DNA from: Dioscorea cayenensis subsp. rotundata
Taxonomy: Eukaryota; Streptophyta; Magnoliopsida; Dioscoreales; Dioscoreaceae
Direction: 5' to 3'
DNA length: 64,000 nucleotides
Assembly: GCF_009730915.1 (NCBI RefSeq)
Contig: NC_052475.1
Span: 1,612,001-1,676,000 of the forward strand
A model generated the notes under the pieces. It was not told the origin of the DNA. It searched no databases and worked only from the letters and a program-made list of their open reading frames with translations. The position numbers were made by a program, and so were the translations under genes. Position 1 is the first letter of the stretch. The number at the start of each line of letters is the position of its first letter. Below, piece by piece: positions 1 through 64,000 of this stretch.

Positions 1-2
1 GA

Positions 3-1856
3 CAATTAGCATTGAAGGGACAAAGGCAGCTGACTTTCTCAACAAATTTGGCAAAATCTGAAAGTGTGAATGCAATTCAAACCTGGAAATATGACCAAGC
101 AAAGGTGCGGCAAGTTTATGCTCATATGGTTTTAGTGCATGATTTAACATTTTCATTTGTTGAGAATGAAGTTTTTAATCATTTTATGAGAACTGTTAGC
201 CCTAATTGGGAAAGAATAAGTAGAGGCCTGTCAAAAAAAGACTGTATATCTGCTTATGACATTGAGAAAAAAAGAGTAACTTCATTGTTGAAAGAAGTTG
301 ATCGAGTTAGTATCACTACTGATTTGTGGACATCTACGGTGCAAGATGTAGAGTATATGGTTGTCACTTGTCATTTTGTGGATTATGATTGGAAATTGCA
401 AAAACGTTTGTTATGCTTTCGTTCTATTGTCCCTCCACACACTGGTGTTGCTGTTTGTGATGAGTTAGCAAGATGCATAGCTGATTGGGGTCTTGAGAAA
501 AAGTTGATGAGCGTCTCAGTTGATAATGCAAGTTATAATGATGTTGCTGTGAATTTGTTGAAAGCTAATCTGAATTTGAACAATCAGAATGCACTTGTTC
601 TTGATGGGAAATTATTTCATGTGAGGTGTTGTGCACATATTTTAAATATCCTGGTTCAATATGGGCTTGGTGAAATTGGTGATATAGTTTGCAATGTGCG
701 TGCAAGTGTGAAGCATATTAGTAAAAGTATGTCTCGTCTTACTATGTTTAGTGCCATTACTAAGCAATTAAATCTGTCAAATAAAAAGCTTGTCTTGATG
801 TTTGCACAAGATGGAATGCTACATATTACATGCTTCAAGCCGCTCTAGATTTGAAGGATGTCTTTCCTAGATATCAACTAAGAGATTCAAACTACCATTA
901 CTTGCCATCCGAAGAAGATTGGAGTAAAGTCCAAACGGTTTGCACATTTCTTGAAGAATTTCATTATGTTACAAATGTTATTTCAGGTTGTGAGTATCCT
1001 ACTTCAAATTTGTTTCTCCTTGAACTCACAACTGTAAAGAAAGCTTTGTCTAAACATGTGGAAGGGGATAATGATTTTATGAGACAAATGGCAGCAAGAA
1101 TGATTAGAAAGTTTGATAAATATTGGGGGGACAATAATTTGTTGATATCAATTGCAGCTATTTTAGATCCAAGGAATAAGATGACTTTAGTTGAGTGGGC
1201 TTTCCCTTTTTTCTATTCAGTGGATGATGTTCCAAATAAAATGAGTTTTGTTCGATCATCACTTTACAAGCTTTATAATGAGTATGTGGCAGCTTTCAAG
1301 GCCAAGAGTGACATGGATACTCAAAGTCAACTTTCTGCTCCTACAACTTCTTCTTCATCCAGTGCTAGTGTTGGTAGATCAAGAGGAAGGGCTGAATTTG
1401 ATAATTTCATTAGAAATGTGGGTTCTTTTCAATTGATAAAGTCAGAATTAGATGTGTACTTGGAAGAAGGTGTTCACATACACAATGAGAGCATTGATCC
1501 TCCATTTGATGTCTTGGAGTGGTGGAAAGCTAATTATTTGAAGTTTCGGGTTTTGTCAAAGATGGCTTGTGATGTTCTATCCATACCAATAACCACAGTA
1601 CCTTCTGAGTCGGCTTTTAGTACGGCCAAAAGAGTTATTGAGTCGCATCATGCTTCATTAGCACCGGCTACGGTTGAAGCATTGATGTGTAGTGGAGATT
1701 GGTTGAGAGCTTATTATGGGATCCAAAGAAAAGAAAAGGTAAGTAAAAATAATTTATGTTTTCTATTTTTTTAAGTTAATTATATGTAAGACCATTTTTA
1801 ATATTTTTTACATTTTGTAGGAGAACAAGGAAGTCCTTGAATTTCTTTTAAAATGA
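3..1856 (+). pseudogene. hAT transposase (RICESLEEPER/Tam3-like), frameshifted, 5' end outside window
   Basis: Two overlapping frames make up one hAT transposase. The first (to 848) carries the RNase H-like core region, with VDNASYND and the FHVRCCAHILNILV block. The second (from about 795) restarts with LDVCTRWNAT and ends in the C-terminal dimerisation domain (PSESAFSTAKRVIESHHASL, then a SGDWLR block). The frame changes near 790-800, just before the conserved CTRWNAT block, and one base explains it. A GT-AG intron at 1739-1820 joins a last exon at 1821-1856 that adds ENKEVLEFLLK and a stop in phase. The frame stays open to base 3, so the N-terminal BED zinc finger expected for the family would lie upstream. 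A second GT-AG pair near 1895-1975 suggests a spliced 3'UTR. Confidence 0.85.
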
Positions 1857-2279
1857 AGGCATCTTTGACAAGAAGACAATTAGTAATCAATATCGGTATG
1901 AGTACTACATTTTGTTTTGAATTTTACATTTTCTATTTGTGATTAACACTATTTTATCTTCTTCTTTTTTTTAGGTAATTATGCTTTTGTCAAGATGCTT
2001 AGACTTGTGAGTTTGTTGGGAGGATGATGAGTTTGCTTAGAAGAAAGGCTCAAGTGTTCTTATGCTTTGTTATTTAAGTGATTATGGACAAAATGCTTGT
2101 TATTTCATTATGAATGAATTACTTGTATTGGATTTTATGTTGTTGTTTTATCTCAAGATTGTATTTGAATTTGTCATTTCATATTTTTAGTTTATTTATT
2201 GCAAATTTGCAATTGATGTTTTATTTTGATGTAAAAAATGCATAAGTATATTATTTGTGAACATATAGGTTCTATTCTT

Positions 2280-2596
2280 CATAAACGAGCTTTATAAACG
2301 AGCTTTTCAAACGAGCTTCATAAACGAGCTTCTAAACGAGCATTTAGCGAACACGAGCTCAAACGAGCTTCTAAACGAGCAGTTAAATGAACTCGAGCTT
2401 GAATGAACTAATAAACAAGCTTTCTCGAGTCGAGCTTGAGCCGAGCTCGAGTTCAATAATTCCTCAAACGAGCCGAGCTCAAACAATATTTAAAGCTCGA
2501 TTCGAGCCACGAGCCGAGCTCGAGCTCATCTTTTTAGTCACGAGCCGAGCTTGACCACATCAAAGCTCGGCTCGGCTCGGCTCGAATACACCCCTA
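2280..2596 (+). repeat. hAT subterminal repeat block (AAACGAGCT / GCCGAGCTCG)
   Basis: Between the transposase 3'UTR and the right terminus lie more than a dozen short copies of AAACGAGCTT and of GAGCCGAGCTCG-type palindromic variants, on both strands. In plant hAT elements such short subterminal motifs bind the transposase. The block ends at the TAGGGGTG terminus (as CACCCCTA) at about 2596. Confidence 0.75.
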
Positions 2597-2669
2597 ATTA
2601 AGATCGGAAAGCATACTGGGGAATAAAGTGAAAATTATCTCAATCCATCCAAATATAAAAACAAATATT

Positions 2670-4644
2670 AATTCCTGATTATCTCAATTCTTAGCAGCTG
2701 ATGCTCTTAGCGCCATGTTCAACCATGCCATCTATTCCAAAGTCCTGATTGGAGTTCATCTTGACCAATCAAATAACATTAGTCATTTGCAATACGATGA
2801 TGATCTTATCATTTTCTCAGCTGGTGGACAGGAAGACCTTAAAATTATCAAATTAATTCTTTATTTATTTGAAGGCTACTCAGGTCTCTCAATCAACTAT
2901 TCCAAAAGTTGCTTATACTCCACCAATTTCGGTTACCAATAGACTTCCTCTTCGGCGAGAATACTTAATTGCAGTCGGGATTGTCTTCCCGTCACATACC
3001 TGGGAGTCCCCCTTTCTGGTAGACGACCCAGAAGGTCTGACCGGACTAAGTTAGTTGATTCTGTTCGCACAAGGCTCACACCCTGGAAAGCTATCTACCT
3101 TTCGTTGGGGAGTCGTTTAACCTTTATCAACTCCGTTTTATCTTCAATTCTAGTATACTGGATGTCAGTCTTCAAACTACCTGCCTGGGTCATTCATGAG
3201 ATTGACAAAATCAGAAGAGACTTCCTTTGGAAAGGTCCTGACCTAGGTACTAAAGGGATTAGGTTAATCGTTTGGAAGAGAATTTGTCGCCCACAAAGCA
3301 TGGGTGGCTGGGGAATCCTTGATTTGCAGGAGTTCAACAAAGCTTTACTAGGAAAATGGTGGTGGAAATTCATTACCACACCGGACTCCTGCTGGTTCAA
3401 GATCATCAAAGCCAACTATACCAATAGTGATTTCCCTAGTTTTCTATTCTTACAACCACCAAGAAATAAATCTATCTTTTGGGCGGGAATTAATACCATT
3501 CTACACTCATTCCGTTCCTGCTTAATCAAAGTTATTGGAAATGGAGAAAATACTTTATTCTGGCATGACAGATGACTGGAGGGCCAATCCCCCTTAAATC
3601 GTTGGCCTTATCTCTTTTTGGACTGCCCTCATCCCTGGATCACTCTAAAACAACTTATACTTACTCTTAACTCCCAAGGGTAACCCATTTAGTTCTGCTT
3701 CAATTAACGATTTTGGTACAATTCTCAATTCTTTACCTGCTTGTACCAATGATTTTGAAGACTTCTACTCTTGGCCTTTTGAAAAAAATGGAACCTTCTC
3801 TGTTAAATCTTTTTACAATTTTTTAATAGATGGAGGTCTTCGAAGCCAACTCTATTCCAAATTCTGGAAAACCAAATCCCCAAGCAAAATCACTCTTTTC
3901 TGTTGGCTTGCCTGGGATAACAAAATTCTTACCCTTGAAAATTTGTTCAAAAAAGGCTGTAATCCTAACGCCACTGACACATGTATTCTTTATCACAATA
4001 ACACAGAATCAGTAGATCACCTATTCTTACACTGCACCTTTCACTTCGCATTTGGTCTTATTATAAGTTTTATCTACATCTGACTCACTTCCGACCTCAG
4101 TTGCAAATATTTGGACCAAATGGATACCTTCTTTAATCCCTACTTCAAGAAACCTTTGGGATATCTGTTCTAGAGCCATCCTCTGGAATGTATGGTTGGA
4201 ACGCAACAACCGTATCTTTAACCAAACCTGCGCATCCCGATCTTCAATTATATTTAAGACTGTTAATATGACTCTTTCTTGGATTTCTGCAAACTTGGTT
4301 TACCATCAATAGGAAGCTGCAAAGGTTACTTAGAAGATCAAGCGCTCCTTAAACTTCCTGAGCTCCAGATCCATAGACTCCACAGGCGATTTGGCGTCAA
4401 ACTTGACTCAGGAGTAATTCGATTCTCCCCTGCCTGAGTAAGCCTGTGTCTCTAGATGGCTGACTTCGCTGGCTTCAGTTCCTCCCTATCTGCTTTCTTA
4501 GTTCTTTATGTTTACTGTTTTCCTCATCTATGGTGAGAACTTCAATATTTTCCTTCGTTCTTATGTTTACTGTTTCTGTTTTCCTTTTGTACTTTGCTTT
4601 CTTTTTCTCTAATAAATTCGTGGTTTATCCACTTTATTCAATAA
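2670..4644 (+). mobile_element. 5'-truncated LINE (L1-clade, RT C-terminus plus zf-RVT), degraded
   Basis: From about 2693 the plus strand encodes the end of a non-LTR reverse transcriptase (DALSAMFNHAI, then LQYDDDLIIFS in place of YADDL), a connection region (VTYLGVPLSGRR, 2990-3040), and 3105-3575 with RRDFLWKGPD and GGWGILDLQEFNKALLGKWW. A zf-RVT tail (FWKTKSPSKITLFCWLAWD, near 3860-3920) follows. Stops and frame changes interrupt it. The catalytic motif reads YDDD, so this copy is dead. It ends in a TTTATCCACTTTATTCAATAA tail shared with other LINE copies in the window. A 13-base direct repeat (aaaaacaaatatt) at 2657-2669 and 4645-4657 fits a target-site duplication, but A-richness weakens this. 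Confidence 0.85.
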
Positions 4645-5011
4645 AAAAACAAATATTGAAAAATCAACAACAAGAAATAAAAATGGGTCATGATGCAATG
4701 CACATAATTCTTTCTTCAATGAGTTAAATCAGTTGATGGGTGTTTTGAGGTTTAATATTGGGCTTTCCCATCTAACCTTCTGTCCTCCAAGATTAATTTT
4801 AGCTATATATAGCAAGGCACTATTTCTCAATCACTATAAGGAAAACTGTATTTTGACACTATAGCTTTGGCTTAGAATCAATTCCGTGCCAAATTTACAA
4901 TGGATTTTGATACAGAATTATTAACGGTGCTAAATTTGGCACAATATTTGGCACACAATTTAGCACAATTTTTATTCCAATAACAAACTATGCCTAAAAT
5001 ATTGACAAATA

Positions 5012-5299
5012 CTCCCTCTATTCCTAAATACATGTCGTTTAAGAATGATGTACAAGAATTAAGGATAGCATTAAATTATCTAAATTTTAACATAAGATAC
5101 AATCAAATTACTAAACTATCCCTCTCTTGAAACTATGTATTTTTCTAAGGACTATAAATATTACTCTTTTCATTTATATAACTTAGGAAATTGAATGGGT
5201 AAAATTGGAAAAAAAAAAATTGCCTTGATATTGTAAAGTGACAACTATTTTGTAATAAAATTTTTTCTTAAAACGACATGTATTTAGGAATGGAGGGAG
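5012..5299. mobile_element. Stowaway (Tc1/mariner) MITE 1
   Basis: A 288-bp inverted-repeat element bounded by TA dinucleotides at 5010-5011 and 5300-5301. The left end CTCCCTCTATTCCTAAATAC is matched in reverse complement by GTATTTAGGAATGGAGGGAG at the right end. Termini and TA target site are those of plant Stowaway MITEs. There is no coding capacity. Confidence 0.9.
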
Positions 5300-5315
5300 T
5301 ACAAACAACAATATA

Positions 5316-5631
5316 CTCCCTCCGTTCCTTTTTAGTTGTCACATTTTGGAGCTCTTCTCTGTTCCTTTTTACTTATCACATTAGAAACTTTGTGCAGCAT
5401 TAAATATTTTTTTCCAAATTTACCCTTTCATTTAATGTACTTGTACAATTTTCAATAAATTAAAATCAACTAAGCATTAAATTATATTTTCTGCTAGTGG
5501 GATTTTAAATAGGGGTAGTTTTGAAAAGTAATAGATTTTTTTATAAAATATAGGTAATCAACTAATTTTAACTAATTTTTCTTAATCGATGTGAATTAGT
5601 TAAATGTGACAACTAAAAGGAACGGAGGGGG
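5316..5631. mobile_element. Stowaway (Tc1/mariner) MITE 2
   Basis: A 316-bp inverted-repeat element with CTCCCTCCGTTCCTTTTTAG at the left and its near complement CTAAAAGGAACGGAGGGGG at the right, flanked by TA at 5314-5315 and 5632-5633. It starts only 16 bp after the previous MITE and differs from it internally, so it is a separate insertion of a different subfamily. Confidence 0.9.
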
Positions 5632-5757
5632 TATTAATTTTTAGTTGGCACAAAATTTAGCGTAATGAGCCCATAACTGTATTAAATATCGTGCCAAACA
5701 GTATTGTTTTTTGTTGGCATGCAATTTGGCACGGTATATCCAAAATTGTGCTAAATA

Positions 5758-6031
5758 CTCCCTCCGCTCTTTTTATATGTCACAAATCCATGTTTCTTTT
5801 TATCTGTTATTTTCTAACATCAAGAAGCATTTATTATTTTTTTTCCAAAATTACCCTTAACACTCTATTCAATTCTTTTCTTGAAATTAAATATGAGAGA
5901 GAGATGTGTAGATATAAATTATGTGTAATTTTGGAAAAGTAACTAATTTTTTATAAAATTTTATGAAATAATTAAATTTCTTGGTACGTGAGATACGGTT
6001 AACCACGGCATATAAAAAAGAACGGAGAGAG
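5758..6031. mobile_element. Stowaway (Tc1/mariner) MITE 3
   Basis: A 274-bp element with CTCCCTCCGCTCTTTTTATA at the left and TATAAAAAAGAACGGAGAGAG at the right, flanked by TA at 5756-5757 and 6032-6033. It is the third Stowaway insertion within 1.1 kb, all inside the same GGCACAATTT-type repeat DNA. Confidence 0.9.
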
Positions 6032-6317
6032 TACTATTTATTTGTTTGGCCAAAGACATGACTTTTAATTTGCCATGGTATGCCTAAAATCATGCCAACC
6101 ACTATTTATTTGTTTGGTATAATATTTTGCATGGTATGCCCAAAACTATGATAAACACGTGATTTTGGCACAAAATATCTAAAGCGTGTACCAAAAAATG
6201 TGCCAAATATTCTTGTTTGGCACAGAAATTGCCATAGTTTTCACCATGCGTACCAAATTGTTTGGTATATGTGGGTAATTTGTGTGATATTCGGCTTCTC
6301 TTTCACTTTATTTTCTT

Positions 6318-6320
<3 letters not shown>

Positions 6321-6362
<42 letters not shown>
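6321..6362. repeat. (TA)n microsatellite
   Basis: About 21 uninterrupted TA units. It marks the right limit of the GGCACAATTT-repeat region. Confidence 0.95.
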
Positions 6363-6365
<3 letters not shown>

Positions 6366-6469
6366 GGATGGAAAATGGGCTATTTGTAATATTTAGCAAT
6401 TTCGGGGGCTTTCTGAATAATGTTTTTATTAAGCCAGAGCTAGAGATTGGGAGACGAAGATGGAGTTAA

Positions 6470-6724
6470 ATTGAGTGCTTCATATCTATCTTTTTGTGAG
6501 AGAGATTGAGGATTTGGAGCCTCCCCATTTTTGTTGGCTTCCATCTTGTATTGCTTCATCTCAATAGTGGATTAATTGCCTCACCGCCACCCATGGTTTT
6601 TCCCGTAAGGGTTTTCCACGTAAATCTTAGTGTTCTTTAATACATTGGTTGCTTCCTGGGATATTGATTGTTTTGGTAAGCTATATCTAATAGGTATTTT
6701 GTAATTTTGAAGGTTATACACTTA
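6470..6724 (+). mobile_element. LTR-like fossil fragment (Copia-type U5 look), split by the CACTA insertion
   Basis: The stretch with 'ctcaatagtggattaattgc', 'cctcaccgcc' and 'ttttccacgtaaatctt' resembles the downstream part of a plant Copia LTR. The sequence resumes after the CACTA element at 13722, since the TTA target duplication joins the two sides. No internal retrotransposon genes are visible nearby. It is an old fragment with unclear ends, and identification rests on these short signatures only. Confidence 0.4.
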
Positions 6725-6744
6725 CACTACACTAAAAAAATAGT

Positions 6745-7185
6745 TGTAGAGGCGATTTTCAAGACCTATAGAGGCGGTTAAAACCGCCTCTATAGCTTTA
6801 GCGGTGAATTTTTCACCCGCCTCTAAACCGGCTCGTATTAAGCCGGCTCTAGAGTTTAGAACCGGTTTGATACAACCGTTGGGGGTAAATTAATAGGTAA
6901 ATAAGCAATTTTTAGAGGCAGTTATAACCGCCTCAAAAGATATTTTACCTAGACCTAATTTATATAGTTTTAGAAGCGGTTATAACCGCCTCTACAATTA
7001 AAATTTTAAAACTCTAGCTATAGTTTTAGAGGCAGTTATAACCGCCTCTACGATTAATAAAGTTTTACCAACATTCATACTTTTAGAGGCGGTTATAACC
7101 GCCTCTACAATTAAAATTTTAAATTTCTAATTAAAATTTCTAATTAGTGTTTTAGAGACGGTTATAACCCCCTCAAAAGCATACC
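6745..7185. repeat. CACTA subterminal palindromic repeats
   Basis: At least five copies of a palindrome of the form TAGAGGCGGTTATAACCGCC followed by TCTA, spaced about 60-110 bp, with variants such as 'gaggcagttataaccgcctc'. In CACTA elements such subterminal repeats bind the TNPA-type protein. Each copy can fold into a hairpin with a GC-rich stem inside AT-rich DNA. Confidence 0.85.
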
Positions 7186-7574
7186 TAATAATTAGTTTTT
7201 AATTGAATAAATATTATTTAATCAATTAAAAACATGCTTTTAACCAATTTAAAACTCACATTTTATTTTTATTTTACAAAATAAAATAGTAAAATACACA
7301 TAAATTCGGGTTTTTTTGATAAAATAAACTACTAATTCAACCCACATGCTTAAAAAGGAAAATAAAATACGAACTCTGAACTCTTTGATAAATAAGCTAT
7401 ATTAAGCCATAGCCCAAGGGTTTGGAATCTCTTGATTAGAAACCTAAAACATGTTATAGATTCTGGTTTACATAAAAAGAACTGCTTAGTTTGGCACAAT
7501 AACTAATCTTTAAGAGAGAATTGCTAAGAAGACAGCCAATTGATTCATCAGTTCTCAGGCTCCATTACTCCAGT

Positions 7575-9548
7575 CTATTTCTTCTCAAAGTTGCTATCAA
7601 GCTCATTCTTCAACCGCAATAAGAAGTCATCATTCACATCATCATCATCCCAATCATCCTACTCTGCAAAATTTATGCAAAATGATGCTTACTTATTCCA
7701 GGCAACAAATTCAGAATAGCTACTTGTTTCTGATCATTGCTTCATCATGAAAGCCAGTAACAAGAAGTTAAATGGTTGCCAATAAATAATGTTCAATTGA
7801 CAGGCTTTGGAAGCTAAGAACATTAGGGAATCAATAAGAACAACATACGACCACAAATCAATCAGTTCAAAGATTACATTCCGACTGCAATAACAATACC
7901 AAATCAAAAAACCAAGTTGACAAGATAAAGAAAAAGTAAAAAACAAGAACACATATCAACAAGTTCAAAGATAATATTTCCACTGGAATGGGAACTTGAC
8001 ACTGAAGAATTAACAATTTATCAAAGCACAAAAGATTACATTTTCACTACCATTAACAATACCAAATCAGAAAACCATGTTGGCAAACAAAAAGAGTTAA
8101 AATCAAGAACACATTTCAACAAGTTCAAAGATAATATTTTGGCTGCAATAGAAACTTGACAATGAAGACCAACAACAAATAAGAGCACAAAGATCACATT
8201 TTGGCCGTCATATGAATACCAAATACAATAATCAACCAACAAACAAGCAGAGAAACTTGAGAACAAAAAACAACTAGTAATCTATTTTGATAATCAAGCA
8301 TATCATAATTAGTTAAAAAAAAAATGAACATTATCATTCTCATTTTTTTTTTTTTTGGAACAATGTGGGGTATTGATAGCAGCAACAATGTGGGGTTTAT
8401 TTGTTTAGCAACAATATCATTCTCTAATTCATGTTTGTGGAGTACCTCTGGAGGAGGTTACTGCAGAAAAACAGGGGCTTTTGATCATGAGTGTGACTGC
8501 AACAGTGGATACGCAACTTGTTTAACATTTCTAGCTTTTCCTGCTTAAATATGCATGCCATTAAATAGAAGCTGATGAGTCAATCAATTACCCCTTGAAT
8601 CAAATAATGTGATGTGTTGGCTAATAAATGAAAACCTGAAAAAGCTTTGCCAACCTTTCTCAGATCACATGCCTGCCAATTTATGGAAGAAAATAACAGA
8701 AGAGACTTACCACGCTCACTTACTTGCAACAAATACTCAAACTTGTCCATCTGCGATAATGTACTCTACAATCATCTTAAGTTCCATGCTCTGCATAATG
8801 GGAAAGTTTATTGTAATCAAATTAATTAAAAGCAAGTTTCAAAGCACACGGTAGCATCTAGTCAACTCATCATAATTACTATTTCTGCTAGCATTTAGAA
8901 ACAAGAATACATTTCTATTTACCAGTTGTAGAGCAATAAAGAATAATAAGCACATTCATTTTCTATCTTTTAAAAGTGGCTTCAGTTTACCAAATCAGCA
9001 TCATCAATCAAGGATCTGCATCTTTGTACACTGAAGTCAGTTTAATGAAACGCCAATAATCAATGTATTCAGTTCAACTTACCCACACATAAATCATATT
9101 TGCTATGCTTATTAATGTAGTTTTGCAGTTCTAGTATCCTTTGTAGGTGCCCATGCACGACTCTTGACTCATCACCACCTGCAGAAGAAGCCAGACGTCT
9201 GCAGTTTCATTTCAAAGTAATTATTCTTATTCCATGACACACTGGTGGAAGAAGACAAGAAATGAAAGCATCATCATCTGTTGAAGCAGATCATATGAAC
9301 AAATTCATCTACATTACCAAAGGATCTACATTGAGAAAAACTGCAAGCAGAACTACAGCTGCCAGACAAAAGTACGTTTATAAATTCAGCTGTGGTTCAA
9401 TCCGATATCAATTTCTCAATGTTAGTTAGTTACCATTTCTTCCAGCAGCTCTGCCCTGGCTAATTTGTCCGGAAGGCAGGAGATTGAGCTGTTATTGAAC
9501 AAGGCTCATGACTTGAGCAAGGAGGTTGATTTCCATATCAGGTAATAA
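7575..9548 (-). pseudogene. captured multi-exon fragment of an unrecognised plant gene (inside CACTA)
   Basis: Several minus-strand blocks look like exons with good splice signals. One at 9548-9434 (acceptor TTTTTGCAG, donor GTAACT) reads LLPDMEINLLAQVMSLVQ, a stop, then QLNLLPSGQISQGRAAGRN. One at 9178-9083 (donor GTAAGT) reads GDESRVVHGHLQRILELQNY and onward in the matching phase. A short block near 8752-8709 reads MDKFEYLLQVSERG. A last block at about 7658-7575 encodes an acidic tail (DDWDDDDVNDDFLLRLKNEL) ending in a stop. The first block is also open on the plus strand, but the acceptor favours minus. I do not recognise the protein. The in-frame stop and uncertain middle exons point to a decayed copy carried by the transposon. 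Confidence 0.5.
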
Positions 9549-10117
9549 CTGCAAAAATACAAGAGAAGGAATTAGTGGAAGGTATCATTCAGATTATATA
9601 CAACAAGGCTCATTTGGTTCTTGGAATGTGGTGGCGTAACATGGATACACATTCTTGGGAATGTGAAATACAGGGATCACTATGATCGATGTGTTACAGT
9701 AACTTGTTTGAATTATCTAAATACCCTTGTATACAATTTTTCAATGATAATAAAACACATAAAATTGGTAACTTTCATGGGTAAAAGATAAATGCATTTG
9801 AGTTGTTTGGTCATTATAGGAAGGCAAGGGAATTTTGTCATTTTAGTGAAATATCTAAGGTTGGAATATAATGGTAAAGAATATTTGAACTAGTGGAATG
9901 AATTCTAAAATGATGAATTATAATGGTAACTTTATTTTCTGTTGCATTTGCCTGTAAGTGGACTCGGAAGGTTTCTCGTTCTCATGGTTCATGGGAATGT
10001 GAGCCATGTGGGAATCAAATTTGCATGGGAATTTGATAAAAAAAGAAGACAAATAGAAGACAAAGAATTTATTTGCTAAATTTTGAATAAAATGGGAATT
10101 GAATTTGTTTTTTGCAG

Positions 10118-11085
10118 ACATAGATGGACAGGTAGGTTTGAAACACACCTCTGGGACAAAGGTTCTTGGAATGCAACACAAAAGAAGGGAAAACAAGGTA
10201 CTAATTAATTACACTTTATTGTATATATATAATCAAATTCACTGTTTTTTTTATTTTTTATTTTTAAGTTTATCTTGGTGCTTATGATGAAGAAGAATCA
10301 GCAGCAAGAGCTTATGATCTTGCTGCACTAAAGTACTGGGCACCTACAACCTTCGCAAACTTCCCAGCAAGTTTCTATTTTTTTTTAAATCGGTTTTTAA
10401 TATCTTGAAAATGAAATATAAATATTCACAATATAATCTCAATTATCTAATTATGAGAAAGAGTTGGAAATAATGCAAAGTGTGACTAGAGAGGAGTACT
10501 TAGCCCCATTAAGAAGGTATTAGATTCTAGTCCCTAATGAACTCTATATACTTCCTTAAAATTTTTTCATTAAAAGAATGAAACCATTTTTATTGAAGAA
10601 ATTAATTGCTTTGTTAGCAGGAAGGGCAGTGGCTTCTCAAGAGGTGTCTCAAAATACAGGGGTGTTGCAAGGTATGCACATACATATCCACTAAATTTTA
10701 TTTAAGATCAATGATTTAGATGAATCACATTAGCACTAAACTTTTTCATAAAATATGAAATAATGCAGGCATCATCACAATGGAAGATGGGAAACAATGA
10801 TTGGTAGAGTGTTTGGCAACAAAAGTACCTCTATCTTGGCACTTACAGTAAGTTCAGCAACTAAACTGAATTCTCAATTTAAGAAGTCAAATTTCATAAT
10901 AAAATCAACTGAATTAATCACATGATATAGTGACATTAATTTCAACCAAATTAAACACACTTGACACATGTTTATCAAAATGATTAGTGACAAAATGAAT
11001 AAAAACAAGCACACAAGAAGAATCAGCGTATGCATATGATATAGCAACCATAGAATACAGAGGGATCACATACATAACCCTAAAG
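10118..11085 (+). pseudogene. captured AP2 (ANT/AIL/WRI1-type) double-AP2 transcription factor fragment (inside CACTA)
   Basis: Six exon pieces keep the order and introns of an AP2-family gene with two AP2 domains. 10118-10197 gives [18 protein letters not shown]. 10269-10372 gives [20 protein letters not shown] and [13 protein letters not shown], completing AP2 repeat 1. About 10456-10518 gives the linker KELEIMQSVTREEYLAPLRR. 10621-10671 gives KGSGFSRGVSKYRGVA. 10769-10847 gives HHHNGRWETMIGRVFGN then YLYLGTY. About 11018-11080 gives TQEESAYAYDIATIEYRG. Breaks include two extra A bases in the GNK-YLYL exon and no exon for the start of repeat 1 (SIYRGVTR) or for the activation region. Retained introns show capture of genomic DNA, not cDNA. 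The family binds DNA through its AP2 domains; this copy cannot make a full factor. Confidence 0.85.
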
Positions 11086-13029
11086 ACTACGGCATGCTTA
11101 TTCTAATCCTTGAACTGTGTGTTTTTAAGATACATCTACAACTTCAATTATATCCAACACAAACAAAATGAGAAATTGCAAACTAAAATATGATTCAGAG
11201 AACACACTAAAAGGGAAAACAAAACAAATAAATGCAAATAATATAGCAACAAACAGAAGTTTTCTTTCTGAATGAAGAATAGAATTTCACAGAGATATAG
11301 AATAATGTAGCCTAATTTTCAAATAAACATTTTCAATCATTTTGGGTTTATCCCCTTTCTAAATTTGTCATCAAGTTTTGGGATTATACCCTTTCTAAAT
11401 TTATCATCAAGTTTTCAATCATTTCACAGAGAAATAGAGATTTATAAACAAGAACAATATTGGCATTTAATCATACATCATATACCTTCTTATGAAGATA
11501 ATTTTTCATAACTTATAAGTTTTATGGCATCCAACTCTATTGATGAGATCTGACTTTAAAAAAAAAAAATGGCAAGAGCATTGATAAATTTTATACCGAC
11601 CGAGCTTTTTACAAAGCAGTTTTTAAATCCTCAAAAACAAGTTGTACTAACAGAACTCAGGTAGAATCTTTTTGGATAATAAGATATACCAACAACGAGT
11701 ATTTATGCTTTAGGTGCTTAAACTACATATTGCAACAGTACTTACCATTGACAACAACTTATTGAACCATCCTTTAACAGTTTTTCTTATTTGGTCATAA
11801 CATTCCGTGGCCTTTTGACTTCTCTGGAGTCACATTCCGTGGGGAGGCTACTACACCTGTAGCTTTTCTGCTTTATAAGAGGATACATTCAGCCAAATGT
11901 AATGTAAGAAATAGTAGTTGGAATGGAGAAGCCAGACTAGGAAAACCAGATAAAGATATCAAGAAGTATAACTGATGGAGGAGAAAGATGTTATTAGCTT
12001 AGCTACTATTCAATGATCAATATTCCCAATTGCATCCAGAAGTAGCCATGCACTTTATAGAAGTTAAAAAGAATAATGTAATCAGTAACTTGCTGGTATT
12101 TTACAACTTCAGTGTTAGGTCAAACTCGAACTTTGTACCAAAGCAAACTTTTATTTTATTTCAACATCATCAAGTAAATAAAATACACTTGTGCTATCCT
12201 TTAGAGTAGAGAAATATAAAATCAAAGAGTTACCTTATCATAGAACAGAACTCATATATATATGTCATTGTTTAGTCTTATATTAATACTACTCGAGTCT
12301 CAACCAAAGCCTATCCACATTAAATCATCAGCCAGAAGTTGTACCTCTTTATTCTCCTCATCAAACTAAAAATAAATCATACAATTACAAAATGATAATT
12401 CATGAAATAAAGATTAATATATCAGCCATGGAAAAAGAAAAGAAGGCTTAGAAACTATTCTGTACAAACTACCCAATAGAAAATTCAGAAGATAGAGATG
12501 GTCAGGCGCTGTCAACGAGAGTACCACAAAAAGTTATAAAGTTTAGCACATGGAAAGTGAGAATCAGGCATACCAATCATCATGATACTTCACAAAAAAG
12601 CAAGAGGCTTGAGTTCAATAATCATTGGAACAATAACAGTTTCAATGCGGTATACTGTGTGTGTGTGTGTGAAGGTTAAATATAAGCTTAATATTGACAC
12701 CCCCAAAAGAAACCTATTATATTTAACTCAGAACTATAATTTCTGCAAAAGAGAGAATTTCATGATTCAATAGAAAATAGAGCACAAATGACAATAATGT
12801 GGATAGATTATGGACTCAGAAAACATTTCCTCACAAATCAATTGTAACTGATGTATGCATCAAAGAGAACATTGCCCACAAACTCCATTGTTAATAATTT
12901 GTTAATGTAGTTCAACAGATTATGCATTGTTCCAGGAGTGTTCACTTCAAGAGCATTGATATCTCGATAGAAAAAAGTGCATATCAGAGAGTGATTTGTA
13001 GTAGACTACCAATGAACAGGGATCTAAAC

Positions 13030-13486
13030 ATCTATGGAAGAGTAAGAAGAAGGGGGAGGAAAAGAGAGAAGAGACTGATGAGGGGGAGGTCCTTGTCGTC
13101 AGGTTCCAGAGCAATGAGGCAGTCGATGATGGCGATAGCGCGGGGAGTAGATTGGTCTTCACTTTGAGCTCAAGTAGCGATCAGAGCACCTTGATGTCGT
13201 CTGGATCAGAGGTGAGGTCGTCTTTGAGTGCGCAGACTTTCTCATCATCGGTGAGGGATTCCGGGAGGGCCTCGGACTAAGAGATGGGGGTGGCGGCGAG
13301 GGCTAGCTTGAGAGGGCTGCGGAGAAGGGCAACGAGGGCGAGAGCAGCTGCAGCGGCCGCCGAGGGGATGAGGGTTCTGAGAGGGTTATCGTGGGGCCGT
13401 GGTTTGAGGGTGGCACGAAGAAGAGGAGAGGGTTTGGGGAGGCGGGATCGAAGAGGAGAAGGCGGAGGAATTAGAGAGGGTGGCAC
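13030..13486 (-). pseudogene. captured 5' part of a plastid-targeted TPR-type protein gene (inside CACTA)
   Basis: On the minus strand a GC-rich reading region starts with a Met at 13486 and runs through a basic, Ser/Pro/Arg-rich leader with a hydrophobic alanine-rich segment (AAAAAALALVALL), like a chloroplast transit peptide plus membrane or lumen-type segment. Further on, EALPESLTDDEKVCALKDDL and TSDPDDIKVL, then LLELKVKTN and (another frame) PRAIAIIDCLIALEPDDKDL, match the start of a TPR array as in plastid proteins of the SLOW GREEN 1 type. The frame changes and an in-frame stop after DDIKVL show it is broken. GC content is far above the rest of the element, as expected of captured coding DNA. 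The exact parent is uncertain. Confidence 0.55.
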
Positions 13487-13545
13487 GAAGAGGGGGAGAG
13501 GGTTTGGGGAGGCGGGCTCGAAGAGGAGAGGGCGGAGGAATTAGA
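13411..13545. repeat. 70-bp tandem duplication
   Basis: Two copies (13411-13475 and 13481-13545) of a G-rich unit beginning 'tggcacgaagaa' and ending 'ggcggaggaattag', offset by exactly 70 bp with a few differences. It covers the presumed 5' end of the captured TPR-type gene and abuts an (AG)n tract at 13545-13566. Confidence 0.9.
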
Positions 13546-14139
13546 AAGAGAGAGAGAGAGAGAGAGGTTTTTTAATTATTTTTTAAAACAAAATTAATGT
13601 AGAGGGGTTGACCTCTAAACCGGCTCTAAAAATATAAAAAAAAATATTATATTTTATTATAGAGGTGGTTTTATAAAACCCCTATATTTAACTGCCTCTA
13701 AAGCCCAAATATAGTGTAGTGTTAAGTGCATGACAAGGTGTTGTTACAAGGCATGCAAGCAAGGTGTTCAATTAAATACCTATGAGGACTTAGCTTGTAT
13801 TTGATTGTTTCCGCTATCTCATTACACTCACAATTTGTGATTTGTTGTATGCATACACAAATATAAAAATTCATAAATTATATTTATTTGTATATTTATA
13901 ACAATTATACTCCTAAAAAAATCTAGAATTTTTTTTTTTTGTAAATTAATATATACACATGATAATATGTTTATAACTATACATCCATGACAATTATGCG
14001 TGGACGGAAAAAAAACCTTAATTTTTACATTAAATATAGTAACTTGTGATAACTACATGTTTATAAATGTGCATATCTAATAATATCTTGTTACCCTGCA
14101 TAAATACTCCATATGAAGTTTACGATAGCGTACATGTAT

Positions 14140-14450
14140 TATATATATAGAGAGAGAGGATGTATCGCCTGCCCACGTTCACAGATTCGTAATCTGTGAA
14201 CGTTGATATGGGCCGTTGGATTTCAATCCAATGGTTGCACACCGTTCTATGAACAGTAACACTGCGCACTATTTATAAGCACAGTAAAAAGTGGGATGCA
14301 CAGTATTCTAATCTGAACCATCCAATCAATCTCAGTACAGTAACTAAATCAATCGCAGTCGTCCAACCCTATTAAAATTACTGTACATCATCTGCGGACA
14401 TTCTACGAACATCCGCAGATGATGTTTGGCCATATATATATATATATATG
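14140..14450. mobile_element. Micron-like MITE in a (TA)n site, with perfect terminal hairpins
   Basis: A unit of about 280 bp lies between TA/GA microsatellite sequence at the left and (TA)n at 14434-14450. Near the left end a perfect 13-bp stem (14175-14187 with 14191-14203, loop CGT) is built on ACGTTCACAGATT. Near the right end a second perfect 13-bp stem (14386-14398 with 14412-14424) is built on CATCATCTGCGGA. A near-palindrome CCGTTGGATTTCAATCCAATGG lies between. Insertion inside TA microsatellites is the habit of rice Micron elements; assignment to that group is inference. Confidence 0.5.
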
Positions 14451-17040
14451 TTACGAATATGAATGCCTTAATTACGAGAATATATATAAATGTGATGTGC
14501 TTTTTTCATCCATTTAATATTCATTTATGTTTTATACCAAAGATCGTGACAAATGTAATGACGATTTAGTGAAAATCATAACAAATGTAGGCACAATTTT
14601 ACTATTCTGTACCAAATTCTATTTATCACGCAAGTTGTAGGCACCGTTACATTTTCATACTAAAAACCGTGACAAAATCAATTTATTACTTAAATTTGTC
14701 ACGATTTTTTGGTTTATTTCCGTGCTAAATTTATCATGTTAAGATGCATATTTATCCACAATATTATGCTTTGCTTTAGTTTCCAACAGCCCCATGAATC
14801 TTAAAAGGACATGCAGATCAGGCAATTTCAAGCAGCACTGATGGATACAGTGTATAAGTAGATTCTCAGAATAGCTTTTATTCTGTTCTTGTGCCAAATT
14901 GAGGAAGAAGCTCTAATTCACCAAGCTAATAGTAGCCAATATCAGTTGCTTAGAATATTGGATTGTATGATCCCTGTCAGATAAGCTAATCCGGCTGGTA
15001 AATTAATTAATAAGCTTGCTCTTTGCTTTTGCTATTAATTATCTATTCTCAAGGATGGTAACCCCATTCTGTGAGAACTAATGATTTTTGAGGTGGCCCA
15101 GGTGACCACCATTCACAGGCTTGTGGAGCTCAAGATGAAGGTTATATATGTGTGTGTGTGTATCCAATTCATCTAATTTTAGTGACATTTTTTGTTGTAT
15201 TTAAGCAGATCAAGACTTGTACGACGTGTATTCGTGCATGCATGCATGCATTGTAACACTTAAAGCAAAGTGTAAATAAAAATAAATGAGAATGGTGCAG
15301 AGGTCTTCTTCCAACGGAGCTAGCGGTGGTAGGTTAGCTTGAGGGGGCAGTTAGCGTCGATCCATGCATGATGTGTGGTCACACACTTTGGTGGAATCAC
15401 GGTCGCCAGTGGGGCTGTGTGATATTATTCCTATAACTGATGATTTTCTATATTCTCAAAGGAGATTGGGTATAAATTATTCATAAGGTATAAAAATAAA
15501 CTTATATGAATAAAAGGATAAAAAACATTTTAAATTTTTATTCTGTCTCACATCCCCTTTGATTCTAGGACATTATATGTTAGATAATTAATTAAACAGA
15601 TTTGATGATGGAAAAAGAAAAACATGATTTCCTATTGGAGCTAAAGTAAGAGACTTAATTGATTAATTGAGTTGAGAGCCATATTAGAGTAGAATCTATT
15701 TATATATGGAGATTGCATAACAAGTTGCATGATTGGAGTCTATCATTGATTCGGAGCTAAATTGGGTGAATGCCAAGATTATTTGATTGATTTAATATAA
15801 CAATACATTTGGTTGCTTGAAGACTATATTCTTAATTGATTAGAAGCTATTTTGGGCCAATCGAAAGAACACCAAAGTTGGGCTATTGATTGAAAACCAT
15901 GTGTGTTTCTGGCTTATTTGTCTGGTTAGTTGTAACTATTTCCATGGTTGGTCAGATTCTTGATAAATTTAGCTATTTGACTCAGGTTTAACCAAGAGGA
16001 TTAATGGTGCTATGAAGTTATGCTGCAACTGAATTGTGACTCAGCCATACTCGGTAAGCATGTTTAGGTCAAATCAATTCATATTATAATAATTCATAAT
16101 ACCACATTCAGAGCTAGGAGAGCATCAAAATAGAGGGAGGTGTGTGATCTTCCTAAATTTATAAGATTTTTATAACCTTGTTTCGTCTCTTTTATTAGTG
16201 GATTGATTCTTCGAATTTAGCCTATCAGATGCAGGTTGTGATACTAAATTGTGTTATTAAATTTTATGTTATTTTTTATGTTTGTAAATGATGATCTTAA
16301 AAATTAATATTCCACACTGACCAACGGAACTAACAGTAAAATCCAAATGCCTTTAATAAAATAAAGAGAAGTGAAATATAACTAGTTCTAAATTTAGAAA
16401 TCCAAATATAAAAAATGAGAGCAATATTAGATGATTTAACTGTACATCCAGGCTCCAATACAGTTCAGTATTGTTTATATTCATAAAAAAAGACGTTTGT
16501 CGTCTATTATTCAAAAAATATATATTAGATGATTCAAAAATTAAATTTTTTTTTTAGGTGTCCGTAGTATTTCTAAACACTTTTTTTTTAAAAAAATGGA
16601 TTAAAATTTTGAAAAGGTAGTTTTATAAATTAATGATTTCTGATAACGCAAAAGATTGTTCTACTTGAACCAAATAATAATAATAATAATAAAATAAATA
16701 GCATTTTTTTTATTTTTTGAGATTTTATTAGTAAAAAAATTCTAATACTCAAACCAATAGAAGTTGTTTGTGCTTGAAACTTGAAAGGTGATGTTGGCTC
16801 TTGACATGCTAGCATGCCTTTTTAAATGCCCATCCACTCTAAGTTTTGTAAGAAAAAAAAAATATTTTTTTTTAACTTTCTATAAATAGCACATACTCTT
16901 TCATTATTATTATTTTTTATTAACATACGCCTTTATTTTCAATTTTAACAATATCATAAAATTACTAAATCCTCCAAATTTATTTTCCTGAGTTTTGATT
17001 TAGCCATGTTAATACTAGATGACCATAATTAAGGGAATCA
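14451..17040. other. AT-rich intergenic DNA with decayed repeats
   Basis: No gene seen. About 14520-14760 holds 'ccgtgacaaa'/'gccaaatt'-type repeats like those at 4.8-6.3 kb. A short exon-like phrase EVAQVTTIHRLVELKMK lies on the plus strand near 15091-15141 without support around it. 16180-16250 has an LTR-like phrase ('tagtggattgattcttcg') that may be an old retroelement scrap. The remainder is simple AT-rich sequence. Confidence 0.5.
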
Positions 17041-18030
17041 ATAATAGGCTCAACGTCAAAATCAACTACTCTTGGGATGTATTTACATAAAGATAAAATA
17101 GAAAAATATCACAAGGAATGGTTGCAAGAACTAGCTATTTGCAAAACTAAAAATAAAAGTTTAGGATCAACAATTATTAGAATGGCCCCATATGCCCAGG
17201 GGTCTAGAGACAACAAACTCCGGTATTTGAAATTTACAGTTAAATTGTTCTATGGATTTCTTAACCATGAAGGTATCCTCTACTTTTAACCCAAATTATT
17301 TAAAAATGCACTTCTCCCAGGAAAATAAACATTTTTAAATGGTTGGCCTAGAACAACCCTATCTTCACCTTGAAAAACCTAGCTGCTAAATTATAAACTT
17401 CCAACAACCACTTGTGTAATGTATCACTCGGCCATTGAATCATTATACCATCTCTTTCTCCTATAATCAGTAGTAGAGTGCAATTGGCATTTCAATCTCC
17501 TAGGCTTTTAGCCTACCGCCACTACCAACATCCCTACAAGAATTGTTTGGAGATCCAAAATCTCATTCATTGAGAGTAATAGGAGACTTTCTTGCTATGG
17601 CAATTACTTGGAATATATGACTAGCTAGAAATTATTGCATGTTCAATGATGTTGAACGCTTCTTGGTTTCTGCTATAATCATTAAAAATTGTTCACATAT
17701 TCCTCTCATTGATTGCACTAGCCCCTGACGCTAAGAAAGCTAAATTGGAGAACTAAGTTGTGTTGGTGAAGCAGCTTGGATTTCTTAGAGTAGCACTTAG
17801 ACCCAAGCCATCAGTTAAACCAGGTAATGTAGCAGAGAACGAATCACATGTCCACCAACCAGCTTGGATTTATTTGTTTTGGCTTTGCTGTTGTTTCAGT
17901 TGATGTTTCCTTTTGTTATTGTATCAGTGTCCACTGCTAGTGGAATGTTGTTATTTTTCACTCCATTGGTGTCATATACTTCATAGGTTTATCCATTTAA
18001 AAGAAAAAGAAAAAGGCAAAAAAAAAAAAG
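17041..18030 (+). mobile_element. decayed LINE 3' portion (zf-RVT region and tail)
   Basis: The plus strand keeps FTVKLFYGFLNHEGILYF (17240-17287), the usual start of the LINE zf-RVT region (compare FSVKSFYNFLIDGG in the copy at 3.8 kb). Broken pieces such as TCVMYHSAIESLYHLFLL follow, and the copy ends near 17985-18030 with 'taggtttatccatttaaaag' and an A-rich tail. Numerous stops make it older than the copies at 2.7 and 42.6 kb. Confidence 0.6.
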
Positions 18031-18036
18031 GATTAC

Positions 18037-18985
18037 CTCAACTAATTTAAGAGTAATGGAAGAAGTAGATTGAATAACCTATTTCCTTTAAATGCCATTT
18101 AAGAGTAATTAGAGGACTTGGCTACAACTACAAAGCGCAACTACCTCAATTAATTTAAGGTAGCGTTTGGTTAGATGTAGTTAAAAATACAGTAGATTTT
18201 CAATTACGGTGTAGTTGTAAATTTTGGAGTTGAAAATGCAGGAGAGTCAAATTTGGTGTTTGGTTGACTGTAATTGAAAATGCTGGATTTCAAAATTTTG
18301 TGTTTGTTTGGAAAGATTTGTAAATCTGCATTTTGAAAACATGTGTTTGGTTGGATGTATTTATAGGATATAAACACCCTTGCTAAGGATATCCCACATT
18401 GGGTCATTATTAAATTTAATTAATTATAAATACACAATTAATTGTCATTAATCGTAACCAAAATAATTATGTATATAATTACTTAATTTAATGTAAAATT
18501 ATGTTTTCATTACAAATTATTGTTATTTTTAATAATTATAAAAAATATATTACACTATTTATAATTTTTTATTTTGATAAAAATATAATAGTAACCATTT
18601 ATTATTAAGATAAAATAATATCATGATTTTATTTTTATTTTTATTTATATATATTTATTAGAAAGTCTCACGTGACACCACATGTGAGACTTTCTATAAA
18701 AATCCAAAGTGCAGGAGATTGAACTACGGCCGTTTTGAATGTAGTTCCAAAACCAACCAAATCTATCTACACTGTATTTCTAACTACTTTCAAATTCTCA
18801 AATCCAACCAAACAAACACTAGATTTTGAAGTTTTTTGTAATTACAATTACATGTAGTTTTATATCCGGCCAAACAAACATACCCTAAGAGTAATTGAAG
18901 TAGATTGAATAACCAGTTTCCTTTAAATGCCTTTTAAGAGTAATTAGAGGACTCGGCTACAACTACAAAACACAACTTAGAGTTC
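18037..18985. repeat. direct repeat of about 105 bp, second copy split by a MITE
   Basis: The sequence 'taagagtaat...agtagattgaataacc' to 'gactcggctacaactacaaa' occurs at 18045-18140 and again at 18886-18985 with a few differences. The phrase 'ctcaattaattTAA' at 18145-18158 continues into the second copy only across the 727-bp MITE at 18159-18885. The tandem duplication therefore came first and the MITE later. Confidence 0.75.
18159..18885. mobile_element. Tourist/Harbinger-like MITE
   Basis: A 727-bp AT-rich element with TAA on both sides (18156-18158 and 18886-18888). The left end is GGTAGCGTTTGGTTAG and the right end reads GGGTATGTTTGTTTGG in reverse complement. Internal copies of 'gtttggttggatgta' and its complement give a folded structure. 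TAA target and GG-starting termini fit PIF/Harbinger MITEs. No coding capacity. Confidence 0.65.
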
Positions 18986-18989
18986 TTAG

Positions 18990-19290
18990 AGGATCACACA
19001 AATACAAGCAATCATATAATAGCCACTTAGCTCTTAGTCCTGGATGCACTAGGATTCCTCTGGCTGTTTTTAGTTCTTTGTCCTCTTTATGAGGTGTTAT
19101 TTCTATGTTGTTCCTATGCCAATTTTGTTTTACAGTTATTATAGTTTTTTTTATTCTTTGATTTCCTCCAATTTTTTGTGGACTGTTATTTTATTTTATT
19201 TTATTCTATTTCAATTACTCATTAGTGGGTTTATATTATTTTTTTAACCTAAATAAATGTGGTTTATCTATTTTTTTTAATTTATGAAAA
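18990..19290 (+). mobile_element. LINE 3'-end scrap
   Basis: The stretch has the T-rich 3'UTR style of the local LINEs and ends in 'aataaatgtggtttatcta' followed by T and A runs (about 19251-19285), matching the 'aataaat..gtggtttatcca' tail of the LINE copies at 4.6 and 45.3 kb. Confidence 0.5.
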
Positions 19291-20310
19291 ACTTATCCCT
19301 AAAACTTTACTTGAATGCCTTAGAATTTATATATATATATATATATATAATTTATCATTTTAATAGTAATGATAACAACAAGGCTAACAGGCCATCCGTG
19401 TCCACCACCAAATTGTCGTTGCAGGCCGTGCCAAACATGGCCCGCAACGGTTTCAACCATGCCATGACATAAATCCATCTTAGAAGATATTTTTCATTTT
19501 TTTAAAAACCAATAATTCCGAATTTTAAGGCTTCAAGTTTAAATTTGTTAGATATATTGAACATTAGTTATTAGTACAAATTCATAAATTTTTATTTTAA
19601 AAAATATTATCATGACTAGTATTATATATATTTAAATTATAACTAAGTATCCTATTACAAATGCATTTTTCAATTTAATGAATAATATGTTTGGTAAAAA
19701 CGGAAAATAAAATAAAAAAAATACATAAAATTGAAAATATACTTCGGAAAAAACTTTTCAAAACAAATATTAAGCTCTTATATTTCATAAAAATATATAC
19801 ATATAAAAACCAATTACTATCAAATACCAAATCCATACCTATCAGCCTTTGGGTCTCATTTGTTCAACAGTATATACAAAAGCAAATTTATATAATTTTC
19901 AGGCCAAAATAGTCACATACCAAACACACAAAATTATAAATTTTTTTCAGAGAAATAATTTCAAAATACAAAATAAAAAAAATCAATTTTTTATGGAAAT
20001 ATTTTTGTTTAACTTACTCAAACCTAAATTAAAAAAAAAATCTTACCCTACCAAACCTTAAAAATCTTATCCAAATATCAAAATAAAAAAAAATAATAAA
20101 CCAACAAATCAGTCAAACCTATTAGTATTATTTTAATTAAAATAATTATTTATTTTTACAATATTACAAAAAAAAAACAAATTAAAACAAATAATGTAAT
20201 TATTAGGATATTACATTATTTTTATTTTAAGACGAGATTCAGATAAAGATGCGAATCTTAAATCCTTTAATAATTTATAACAACCTTTGCGCTATCATTG
20301 TCTCTCATCT
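19291..20310. other. AT-rich intergenic DNA upstream of the ARF gene
   Basis: Contains a (TA)n tract at 19330-19348 and long A/T-rich low-complexity sequence. Short open frames here are A-rich artefacts (Lys/Asn/Ile only). Apart from the ARF core promoter at its right end I see no feature. Confidence 0.6.
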
Positions 20311-20314
20311 CATG

Positions 20315-20323
20315 TATAAATAC
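20315..20323 (+). promoter_or_regulatory. TATA box of the ARF17-like gene
   Basis: TATAAATAC stands 96-104 bp before the ATG at 20419. This predicts transcription starting near 20345-20350 and a 5'UTR of about 70 bp that is C/T-rich, as in many plant leaders. Confidence 0.6.
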
Positions 20324-20418
20324 AGACCATCACCTGATTTCAAACCCTCAATCCCCGCTCTATTGCTTCTCTTTCTTGTTTCTTCTCCGGCTCGCCGGAA
20401 CCCTAGAAAGAGCTTTCG

Positions 20419-22761
20419 ATGGACGAATTCGGGCGTCTCGATCGCAGCATCTGGCTGGCCTTCGCCGGAATTACCAACAAGATCCCCGCCGTGGGATCCC
20501 AAGTCTACTACTTCCCAGAAGGGCACGCAGAGCAATCATTTCCTCCGATGAAAACCGATGAGATCCCCGTTCGGAAAACCCACATTCGAGCTCTCCTCTC
20601 CGACGTCTCTTTCCACGCCGACCGGGAATCCGATGAGGTTTTTGCACGGATGATGCTGGATCCTCGTGTTCCAGTCTGTGGATTGCTTGGTCGGGAGAGA
20701 AGTAAGAAGGAGGAGGAGGAGGAGCTGCAGGACTATGGTGGAGTGGTGTCCCACTCGAAGGTTTTGACGCTTAGCGATTCTAACAATGGAGGGGGGTTCT
20801 CGGTGCCCAAGGATTGCGCGACGTTCGTCTTTCCGCAGCTCGATTTGAAGGAAGAGATGCCTGTGCAGAGTGTCACTGTGCGCGATTTGCAAGGAAATGT
20901 GCTAAAATTCAGGCACGTCTTTCGTGGATCGCCGCGGCGGCATCTGCTCACCACCAACTGGAGCAAATTCGTGAACAGTAAGAATATCATCGCCGGGGAC
21001 AAGATCATCTTTGCGCGTGATAGATCAGGGGAACTTTATGTAGGCTTTCGCCGCTCTGTTAAACCCATGGCTGTAGCTCCTGAAGCTCTCGTTAGAACAA
21101 ATAGGGGGTTTTGGAGGTACGGCAGGGGGAGAGTGCCTATTGCGTTAGTGAAGAAGGCCATGAATCTGGCGGAGATGGGGTTGCCATTCGAAGTGATTTA
21201 CTACCCGAGGGCTGGGTTGCAAAACTTTGTGGTGGAAGTGGAGGCGGTGGACAGGGCATTGATGGTAGACTGGGCTCCTGGGATGAAGGTCAAGGCGGGA
21301 GTGGAGATGGAGGACGGGAGTTTGGATTGGTACAAAGGTACTGTGTTGGAACTCAACCAGAAGGACTCTGCTCTCTGGTCGCAGTCCCCATGGCGCAAGA
21401 TTAAGGTTCTTGGATTAATCTTGATTTCTATTTTTGCACTTCTATTACTGGATTTTATTTTATCTGAAACTGTTTTAGCAATCAGTTGTTCTTTTCTCTT
21501 GTTTGTTCTGCCTTTTGTTTGGAATCCGACTTTTGATGATTTCTTGTCATTTAGATTGGAAATTTGGGTAGAAGTTCTTTGCTTTTTTATTTTTATTTTT
21601 ATTTTTATCCTTTAAGCGTTCGAAACTGATGCTGTTCCTTTTATTTATTCATTCTTTTAAGAAAAAATTGTGGCTCTGCATAGGATATTCTAATGTTGGT
21701 ATCAAAATCTGAATGAGATGTATATATAGAATCAGCTTGGCCATTCAAGAATGCAAGTCTTGAATTTTCAAATAGATTATTTCTGGTTAATGCAAAAGGA
21801 GGTATCTTTCTTTCTTTGTGGAGTTTCATTAGTTATTGAAGTTTGTGGAGTTGGATTTCTTCTGAAGTTAATTGGTTGTAACCTCAATAATAAGAAGTTA
21901 TTGTTTTGATTAACTGGTCTGGGAAAACACCTAACTCCTTAGATTTGGTAAGTATTGAATGAGGTCATATAAAGGCTTTAAAGAAATCAGATAAAATTAT
22001 GTCTGCAAGTCTTTATCATGGGACTTTATGCCCTTCAACTCATTCATTACACTGATTTTGATGTATCATGATAGTTATGTCTGAAAATTTATATAATTCT
22101 TTAACTTTGCAAGTGTTTATAATCTTCTACTGATCGATCATCTGCATTAAAATTATTTTACTTGTCATGTTACTGAGCTTTTCTTGTCAATCAGATCGAG
22201 TGGGAGGAACCAGAGAAAGCGAAACTGAAGCATTTGGAAAATGCAAGTCCATGGCAAGTGGTGTTAGTCACAGACACTCCCCAGCAACCTCATCACAACC
22301 CACCTAGACGGATGTTAAGGAATGCAAATAACAGTGAGCTATCCTACAGTAATGAGGATATCTCAAGCTTTCATGCAAGAGTAAGAAGCTTAATCCCATC
22401 ACGTGAGATTACCGGTGCAATTCCTGCTGGCATGCAGGGAGCCAGGCATGATCCCCATAATGCACACCACTCACCCAACTCTGCACCGAACAATCCCTAT
22501 CCCATGTGCATTGATGATCTGGATAAGACTAACACACAGCTGAAGTTAACTGCTTTTACTAACAACGTGGCACTTGTAAATTCTCCGACACCAACTGGAG
22601 TCATCAATAATCAAGGAAGGAACCATTTTATCTCTCCAGTTCCGGAAGCCTCCAGGCAAAGCAATAATAAATTGAGATTGTTTGGCCGTGACATTGTGGT
22701 GAACATCCCAGTAAATTCCGATGCCCAAACAGAGCAGAAAGATGCTGGAGGTTCAGTCTAG
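20419..22761 (+). CDS. ARF17: auxin response factor, ARF17-like (miR160 clade, no PB1 domain)
   Basis: Two coding exons, 20419-21405 and 22195-22761, join in phase 0 (…WRKIK then IEWEEPE…) into 517 residues. Residues 10-40 carry the ARF N-terminal dimerisation motif (IWLAFAGITNKIPAVGSQVY, YFPEGHAEQ). Residues 114-214 form the B3 DNA-binding domain (GGGFSVPKDCATFVFPQLD, then FRHVFRGSPRRHLLTTNWS), and residues 240-352 the ARF auxin-response domain, ending in WQVVLV. After that only a Ser/Asn/Pro-rich tail follows; the PB1 domain that binds Aux/IAA proteins is absent. With the NNGGG in place of the usual HGG loop, this is the ARF17 pattern. Exon 2 contains a miR160 target. The protein should act in the nucleus as a repressor-type ARF on auxin-response elements. 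The 3'UTR appears spliced (about 22892-23045). The symbol is by clade resemblance. Confidence 0.92.
22428..22448 (+). promoter_or_regulatory. miR160 target site in ARF exon 2
   Basis: The 21 bases starting TGGCATGCAGGG and ending AGCCAGGCA pair with miR160 at all positions except one G:U wobble (G at 22434 where most targets have A). The site encodes AGMQGARH (about residues 407-413), the conserved miR160 coding site of ARF10/16/17. Pairing was judged from memory of the miR160 sequence. Confidence 0.93.
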
Positions 22762-24092
22762 TCACTAGTCGTTCTTTTTTATCTTCTAGTAACCTTTGGA
22801 GCATGCTGATCATGATCTTGACTATACAGATGATTCCAGTCAAAAGTGATGAAGATGCATCTGATGAATGTCACAAGTAGTCTTTCCAGGTATGTGATGA
22901 GTTTCTCATCTAGTTCATGCAGTTGTTATTGGAAATTCACACGTGTCCATTATTTAATTTATATTTCACTAGATGGCTAATGTGAATATTTGCAGAACTT
23001 ATATTAGTATCAAATTAGTTGTTATTTTGTTTCCTTAATTTGCAGGGGGGATAAAGAAGAAAATGTTGATAGTGTTCTTAATTATGGCATATGAATTTGG
23101 AATACATGCTATGTCTTACACCTTATTCACAAGAAACATATAGGAGATGATTACAGAGTATTTGTACTAGTACATGATTCAACACATATAGGTTGTTGGA
23201 GAGGAAAAGTATTAAACCTGACCTTAGCCTAGTGTATAACTGGTAAGGGAATAACCCAACATGATGACAAACATGTTAAATGAAATGTGGATCACCATAT
23301 AGTTGTTTCAAGTATATTATGAACAGATAAAAAAATGTGGCTTCTGAGAACTGAGAAAATTCATATGTTCCTGCCAAACAAGTTAATCTCAATATATATA
23401 TATATATATATATGCACAGCTCTTCTTGTTATGATCTTCTTCTCTTTTGATCAGGTGATGAAGGATTGGCCACTCTAGCATGGTTCTCTTCTTTGCAGTT
23501 CATGGGTGACTACTTGATGACATTCTGTGTTTTCAGCACTTGAAACTTGTGATTCGATTTCATTCGTCCTTTGCTGTATATATACTGAACAATTTCCTGT
23601 TTTTTAAGGATTGGAATTTGTTAATTTGGTTTTAGTGCATCAAAACTATCACTGCAGCTTGTTTTGTCTATTTTTCATCTTGTTTATTCCTCTATCATAA
23701 TCTCGTCCCAGGAAATTTCTATTATATATATATATATGTATATCTTTTTATATACACTGTGTGCGCTTATGAATAGTCAAGTTTAGAATAGAAGAAGAGG
23801 ATGACTGATAATTCACGTCGTAAGTGACCGTTTGTTTATGACATGATCCGTAAACCGTTTAGGTGCATGCCGAGAATACCTAAACAGATATATTTTTCCT
23901 CATTTTTTGTCTCATTATTGCATATATATTCATTTTTTCAATATATATGTATTTATTTATTTTGTTATAATTAATTAATAAGATTCTTACTGGTTTACTG
24001 GTACTGATCTAAACATAATTAAGATTTTACTTTTAGCAGGGTTAAAAGTTTGTTAGTGAAATTAAGTTGATCCTATTCAAGGTTTGTGTGTG

Positions 24093-24126
<34 letters not shown>

Positions 24127-24700
24127 CAAATATGCTTTATTATATAATATACATGCAAACATCATATTTGATTTTGGAATGAAAATTAATGTTGATCCAT
24201 TATTTTATTATTAATATTTATTTCTATATTTATTTAAAATTTAAATACTTGTTTTTCCAAAAAGAATTCAAATATAAGTATACAAGCATGACTAAAAAAT
24301 GAGTGTTAAATTTTTTTTTTTCAATTTTAACAAATCTTATCGTAGAGGAATAAAAAAACTCTCACTAACTTCATTTCAATAAATAATGGTTGATATTAAA
24401 AATACATCTCACTAATTAAAATTTAAGTTTAATTTCAAATAACGAATATATGTAATATATATATATTCAATAATTTACCAGTCTTTTAGACCATTTAAAA
24501 TGTTTATTTTAAAAAAACTCAAAATCAAAATTTACGTAAGTACACAAATATGTGATGTTATACACACATTATTATTATTATAAATATCCCATAATATTTC
24601 ACGCCATGGCCCAAATTATAAGCCAATTATTTGCGCCATTTATACCATGAAGATGATGATAACATGAATAATAAATAATAAAAATGATCGGACGGTCAAG
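22762..24700. other. ARF 3'UTR and AT-rich intergenic DNA
   Basis: The first 700-850 bp look like 3'UTR and include a possible GT-AG intron. After about 23620 only AT-rich sequence with (TA)n tracts (23395-23412, 23725-23736, 24102-24125) is visible. No further gene recognised. Confidence 0.5.
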
Positions 24701-24807
24701 AAGAGTCCAGAAAGGAGATGCATAGCCAAGCCAACAAACACAAGGTCTCCCGCGTGCCGGTCCAGAGCGTTGAGAGAGAGAGAGAGAGAGACAGAGAGGG
24801 TGTGCGA

Positions 24808-26705
24808 ATGGCAGTGGCTGGCTTTGTCTCGAAGCAATGGTTCTCAGTAACCACTCCTCTATCTCCCTCTTCTTCTCCAGCGCCTCCCCAAACCCTAGCC
24901 TTCTCATTTCCCTCCCTCCAAAACCATACTGTCCGCCTTTCCAAGGCCCGATTCATCTCCTCCCCAATCCATCGGCGGTGTCGCATTGCATCTCCCAAGG
25001 TCGCCAGGGTGAGTTTTGATTTATCTCCTTAATCTTCTCATTAATCCTTTGATTGCTAGTTTTTTTGTTTATTTAGGTCGTTGGATTTAACGCCCCTCTT
25101 CTCATCCTGTGAAAACCCTAGTTTTTGCCGATAGTTAAGAAGCTCGCTAGTATGGCCAAGAAGATACCTTCTTGTTTTCAAGTAAAGGCATGAGTTTTTT
25201 ATTGCCCATTTCTGGAGTGTTTATCAATTTTAGCACTGTTATTGATGGATGATTCATAATTCAAGTTGCATTTTTTTTTTTCTCTCTCTCTCAGATAACT
25301 GTTTTGCAAAAGGAATGCCAGTATTTGATGGTAAAAAGTTGGATGATAAGTTTCATTTTTGTAGCTTCTCATAGAATTATGCTCAATTTTCAGGAATTGC
25401 TGACTTAAATATGGGACCATAGAGGTAGATTCAATTGTAAATTAGGAAGCTTTGATTGAGCATCAAGGAACAGAAGCATTTAACCAAATACAAATAAAAG
25501 CATATTGCTTTTGTTTCATTCCTAAAGAGGTGCATATCTTACCTGGAGCTTTGTCCATAATGGTTTGGAACAATGGTCTCATTGGTGTACATGCACGACT
25601 CACTTTAAATACAAGAAATAGAGTTAGAGGATTGGTCTAAGTTCGTATTAGCAAATGTTAATTGCTTGGTAGTTTTTACAACTCAATAGGAAATGCAAAG
25701 TTGAAGCAGTGGTTTTCTGCAAGACATTAACAATGAAAAATGTTGCCTTTTCTTCAGACAATAAATGGGGAAGATGAGAATCAGGTTGAAGAGAATAAGA
25801 ATAAGGCCGGCAATGATGTTGGTCCAAAAGATTTACCTCCTATGAAGGCTCTTGTTCAAGCTTACAAGAAGGCTATACTAGATGGAGATGAAAAGAGTGC
25901 TTATGAAGTGGAAGCTGCTATTTGCATCATGGAGAATGAGAAGAATGATTTGTCACAAAAATTATTGGAGATGCTGGCAGAAATAACTACTGGGAAGGAT
26001 AAACTTCTTCGCCTAAAAGCAGATTTTGAGAATTTCAGAAAGCGTTCTGAGAATGATCGCCTCACTTTTACTTCTGATTTTCAAGGGGATGTTATCGAGA
26101 ATTTGTTACCCATCGTTGATAGCTTTGAGAAAGCCAGGCAGCAAATAAAACCAGAAACAGAAAAGGAGAAAATGATTGACACAAGCTATCAAGGTATATA
26201 CAAGCAGTTTGTGGAGGTCATGAGATACTTGGGAGTGGCTGTTGTAGCGACAGTTGGCAAACCATTTGATCCATCGGTAAGCAAATTGGATCACAATTTT
26301 CCTTCTGTTTCCAAATTATTTGCATTCTCTATTTTTGTGTTGTATCTCGGGTATCAACTTTATCAGCAATTTCAATGAACTTATTAGCGTTATCTTGAAT
26401 CATTTTACATTACATTGCTAATAGAACAATAGAAGTTTGGGGCCATTTCAAATTTTTAATCTTTAATGAAGATTCATGAGGCTGTTGGACGAGAAGAATC
26501 TCAGGAGATCAGGGCAGGTATTGTGATGCAAGAACTCCGCCGGGGATTTGTTCTGGGTGGAAAGCTTCTCAGACCAGCCACTGTTAAAGTCTCCACCGGG
26601 CCAGGCCCTGTGAAAGCCCCTCCAAACACTGAGAAGTCAACTGAGCAATCAACAGAAACAGTACAACCTGCTGATGATCCAGCCTCAACAATCAACACAA
26701 GCTGA
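24808..26705 (+). CDS. CGE1: chloroplast GrpE co-chaperone (nucleotide exchange factor for plastid Hsp70)
   Basis: Three exons, 24808-25008, 25758-26276 and 26472-26705, all joined in phase 0, give 317 residues. Exon 1 (67 aa, [12 protein letters not shown]…) is Ser/Pro/Arg-rich without acids, typical of a chloroplast transit peptide. Exon 2 begins acidic and then carries the long coiled coil ([19 protein letters not shown]) and the GrpE core ([37 protein letters not shown]). Exon 3 completes the beta domain ([40 protein letters not shown]) and ends in a Thr/Ser/Pro-rich tail. GrpE releases ADP from Hsp70 (DnaK) in the stroma. Length agrees with Arabidopsis CGE proteins. The start was chosen as the first ATG of the transit-peptide frame, just after an (AG)n tract in the leader. 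Confidence 0.92.
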
Positions 26706-27191
26706 TTTAACAACACTCTTTCCTTCGGCAAGTGCTGAGATTTCTTATCTCAATCCACTTGAAGCAATGAGCACACAACCAATTTTTGACTCGGTTTGTA
26801 CCAAAATTTCTTGAATATAATGCTTGTTTTAGAAATACCCGCATCATCCATATAAAATTTCATTATTCATGGTCGACTTTCACACATACTTTTGTTGTAA
26901 TGAAATTAATTTTACCAATATGCCATTCATGTTTGCAGTTAGGATTAGTAAATGATGTTAGGATATAACATTAGGCAAGTTGGTCATTAAGCTCTTATGC
27001 AGAACCAGGATTGGCACAAATCTTCACACTTTTGTTTTTTGAGAACTCAACCCAGGTCTAAACCTCTATTCACAACACAACTAGTCATAATTACATAAAA
27101 CTAAATCCGCCAAAGATAAATGACCAACGATCACATATCAACTACATCTGATATATGCTGATGGTTCACTCACGTAACTACTAAAATACCT
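26706..27191. other. 3' flank of GrpE gene
   Basis: Probable 3'UTR for the first 250-300 bp, then unremarkable sequence up to the foldback MITE. No gene seen. Confidence 0.4.
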
Positions 27192-27201
27192 TCATATAGC
27201 A

Positions 27202-27705
27202 GAGTAAATTTTTCCAGTGAGTACCTAAGTTTGGCCATATATCAGTTTGAGCACTAACTTTCAATTTGTATCAAAATGAGCACCAAATTTTAATTTCATT
27301 TCTCTGGCATGGTAATTGGGAGTTTTAGGTGGATTTTTTGGTGATGTGGACGCCGGAAAGCTTCGTGGATGCCTTGGGTCCATGTCACCGACTCACCAAT
27401 TCAGCCAGTTAACCAATGTGGCTTTTTTTGGTCCACTTAGGACGTACAATAGCTAACGTGTACCTCCTACGTGGACAAAAAAACACCACATTGGTTAAGT
27501 AGCTGAGCTGACGAGTCGGTGACATGGACCTAGGGTATCCACGCAAGCTTTTCGGCGTCCACATCACCAAAAATCCACTGAAAATCCCCAATTACCCCGC
27601 CTGAGAAATGAAATTAAAACTTGGTGCTCATTTTGATACAAATTGAAAATTAGTGCTCAAACTGATATAAGACCAAACTTAGGTACTCACTAGAAAAATT
27701 TACCC
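27202..27705. mobile_element. foldback MULE-type MITE with 10-bp target duplication
   Basis: A 504-bp element made almost entirely of two inverted arms of about 220 bp. The left end GAGTAAATTTTTCCAGTGAG is matched by GGGTAAATTTTTCTAGTGAG read from the right. It is flanked on both sides by the exact 10-mer TCATATAGCA (27192-27201, 27706-27715). Long inverted arms and a 9-11 bp duplication fit a Mutator-like (foldback) element. No coding capacity; the transcript would form a long hairpin. It sits between the GrpE gene and the LACS pseudogene. Confidence 0.85.
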
Positions 27706-27726
27706 TCATATAGCATCTAGTAAGTT

Positions 27727-29815
27727 TCAAGCATATAGCTGAGCAAGATCTTCAGCAAACACCTTCTTCTTGATGACTTCCCGCTTAAGCTTAAGCGCTG
27801 CAGTCACCAAACCTGATTCAGCTGTCCAGGGTTCAGGCAGCAATTTGATCTTTGACGGAATCTCAAATTTCTGGAGATGAGCTTGTTTTGCAGCCTGAAT
27901 TCATTGACACTAACAATCATCAGTGTATCATCTAAGATTTTTTTAGATTAAAGTCGCTAGTATTATCCTTGACCTTTATTTGTATTTTTTAAGAATATGT
28001 TAGATGTAAGGAAATAAGGCTTTTACAGGTGTATAATAGCAGTTATCTAAACAATGTGCAAACCTTTACTAATGATACATGAACTGCTTCCAAAGTTTCT
28101 TCCTTTTGACATAGATCTGCAAAGAGTGCAATACCAGTGAATTTGATTCCCTGTTTCAGTGCCCAGTTCTCAATTGCTTGTGGTGCCACTGCCACAATAG
28201 CCATACAGTAACTGGAAAAGGGTCAGCATGCACCATTATGTTATCCGCAAAGGGACTCACAATAAGAGCAGCCTCCACCTGTTAAACACATTGTTAATAT
28301 ACACTATATTCCCCATGACCATATATTTATCCATACATTTTTCCTTCTGATAATGCATACCTTCCCATGGTTGTAATTAAGAGGTCTCGAGTTCGAACCT
28401 CTCAGATTACAATTTATATTTAAGGTCTCCTGTAGGAGTTCTGTGTGAGGATTACCTCTCGTTCTCCCCTCCAGGGTTTTGTCAAAAAAAAAAGATAATG
28501 CATACCTTCCCAAGTGACTCATATTCACTATGTTGGAGTTTCACTATATCTATCTTATGATTGATAATTTCCAGGGAACTATCAGAGTGAAAGCACCAAA
28601 TGTCACTAGTATAAAACCATTGCATCCCCTTCCCATCCACCTCATAAACTTCTCTTGTTTTCTCGTTCATTTTTGAAGTATCCTGCTGTAACATTTGGTC
28701 CACCAATAATAATCTCCCCATGGGGCATAGGTAAATCAGTAGTTAAATATCCGCCTTCAGGCCAATCGATTAACTGAAACATTGAGTGCTTATCATTATG
28801 TAACTTTCACACAATTGTAACGTTGTTTTAGTTTCAACTATTTGCACCAATGCACCTTGATATATGAGCAAGGAAGCGGAGCGCCAACACGACCAACCGA
28901 GGTGGTGTTGTGCTCAGAGAATGTCCCACCGGCGCAAGTCTCAGTGAGCCCATATGCTTGCCCAATCTGAGCGCCGGATTTAAAACAAGTTAGGGATGTT
29001 GTTCTAACAGAATTCAGTTAACATGGAATGCAGCAGCAGAGAAAAGTGATGAGGAAATCAGCATTCCGAATCAACATAACCATCAGGTATTTGTTGATCA
29101 GAAAATTAGCAAATTATTGCCAACATGAATGCAAAGATAATACTAACCCAAGACATATGTTGATGAATCTTTGTGTCTGCAGAGAGAGGAGCTGCTTCAG
29201 AAAGCACGCAACGTATTTGGCCTCCTAAAATTGCTTGCACCTTCCTAACGACAATGAAATTTTACAAGATTTTCTTAAGGCCATATGCTCCAAACCAACC
29301 TCCATTAACTGCACTCAAACTACAACGGTATGCAATTTCGAATAGCTTCTTAGTTAAACCACCTTTTGCATCAACCTGGAACCTTAAACAAAAAGCCATA
29401 AGGAACTATTGGTTTGCTAGAACTAGCTACAAAACATTTTTAGAAACACCACCTCGAACTCGATCAAGTATAGCAGGTACTGCTGCCATCAATGTTGGTC
29501 TCAAGACTGAAGCATCACCCTTTGTTCCTTTATTTATCTTATTCGATGTGTCTGTGATCCATATCCAATAGAACACCCCGCAGCAACGATCAGAGTCTAC
29601 ATAGAAACAATCGTCATATAAACACTCTTCAAGTTAAACAAGTATCGAAATTATCGATCAAAGTACAATGAAACCATTACCTTGGCAACTAACTAAAAGA
29701 TATGATCTAGTGGCATGTATGCCAGATACACATCCGAACAACCAATTGCAGGAACAATTGTCATGACTGCAGAAACTGTGGCCAAGGCATTGCCATGGGT
29801 CATTACCACACCCTA
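27727..29815 (-). pseudogene. long-chain acyl-CoA synthetase (LACS8/9-like) pseudogene, 5'-truncated
   Basis: Minus-strand exons, still separated by introns, match the C-terminal half of a plant LACS. From 5' to 3': [20 protein letters not shown] (29.81-29.70 kb); [20 protein letters not shown] and [13 protein letters not shown] (29.57-29.43 kb); [16 protein letters not shown] to VQAILGGQIRCVLSEAAPLS (29.36-29.17 kb); [19 protein letters not shown] (28.98-28.86 kb); the [20 protein letters not shown] to LQHSEYESLGK block (28.77-28.51 kb); VEAALIVSPFADNIMVHADP (28.28 kb); and a last exon 27894-27727 ([20 protein letters not shown], ending [11 protein letters not shown]). The exons for the N-terminal half are absent upstream. 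Damage includes a stop where Trp is expected before NFIVVRKV, and a frame change after HADPF. A SINE sits in one intron. Enzymes of the family make acyl-CoA with ATP; this copy cannot. Confidence 0.9.
28368..28493 (+). mobile_element. 5'-truncated tRNA-derived SINE with 19-bp target duplication
   Basis: A 126-bp insert holds a Pol III B-box-like GAGTTCGAACCTCTC (28389-28403) and ends in an A tract (28484-28493). It is flanked by exact 19-bp direct repeats at 28349-28367 and 28494-28512. The A box expected upstream of the B box is not evident, so the copy is truncated at 5'. The duplicated target spans the splice donor of a LACS pseudogene exon (GGGAAG then GTATGC on the minus strand), so each flank carries a copy of that donor. 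Confidence 0.88.
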
Positions 29816-29829
29816 CATGAAAAAACCAC

Positions 29830-30945
29830 CAAGGTAAATAAATAGATTGTTAATAACCTGCAGTTATAATGGATTGGTCATCAAGCTATCAACATGTAAC
29901 AAATAATTACAGATTGTTTAAGAGTAAGGATCGAATGAATGTTCCGCTTGTAAACATTATCACAGCAATGTCGGCAGAAGTTGGTAAGTCTGCATCAACA
30001 TGGTTTTTCCTTCCAGTTTCTTTACTTCAGCAAATGAAGTTATTGTCCATTTTGTTTTCTTTTCGGTTTCATTGGGTATGTCTTCATTGTTTATATAAAT
30101 CACACGCTTTATAGTCTCTAGTTTCCATTTAAATTAACCAGTTTTTTCAGTTCTTTGTATCCACAAATAACAGTTGAGACCTCCATCTAGCAACCACAAG
30201 AGATGCATGATAAATAAGCTTTCTAAGCTATGAAACTGAAACAATATTAAATGGAACAAGAGGCTTGCACTTTAAATAACTTAGAATGACGACGATGAAT
30301 TGTTTGATGATTCCCACATCTAAATGAGGGTGTTTTCTTGTGTATATATTAAGAAAAGACGAAAACAAAACCTCGTTTAATGAATGAGAAAGGGCTTTTC
30401 CCCAAGAGACGATTAAATGGTTACAACAGTGATTCTTCTCCTGAAGCATCTCTATTTGAAGTAACAAGAAGTACAAATAATGAAGTGGCCTATTAATAAT
30501 CGGGTATCTATTAAAATTCTTTACAAGTGGTGAGAATTTAAATCACGCGTAAAAGTATATTTCTGTGATTGTGGGTCATGGTTGTGTACGGGTAATTCCA
30601 TTACTTGCATGTGCACGGATCTTACCCTCATTTGCTTCACCGAAATTTGTATATATCTCTGCCTTTTTTAGCAGCCTAACTGCTCATGATATTTAATTAC
30701 ATTTTTTTTATTATATTTTAAATAAGAGTAGTTTTAGAAAAATAATATAATTTTTATAAAATTTAAACTATCAATTAATTTTAACCAACTTTCTTATTCC
30801 ATGTGATTTAATTGAAATAGACAAGTAAAAAGTAAAAAAACATGAGGGAGTATTTATTAAAAACTTTAGTAGCAATGAGCCATGAATTAAAAAGCAAAAA
30901 ACAATACAATATGCTATAATTTAATATTTTCTGAGAATTATGCCA
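29830..30945. other. intergenic DNA
   Basis: No coding exon of the LACS N-terminal half and no other gene recognised. A MITE-like scrap ('aataaaatttaaactatcaa', 'gagggagtattta') near 30715-30855 resembles one end of a Stowaway-type element. Confidence 0.4.
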
Positions 30946-30947
30946 TT

Positions 30948-31530
30948 TTGACTGTTTGGATGTTTATTTTAGAGTATAAAATTATGGCATAATATAGACA
31001 TTATGGTATAAAAAAAATATTCCAGAATATTTTTTTCATTGTAAAAAGTTTCTCTCTTTTTTATCAAGCCACAGGTCCACCGGTGACCCGCCCGGCCTCC
31101 GGTGACCGGTGACCGGACCAGCCGGCCTCCGGCGATCAGACTACCGATCCACCGGTGGTCTGGTCGGCCTCCTGTGACTGGACACCGGTTCGGCCTGCGG
31201 TCCAACTGGCCTCCAGCGACCGGTCATTGGTCCACCGATGGTCCGATCACCGGTCCACCAGCCTCCGATGACACGCCGGCGATCCACTAGTGGTCCGCCC
31301 GCCCTCCAGTGACCGGCCACCAGTCCGCCGGTGGTCCGACGGACCTCCGACAACCAACCACCGACACTCTGGTCACCGACCGGCTGATCTCCATAATTTT
31401 TTTATTTTATTAACCAAACACTCATTATGTAGGAATAAAATATGTTATAATTTCTGTAATAATCATTTGCACTTCCTGCATAATAAAATTACACCATGTT
31501 TTTTTTATTTTGCAGTCAAACAGACCCTTA
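30948..31530. mobile_element. probable non-autonomous element enclosing a GC-rich minisatellite
   Basis: AT-rich ends with 'actgtttggatgttta' (left) and 'cagtcaaacagaccc' (right; its complement has CTGTTTGACTG), plus mirrored 'taaaattatggcataa' and 'ataataaaattacacc' motifs, suggest a MITE or Pack-type element with a captured GC-rich core at 31068-31392. I could not define a target duplication, so the boundaries are tentative. Confidence 0.4.
31068..31392. repeat. GC-rich degenerate minisatellite (about 40-bp unit)
   Basis: About seven diverged units built around 'gtccaccggtggtccg' and 'ggcctccggtgaccgg' lie head to tail. GC is well above 60% while the DNA on each side is strongly AT-rich. 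The open frames over it on both strands are repeat artefacts (Pro/Arg/Gly/Thr/Trp only), not proteins. Confidence 0.8.
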
Positions 31531-32460
31531 TTCTCAATCAACTCACTTTCAGTTGTTTTTTCTTTTTAAAAAAAAATTAATTATGATTGAGGGAAAATTT
31601 CTTTTCCTGTAAAAATAATTATAAATGAAGACTAATAAGGCTAGTGGACCTTGCTAACCTTGACTCAGTAGGCCATAATGAAATCAAATGCGTGTAAACT
31701 CATGAAAAAATAAAACTTCTGCCCCCTCGTTCAAACATTTTTGAAACTTTTATTCTCATATTTACCATTACAGGTAATTTTTTTTTTTTTTTTAACAAGA
31801 CATGAACAAATCACATGCACAAATGATGAATTACCACCTAAATGTATATGTTATACCCTCACCTTACACAAGACAAGAGCACCTTACATAGAGGATCCAA
31901 TTGCTCTTACATAGAGGATCCAATAGTCAAAAAGTCGTTGGCCCATTAAACACAACAATTATATAAACAATTTTTTTAAAAATATAATCTAACTCAAAAT
32001 GCAATATACACATGATGTGGAAGGCTAAATATAAATATATATGAAACATTAAATAATTAATCAGATTTAAGAACATGAAATATTTTCAAAATATCCCAAC
32101 TTAACTACTCATGCAGCAGCATGTGCATAAAAAAATTCAAAAATTTTAGAAAAACGTAGATATTTTATAGAGGTATCCGTGTAATTGCACAAATTTATGT
32201 GAGTGTATATATATATATATATGTTGCCTCAAGTTCTGTAACTTGAAAACAACACATCATGAAGGCAAAATGCCATATCATGAAGGCAAAACTCTCTCTT
32301 TCTCTCACTCTCAAAATAAGAGATCAGCAAAACTTGGGCAAATTAGAGTTTCCCGGTGACAATATAGCCCCAAGCACAGACAGAAAAAAACATCAGATCA
32401 TTTAGTGTCAACTATCTGCATGGTGTTCTATCATCAGAGGAAAATGTAAGCCTAGAATCA
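31531..32460. other. intergenic DNA
   Basis: AT-rich with an imperfect duplication 'cttacatagaggatccaat' (31884-31924) and a (TA)n tract near 32208-32222. The last 150-200 bp are probably 3'UTR of the minus-strand RRM gene. Confidence 0.4.
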
Positions 32461-32469
32461 CTGGACAGT

Positions 32470-33183
32470 TCAGTCATCACCTAAATTCACGCCATAATAG
32501 CGCGCCAGTCGAGCAGCAGTTCCATCGTGCATGATGTTCTCTATCATCTCATACTTCTTATAGTTTGTTTTGAGCTGCTCCGATTGTTGTTTCGCGAGCT
32601 TCTCTTCCTCAGCCAGTTGGAACTGCAACATTGTCGACAAAGATGTCAATCACTGAGCATCTCGCAAAACATAATCAGAAAATGGTCCATTGCTTACCTC
32701 AATCATAGCATTAGTCTCAGCTCGGTGGCGCTTCACTAGATGCTTCAACTTTTTCCCCACCTCAAACTCAGGGTCTGAGGGTTTCACCCATCGGAGCTGT
32801 ATCTTGCGGTTAGGTGGTGAAGGACGGTCGGCAAACATCTCGGGCTTGGCAGGTAATGCTCTGGCAGGTCTTGGCATTCCCAAAATCATGAATGGAAAAT
32901 TCTTCATCTCAGAGATGACTGCCGCCGCTTCCTTCTCATTCTCCATCTCCACCAAGGCACATTGTGGAATATCAAATGGTATAGTGTAGTTGAGAATGAA
33001 TTCAACATTGACAACATTGCCAAACTGCCCAAGTGCTGTCCTGATAACTGGAATGTTTACCTGTGGGGATATATTATCAAGGTACACTGTCCTCTTCACT
33101 CTCTCTTGGAATGCTGCATATGCTTTTTCCAACCTCTCTGATGCTGCTTGTGTTGCTTTTTCAGGTGCGGAAGCGGATGCCAT
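32470..33183 (-). CDS. AIPP1: RRM-domain protein, AIPP1/EDM3-like (ASI1-immunoprecipitated protein 1)
   Basis: Two coding exons, 33183-32698 and 32622-32470, joined in phase 0, give 212 residues. Residues 34-110 form an RRM (VKRTVYLDNISPQVNIPVIR, then NVEFILNYTIPFDIPQCALV). A conserved stretch follows (MFADRPSPPNRKIQLRWVKP, FEVGKKLKHLVKRHRAE). Exon 2 encodes a charged helix (LAEEEKLAKQQSEQLKTNY) and the tail MIEN-IMHDGTAARLARYYGV. This layout matches Arabidopsis AIPP1/EDM3, which works with ASI1 and EDM2 in chromatin-dependent processing of intronic repeats; that role is carried over by family resemblance. The ATG at 33183 is chosen because an acceptor (TTTTGCAG) lies 24 bases upstream, and the first exon, at about 34770-34880 (GC-rich, donor GTAGAA), is non-coding. 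The 5'UTR intron is about 1.6 kb. Confidence 0.78.
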
Positions 33184-33207
33184 ATTGACGAAGTTTGCCG
33201 TCTGCAA

Positions 33208-34769
33208 AAGTGAAGTAAGATAATCAACAGAAATTCAAAAATTCAAATGACTGGCCTTGGTGGTTACCCAAGGTTCTTCAAGAATAAGAAGAAAAAGAAT
33301 TGGAAGAATAATGGACATAATTGAGCTTTTATGTGGTCAAAGATCCCTGAAATCTCATACTTAAAACTAAAGAGGTTGAGATGCGTCTAATTCGGATTCT
33401 ACCTTTGAACGTCTAATTCGGATTCTACCTTTGAATAAGACCTTGCCTTTTTTGGATCATTCCTAAAGTGTCACCAAGGGAAAAAAAAAAAGAAGCAAAA
33501 AAAAATTAATTTAAGCTCTGTGGCAGTCCATATCTCCCATGTCAGTAGCGAAAGAGAATTTCAAGATCAACACGGATAAGTCACACAAACTCAAGGCTTA
33601 AAACTTAGGCAGAGTCTCTCTTAAATTGAGATCAGATATTCACATCAACCATGCATCATAACCCACATCCAGGTATTTAATAAGTTATTTAACACCCATG
33701 GCTCCCCCCAAATTACATGCAGTAAGAGATACACTAGCATTAAATAAAAAATAATTGAATGGTCAAAGCAACCTAATGCATTAGCATATGTCCAAAATAA
33801 AACCACAGATCAAAATATTCCACAAATAACATAAAAAGCCTGAGATGATGCCACAGATCCTGCTATATGCTCAGTTAACTTTTGGAAATGCTAGTCATAC
33901 AAAAAGAAGTGAACTGGGAATATGGGACAATCTTAATCAAATAGCAGTCATGGTAATATTAACTAGCTCCAACCTTTCTATATGCACACTTAGATATATA
34001 CTTCATTTCAACTGTCTTACTTTAAGCATATTACTCTAACAATCATCTTAATATGTAAACCATAAGTAACAATTCCATGGCACACACATACAAATACTCT
34101 AATCACACAAAAGTAATCACATCACTGTCGCTTACAAACCAAAACAAATAATGAACAGTGATGCTATGCAGAAATCACGCATGATGTGCTAGATGCTACC
34201 AAAACATGTTCATCAATAAAACAATCAAGCATTGTAAATTAAAGTATAAACTGAACATATATAAGTTAACTAAATAATCAAACAAGCACAAACACCATCC
34301 TCTTATAAATTCTAAACTTCTCATGAGTTTTGTAAAAGCATTGAGATATCTTCAAATAAAATTACAAAGTTAGGTTTGCTCTCCATGCAGCATCATTGTA
34401 ATAATTTTAGGAACAATGGATTCTCACAACAATAAAATTCAGAATGATCTACATTTGCACGCCAATAGATGCATAAAAGATACCAACACGCAATTCAGTT
34501 AGCAACCATGAACAACATCACATTACAACACAAAAACAACGAATTTGTGAAACCCTAACCTACATCAATCACAAAAAATAACAATATGCCCAAAAATTAA
34601 ACAAAATAAAGCAATCAATACAAGCTTCTATACTATTTATCTATCGAATAAACACAATTTGAATTCCAGAATTTCATAAACGCATGAAAAGAAGAAACGA
34701 AATGATGAACAATCGAGAAGTAAGACAGCACCAGATCCACAAACAGAAGTAGAAGGTAATCATTCTACC
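33208..34769 (-). other. 5'UTR intron of the AIPP1-like gene
   Basis: The interval between the presumed non-coding first exon (34770 to about 34880) and the acceptor at 33208. It is AT-rich, and holds a small tandem repeat 'gtctaattcggattctaccttt' around 33385-33432. No other gene recognised. Confidence 0.5.
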
Positions 34770-34889
34770 TTATAGCGCCGGTGACCTCTCCGGCGAAAGG
34801 CCCGCCGGAGACGAGAGCCGGAGAGCAAGACGCCGGCCGGAGACCTAAAAGCAATAGAGAGGCAGCGCCACAACCGAGTCACTGAAAAT

Positions 34890-36590
34890 GCACAATGTTG
34901 CACATTAGTCCCTTGTAAATATAGAAATTATTGTGCTTTTATAATTCAGAGGCCCAAGCCTGAGATCGGCCCATTAATTGTCAACTGATTCATAACAGTC
35001 CATTGGAGGCCCAAGTCTGAGCTTGGCCTTTTAATCATCTAATGATCCATAAAAATCCTTTTTTTTTTCTGAACACAGTGGATTTTTCATCATCAAATAT
35101 TTTTTTTTAATGCGCACCATTAATGTCAGAAACATTTGTGCAAAAAAATATTTTTAGGATTTATTTTAATTTATTATCAATTATTTACTCATTATATTTT
35201 TTTTTATGACATTTTCTTGCATTTAAAGATATTTATGTATTTAAAAAATGATTTATGTTTTTGCGGTTGTGTTTATTTTAATAATATGTACTTGTTTCTA
35301 TTGATGATAAGAAAAAAGAGTTGGGATTTATGATTATGTTTTGCTTATGTCTGTTCTTTAGCACATAGTTATGTATACTCATCGAATAAAGTTTTGACGT
35401 TTAACCAATAATTAAAAAGTGTCAAAAATCATCGTTGTTCAAGTTTTTTAAAGTTAAGACTAATGGTAACGTCTATCAAACAAAACACCATACATCATTT
35501 GTTTATGTTGGAGGATATAACTCTAGCAACCACTAATCTGTCATATTTTTTTCATTTTTGCATTTGCAATTTTTATCTGCATCACTACTAACAATTATCG
35601 AATGTATAAATCATTTCTTATTTTATAATAAACGAAGTACTGCGTATTTATTTATTTATTTATTTAAGATGAACTAAATGGTTTGAGAAGATGATATGCC
35701 ATGTTACACAAATGACTTAGACATGAAGATGTGTTGATTCGGATCATTATAAAATTGAAGAGCAAAAGGTAGTGCTAAAAGTACAAAGCCAGCTCAATAG
35801 TGAGAATATGAGGTACATTGCACCATGGTCTGTTCACACAAACTTAGTAGCAACCTAACAATAACAAAATATGGTCCTAAAGAGCAACTCTTGATGGTCC
35901 CAAAAGGACAATGTGGATTCTTAATTAGTTCATGAAGCCACTCTTCTTATAAAAGATATTGAAAAAATAAAAAAAAGTAGCCCCATTTCCCCAAAAGTAA
36001 GCGTTGCCATCAATGGTAATCACTGCATGCATTTGGTCTAAATTTTTGTTTATGATTTATTTTCATCATTAAAGTTAATTAACTTGTGTTTTATTAAAGG
36101 AAACAATGGCATAACTATATTTAATCTGTTTTTCTTATACTTCTTTTCCTCATCTTGAAGCAAGACCCATACGCTAAAAAAATTGATGAGCTAAAAGAGC
36201 AAGTAACTAACTTCTATGTTATCATTCCAACCACTCACCAAACAAGAAGTTAATTTTCATTTTATTTTATTTTTATTTGTTTATATGTTTCAAAGTATGT
36301 CTAATTGTCCATCTGATTTTTGAAAAGGTGGATAAACCATAATATATTGGTTGTCCATCTGATTTCTATATACCTCTGTAAAATATGTTTATTAATATAA
36401 TTATATTTTTAGCACCCTCGTGATCATAACAATTTAATTCTTAAACAAACCATACTTTTTTTTTTTTTGAAAACCATACTTATTTCTTACCACAAACACT
36501 AACATAAAAAATATTCTTATAGATAAAAAATAATTTTATAGATATATGATTTTTATCAATAAAAAATAATCTTATAGATAAAAATCATAT
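34890..36590. other. AT-rich intergenic DNA
   Basis: No gene or clear element; a repeat of 'aggcccaagcctgagatcgg' / 'aggcccaagtctgagcttgg' occurs at 34951-35030 next to the AIPP1 promoter. Short frames are low-complexity. Confidence 0.4.
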
Positions 36591-36599
36591 AGTGGACTT

Positions 36600-36750
36600 T
36601 GTTTTTGCTTGTGTGTTGCTTGGACTCTGTTCGGCATTTTTTACCGTTGTACTATTTGCTTGTAGTCTTTTTGGTTTATTTTTCCAGTTCTGTACTACTC
36701 TTTTGATTTTAATAAATTATGATTTATCCACTTTATTAAAAAAAAAATAA
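36600..36750 (+). mobile_element. LINE 3'-end scrap
   Basis: T-rich sequence ending 'taataaattatgatttatcc' and 'actttatt' plus an A run (36707-36748), matching the tail of the LINE copies at 4.6 and 45.3 kb. A weaker similar tail ('ttagtgatttatccaatttg') occurs at about 37339-37360. Confidence 0.6.
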
Positions 36751-37620
36751 ATCATATATATAGTAGCATTTAGAAACCTAGGTTCAAAACTATTAAATAA
36801 CAGAACTTTACATATCATTTTAATGGCATAGAAATAAATATAATGATATTTAAAAATTTTCATATTTCCATAAGGTTCTTAATATTGTTATGGGGATTTT
36901 TGAAAGACAGACAATTATTCAGCTAAGCCTATTAAAGAATAATTATGATGATAATAATAATAAAATATATTAATATTTAACTTTGCCACCATCATCACAT
37001 AGATCTTAAATTTTATGTGCAATTTATTGAGGAATTGGAGGAAACTCCCCCAAAAATCAAGAAGACAATTGAAAACCTTTGATTTCTCAGTTTAAGAGAA
37101 CAATCATAAATAGATAATTTTATAGGTGATTATTTTTTGGAGTCTTTGTTTTGCTTTTCTCATCTCTTTCACATTCATTTGGATCACCCAAAAACTTTGG
37201 TGATTCGAGGTATTCATGTTTGTTTTGTACATACATTACATATCTTATTAATGTACCACTCCATGCTCTTTATCTTCTCTTTTATATTCTATTCTCTTGT
37301 GTGTTCTTTTAACACTGATATTCCTAGCTAATATATTTTAGTGATTTATCCAATTTGTTTATATAAAAAATTAATATTAATATTCAATTGGACAAGGAAC
37401 TAAGGTTAAGATCCCAAGAAATCCACTTAAAAAACTAAAAAAGTAAGGGTTGCTCCCTTGTAGGCCTCCCTCATGATATCTTGTACACTGAAATTAACAT
37501 GGAGAGTATACAAAAGAGAGGTTCTCCTAATCATGCAAGGCACCAACTCCCCATATCCAAAGCAATCATGCAACCCATTTCCATGCATGGGGACTCCTTT
37601 TACATTTAATAACCATCTAC
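36751..37620. other. AT-rich intergenic DNA upstream of the LAX gene
   Basis: No gene recognised. The distal promoter of the LAX gene should lie here. A CTATAAAAC TATA-like motif occurs at about 37622, some 270 bp before the ATG, and the leader in between has a (GAA)n tract at 37864-37886 and a small upstream ATG at 37720. Confidence 0.4.
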
Positions 37621-37894
37621 TCTATAAAACCATGAACAAATATTGAATGCAAACCCTAATAAGCTTCATCTACAATGTATATACACTACTTGATCACCTT
37701 ATATCCAAAATAACATCTAGTGGGCCAATGCCGCTCGTGCATTGCCTTGCCATTTGGTCCCCATCTCCACTTTGAAGACAAGGATGGAGGGATCAACTCC
37801 TTTATATTCACTACTTGTCATTCTTCTCTTAAACACAAAACACAAACTCTCATTAGTACTCAAGGAAGAAGAAGAAGAAGAAGAAGGAATATAG

Positions 37895-39849
37895 ATGGCC
37901 TTGGAGAAGGTCGAGACGATTGTCGCCGGGAACTATATCGAGATGGAGCCCGATGAGGGCCCGAAGAATTCGAAGAGCAAGCTCTCCAAGTTGTTCTGGC
38001 ATGGTGGCTCTGTTTATGATGCATGGTTTAGCTGTGCTTCTAATCAGGTATATATATATATATCATGCTTCAACTTTGTTAATAGAAATCTAGAGATAAA
38101 TATAGTTTAAAAGACTTATATGTGTTAATTATGGTTTGTTTTAATTTGGTAGGTGGCTCAAGTCCTCCTTACTCTCCCATACTCATTCTCTCAGCTTGGG
38201 ATGGCCTCAGGGATACTGTTTCAGTTGTTTTATGGGTTAATGGGAAGTTGGACTGCTTATCTTATCAGTTTATTATATGTTGAGTATAGAACTAGAAAGG
38301 AAAGAGAGAAGGTGGACTTCAGAAATCATGTCATTCAGGTAAAAACTTCAAATTACATATGTTTCACATGAATATATATATATATATATAGATATGTATA
38401 TATAATTTCAAATGTTTATTATGATACAGTGGTTTGAAGTTCTTGATGGACTGCTGGGGAAGCACTGGAGGAATGTGGGGCTGTTTTTCAATTGCACTTT
38501 TCTTCTCTTTGGATCAGTGATACAACTGATTGCATGTGCTAGGTTAGATATAAAGGGAGAAAAAAAAATGATATTTGCTTTTCATCAGAAGAAAAAGAAA
38601 AGATATGAATGGTTTTATATATAAATTTGTATATAATTTCTCTGCTTTTGCAGTAACATTTACTACATAAATGATAACCTTGACAAGAGGACATGGACCT
38701 ACATCTTTGGAGCTTGTTGTGCTACAACTGTGTTCATCCCTTCTTTCCATAACTATAGGATCTGGTCTTTCCTTGGCCTCGTAATGACTTCTTATACTGC
38801 TTGGTATCTTACTATTGCATCCTTGATCCATGGCCAGGTAAAGCATCTCTATATATATAATTAGATTGATTTTATATATTTCTATAGTCTAACATATATT
38901 GGTTTGTTCAAGGTTGAGGGAGTTCAACATTCAGGTCCTGCCAAGATGGTTCTATACTTCACCGGAGCGACGAACATTCTCTACACCTTCGGCGGCCATG
39001 CTGTCACAGTGTGAGTCTCAATGACCGGATCGGAATCAATCTAACATTGTATCAGAACTAGCCAATGCATAATGACTAATAAATTAAAATGATTACATGT
39101 GCAGCGAAATCATGCATGCAATGTGGAAACCTCAAAAGTTTAAGTTGATATACCTGATGGCAACCTTGTATGTTTTGACACTCACTTTGCCATCAGCTGC
39201 TGCTGTTTACTGGGCATTTGGAGACATGCTACTCAACCATTCCAATGCACTGGCTTTGCTTCCAAGAACTGGGTTCAGAGACACTGCTGTTATTCTTATG
39301 CTTATACATCAGTTCATCACCTTTGGATTTGCATGCACTCCTCTATACTTTGTGTGGGAGAAGGCGATCGGAATCCATGAAACAAAGAGCATTTTCAAGA
39401 GAGCAATGGCGAGACTCCCTGTCGTCATACCAATATGGTTTCTCGCCATCATCTTCCCTTTCTTCGGCCCGATCAACTCCACTGTTGGTTCACTTCTTGT
39501 TAGCTTCACGGTGTACATAATTCCGGCTCTCGCTCACATGATAACCTTTGCACCTGCTTCGGCAAGAGAGGTACATTTTTTCTCATATTATTATTATTAT
39601 TATTATTATAATTGTTTGTTGTTAGGGTAACTAATAGTCTCACATCAATTAATGCAGAATGCGGTGGAGCGGCCACCATCAATGGTGGGAGGGTGGGCTG
39701 GAATGTACTCTGTGAATTGCTTTGTGGTTGTATGGGTATTGGTGGTTGGATTTGGATTTGGAGGGTGGGCAAGCATGTTAAATTTCATACAACAAGTGAA
39801 CACCTTTGGATTGTTCACAAGGTGCTATCAATGCCCACGCAAGACTTAA
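37895..39849 (+). CDS. AUX1/LAX-type auxin influx carrier
   Basis: Seven coding exons: 37895-38047, 38153-38338, 38430-38542, 38654-38837, 38913-39010, 39105-39570 and 39658-39849, all with GT-AG borders and consistent phases. They give 463 residues, close to the usual 465-490 of the family. The protein has a short acidic N-terminus (VETIVAGNYIEMEPDEGPKN), then WHGGSVYDAWFSCASNQVAQ, the first membrane helices (LPYSFSQLGMASGILFQLFY), SNIYYINDNLDKRTWTYIFG, LYFTGATNILYTFGGHAVTV, and a Cys/Arg tail FGLFTRCYQCPRKT. About 10-11 membrane helices are visible. The family is a plasma-membrane proton symporter that takes up indole-3-acetic acid. Everything needed seems intact. I cannot tell which LAX member it is. 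Confidence 0.95.
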
Positions 39850-40980
39850 AAAGAAAGAGTTTGTAATTAGTGTTTGTAATGAGGATTAATAGATTGGTGA
39901 TCAGTGTGGGTGTGTTTGATGATGATGATGATGAAGCCAATGGCTCTCTTTTGTAGCTTGTTTATGTATTCTCTAAATGAGATTCACTTGAAAAGAGTAA
40001 TGCATGTGTTGCTTGTTTGAATTGAAAGAATTGGAATTTGGAAGTCATATATATCTTTGTCTCCTTAGTCTCTATCACTTGCTTTAGTTCATGGAACTTG
40101 GGGCCAAATCCAAAGCATGAGAAATCCATGGAAATGAGCATGCATGTGGAGGGGTAGATATGTTCTTATCTATATACTTTTTTCAAAGAAAAAAAAAAGG
40201 TCCTACAAAGACTAGTATGAGCAGTCAACAATGAAAAATCAAGTCTAAAAAAACATATTATGAACTGTCTGAAACTTTCTATCAGAAGAGAAAAGGACAA
40301 TCAAGTTGCTGAAAAAACAAAGCTTAAAAAGGCAATAGATTCAAACTTTACCACACTAGCTATGAAAAGCTCTGTATATGATGAAAGTTTGGAGGGGATG
40401 ATCCAAAGCTTTTCCTGAGACCATCACCACGTTAAGTTGTCCATAAATGCTATAAAGTTTATTCTCTCAATTGCAATTACAATGTTACAAATTCATAGAA
40501 TCAAAAAATAATAAAAATATCTATATATATTTGTGGTAAGTATACCATTATTCTAGCAAATGATTATTCACAAAGTTTGGTGGCAAGTAATCGAATAATC
40601 ATCGGCGCAATCCGAAAATCTGTTTGCTAGTCTTTTCAAGTAGGAATTTTGATTTTTAATGAACATAGTTTCTCCACTGATTTTCTAGTCATTCATTCAT
40701 GTATTCATCAAAACTGAGAGGGTTCATTCAAACAAGATTGATGGAACTGAACAACTTTCCTTTTTCTTTTTTACTTTTGCTGAAGAGTCTCATCACTGCT
40801 TAAGCACTGCATCACAAAAACCAACAAAAAAAATTCTCATTTTCAGTACTGAACTAAAGAAACAAACAAACAACATGAATCATAAAACAAACAGAAATAG
40901 TTCAGACAAGGGAAATAGGCAGGTGAAAATTTGGGTAGCTTCTAATTGGCTTATCTCATGATCATATTATGGTAATAGAG
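39850..40980. other. LAX 3'UTR and intergenic DNA
   Basis: The first 150-200 bp should be 3'UTR. The rest shows no gene; short A-rich sequence only. Confidence 0.4.
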
Positions 40981-40983
40981 TAG

Positions 40984-41184
40984 TTAATGGGTCCTCATCG
41001 TCCTCCTCTTGAACTTTGCCAACCTATCATGTGATGGATGGCAATGGGGACCTGGAGCTGTGATCTTGTGATCCTTGATAAAGCTTTGTGTTATCAAGCC
41101 TTTGATCTTTCTTTTCGGAAAGGAAGATGCCTCCAAATGGAACCCAACATCAGTGAGGGCCATGCCAAGCAATTTGCACACCAA
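40984..41184 (-). CDS. small open frame of unknown status, basic C-terminus
   Basis: A 66-codon minus-strand frame ends in APGPHCHPSHDRLAKFKRRT plus MRTH. Codon use looks less AT-skewed than neighbouring random frames, and the Pro/Gly/His-rich end recalls processed plant peptides. No signal peptide is seen in this exon and no known peptide motif (CLE, CEP, RGF, IDA, PIP) fits. An upstream exon might provide a leader, but a (TA)n tract at 41204-41250 lies there. I do not assign a function. Confidence 0.25.
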   Translation of the reverse strand: MVCKLLGMALTDVGFHLEASSFPKRKIKGLITQSFIKDHKITAPGPHCHPSHDRLAKFKRRTMRTH

Positions 41185-41200
41185 TTAGAAATGAAAAAGC

Positions 41201-41256
<56 letters not shown>

Positions 41257-41259
41257 TCA

Positions 41260-42635
41260 GTTTGCTTTCCATCAATTTGTAATTGTTAGTAGAATATGTG
41301 TTAACTTGCAATTCATAAGACAAGAACCAATATAAATATTGCAATATACAACGGAAAGTTAAAGGTTCATTCACCTTTTTTTAAAAAAAAAATTAAAAGG
41401 TTCAATGAGATGATGCTATATATATATATATATATATATATAAATATTTAATTTAAAAAATATGAATTTAAATATATAAACAATGTGTTTATTAACTTAG
41501 ATTTTTAATTAAGTTTAATTGGACTGGATAATATATTTACAATATTAGTAACATATATCTAAGGCTCTAGTGGCATCAAATTACAAAAAAAATAGCTCAA
41601 ATTATATGATTCTAGTTGATCTTAATTATCTAGGTTTATAACATTGTATTAAATTTGTATAAAGATTTGAAATACCAAGAACCTTTATCATTAAGGAAGA
41701 GCCATGAATTCTAAGGTCAATGGCATTGAAATCTAGATGAGTGCATTAAAAAGCATAAAGTTCATATATTTTACCATAAAAATAAAGTGATCAGAGATGA
41801 AGGAAAAGGCTAAAATTTAATTTCTTTGACCATTAATTTCCTGTTATTTTTTTTATGTCTAACCATTGTGAGCTTTTTGCAAGGCATGATATACTAATAA
41901 TTTTAGTATGGATGAACTTGTGACTGTTTTGTTAACAATCCAACCAAATAGAACTTTTCAATTTATTTTAGTTATTTTTTAATAAGATCATTCTGGCCAT
42001 CTTGATTTTTTTTTTCATTAAAAAAAAAAGAAGAGAAATCCTGGATTCACTTAAGAAAGGCAAATACAAAAGATATAGGAATAAAGAAAGCATGGTACCA
42101 GACATGTGATTAAGAACCAAGAATTGACATTGAAAATAAAAGCAGGCATAAAAAATTGAAGATGATTTAGAAAGAATAAGAGGATATAAACTCTGATTGA
42201 GAAAGTTTATTGCATTTCTCTTTTATTTTATCTATATAATAATAATATAGATAAACTATTCGCTTCAACTACGGTTAGAGAAGTTAATTTTTGCACCTCT
42301 CACTTAGCAGAGAAAAGAGTTATTGGCTTTTTATTATGAAAATGACTTTATAATTTTTATTCTTTACAAATCGTTTCTATATATAACTCATAAATAACAC
42401 ATATTTAATATAAAAATTATACTTTTAAAACAGAAAAGGTCTAAAAACTAATGCTAGTTCCATTAATGCATATTATAGAAATCTTAGGAGGTTAATTAGC
42501 ATATATTACATGTACATGTTTGGTCAAATATTTTAAATTCAGCCACAATTCAAATCTAAACTCCTGCTCATATGTAAACCACTATTTTTCAATAAATTTC
42601 TCATAAATATTTACATGTGAATCAATATTCATGAT
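41260..42635. other. AT-rich intergenic DNA
   Basis: (TA)n at 41204-41251 and 41418-41441; otherwise A/T-rich sequence with no gene or clear element. Confidence 0.4.
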
Positions 42636-42639
42636 AAGA

Positions 42640-45335
42640 AAATGTTAATGAAAATATTTAAAAATATAATAATAAAGTTATCTTTGGCACTCCTTTGCCA
42701 AATAGATTTCTCCTGGATTGGCACTTTCTTTTCGATTACAAGGTTAGAATTGATCTCTCCCAGCTTGAACTACCTTTCACCACTGAAGAAATCAAACAAG
42801 CTGTTTTTGGCCTTAACCCTGACAAAGCCCCTGGTCCTGATGGATTCCCTATTTTCTTCTTCCAAAAACATTGGACCATCCTCCAAGACACACTTGTTAA
42901 ACTTTGCGAGGACTTCTTCGAAGGCACAATCAACCTTGAGCGCATTAACTGGATACATATTGCTCTTATTGCAAAAAATAATTCGCCTGGCGAAGTAAAG
43001 GACTTCCGACCCATCAGTCTTATCAATTCCACTTGTAAAATTATCTCCAAAATACTTGCTAATCGTCTCAATACTGTTATCGGTTTGCTTGTCAATGAAT
43101 CTCAATCCGGATTTATTAAAGGCAGATGTACTGCGGACAACATTGTTGGTGCACAAGAAATTATTTTCAACTTACAAAAACACAAACGTCTTGGACATAT
43201 CTTTAAAGTGGACTTCGCTAAAGCCTTCGATTCTCTTGATTGGAATTTCCTTCTCGAAATTCTTGCTGCTAGAGGCTTTGAACCTAAATGGATCTCCTGG
43301 GTTCATTCCATATTTAGCACTGCCAAGGCCCAATTCCTTATCAACGGATCTACTCAGGGCTACATTCGTTGCAAAAGAGGTTTGAGGCAAGGTGATCCCC
43401 TCTCTCCTCTGCTCTTTGCCCTTGTCACTGATGTTCTGAGCGCTATGTTCTCCCATGCTCTCAAATCCAAAGTTCTGGTAGGGATCCCCTTGAACCATTC
43501 TGATAACATCTGCCACCTCCAATATGCTGATGATCTTCTTATCTTCACTCATCGGAGGACGGGAAGATCTTCATATCATTAAACTTATACTCGTATCTTT
43601 ATGAAGGCTCCTCCGGCTTATCCATCAATTTTTTTCAAAAAAAGTCGCCTCTACTCCTCTAACTATGGCTATCAACCCCATCACTCCTCGCCTAGAATCC
43701 TAAACGCATACACGTAGGGCCTCCCAATCACCTACTTACACAGTGGGTACCTTTCCTGGCTCTAGGACCCAAATCGGGATTTATCATGCGAATCAATAGT
43801 GGCCCGCCTCCTGTGTTCACCCTTGAAACGAATTACCTCACTTGGTGGACGCTTAACGCCTCCTTAATCCTATTCTCTCTCAACCGCCCCACATCGATGT
43901 CACTAAGCCCCGGCCAGGACTATTGATAAATCCGAGAGAGATTTCTTTGGAAAGGCCCTAACTGGGACCCAAAGGAGCCGATTGATCGCCTCGAGTAGGA
44001 TCACTAGACTCGGATACGGGAAGTTTGGGGGAATCCTTAACCTTCGACCTTCAATAAACGCTACCTGGAAAGTGGTAGGAAACTTGTAATCCCATTGGCA
44101 TTGGGCCAAAATCATCCACGCCTGTTCCATAAGTGACACCGTTGGAGTCCTATCTCATAAATTTCACCCGTAAACAAACTTTTTGGGCAAAGATCATTGT
44201 TACCTTCCGCTCTTGCGTATAACGAATCCATCGTAAACGGCTCTTAACACTTCACTTTTGTATGATCGTTGGTATGCCGGACTTCGCCTTTAAAGATTGT
44301 CAGTCTGATCTTATTCATTGATTGCAATCGGCCCATGGATAACCATCAAACAATTCACGAGATTATCTAACAACACCGAACTCTTATTTCCCACTTCCAC
44401 CCCCACATGTGTTATCTCCTTCTTGATATTATCCCCGATTGCTCCCTGACTCAAGACGACATGTTCACACTGACTCTTGATGTATGGCACATTCAATCAG
44501 AAATCCTTTTATAAATTTCCTCATCGACCATGAATACATGCACTCGCTTTTATCCCCTTTTCGGAAAAAAATCACTGCCCAAGCAAAATTACTCTCTTCT
44601 GTTGGCTTGCTGGGGAGGACAAAATCCTCACTCTCTCAAATCTCTTCAAAAAAGGTTACAATTTCCAAAATTCCACCGACACCTGTGTCCTTTGCCACAA
44701 TGCATCTGAAAATCTTCAACACCTCTTCATCGATTGTGAATTTTCTAAACGCATCTGGGCACTCTTTTCACAAATTTTAGAAGCAAACTCTCTTCCACAG
44801 ACAATCCCCTCACTGTGGACCATTTGGATACCATCCTTAGCCCCTCAGCACCGAATCCTCTGGGACCTCACGTCCCGTGCAATCCTGTGGAATATCTGGC
44901 TTGAAAGAAATATTCGCATCTTTCAATTGACTGCATCTTCGCATCTCAATATTATTTATAAAACTGCTAACATGCTTCTTTCCTGGTTCTCAACAGCAGC
45001 CGACAGACATCAACAAAGCCTCAATGATGCTTCACAATCAATCAAGCGCTCGCTCAACTTTTTTAGCGCTAGAGCCTCAAATCCTACTGGCGATCTCGAC
45101 CACGACACTGCTCCGGCATAGTTACTTCTACTACTTCTCTAATAAGGCCTGAGATGCCAGACGGTGTCTTCCGCCTGATTAGACTTCCCTCTACTTTTTG
45201 CCTCTTTGCTTTCTCCTCTGTACTTTTTTCCCCTCACTTCTGGTGAGAGGATTTAGCACTTTGTACTTTTGTTCTCCTTTTAATAAATCAGTGGTTTATC
45301 CACTTTTATTCAAAAATAAAAATAAAATAAAATAA
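42640..45335 (+). mobile_element. 5'-truncated LINE (L1-clade) with reverse transcriptase domain
   Basis: A 295-codon frame (42695-43582) encodes most of a non-LTR reverse transcriptase: DKAPGPDGFPIFFFQKHW, KDFRPISLINSTCKIISKIL, ESQSGFIKGR, KVDFAKAFDSLDWNFL, RGLRQGDPLSPLLFALVTDV and the catalytic LQYADDLLIF. Downstream, 43600-44480 is strongly scrambled, while 44540-45120 is again open in one main frame (KITLFCWLAGEDKILTLSNL, CVLCHNASENLQHLFIDCEF, SRAILWNIWLERNIRIF, ending LDHDTAPA). It ends with 'aataaatcagtggtttatcc' and 'acttttattcaaaaataaaa'. ORF1 and the endonuclease are missing (5' truncation). It is the best preserved LINE here but not active as it stands. Confidence 0.92.
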
Positions 45336-45740
45336 AATGAGTAGATTAGATGATTAATTCTCAATTTGTGCACACTCCTGATGTAATGTGGATATTTTGT
45401 ATCACTTTTGTAAAAAATAAAAATAAAAAAGGGATTGGTCACCGAAAGCCCGGTAGTCTTTGTGGTCCTTGCCTTGTGTGCGTGCTTATTGCTTACGAGA
45501 GAAAAGGACTTCTTGAGAGCAACCATCGGTGAGCACACATGTGATCCATTAAGTGCCACATTCTTGACCCCAATTTCTATAATATATATATATTGAAAGA
45601 AAATTTGGTTGCACTGCATGACCTTTAATTGATGTGGCTGCACATGAAAGACATGAAGATGTAAATGATGTAATCCAAATTTGTTCGGTTAATGTCAAAA
45701 AGAAAGCCAATGAACTCAATTGGTCTATTGCCATTGATTT

Positions 45741-46197
45741 TTTTTAGAGGTTGGTAAACCACTTCAATTAAACAATAAAAGCTTATAAAAACTCTCCACT
45801 CCCCCGTAAAGAGAGAAGCAAAAAGAATAGCAAAGACCTACAAAAGAAACCACAAGTAGTGGAACAACTACACTAGGGACAACACACAGACACAAAAAGC
45901 AAAAAAAAAAAAAATATAGCCCTCCTCAAACCTTCAGACTCACCACTGTCAACTAGCGAGTATGCTGATCCTGACCCACCTCTAAAGATGGAGCACCATT
46001 AGACTCTTCCACACGAGGGCTTAAAAACTCCAGACTACGCTTAATAGCTGAAATTGAGTCCTCCAGCTTTACTTTAGACCCCTTGGCAACTGTAGAGAAA
46101 TAGGATAATAGCATTTGATAAATTTTTAAAATAAGAGTATGTGCAGGTAAGATATTAGCGTTAAAGATACAATCATTCCTAGCATGTGCAGGCAAGA
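45741..46197 (-). mobile_element. 5'-truncated LINE 3' end, minus strand
   Basis: The minus-strand frame 46195-45953 (ARNDCIFNANILPAHTLILK, then LSYFSTVAKG and SAIKRSLEFLSPRVEES) matches the C-terminus of the plus-strand LINE at 44.9-45.1 kb (NIRIFQL…, MLLSWFSTAAD, SIKRSLNFFSARAS). It runs on through a 3'UTR to 'tggtttaccaacc' followed by A's on the minus strand (45741-45760). A 12-base near-match (attgccattgat / attacccttgat) at 45729-45740 and 46198-46209 may be the target duplication. Inside, 'atgtgcaggtaagatatta' is duplicated (about 46138 and 46185). Confidence 0.75.
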
Positions 46198-46209
46198 TAT
46201 TACCCTTGA

Positions 46210-46367
46210 TCTCTTATATAAAATATTTATAATTTATTAGAAAAAAATTATTTTTAAAATTTTAACTCCCATGTAGAATGAAGAGACGTGTGTTAAAGTA
46301 GTAATTCCATGTATATGTATATCTCTGATGTGATTTGATCATTATTATTAAAAAAATTAAAAATAGA

Positions 46368-46398
<31 letters not shown>

Positions 46399-47340
46399 GA
46401 CACAATTTAACAATAGAAAGGCAGATTTGATATAATCTCGAACAACCACCCTCCATCTAGCACCCATTGATTATTTTTGTTTAAAAAAAATGGAGATTAT
46501 AGCATGCAATTAATGCACAAATGAAATGTAATTAAAAGAATTAGAATGTTTAAGCCTGGGATTACGGTGCGTTGGCCCAATTAAAGCCCAAAAACCACTT
46601 TCAAATGCGGAGGGTACAAAAGCATATATATGTGTGCAAGGGTACACAAATCCAGTTTAATTCTAGATATAAATATAAACCTGAGCCAGAGCTTGCCTAG
46701 CTAGTTCCAACAATTTTTTGAGTGAAAAAACTTATGAATAAGATAGTGGTATTTGGAACAGCAACAATGAAGTGTAAAATGTAAAAACATTGAAGTTGCT
46801 GGCAGAAACAAGAGTTTTTGCCATTGAGATGTTATCATTAGAGGATTTTGAGGTTTTAAACAGTGTTAAGCCAACAGAGTTGGATGATGAGCATTGTCCC
46901 ATCAAATTGACTAGGTTATTACCATGTATGCATCAATTGGAGGACCTGTAATCTGATGATTGCTCTGCAATGCTGCAGAGCTGTTGTTTCCATATGATGT
47001 CAAACTTCACCTTGAACAGTAGTTATTCACCATTTTTTATCTGTTATTAATTATACTGATTTGAAATGTTACTGCTTGACTATAGATAGTAAGCAAAATT
47101 TTTAATGGGTCTTATATACTCAATGAATTTGAAGCTGCTGCCTTCCAATGGGTTAGGGCAACGGTTAGCAATTCAATGCAACATTGCATATATGCTGTTC
47201 AAACTTCCTTTTCAACAGTTAAATGCAACATTAATGCTGAGATGTTGAATTGTACAACACTTGCATTTAGTTTTTTAAATGTTCAGATGTGATATTGAAC
47301 TCTTGTTCAGATACTATATTGACCTATAGGGTAATAATAA
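46210..47340. other. intergenic DNA with a short coding-like fragment
   Basis: A plus-strand phrase of 46798-46920, LLAETRVFAIEMLSLEDFEV followed by LNSVKPTELDDEHCPIKLTR, reads like protein code but has no start, no neighbouring exon and no family I recognise. A (TA)n tract lies at 46370-46398. Nothing else is recognised. Confidence 0.3.
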
Positions 47341-47344
47341 TTAC

Positions 47345-47700
47345 TTTTAAAAAAAAACTTGAATATATGCATTAAAAAAAGAAAAGTATAAATAACAACA
47401 CACAGCTCATAAACTGAACAAAACGAAACAATAATAAAAACAAACACTAAAATCTTGAAAAAAATAAAGAAATCTCTAGGCTCCAAAGAGACCTAGAAAA
47501 CTACCAACTAAATAAGATATTGAGCTTTTCCAATTATATTACTAGTCTTTTTTTCACCCGAGCCGGAATTATGTCTGAGGAACTCCAGACTACGTTTGGC
47601 AGTAGCAACCGGTCCTTTTATACATAACCTCTTAGTAGTAATATATTACAAAAAATAATCAAAATTATCTCCAACATTTTCATAGGCCAACCTGGCAAAA
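47345..47700 (-). mobile_element. LINE 3' remnant, minus strand
   Basis: On the minus strand near 47612-47545 the frame VATAKRSLEFLRHNSGSGEK matches the LINE C-terminal phrase SIKRSLNFFSA / SAIKRSLEFLSP of the other copies. The 3' side runs to an A-rich end near 47345. Heavily decayed. Confidence 0.55.
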
Positions 47701-49300
47701 TAAAGTTTCAACTTAGTAATGACTCCTGTGACCGTGCACCGTGCTACTGGGCCCACCTATTTAATTATCGGGCCAGTCACGAGCCCACTTCTCATCTCCA
47801 AGGGCCCACTTTTACATCGCTTCACGTGTTTCGAATCTTAAACTTGTCTCCCAATGCGGTGAGCTTACCTGGTTCATTACTAAAAGCTCTCTCATGGTCA
47901 CGAGGGAGGTGACCGCACCCTCATTGAGTCCTTAACCGCCAGCTGTTGCTCATAATAAAAACACACAAGCACACATCTCGAGGCAGTGCATGTGATCCAA
48001 ATTCCCAGGGAAACTCGTTTCCCCCAAAGCACAACGCTCATGGGAAACGCATTTTAAGCTGGTTAGATCTAGCGAAAATTAAATAATTTTTCACGTACTT
48101 TATATATATATATATATTTTATTTTGAGGGGGTTAAATTTTTTTTGTAAGATATTTTATAATATTTAAATATTTGATGTGTTTGATATTAAAAAAAAAAT
48201 TAAAACTCCATCCTTAGGCACTTTTTGTACGTATTTTATGTTTTTTATCCATACATTGTTAGACTATTTTTGTTATAAATAAGTGAGCATTTTTAATTCT
48301 ATTCTCTTTTTTATCAAATCTCTCTTTTAATTAAAGTTGAAACATTGAGTTTCCTTTTCAAAAAGAGTTTGTCATTGTTTAAATGAACACATGTGAAACA
48401 TTATTCGGTTATTCTCATTTCAAATATATATATGAAATTGATGTAATGATACTATAGTAACATTTTTTATAATTATTATAATCGAAAGTCCTAGTAGTTC
48501 ATTAATTTTACTTTGTGAAAAATATATTTAAAAAAATATTATTTTTAAAATATATTTTTCCAAAAAAATAAACAAGCCACTCACATATACTATTACAAGA
48601 AAATTTGATTCTCCCACTTGTTGGTACTCGTAAACAAAGAGAAAAGAGTTACTGACTTACTGTATTTTTTTTACAAAAATAAAAAATTTAAAATTTTTAT
48701 AATATTTTAAAAATCTCATAACAAAAACATGTTTTAAAAATTTTAATAAATAAGTTGTAATTATGATACATCATACATTTGAGTAGCTTGTCGCACATAA
48801 AAAACAGTGAACTACACACTTTAATAAAGGATTAAATAATTATATACCTTGTTATATTTTTTTTATTCTCAACAATAATCAAATTCTCATAAAGTTTTGA
48901 ATTTGTTATAGTAGTATAATTTTACCAAATATACCTTAAAATTAAAAAAAACATTCCAAAATCATTTAAACAAATAATCTTCTATTTTAACCAAAAAAAA
49001 AAAAATTGATTCACTAATAAATCAAACAACTTATATTAAGCATTCTCTACTCCTTCCCATTATCCATATTTACAAAATTTTTCCCATTACCAGAGTAACT
49101 AAAACATTTTTATTTCTTTAATTTATAATTATCATGATGAGTACCGACACTGCTTTTAATGTGCCATTAATAATAAATAAATAAGAAGCATTATATATAA
49201 TTAAAAAAATCCTAAATTAAACAATGATACGTTTCCCAGAAGAGGAAACGGGTTTCCCAGTTTAGTTAAAAGCTCTTCGTCACTTCTTGCCTGTTTCTCT
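47701..49300. other. intergenic DNA upstream of the RALF gene
   Basis: 47700-48060 is less AT-rich and shows palindromic 'gggaaactcgtttccc' (48010-48025) and 'tgggaaacgc' motifs. Similar 'gtttcccag' and 'gaaacgggtttcccag' motifs appear at 49231-49262 just before the RALF gene. The rest is A/T-rich with no gene. Whether the repeated GTTTCCC motifs are regulatory is unknown. Confidence 0.4.
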
Positions 49301-49309
49301 CCAGCATCC

Positions 49310-49690
49310 ATGGCTCCCCGAAGCTCCTCCATTCTCCTCATCGTCCTCCTCGTTTTGAGCTTCAATGGCCTCTTCGTGGGAGCTCAGATGGAGGACACCA
49401 GCTTAGAAACCATGGCGGAATGGCCATCTGCCATCTCCTCCTCTTCCTACCCTTTCGCCGGCGAGACGGACGATGGTGATTTCGAGGGCGATGTGGAGAA
49501 GAGCAACAGAAGGGCTCTCTTTTGGTACCATGTTCACTACTACATCTCGTATGGAGCCCTCTCGGCCAATCGAGTCCCTTGCCCGCCTCGATCCGGCCGA
49601 TCCTACTACACTCACAACTGCTACCGCGCCCGTGGCCCCGTCCATCCTTATACCCGCGGCTGCTCCGCCATCACTCGCTGCCGAAGGTGA
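49310..49690 (+). CDS. RALF secreted signalling peptide precursor
   Basis: A single-exon gene of 126 residues. Residues 1-25 are a signal peptide (SSSILLIVLLVLSFNGLFVG). Residues 26-66 are an acidic propeptide. RRAL at 67-70 is the dibasic site used by the S1P subtilase. The mature peptide has YISY at 72-75 of the receptor-contact motif (HYYISYGALSANRVPC), PPRSGRSYYTHNCY, and the end RGCSAITRCRR with four Cys in the standard spacing. RALF peptides bind FERONIA-type receptor kinases and LRX/LLG proteins in the wall, raising apoplastic pH and limiting cell expansion. Everything is intact. It is most like the RALF1/22/23/33 group. Confidence 0.96.
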   Translation: MAPRSSSILLIVLLVLSFNGLFVGAQMEDTSLETMAEWPSAISSSSYPFAGETDDGDFEGDVEKSNRRALFWYHVHYYISYGALSANRVPCPPRSGRSYYTHNCYRARGPVHPYTRGCSAITRCRR

Positions 49691-50955
49691 ATTTTTGTTG
49701 TTCTTGATCTAATGCCAATGTGTGTATGTTTCTCTCTCTTTTCTTTTTTGTTTGTATTAATGGTTTTGGAGAAATGTGTGCTCTATGTAGCTAGTTTTGG
49801 ATTGTACTCGCTATCGTATATGAGTTTCTGTTAAAAAGATCTCTTTTTTTGGTGGATTATAGTGTGATTCTGATGGATTGAACTTTATATTTATGTGCAA
49901 ATGATAAGGTTTGGTTGTTGGGGGATCTGATGAATTGATTTGGGACATTGGTTGTGATACTGTAATTACTGCTATTTTGTTGGGCATTGGGGTTAGCTAA
50001 TCTTTTATATCTTATTTCTCTGTTTATAGTTCAGAATTTATGTTGCATTTGCATAACAGGATTGGAGCTACTTTTTCTGTTTTCTGTTTTTGTTTCTTTA
50101 TACTTTGAAATGAGTCAATACCTATGTGAATACAAAATGTGTAGATCTTTGGTCAAGTATGAGAAGTTCATTGATTAGAAATTGCCTTTGAGAGTTTTGT
50201 GTTGTTCTTGTGGGTGAAGGAATGCTAGATGATAGGAGAGCCACCTTCTGTAATTCTGCATTAAAATGAATAGATATACTATGCGGCTGGAAATGTGAGT
50301 TCAACATTAGTGTGAATCCATCTTTCTTTTCCATTCTCGTTTCTGGTTAATAGGACACAAAAAGACATAGCATTTCTTTAAGTTGGTTCGCTTGAGCGCT
50401 GAGTGGTTGTCATGAACTTAAATGTGAAAGCATGATTACTCTGAATTGGTAGCTTCAATTGAAATCTAGTTGCTGGTCTGTTAAATTTGGGAAGAAAAAG
50501 CGGCTCTCTCTCTCTCTCACACACGCACAACTACGCAAACACACACACGAAAGTATTTTCCTTCTGCATTCTAAAGCAGTTGTCAGATATTCCGAGTGCT
50601 TTAATAAAGTTTCCTGATAAAGTTTTAATAATCTACAAATTTTCGGATGAGTTCTTTATCCAATGATGAACTTTTGTTATTGAGCTTGATCAAGAAATGA
50701 AGGTTAACCTTTGCTCTTCTGTCTGCATGAGTGGATGCTTATGCATAAATATAGCTGAAATTTTGTGATTTCTTATCAAATTAAGTATGGCCATTTATTT
50801 ATGCCATTTATTTATGCTGAACTTTCGGAAACTAGCACAGGAGGTCCAGAAGTCACACCCGAGCCATTTGACTAGCAATTGGCATACATATTCATAGAAG
50901 ACAGACTGCTAGAACTAAAACTTACACGCCCTTTGAGTAACTATTCTGAAGTTGC
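49691..50955. other. RALF 3'UTR and intergenic DNA
   Basis: Probable 3'UTR for the first 200-400 bp, then a (CT)n/(CA)n stretch at 50503-50548. No gene recognised up to the end of the subtilase at 50960. Confidence 0.4.
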
Positions 50956-50959
50956 TCAT

Positions 50960-53279
50960 CTAGATTGTGTAGTCCTTATGTGAAGCTGCAAAGGTGGAAA
51001 CTATGGGACTAGTGACCACATGTTTGCCTCCAATCTCGTACCAACTAAGATAGCCATAGTTTCCCAAGTATTCACTCTGTTTTCTAGCAGATTTGCTCAG
51101 GTCTATGTCCACCCTTACCGAAAACTCTTGTTTGCTGTTCAAACCATTGAAATTGAGCGTTTGTTGCTTCACAAGCACCTTCATCCCCTTTGATGCCCTC
51201 ACTGCAGCCTGATATCTTGTTGTTGTGCTCTCAACATTCGTCAGGACTCTTTTAAATCTAAAAGTTGTCATGTTTGCATTGTTGAGGATCACTGTGAAGG
51301 AAGGGTAGTTTAGATCAAGGTTGGCTTTGGTGCAGCTGCAGTTGGACCGCCTGGTGATCGTGCTAATCTGTGAATTTGTGTAGTTTAGCCCACACAAGAA
51401 ATCGATGTAGTCTTGCACAGTGATATCATACACAAGGCCTGGATCCATGGCCTTGTTAGGGTTTATGTGCCCTGCTCCATATGCCAGAGGTGATCCTGCT
51501 GTGTCACTGCTCATGTCAATAATCCAGTTCCCAGTGTTATCAGTTGTATCGGCAGTGGTCATCATGGCGGAGCGAATGGCAGCTGAACTCCAGTCCCTGT
51601 GCACTGATTTGATCATAGCTGCAATGCCGATTACATGCGGTGAAGCCATGGACGTTCCCGAGACCAATGCATAGTTTGTGAAAAGGCTATCATTGCCAAC
51701 CTGAGCAAAAACTCTGTTCGGCACCCAGGCAGCTAAGACGTTAACCCCTGGAGCCAATATGTCTGGCTTCAGGATGGTAGGGCTTATTTGGCTTGGACCC
51801 CGGGAGGAGAAGAATGCTACCTGGGGAGCAGGCTTCGTGCCAAGCTTTGTCTCTCCAAATGAGATGCTCACTGCTGCCATTTTAGTTGCTTCCGCCATGT
51901 AGCTCTTGATCACCTTCCTCTTGGACAAGCTAACGGCAACAAACGGTATGTAGTAACTTGTGGGAAGAAGGAACTCTCGAAGATCTGTAGCGAAGATCGC
52001 TCCCTTGACTGCTAGTTGAGATAATTTATTTATCTGATCATACATGTCAAATTCAGAGACCACTGTGCAGAACACTATCTTTCCCGCTACCTTCTTTGGA
52101 TTAGGATGGAGGCTGTCACAGGACTCCTTGCTAGTAGTGTTCCCCAGACCATAGTAGAGTGGTATATTGGATAGAAACAACCTCTTTGGATAGGTCGATA
52201 GCCCTCTGATGGTCTCAGTGCCATTGCCAAGGGACACAGTAGCAACAAATTTTCTGTCAATCGTCCCTGCTCCAACTGATGTCAACCATGGAGCTCCGTT
52301 GATGACAGAGGACATGTTAGGGCCACTGTTGCCAGCCGCACATGCTACAAAAATTCCTTTCTCCATGGCTGCAAATGCTCCCATTTGCAATAATGTCACG
52401 ATAGTAGGGTGCTACCCCCAAGCCGAGGGATAAAGACATCAGGTCGACTCCATCTTCTATGGCTTGATTCATGCCGGCGAGGATGTCTGCGCCTGCAGTG
52501 TGGACGGTGTCTTCAGCAAAGACGACCTTGTACATGGCAATGTGGGCCTTGGGTGCCATTCCAGTAGCAACGCCTTTGGCATAGCCAAAGTAGCTCACAT
52601 CGGCAACTGGTCTCCCAGCTGCTGTGGATGAGGTGTGGGTGCCATGGCCAAAGTAGTCCCTGGGGGAGTCATAGTCAATGGATTTTCGTACCTTAAGGCC
52701 ATGGTGCTTATGCCCTTTGCTGAAGGATCTTGCTCCAATCAGCTTCCGATTGCAAAGTGAAGAATTGAATGCAGTGCCCGTCTCACATCTCCCTTTCCAT
52801 CTCTTCGGCACTGGAGGCATTTCATCATCTTTGAAGCTCTGACTCTCCGGCCAAATCCCGGTGTCTAAAATACCAATGATCATGCTGCTGCCATAGTTAG
52901 ATGTTGACCAGAGACCAGATTCTGTTGTCAGGCCGAGGAACTTTGGCGTGTGTGTGGTCAGGAGCTGACCATATGAGTCAGGATAGCTTGCGATGTGCCC
53001 AGGAACTTGCTTGATCTGCTCAAGCTGTGTCGATGTGAGTACAGCACTGAAGCCCTTCATGACATGCTTGTATGAGTATAAGTGGGTTGCTGGTTCTGAA
53101 AGTGATGAGAGTATTGCCACATGCCAGCTTTCAGACTTCAAGAAAGGAGCAGGCATTGCTGAGGCATCCATGTGGATAATGTATGATCTCTGATCATTGT
53201 TCGCCTTTGATGATAATAAAACAGTACATGATATAAGTATGAAAAACAGGAAACTGAGCGCCATGCTTGATGTATGCAT
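50960..53279 (-). pseudogene. SBT1-type subtilisin-like protease with a single frameshift
   Basis: One intronless gene is split into two frames, 53279 to about 52385 and about 52388 to 50960, together about 770 residues, normal for plant subtilases. N-terminal part: signal peptide (MALSFLFFILISCTVLLSSK), I9 prodomain (RSYIIHMDASAMPAPF), catalytic Asp139 (ILDTGIWPES) and His212 (GHGTHTSS). C-terminal part: oxyanion-hole Asn (ACAAGNSGP), PA-type insert, catalytic Ser (VSGTSMASPHVIGIAAMIKS), and a fibronectin-like end (LDLNYPSFTVILNN). The break is one extra A in 'attgcaaatggg' (between DIIA and MGAFAAMEKG). No other damage was noticed, so this is a very young pseudogene or a base-call error. 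The TATA box is so close that MALSF (53264) may be the true start. Confidence 0.88.
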
Positions 53280-53284
53280 AGCTT

Positions 53285-54330
53285 AGTGTAGAGCTAAGAG
53301 GCATGAAGAACTGTATTTATAAAAATAGGGCTTTGAATTTTCTCCTATAGCTTTCTTGTGATCAATCAAATGCAGTATCATTGAATCTTCTTAGTAGAAT
53401 TGTGTAGAAAACTAAATTGTGACACGCTTTACTTGAGAATGAAATTTAAACAAATGTTGAACTTTTAGTTTTTGCTTTTGTTGAAAATCTTATCTCCATG
53501 ATTGATGCCTATATAGCTCAGTGTAGAGTTCAAAGAATAGTATTTATAAAACTTGGGTATAAATTTTCTCCTATAGCTTTCTAGTAGTCAATCGATGCGA
53601 AATTATTGAAACTTTGTAGTTAAGTAGTGTTGATAATTAAATTGTGACATGATTTACATGAAGATGAAATAAAACAAAAAAATTGTCAACTTCAAGTTTA
53701 TTGTTTTTGATAGGAATTGTTATCTACATGATTGATGTCTGTATAGCTAAGTGTAGAATGAAGAAGTATGAAGAATAATAGGCTTTATAAAACATGGCTA
53801 TAAATTTTCTCTAATAACTTTCTGGTAGTCAATGGGATGCAGTATCATTGAAGCTTCTTATCGAAGTTGTGTTGAGGACTAAATTGTGGTGCACTTTACT
53901 TGGAAAATTATATTAACAAAAATTGTGAACTTTCGGTTTTTGTTTTCAATAGCAATCTTATCTCCATGATTAATGTCTGTACAGCTCAGTGTAGAGTTAA
54001 GAAATACAAAAAATAGTATCTATAGAAACATGGCTATAAATTTTCTCCTATAGCTTTTTGGTAGTCAATGGGATGCGGTATCTTTGAAGCTTAGTGGAAT
54101 TTGTGTTGATGACTTAATTGTGGCTCGCTTTCCTTGTAAATGAGATTAACGAAAACTGAATATTTACCATTTTTGTTGTCGATAGGAATCTTAGCTGTAT
54201 GATTGATGTCTGTATAGCTCAGTGTAGGGTAAAGAAATACAAATGACATTTTCTATAGAAACAATACTACGAATTTTCTCCTATAGCTGTCTGGTCATTG
54301 ACTGAATGCAGAATTATCCAATAGTGCAAG
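53285..54330 (-). repeat. five tandem copies of a promoter/5'UTR unit (about 235 bp)
   Basis: The whole space between the two subtilases is one head-to-tail array. The landmark 'ttttctcctatagcttt' recurs at 53337, 53564, 53805, 54041 and 54274 (steps of 227-241 bp). Each unit carries, in the minus direction, 'ctataggagaaaatttatag', a TATAAATA-like box (clear in units 1 and 2, decayed further out), 'ctctacactgagctata' leader sequence and 'catcaatcATG' matching the gene's own 'catcaagcATG'. Unit 1 is the real promoter of the gene at 50960-53279; the others are extra copies stacked upstream. Identity looks like 75-85% by eye, so the copies are not recent. Confidence 0.85.
53314..53321 (-). promoter_or_regulatory. 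TATA box of the frameshifted subtilase
   Basis: TATAAATA on the minus strand, 35-42 bp before the first ATG (53279). It is part of the first unit of the tandem array upstream of this gene. Confidence 0.65.
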
Positions 54331-54446
54331 ATTTTAACATTCTTCCTAGTTTTTATGAACTTAGTGGAGCTAAATTCCTTTATTTACTATTCAAGAAGAC
54401 TAGAACAAATATACTAGTAGAATTAAACAAGAATATTATCTTTCCT

Positions 54447-56750
54447 TCATGGTGCAAAGGCAGACACAATTGTACTAGTGACAGCATGCTCGCCTCCAAT
54501 TTCATTCCAGCTTAGATAACCATAATTCCCCAAGTATTCACTCTGTGGTCCAGTAGATTTACTCAGGTCTATGTCAACCCTGACTGAGAACTCTTGAGTG
54601 CTATTCCACTCGTTGAAGATCAGTGTCTGAGGCTCTACATAAATCTTCATCCCTTCCGGCACTCTTACCACTGAACGATAACTACTTGTTACAGAACTCC
54701 CAACATTCGTCAGAACTCTCTTGAATGTACCAGTTGTTGTGTTTGTATTGTTGAGGATTACCATGAATGAAGGATAGTTCAAGTCAAGGTTGGCCCTGAT
54801 ACATGTGTAGTTAGCCTTTCCAATGATCATTCCAATCTGAAGACTAGTGTAGTTTAGACCACACAGGAAATCAATGTAGTCTTGCACAGTGATATCGTAG
54901 ACAAGGCCTGGATCCATGGCTTTGTTGGGGTTTATATGCCCTGCTCCATATTCCAGCGGTGATCCCGCTATACCGCTGATCATGTCAATGATCGGTTTTC
55001 CAGTGTTATCAGCCGTATCAGCAGTGGTCATCATTGCTGACCGAATTGCGGCCGAGCTCCAGTTCCTGTGCACCGATTTGATTATGGCTGCAATGCCGAT
55101 AATATGAGGGGAGGCCATGGAAGTACCAGAGACCAATGCATAGTCTGTGACTAGATAGTCATTGCCAATTGGAGCGAAAGCTCTGTTCGGTGCCCAGGCA
55201 GCTAAGATGTTAATCCCTGGAGCCAGTATGTCAGGCTTCAGGATTCCCGGGCTTATTCGACTCGGTCCCCGAGAGGAGAAGAAAGCAGCCTTTGGAGCAG
55301 GCATTGTTCCAAGCTCTGTTTCTATGAATGTGATACTAACTGCTGCCATGTTAGTTGTTCCTGTGATGTATTTCTTGATCAACTGACCCTCCGACGTACT
55401 CACAACAACAAATGGCATGAAGTAATCTTTTGGAAACAAAAATTCTCCAAGATCAGAAACACAGATGGCTCCTTCGGCTTCAACTCTTAACACTTCATCC
55501 ATCTGAGAGTAGACATTAACGTCGTCTGTCAGAGTGCAGAAGACTATCTTTCCGGCAACTTCGTTTTTGTCCAGAGATAGGCTACTACAAGACTCTTTAC
55601 TGGTATTCCCCAGTCCATAGTAAAGTGATACATTTGATACAAATAATCTCTCTGGATAGACTGATAATCCTCTGATGATTTTATCTCCATTGCCCAGGTT
55701 CACAGTGGCAACGAATTCTCTGTCTATTTTCCCTGCAGCAACTGATGTTAGCCATGGAGCTCCATTGATGATTGTATAGGCATGAGGACCATCATTCCCT
55801 GCAGAGCATGAAACAAAGATACCCTTCTTCAATGCCGCGAAAGCTCCCATTGCAACAATATCATCGTGGTATGGTGTTTTAAAGAAGCCAAGTGACAATG
55901 ACATGAGATCAACTCCGTCAATTATTGCTTGGTCCATTCCGGCTAGCACATCGGTGGCTGCCGAATCCCACGTGTCTGCGGCAAATAAAACTTTGTACAT
56001 GGCAATGTGGGCTTTTGGTGCCATTCCAATGGCGGTGCCCGGTGCGTAACCAAAGTAATTGGCACCGGAGACTGGACTTCCGGCTGCGGTGGACGAAGTG
56101 TGAGAACCATGGCCTTCATAGTCTCTAGGTGACTCATAATCATCGGCATTTGATATGTTAATTCCGGCCTGCTTAAGTCCTTTGCTAAAGTATCTTGCTC
56201 CAATCAACTTCCTGTTACAGAGTGAAGAGTTGAATTCAGTACCTGTTACACATGTTCCTTTCCATCTCTCCGGCACTGGAGGCAGTCCATCATCATTAAA
56301 ACTCTGGCTTTCGGGCCAAATTCCGGTGTCTATCATACCAATGATCATGCCATTGCCATAATTGGAAGCCGGCCAGAGCGCGGAGCCAGAGCTCAGGCCG
56401 AGGAACTGGGGTGTGTGTGTGGTGTGTAATTTGCCATACGAGTCGGCATAAGTTGCTACATGACCAGGGACTTGTTTGATGTTCTCAAGTTGTCGAAGTG
56501 ATAGTACCGCACTAAAGCCTTGTATGACATGACTGTATGAGTATAGGTGTGTTGCCGGTTTTTCGCCAAACGTGGATGAAGAAATAGATGACAGTATCGA
56601 CATGTGCCAACTCTCCAAGTCGGAGAAGGGAGCTGGCTTTGCCGATACATCCATGTGTATTATATAAGCTAGCCGATGATCATCAGAAGCATTACATAAT
56701 AATAGAATTAGAGAAAAGAATAATAACTTGGAAAGAACATTGTGATTCAT
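54447..56750 (-). CDS. SBT1-type (SBT1.9-like) subtilisin-like serine protease
   Basis: An intronless gene of 767 residues. Start at 56750 (MNHNVLSKLLFFSLILLL) is chosen because it begins a signal peptide and lies 57-64 bp after a TATA box; the longer frame to 56834 starts upstream of that box. Order: signal peptide 1-22, I9 prodomain about 28-116 (YIIHMDVSAKPAPFSDLESW, removed on maturation), peptidase S8 with Asp141 (MIDTGIWPES), His214 (EGHGSHTSS), oxyanion Asn319 (SCSAGNDGP) and Ser544 (VSGTSMASPHIIGIAAIIKS), a PA-type insert about 350-480, and a fibronectin-like C-terminal domain (LDLNYPSFMVILNN). It acts in the cell wall space. It is the tandem duplicate of the gene at 50960-53279. All catalytic residues are present. 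Confidence 0.95.
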   Translation of the reverse strand: MNHNVLSKLLFFSLILLLCNASDDHRLAYIIHMDVSAKPAPFSDLESWHMSILSSISSSTFGEKPATHLYSYSHVIQGFSAVLSLRQLENIKQVPGHVATYADSYGKLHTTHTPQFLGLSSGSALWPASNYGNGMIIGMIDTGIWPESQSFNDDGLPPVPERWKGTCVTGTEFNSSLCNRKLIGARYFSKGLKQAGINISNADDYESPRDYEGHGSHTSSTAAGSPVSGANYFGYAPGTAIGMAPKAHIAMYKVLFAADTWDSAATDVLAGMDQAIIDGVDLMSLSLGFFKTPYHDDIVAMGAFAALKKGIFVSCSAGNDGPHAYTIINGAPWLTSVAAGKIDREFVATVNLGNGDKIIRGLSVYPERLFVSNVSLYYGLGNTSKESCSSLSLDKNEVAGKIVFCTLTDDVNVYSQMDEVLRVEAEGAICVSDLGEFLFPKDYFMPFVVVSTSEGQLIKKYITGTTNMAAVSITFIETELGTMPAPKAAFFSSRGPSRISPGILKPDILAPGINILAAWAPNRAFAPIGNDYLVTDYALVSGTSMASPHIIGIAAIIKSVHRNWSSAAIRSAMMTTADTADNTGKPIIDMISGIAGSPLEYGAGHINPNKAMDPGLVYDITVQDYIDFLCGLNYTSLQIGMIIGKANYTCIRANLDLNYPSFMVILNNTNTTTGTFKRVLTNVGSSVTSSYRSVVRVPEGMKIYVEPQTLIFNEWNSTQEFSVRVDIDLSKSTGPQSEYLGNYGYLSWNEIGGEHAVTSTIVSAFAP

Positions 56751-56806
56751 GATTGAATGATGTATGTGTATAGATAATTGAACACAATAGGAGGAATGCG
56801 TTAGTG

Positions 56807-56814
56807 TATTTATA
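56807..56814 (-). promoter_or_regulatory. TATA box of the intact subtilase
   Basis: TATAAATA on the minus strand, 57-64 bp before the ATG at 56750. It predicts a short leader of about 30 bp and rules out the upstream Met at 56834 as the start. Confidence 0.7.
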
Positions 56815-56829
56815 ATGGTTTGCATGGTA

Positions 56830-58245
56830 GGCAACCTTGATTTTGTTTAATCTGTTTAATTGCATTGTGTGACTTTAATCTTAACGAAAACAAAAAACAA
56901 GAGAAAACAGTTTTAAGGATGAAGGAGTTTGTGCTTGGTTGCAAGTGTTTGGCATTTGATACTGATTTGAGAAGGTAATTAGGAGGTGCAGGTAACTCGA
57001 TGCAATCGATGAGAATGTATGAGAATATTCTAAACACATGGGGACATATAAAGAACCATAAAAAAAAACCACTTCCCATATTTGGTTCACGTTTCTAGTT
57101 GGGTATTTTATTTGGTTCAAAGGTGATATTTTATTTTATTTTATTTTATTAAAAAAAAATTTGACCATTGCCGCCATAGCCTTAGACCAAAAGGATACAA
57201 CTCTTTTTATTTTTATTTTTATTTTGTGTTTTTAACAAATCAAAACATGCTCTTTTATCTTCTTTTAATTTTGTATTAGAAATAGTTTCAACAGTGCAAG
57301 AATTTCTTTTTTATAAATTCATTTTTTACATTACAATTTCACGGATAAAAAAATAATTTTGCACCATTGGTTTTTTATATTTACAAAAACACCTCTAAAA
57401 AAAATTATAACACCCTCTAAATTTTTTAAAAACCAATAAATATTTACTCAATTATTATGCACCGTGAATATGCAATAAATATTTTTAAATATAAAATATA
57501 CTAAAAGCAATATAAAGGTGACAAAACCACTTCTTGTTGATACTTTTTCTCTGCTCCTTCCATAACCCTGGGGATTAGAGACAATCTAGTTAAAAATCAA
57601 CAGCGATGAGTTTATCATCTTTATGCAAAATAAAATAAAAAATATAATAATAATAGATTACTGGTTGAAAACTTTTACCAAAAACTCAATTAATGAGCCA
57701 TAATAATTTAGTTTTTCATTCTAAATTATTTTTTTTGAAGTCTACAAAAATTTTCCTTAAAGCAGAAAGCACAACCAACAAGCCAAACCTGTCTGCATTG
57801 TTAGCATATTATCTAGCTGTTTATTCATCTTTCCATCACTTGAGCATCTGAATCTAGATATCACTAGTTCTCAAATTTGATGCATATATGAAATAAGTTC
57901 ACTAAAATCCTTCACACTATAACTGATCCTTCAAATTTGATCATGGACGAAATCTGGTCATGCGAGTGAACTTATACAAATCCAGATAGAGAGTTCAAAG
58001 AAGAACAAAGTCTGTGATTGTACTTAAGGCACTCGTTGCAGGTGACAAGTTTAATAAATATAACTGTATAAGGTAATTATCGATCAATAGAAGGGAATTC
58101 CAAAGTTAAACAATGCTTCAACAAAATATCAATAAAGCAAACTAGTTTTCTCAGCATTCATGATCCAAAACAAGAGACATTTCGAAATGCAAAATTTAGA
58201 TAGGCCTAACGACACAAAGAAATGCCACTCAAACCATGAATGACA
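56830..58245. other. intergenic DNA between the subtilase and RPS10 genes
   Basis: Promoter region of the subtilase, then A/T-rich sequence. The last part before 58250 should be the 3'UTR of the ribosomal protein gene. No further gene recognised. Confidence 0.4.
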
Positions 58246-58249
58246 TGCT

Positions 58250-61200
58250 TTACTCAAGAGCTGGTGCACCAGCTCCACCAAAACCACCACCACCACCACC
58301 ACCACCGCGACCAAATCCTGGCCTGCTACCGGCTCCCTGTGAGATCCACAAATATAAAAAAAGATAAATTTCTTATTCCACCTTCAACTAACAAAAAATG
58401 ATACACAACATTAATGGGATGAATAAAAATAACAAACACATTAAATCTTAAAAGAATTACTTCATAAAAACCATTGGTGCAACACAAATGCTTTAGTAAA
58501 CTGCATCTATATAGCACTCAAAAACAAGTGCAAACTTAAGAGACAAAGGAATGATGGCCCATGAGAACAATTTCTAAGCAATGCTGTGTAATGGATTCAC
58601 TAACGATCAAAAACATAAATTGATGTCAATAGAAAACTTAAGTGTAAAAACTTAATGCCAACAGGAGTTGCATGGTACATCAGCAGAGAAAGCTTTTCCT
58701 TTCTTAAAAAAAAAATGCATATGATGACCGTTGTGAAAAAGGTCTCACCATCTGGTTTCCTTCCTGTTGTTCACATAGGAAAAAAAAAAGCTACAGAAAC
58801 TAAAAACAAATCAGTAATAAGAAAAACTAATGCATTGAGATAAAACTACACATTCTTCACTCTCCCTATAAAAGAAAATTCCATCAGAGTTAAATTGAAT
58901 GTCAGCATAGACAAAGCCCAAAAGGTGTCTCTGATGACCGTCGTGATATAAGCCTCATCGTCTGGTTTTCTTGTTCAAGTAAAAAATAAAAGCTAAACAA
59001 CATAAAAACCAAATAAGAAGCATGGGGAAAAAAAGATGCACAATTTTAAAGTTATGCCTAACCCCTCTCCCTGTAAAGAAAATTCCATCAGAGTTAAATT
59101 GAATGTCAGCAAAGACACGATTAAAAAGGTGTCTCTGATGACCATCGTGATATAGATCTCATCATCTGGTCCCTCTCCATTTAATACAGCAAGAAACAAA
59201 AGGAAACAAACACATGCAAGAGTGAACACAATGACTCAGAATCACATCTCCCTCTCTCTAATCCATATATCCCCTAGACAATAAAAATAAAATTCATCAG
59301 GGTAAAATTTAGCCGGTACACAATTGATTAAAATCTTATTTGGATTAGCTTTTAAAAAGCCCAGAAGTGCTTAATTTATATAAAAAAGCGCTTCGAGCTA
59401 AAAATATTGCTTCTGGCTCAAAAAAAAATTGTTTGGATTAGTTTTTCTGCGGAAGTAGAAGTACAAAAAAAAGAAGAGAAAAACATTGCTTCTTTTTAGA
59501 AACTGGTCATGTGATGCTTTTTTTACAAAAACACTTTTTTTCAAAAGTTGTTTGGGGTTACACATTACTTAAATGTCCTTACGAAATAAAAAAATGACTT
59601 ACGTTTTTAAGGGATCTCTGCAAACTTTTTGCATCCCCATCTAGTATCCTTCCTAGATCTTAAGGCCTTCCGCCCGCTCTTGCCCCCACCCCCGTGGGAT
59701 AAATGCATAATAATTGAGCTATTATTATAATTCAATGAATACTCATTTTAATAATTTACTACTAAAAATGCCCTCCTATGAATGCACACACAAACAACTT
59801 CACAAATATAAAAGTACTTCTGTATTAACATATCCAAATACAAAATACAAAAAAACACTTTAACTCTAAAAAGCACTTTTTCCAGAAGTCTTTCTTTCTA
59901 CCATACTTAAAAAAAAAGCACTTTTTTTAAAAACCAATCCAAACAAGGCCTAAGTGTTTTCGATGATCGTCATGATATAAGTCTCATCATCTAGCTACAC
60001 TCCATTGGATATAGGGAAAAATAAAGCTTAAAAAAAATTAGAAAAGATAAAATGAAACAAAATTAGACTCCATCCTTCCTCAAGCCCATCTACTCCCTAG
60101 ACTAAAAAGATGATGCAGAGTTAAGATAAAAGCATACTAGACCATCCAAATATTATAACAGTTTTCATCTATTCATACAAATACCTCAGGCTTAGCATTA
60201 AAACCACTCGGATTCATAACAGATCATGAGACACATCAAACAAAATTTGATTTGTATCTTTTTTTTTTTGGCTCAAGCAATAGAGTTCTATTTGTGCCAG
60301 TACATACATATTAGTTGATCAACCCACGCAATACAAAAGCCAGAAAAAGACTAAGGAGAGATTTGGGATCAGCCTGACGTGCAAATGTCTCAGCAAAGCC
60401 ACCATAATCTAGGAAGCCTCTAGACTGAGTTGTATATCTCACATCATACCCCAAAAGATAAAAGAAAGGAGAGCACATACCTATCCAGACTTAAAGTTAA
60501 TACCACTGAGTGCTCTTTTAACTATTTTAATAGAACCCACACAAATGACAGTTCTGGCTGATTCTATAAATCTTTTAACAAAAAATATACACAGATAACA
60601 CAACCATGTCAAACGGTATCTTAAGTTGAAACAAAAAGTAATTCAGAAGAAAATAACTGACCCTGAATGATGGTTGGAATTCAGGCGGAGCACCACCTTT
60701 CTCTCCACCAAACTCACCACCACCACCACGAGGACCTCCTCTGTAGCCATCCCTGTCCCCAAATCTCGGCCTGTCACCCTCAAAGCGTGGCGGACCCCTG
60801 TGATTGTGCATTAGTTATTTAAGGTGCCCGGTAACCACAGTTCTAAATCCCCAATTACAACCTTCCAATGAGGCATCAATTAAAAATGAATTAATAAATA
60901 CATAAATAAAAGACCTGACCTGGGAAGTTGCCAAAAGAATACGGTGACATGTTTAAAATCAAAACATATATTTTGTGGCGTTAAAACCTTTAACAAGCAT
61001 GCACAAAGTAAAGACTTACACAGTTACACAGAGATGAAAGCCAGAAGCACAACAGTGAAAAGCTAAGAACAAATCAATTCATAAAATATCGCAGTGAATT
61101 AAGAATGAAATGTCAAACACTATAAAGCACTGATTTTTATAGCAATAAGATCCAAAGAAGATGAAAATTAAGCTACAGCCAGAAAGAAGAAGATACCTAG

Positions 61201-61694
61201 GGCGGTCGCCCGGTGGCCCGGAGCCAAACGGGCGGGAAGGAGCTCTGGTAGACTTCTTAAGGGTCGCTGGGACGATCTCGGACGGGAGATTAAGGAAAGT
61301 ACGGAGATATTCTATGCCATCGTTAGTGAGATACCAGTAGTAGTGCATCCAGGCAAAAGTCTCCCGAACGTACTCCCTGGACTTGAAGCTCTGCATCAGC
61401 TTGATCACTTGCAGGTTCGGCACATCGATCAGCGGATGCTTCTCCAGGTTGTAATCCTTCTTCGCGTACAGCACTCCCTCTGAAACACCAAACAAAATCC
61501 CCAAATTAGACCAAAACCCTAACCCTAATTCCAACGAAATGGAGTACAAGTTTGCGTAAAAAGGAAATACCTTGGAAGAGATACTTGCAGATCTCATGAC
61601 GATTCTTCTTGGAGATGATCTGAAAGCAAAATGGAGAGTCAGAGATCGATCGGAAGGATTTAGAGAGAAATCAAAACCCTAGATTGGGTACCAT
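58250..61694 (-). CDS. RPS10: 40S ribosomal protein S10 (eS10)
   Basis: Five coding exons: 61694-61692, 61619-61571, 61479-61197, 60797-60662 and 58336-58250, in consistent phases, giving 185 residues. The first coding exon is only the ATG, followed at once by a GTACCC donor. Exon 2 gives [16 protein letters not shown]. Exon 3 gives [40 protein letters not shown] and [15 protein letters not shown], the winged-helix core. Exons 4-5 give the basic, Gly-rich tail ([36 protein letters not shown]). The protein is part of the small ribosomal subunit head near the mRNA entry. Length and sequence are normal for plants. Intron 4 is 2.3 kb and repeat-filled. Confidence 0.95.
58700..60010. repeat. tandem repeats of about 210 bp in RPS10 intron 4, one split by a MITE
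   Basis: The phrase 'gatgaccgtcgtgatataag' and the following 'ctcatcatctgg' recurs at about 58716, 58933, 59138 and 59960. The first two steps are 217 and 205 bp; the third is 822 bp, which is 203 once the 619-bp MITE at 59332-59950 is removed. An 'aaattccatcagagttaaattgaatgtcagc' block is also shared between units. Confidence 0.8.
59332..59950. mobile_element. Tourist/Harbinger-like MITE
   Basis: A 619-bp element with the TAA target on both sides (59329-59331, 59951-59953). The left end AATCTTATTTGGATTAGC pairs with the right end, whose complement is GGCCTTGTTTGGATTGG. 'aaaagcactttttc' and its complement recur inside. It sits in the third/fourth intron repeat unit of RPS10. Confidence 0.7.
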
Positions 61695-61759
61695 GGCGGC
61701 CCCGGTGAGGAGTGCGGCGGCAGCGAAGTTCAGGGTGATCTTCAGATCGGAAGCGGCAT

Positions 61760-63285
61760 AAACCCTAACTTTAGAACATATATATATATATATCCTATGG
61801 GAATCACGTGCTTTGCGCGTGATTGGAAAAGTATTTACGATCCATCTATTGGAAAATTTTATATAATGATATTTTTGAAAGATATTAATTTGGAAAAAAA
61901 ATATGAAAAAAAATATTAGAAGGGATATTATTAAGGGATAACCTCAATAGACATATAGTAGCAATTCCCTCCCTTTTTTTCTGTTCATATTTGTAAAAAA
62001 AATTAGATATAAATTTAATATAATTTTATATTATTGAAAAATAAAAATCAACCCAATACATGGATCATTTAAGTTTTAGGATTAAAAAAATAATGATAAT
62101 GAAAGGATGCCAAAATATTTTCTCGTAGAAATGAACACATTTCATTCTTTGAATAAGAAGATTATAGAAATAAATATTATATATTTAAACAATGGTGCAT
62201 CAAAATGTGTTATTTTTAAGTTTTATAATTTGTTTTAATTTGGTTGAGGTCATTGCGATTATCTCAAGCTTTCTACTAACTCTCGCCCAATATGGAGGCT
62301 CTAAAATCTAGTTTTGGATACTAATTATATCATTTTACCACTCTCTTAATATTGATGCCTCAATAAAATCACTCCTTGTGATCTGCTTAAATTTGAATAA
62401 CAAAATTATGACCATAAATAACTTTGTGAGATAAAACAATGATGAATTACCAATAACTTTTGTCATGCTATTGTAGAGATGAGAGATCCTTAATTTTTAC
62501 AATACCCATTTACCTTTCGAAGCTTCTCAAATATAGACCCTTTTCAATAAAGTATTTGCATTTATTAAATATTAGATTAAAGATTCGCGCTAATGTTGCG
62601 GGTTGAATATATTCAAAACGAAATATTGCAAAGATAGTATCAATTTTGAGAAAAAAATCATTGTTAATGTAATTTTTTAAAATCATTTTCAGTATGAGAA
62701 ATATATTTATAAGATGTGAAGGATTGTGAAATATATTATTGGAATATGTTATCTGATTAAGTATTTTTTTAGGAAAAGATGGATTTGTGGTTTACTTATT
62801 TTCTATAGAAAATTAATTTTTTTTTAATATATATTTCATATAATGGTCTAGTTATTTTATTTAGGAAATTAAATTTTGTAATTCATATATATATATATAT
62901 ATATATATGCAATATATAGTAGTTTTATTTATTTTGATAGAATACATACAGATTAACATTTATATATTGTCTTTCTTTTGATGAATTGATAGGTGCAGTA
63001 AATATGATTAGGAAGTAGATATATTTATATATCATTAATACTTTTGTCAAACATAGAGAATATAAGTATTACATGTAATGAACCAAATCTAATTTATCTA
63101 GATTTGTTTGCTATTTAAGAGTAATGTTGTCCTTGAGATGATATTATGTAGGGTCCTTATGCTCCCAATTTAGTTTTGTTGCAACTTGTTTTGTTGCAAC
63201 TTGTTCATGCTGTGGGGAATGCTCCTATGCTCATAATTTCAAATAATCAATAATATTGATTGAAATGGAATATTTTGTAAGTAGT
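61760..63285. other. RPS10 promoter and AT-rich intergenic DNA
   Basis: 61710-61790 is the RPS10 leader with a (TA)n tract at 61779-61790. Further right I see only AT-rich sequence with another (TA)n at 62888-62908. No gene recognised. Confidence 0.4.
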
Positions 63286-63287
63286 AT

Positions 63288-63598
63288 TCAAAGTTTTATA
63301 ATTATTACTTCGAGTTTCTCAATCAGTTCTTTTGCATTTGGAGAAGAGATGATGATCTGTCATGCAACTGGGTTGATGAACCCTTCTTGTAGAACTTTGT
63401 AGATAAATGACAGCATCAAGTTATAGTATTCGTCAACATTCAGCAAACCAATCTGGAACAAAGTGTAAGTTATTTATCTTCTTTTTATAATTTCATGTGT
63501 GTATATAGAGCATTGAGATCAAATTACCAGTTTGTTATATATGCCTAATTGTGCCCAACTAATCATTTCAAAAAGCTTTTCAAGAGTTCCATAACCTC
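63288..63598 (-). pseudogene. LOG-type cytokinin-activating enzyme fragment, broken
   Basis: Two minus-strand exons match the C-terminal half of LOG (cytokinin riboside 5'-monophosphate phosphoribohydrolase). 63598-63528 gives GYGTLEKLFEMISWAQLGIY plus NKL, part of the PGGxGTxxE motif region; the acceptor TTCAG splits the motif at the usual intron site, so the PG half would be on the next exon upstream. 63452-63288 gives IGLLNVDEYYNLMLSFIYKV and LQEGFINPVA, then a TGA where Arg is expected, then QIIISSPNAKELIEKLE. The in-frame stop, and Lys in place of the second Glu of the motif (GTLEK for GTLEE), argue against function. No upstream exon is recognised in the last 400 bp, so it may continue beyond the window. 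Live enzymes release active cytokinin bases. Confidence 0.7.
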
Positions 63599-64000
63599 CT
63601 GAACATAAAAAGAAAATACTTAACATGAGTAATTTTTTTTCATTTACAAATGATTCAAGGAAAAATCAATTTTGCAAAGCAAAAAGCTATTTTATATTAC
63701 TAATTGAGAAAGAACCATAAATTATTATTAAAATATATTAACCCTTAAATAATAATAATAAAAGAAAAATCTAATAATTTATTAGGGTTTTATTTTTGTT
63801 TTTAGTTAATTGAGGACAATTCAATGTTATATATAATACTATATGGATAACAAAGTGAACTATATATTATTAGTAAAAGAAAAAACTCTCATAATGCTAT
63901 GGATGTTAAAAACAGGTAAAAGTTTCAGTTAATTAATTTAGCTTTAAAACACATAAGGGAGATATAATTTTTACATAGTGTTAACTTTATGACTTATTTA
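63599..64000. other. AT-rich DNA at the right edge
   Basis: No LOG N-terminal exon or other feature recognised; could be intron sequence of the LOG fragment. Confidence 0.3.

Follow-up and report, generated by a model that had tools for sequence, protein, structure and literature searches.

The window that we analyzed is a 64-kb stretch of yam DNA, in which an insert of 6,997 bp occupies positions 6725-13721. The plant nuclear genes of the window include an auxin response factor gene, a RALF peptide gene, and, on the minus strand at 50960-56846, two subtilase genes that are 74% alike over 2.2 kb. The latter are tandem duplicates, and diverged repeats of some 235 bp lie in between (53245-54317). 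A match to the C/D-box snoRNA snoZ122 (60362-60455, minus strand) and a reading frame for S10_plectin, similar to ribosomal protein S10, lie around 600 bp apart. At 27195-27712, a stretch of 518 bp forms an imperfect long palindrome, with a match of 87% to its own reverse complement. To the left of the insert, two regions (785-1774 and 3649-4083) encode the C-terminal part of a hAT transposase (Dimer_Tnp_hAT, hAT-like_RNase-H) and a zf-RVT domain, which we take to belong to a LINE-type element. RVT_1 and zf-RVT domains are found again at 42662-43582 and 44534-45121. Short inverted repeats at 5010-5634 form two pairs that are 94-95% alike (5010-5045 with 5265-5301, and 5313-5346 with 5602-5634), presumably small Stowaway-type elements.

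The insert is delimited by perfect terminal inverted repeats of 10 bp, CACTACACTA, which begin with CACTA. This sequence occurs exactly twice in the window, at 6725-6734 on the plus strand and at 13712-13721 on the minus strand, and TTA stands on either side of the insert as a 3-bp target site duplication (6722-6724 and 13722-13724). An earlier note on this DNA had claimed exactly these ends and this duplication, and both are indeed there. The sequence CACTACAA is absent from the window. Literature searches for CACTACACTA, or for AGAGGCGGTT together with CACTA, returned no transposon paper among the titles of the matches listed. We then considered all 816 pairs of CACTA and TAGTG lying 200-20,000 bp apart in the window, 9 of which have a 3-bp duplication. 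A 10-bp terminal repeat combined with such a duplication is found in a single pair, the one at 6725-13721. The sole other pair with a repeat of at least 8 bp and a duplication (ACA) is at 11205-15184 and has one end within the element. Since a pair of equal quality was obtained by chance in 11 of 300 dinucleotide shuffles, the ends are not conclusive by themselves: taken alone, the terminal repeats and the target site duplication are only suggestive. As a separate candidate, we looked at whether the element is inside a solo Copia LTR; eight weak pairs of ends with a 5-bp duplication were found, none of them convincing.

The subterminal regions of the insert carry arrays of palindromes of the GAGGC(G/A)GTT type. 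On the left side, at 6741-7178, six copies of a palindrome like TAGAGGCGGTTATAACCGCCTCTA, 72-100% alike, are found together with half-sites within around 440 bp. On the right side, at 13597-13711, there are related half-sites, with CTCTAAACCGGCTC at 13613, GAGGTGGTT at 13662, and TAGAGGCAGTT at 13700 on the minus strand. Within the window, CTCTAAACCGGCTC has just two occurrences, at 6821 and 13613, which share a strand and are close to the left and the right end of the element, respectively. We counted the half-site motif GAGG(C/T)(A/G)GTT, which was picked after the sequence had been inspected, and found 11 of its 12 occurrences in the window within the first 460 and the last 130 bp of the element; these end regions contained none in each of the 300 shuffles. 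This clustering is stronger evidence than the ends that the insert is a CACTA element. Structured subterminal repeats are typical of CACTA elements, and the passages of PMC8978399 and PMC2613891 that describe these elements combine terminal inverted repeats, a target site duplication, and structured subterminal repeats, all present in 6725-13721. The exact 24-bp palindrome did not occur in the prokaryote genome contigs scanned, as one would expect of a motif from plants.

Between its ends, the insert carries a fragment of a WRI1-like AP2 gene on the plus strand, at 10118-11079. It consists of six exon blocks with introns (10118-10197, 10269-10366, 10452-10516, 10621-10671, 10769-10847, and 11008-11079). 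Once joined, blocks 1-5 match Arabidopsis WRI1 (7wq5_A) with a phmmer E-value of 2.9e-66 and 97 of 119 residues identical, and the ERF-type chains in the same search are found at 1.8e-5 at best. Even when the blocks are not joined, a fragment from one exon, as read, matches Pfam AP2 at 0.00031. In block 6, which was positioned by eye, 15 of 24 residues agree with WRI1 (7wq5). The joined blocks follow WRI1 in the pattern of a first AP2 repeat, a linker, and a second AP2 repeat, the fragment being partial. GT and AG are kept in the introns that follow blocks 1, 3, and 4; block 2 is followed by GC, not GT, and no AG is found at the limits of blocks 3 and 6 as placed. There is a frame change inside block 5, where HHHNGRWE...GNK is read in a different frame from KYLYLGTY, leaving the YLYLGTY codons of the piece out of frame. 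In block 2, the VYL codons (10269-10277) are contiguous with the GAYD codons and thus fused to the next exon. Since VYL generally makes up a distinct exon of 9 nt in genes of the WRI1 type, an intron may be missing from the captured piece. Partial and out of frame, the AP2 piece no longer codes for a working protein.

A second piece, on the minus strand at 7575-7658, has 27 codons and a stop and is a candidate last exon of a gene encoding DSS1/SEM1, a 26S proteasome subunit. It matches Pfam PF05160 with an E-value of 3.6e-5 over positions 39-59 of the 60 of the profile, scoring 24.2 bits, which is below the curated cut-off of 32.2. This corresponds to the acidic C-terminal part of the family profile alone, the rest of which is not in the piece. 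Among the SEM1 chains of the PDB, the best match has an E-value of 0.0019. On these matches, the capture of DSS1/SEM1 appears moderately supported.

The other blocks are less readily assigned. A first-exon-like fragment at 13077-13410 on the minus strand, which presumably resembles a plastid TPR protein, is broken by two in-frame stops and one frame change. Its best E-value to Pfam TPR_9 is 0.067 on typed joined peptides and 0.14 as read. The typed peptide also matches 4u08 (LIC11098) at 0.00038 with no stretch passing alone; we discounted this match as support for a TPR, one chain there named TPR protein having an E-value of 2.3. The fragment adjoins a 73-bp tandem duplication (13406-13548) whose copies are 93% identical. 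A weak EGF-like fragment, with a frame change, is found on the plus strand at 8443-8565. Its E-values are 0.51 to Pfam EGF_2 as read (one member), 0.034 to EGF_3 for a typed joined peptide that spans the frame change, and 0.22 to a Notch EGF. In the Pfam scans, DUF7626 (0.0089), DUF389 (0.012), and WIV_dom_3 (0.036) gave matches that we took as chance, and the TPR and EGF matches are no better than these.

Four coding-like blocks are left without a family match, three of them on the minus strand, where no family was found. The one at 8724-8790 is bounded by AG and GT but has no frame open over its whole length, and the typed peptide joining two frames gave no Pfam match. The block at 9083-9178 is exon-like, open in one frame, with an AG acceptor and a GT donor, and its best match in the PDB is at chance level (E-value of 0.2). 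The third, at 12847-12963, has 39 open codons, no GT or AG at these limits, and no Pfam match; searched in the PDB with another piece, it gave E-values of 0.052 and 0.45, the better of which spans the join, and both were taken as chance. On the plus strand, an exon-like block with an AG acceptor and a GT donor lies at 9449-9541, and its best PDB match is also at chance level (E-value of 1.4). The open stretch 12303-12365, included in the PDB search, gave only matches that were taken as chance.

The earlier note had proposed three unrelated captures: pieces of an AP2 gene on the plus strand, and a plastid TPR-type gene and an unrecognised gene on the minus strand. The AP2 pieces are clearly those of a WRI1-like gene, and part of the unrecognised gene can now be named as the last exon of DSS1/SEM1. 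Hence, two of the proposed captures stand, one strongly and one moderately, and the third is left with the TPR_9 matches given above. In total, the element holds pieces of at least two captured host genes, probably more.

Pfam scans of stop-free fragments, read at E-values up to 1, showed no transposase or CACTA-associated family, in line with the earlier remark that no transposase is visible. Among the fragments of at least 30 residues, the scans covered 60 of 67 on the plus strand and 59 of 62 on the minus strand, and among those of 20-29 residues they covered 76 of 83; 20 hand-picked fragments were also scanned and fragments below 20 residues were left out. The unscanned fragments of at least 20 residues sit at the two ends of the element. 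A search of the 20 hand-picked fragments against NCBIfam gave nothing at E-values up to 0.1. Interior stretches such as 7700-8400 and 11110-12840 gave no accepted family in the Pfam scans.

Taken together, the insert at 6725-13721 is very probably a Pack-CACTA, a non-autonomous DNA transposon of the CACTA (En/Spm) type that holds pieces of host genes unrelated to one another. One might also regard it as an old cluster of resident pseudogenes that CACTA-like ends bracket by chance, or whose two ends represent two separate small CACTA derivatives. The shuffles that reproduced a terminal repeat and duplication of the same quality would fit this reading, as would the single copy visible within the 64-kb window, where a self-comparison at an E-value of 1e-4 revealed no second copy of the element and no match of its interior elsewhere. 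However, a chance bracket should not have half-sites clustering at both ends, as they did in none of the shuffles, nor should it have one CTCTAAACCGGCTC close to each end with no further copy in the window, and the sole alternative pair of ends cuts into the element. Moreover, the two named genes, AP2 on the plus strand and DSS1/SEM1 on the minus strand, are unrelated and oppositely oriented, so that, as far as the window shows, the blocks are not those of one contiguous resident gene, a point on which the earlier view holds. We therefore consider a pseudogene cluster unlikely. It is hardly credible that the insert is instead a formerly autonomous CACTA element with nested insertions and no gene capture, in which the transposase decayed past recognition: the long interior stretches without an accepted family could be its remains, but a DSS1 exon of 27 codons and six exon blocks of an AP2 gene can still be read in a sequence where no transposase or CACTA-associated Pfam family appeared among the fragments scanned.

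In a Pack-CACTA element, the ends and the subterminal palindromes would serve as cis-signals for the transposase and the subterminal-binding protein of an autonomous relative located elsewhere. As the AP2 piece keeps its introns, the host gene pieces were copied at the DNA level. The likeliest route of capture, as proposed for Pack-CACTA, would be neighbouring insertions followed by an aberrant excision in which the outer ends are fused; a 2026 review describes capture through the fusion of adjacent Pack-CACTA copies (PMC13317346).

The cargo is depleted in CpG. Over 7180-13000, the observed/expected ratio is 0.233, which is below all 227 windows of the same length outside the element, windows that overlap one another (minimum of 0.29), and TG+CA is 1.32 against an outside maximum of 1.31. 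Because of this overlap, and because 16 of the 111 outside 1-kb windows also have a CpG ratio of 0.3 or less, the low CpG is supporting evidence only. The ratio is 1.27 in the subterminal region and 0.9 in the TPR-like end; neither is CpG-poor, and either late capture or base composition could explain these higher values. The depletion of the cargo suggests a long residence in methylated, silenced chromatin, with which it is consistent without being proof.

We ranked 60 gapless inverted pairs by length. In the 25 longest, the pairs whose two arms both lie in the cargo proper have 25-35 nt and 70-76% identity, and a near-palindrome of 39 bp is found at 7195-7233. The inverted pairs of the cargo being short and imperfect, there is no sign of a long hairpin from which siRNA could arise. 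Production of siRNA from captured genes is reported for other types of elements in part of the same review (PMC13317346). It is very doubtful that transcription across the cargo generates chimeric or antisense RNAs regulating the intact WRI1-like and DSS1 genes. If this were true, the RNAs of the cargo would tie oil biosynthesis and proteasome regulation to a transposon.

For comparison, the relevant passages of PMC1947982 describe Tgm-Express1, a CACTA element found in the wp allele of F3H in soybean. It is 5.7 kb long and has exon and intron regions from five unrelated genes that are spliced into chimeric transcripts. The yam element resembles it in carrying exon and intron pieces of unrelated host genes, but differs in the captured genes and in the subterminal motif, as far as the latter is given in PMC2613891. 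Tgm-Express1 is transcribed inside its host gene as chimeric mRNAs. According to the sections of PMC8903248 on maize Pack-TYPE elements, one such element often contains more than one locus, and Pack-CACTAs contain the most. The same sections describe the Pack-CACTAs of Arabidopsis and maize as having terminal inverted repeats, target site duplications, captured coding DNA, and no transposase, like the element analyzed here. The search that gave the Arabidopsis set used CACTACAA ends, whereas this element ends in CACTACACTA. An AP2 fragment has also been captured by CACTA-like elements of three Chenopodium species, others of which carry further gene fragments, as described in portions of PMC8978399. 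In Chenopodium, the AP2 fragment has 80 bp, whereas the yam piece has around 960 bp with introns, and the fragments there lie upstream of retained transposon coding sequence, whereas the scanned fragments of the yam element contained no transposase. A literature search for WRINKLED1 together with CACTA gave one match, on acetyl-CoA carboxylase genes.

Hence, several intron-bearing gene captures in one CACTA element are already known, since Tgm-Express1 and the maize Pack-CACTAs hold several genes, and the element at 6725-13721 adds a good example of this kind. The earlier note had called three such captures in one copy rich; the multiplicity is there, but with five genes in Tgm-Express1 it is not new. 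Well delimited and with a subterminal palindrome of its own, the element enlarges the known set of CACTA elements that have captured genes. Its captured WRI1-like and DSS1 exons provide tags for tracing the origin and order of each piece, and its importance would be greater if the cargo proved to be expressed or to yield small RNAs against the parent genes.
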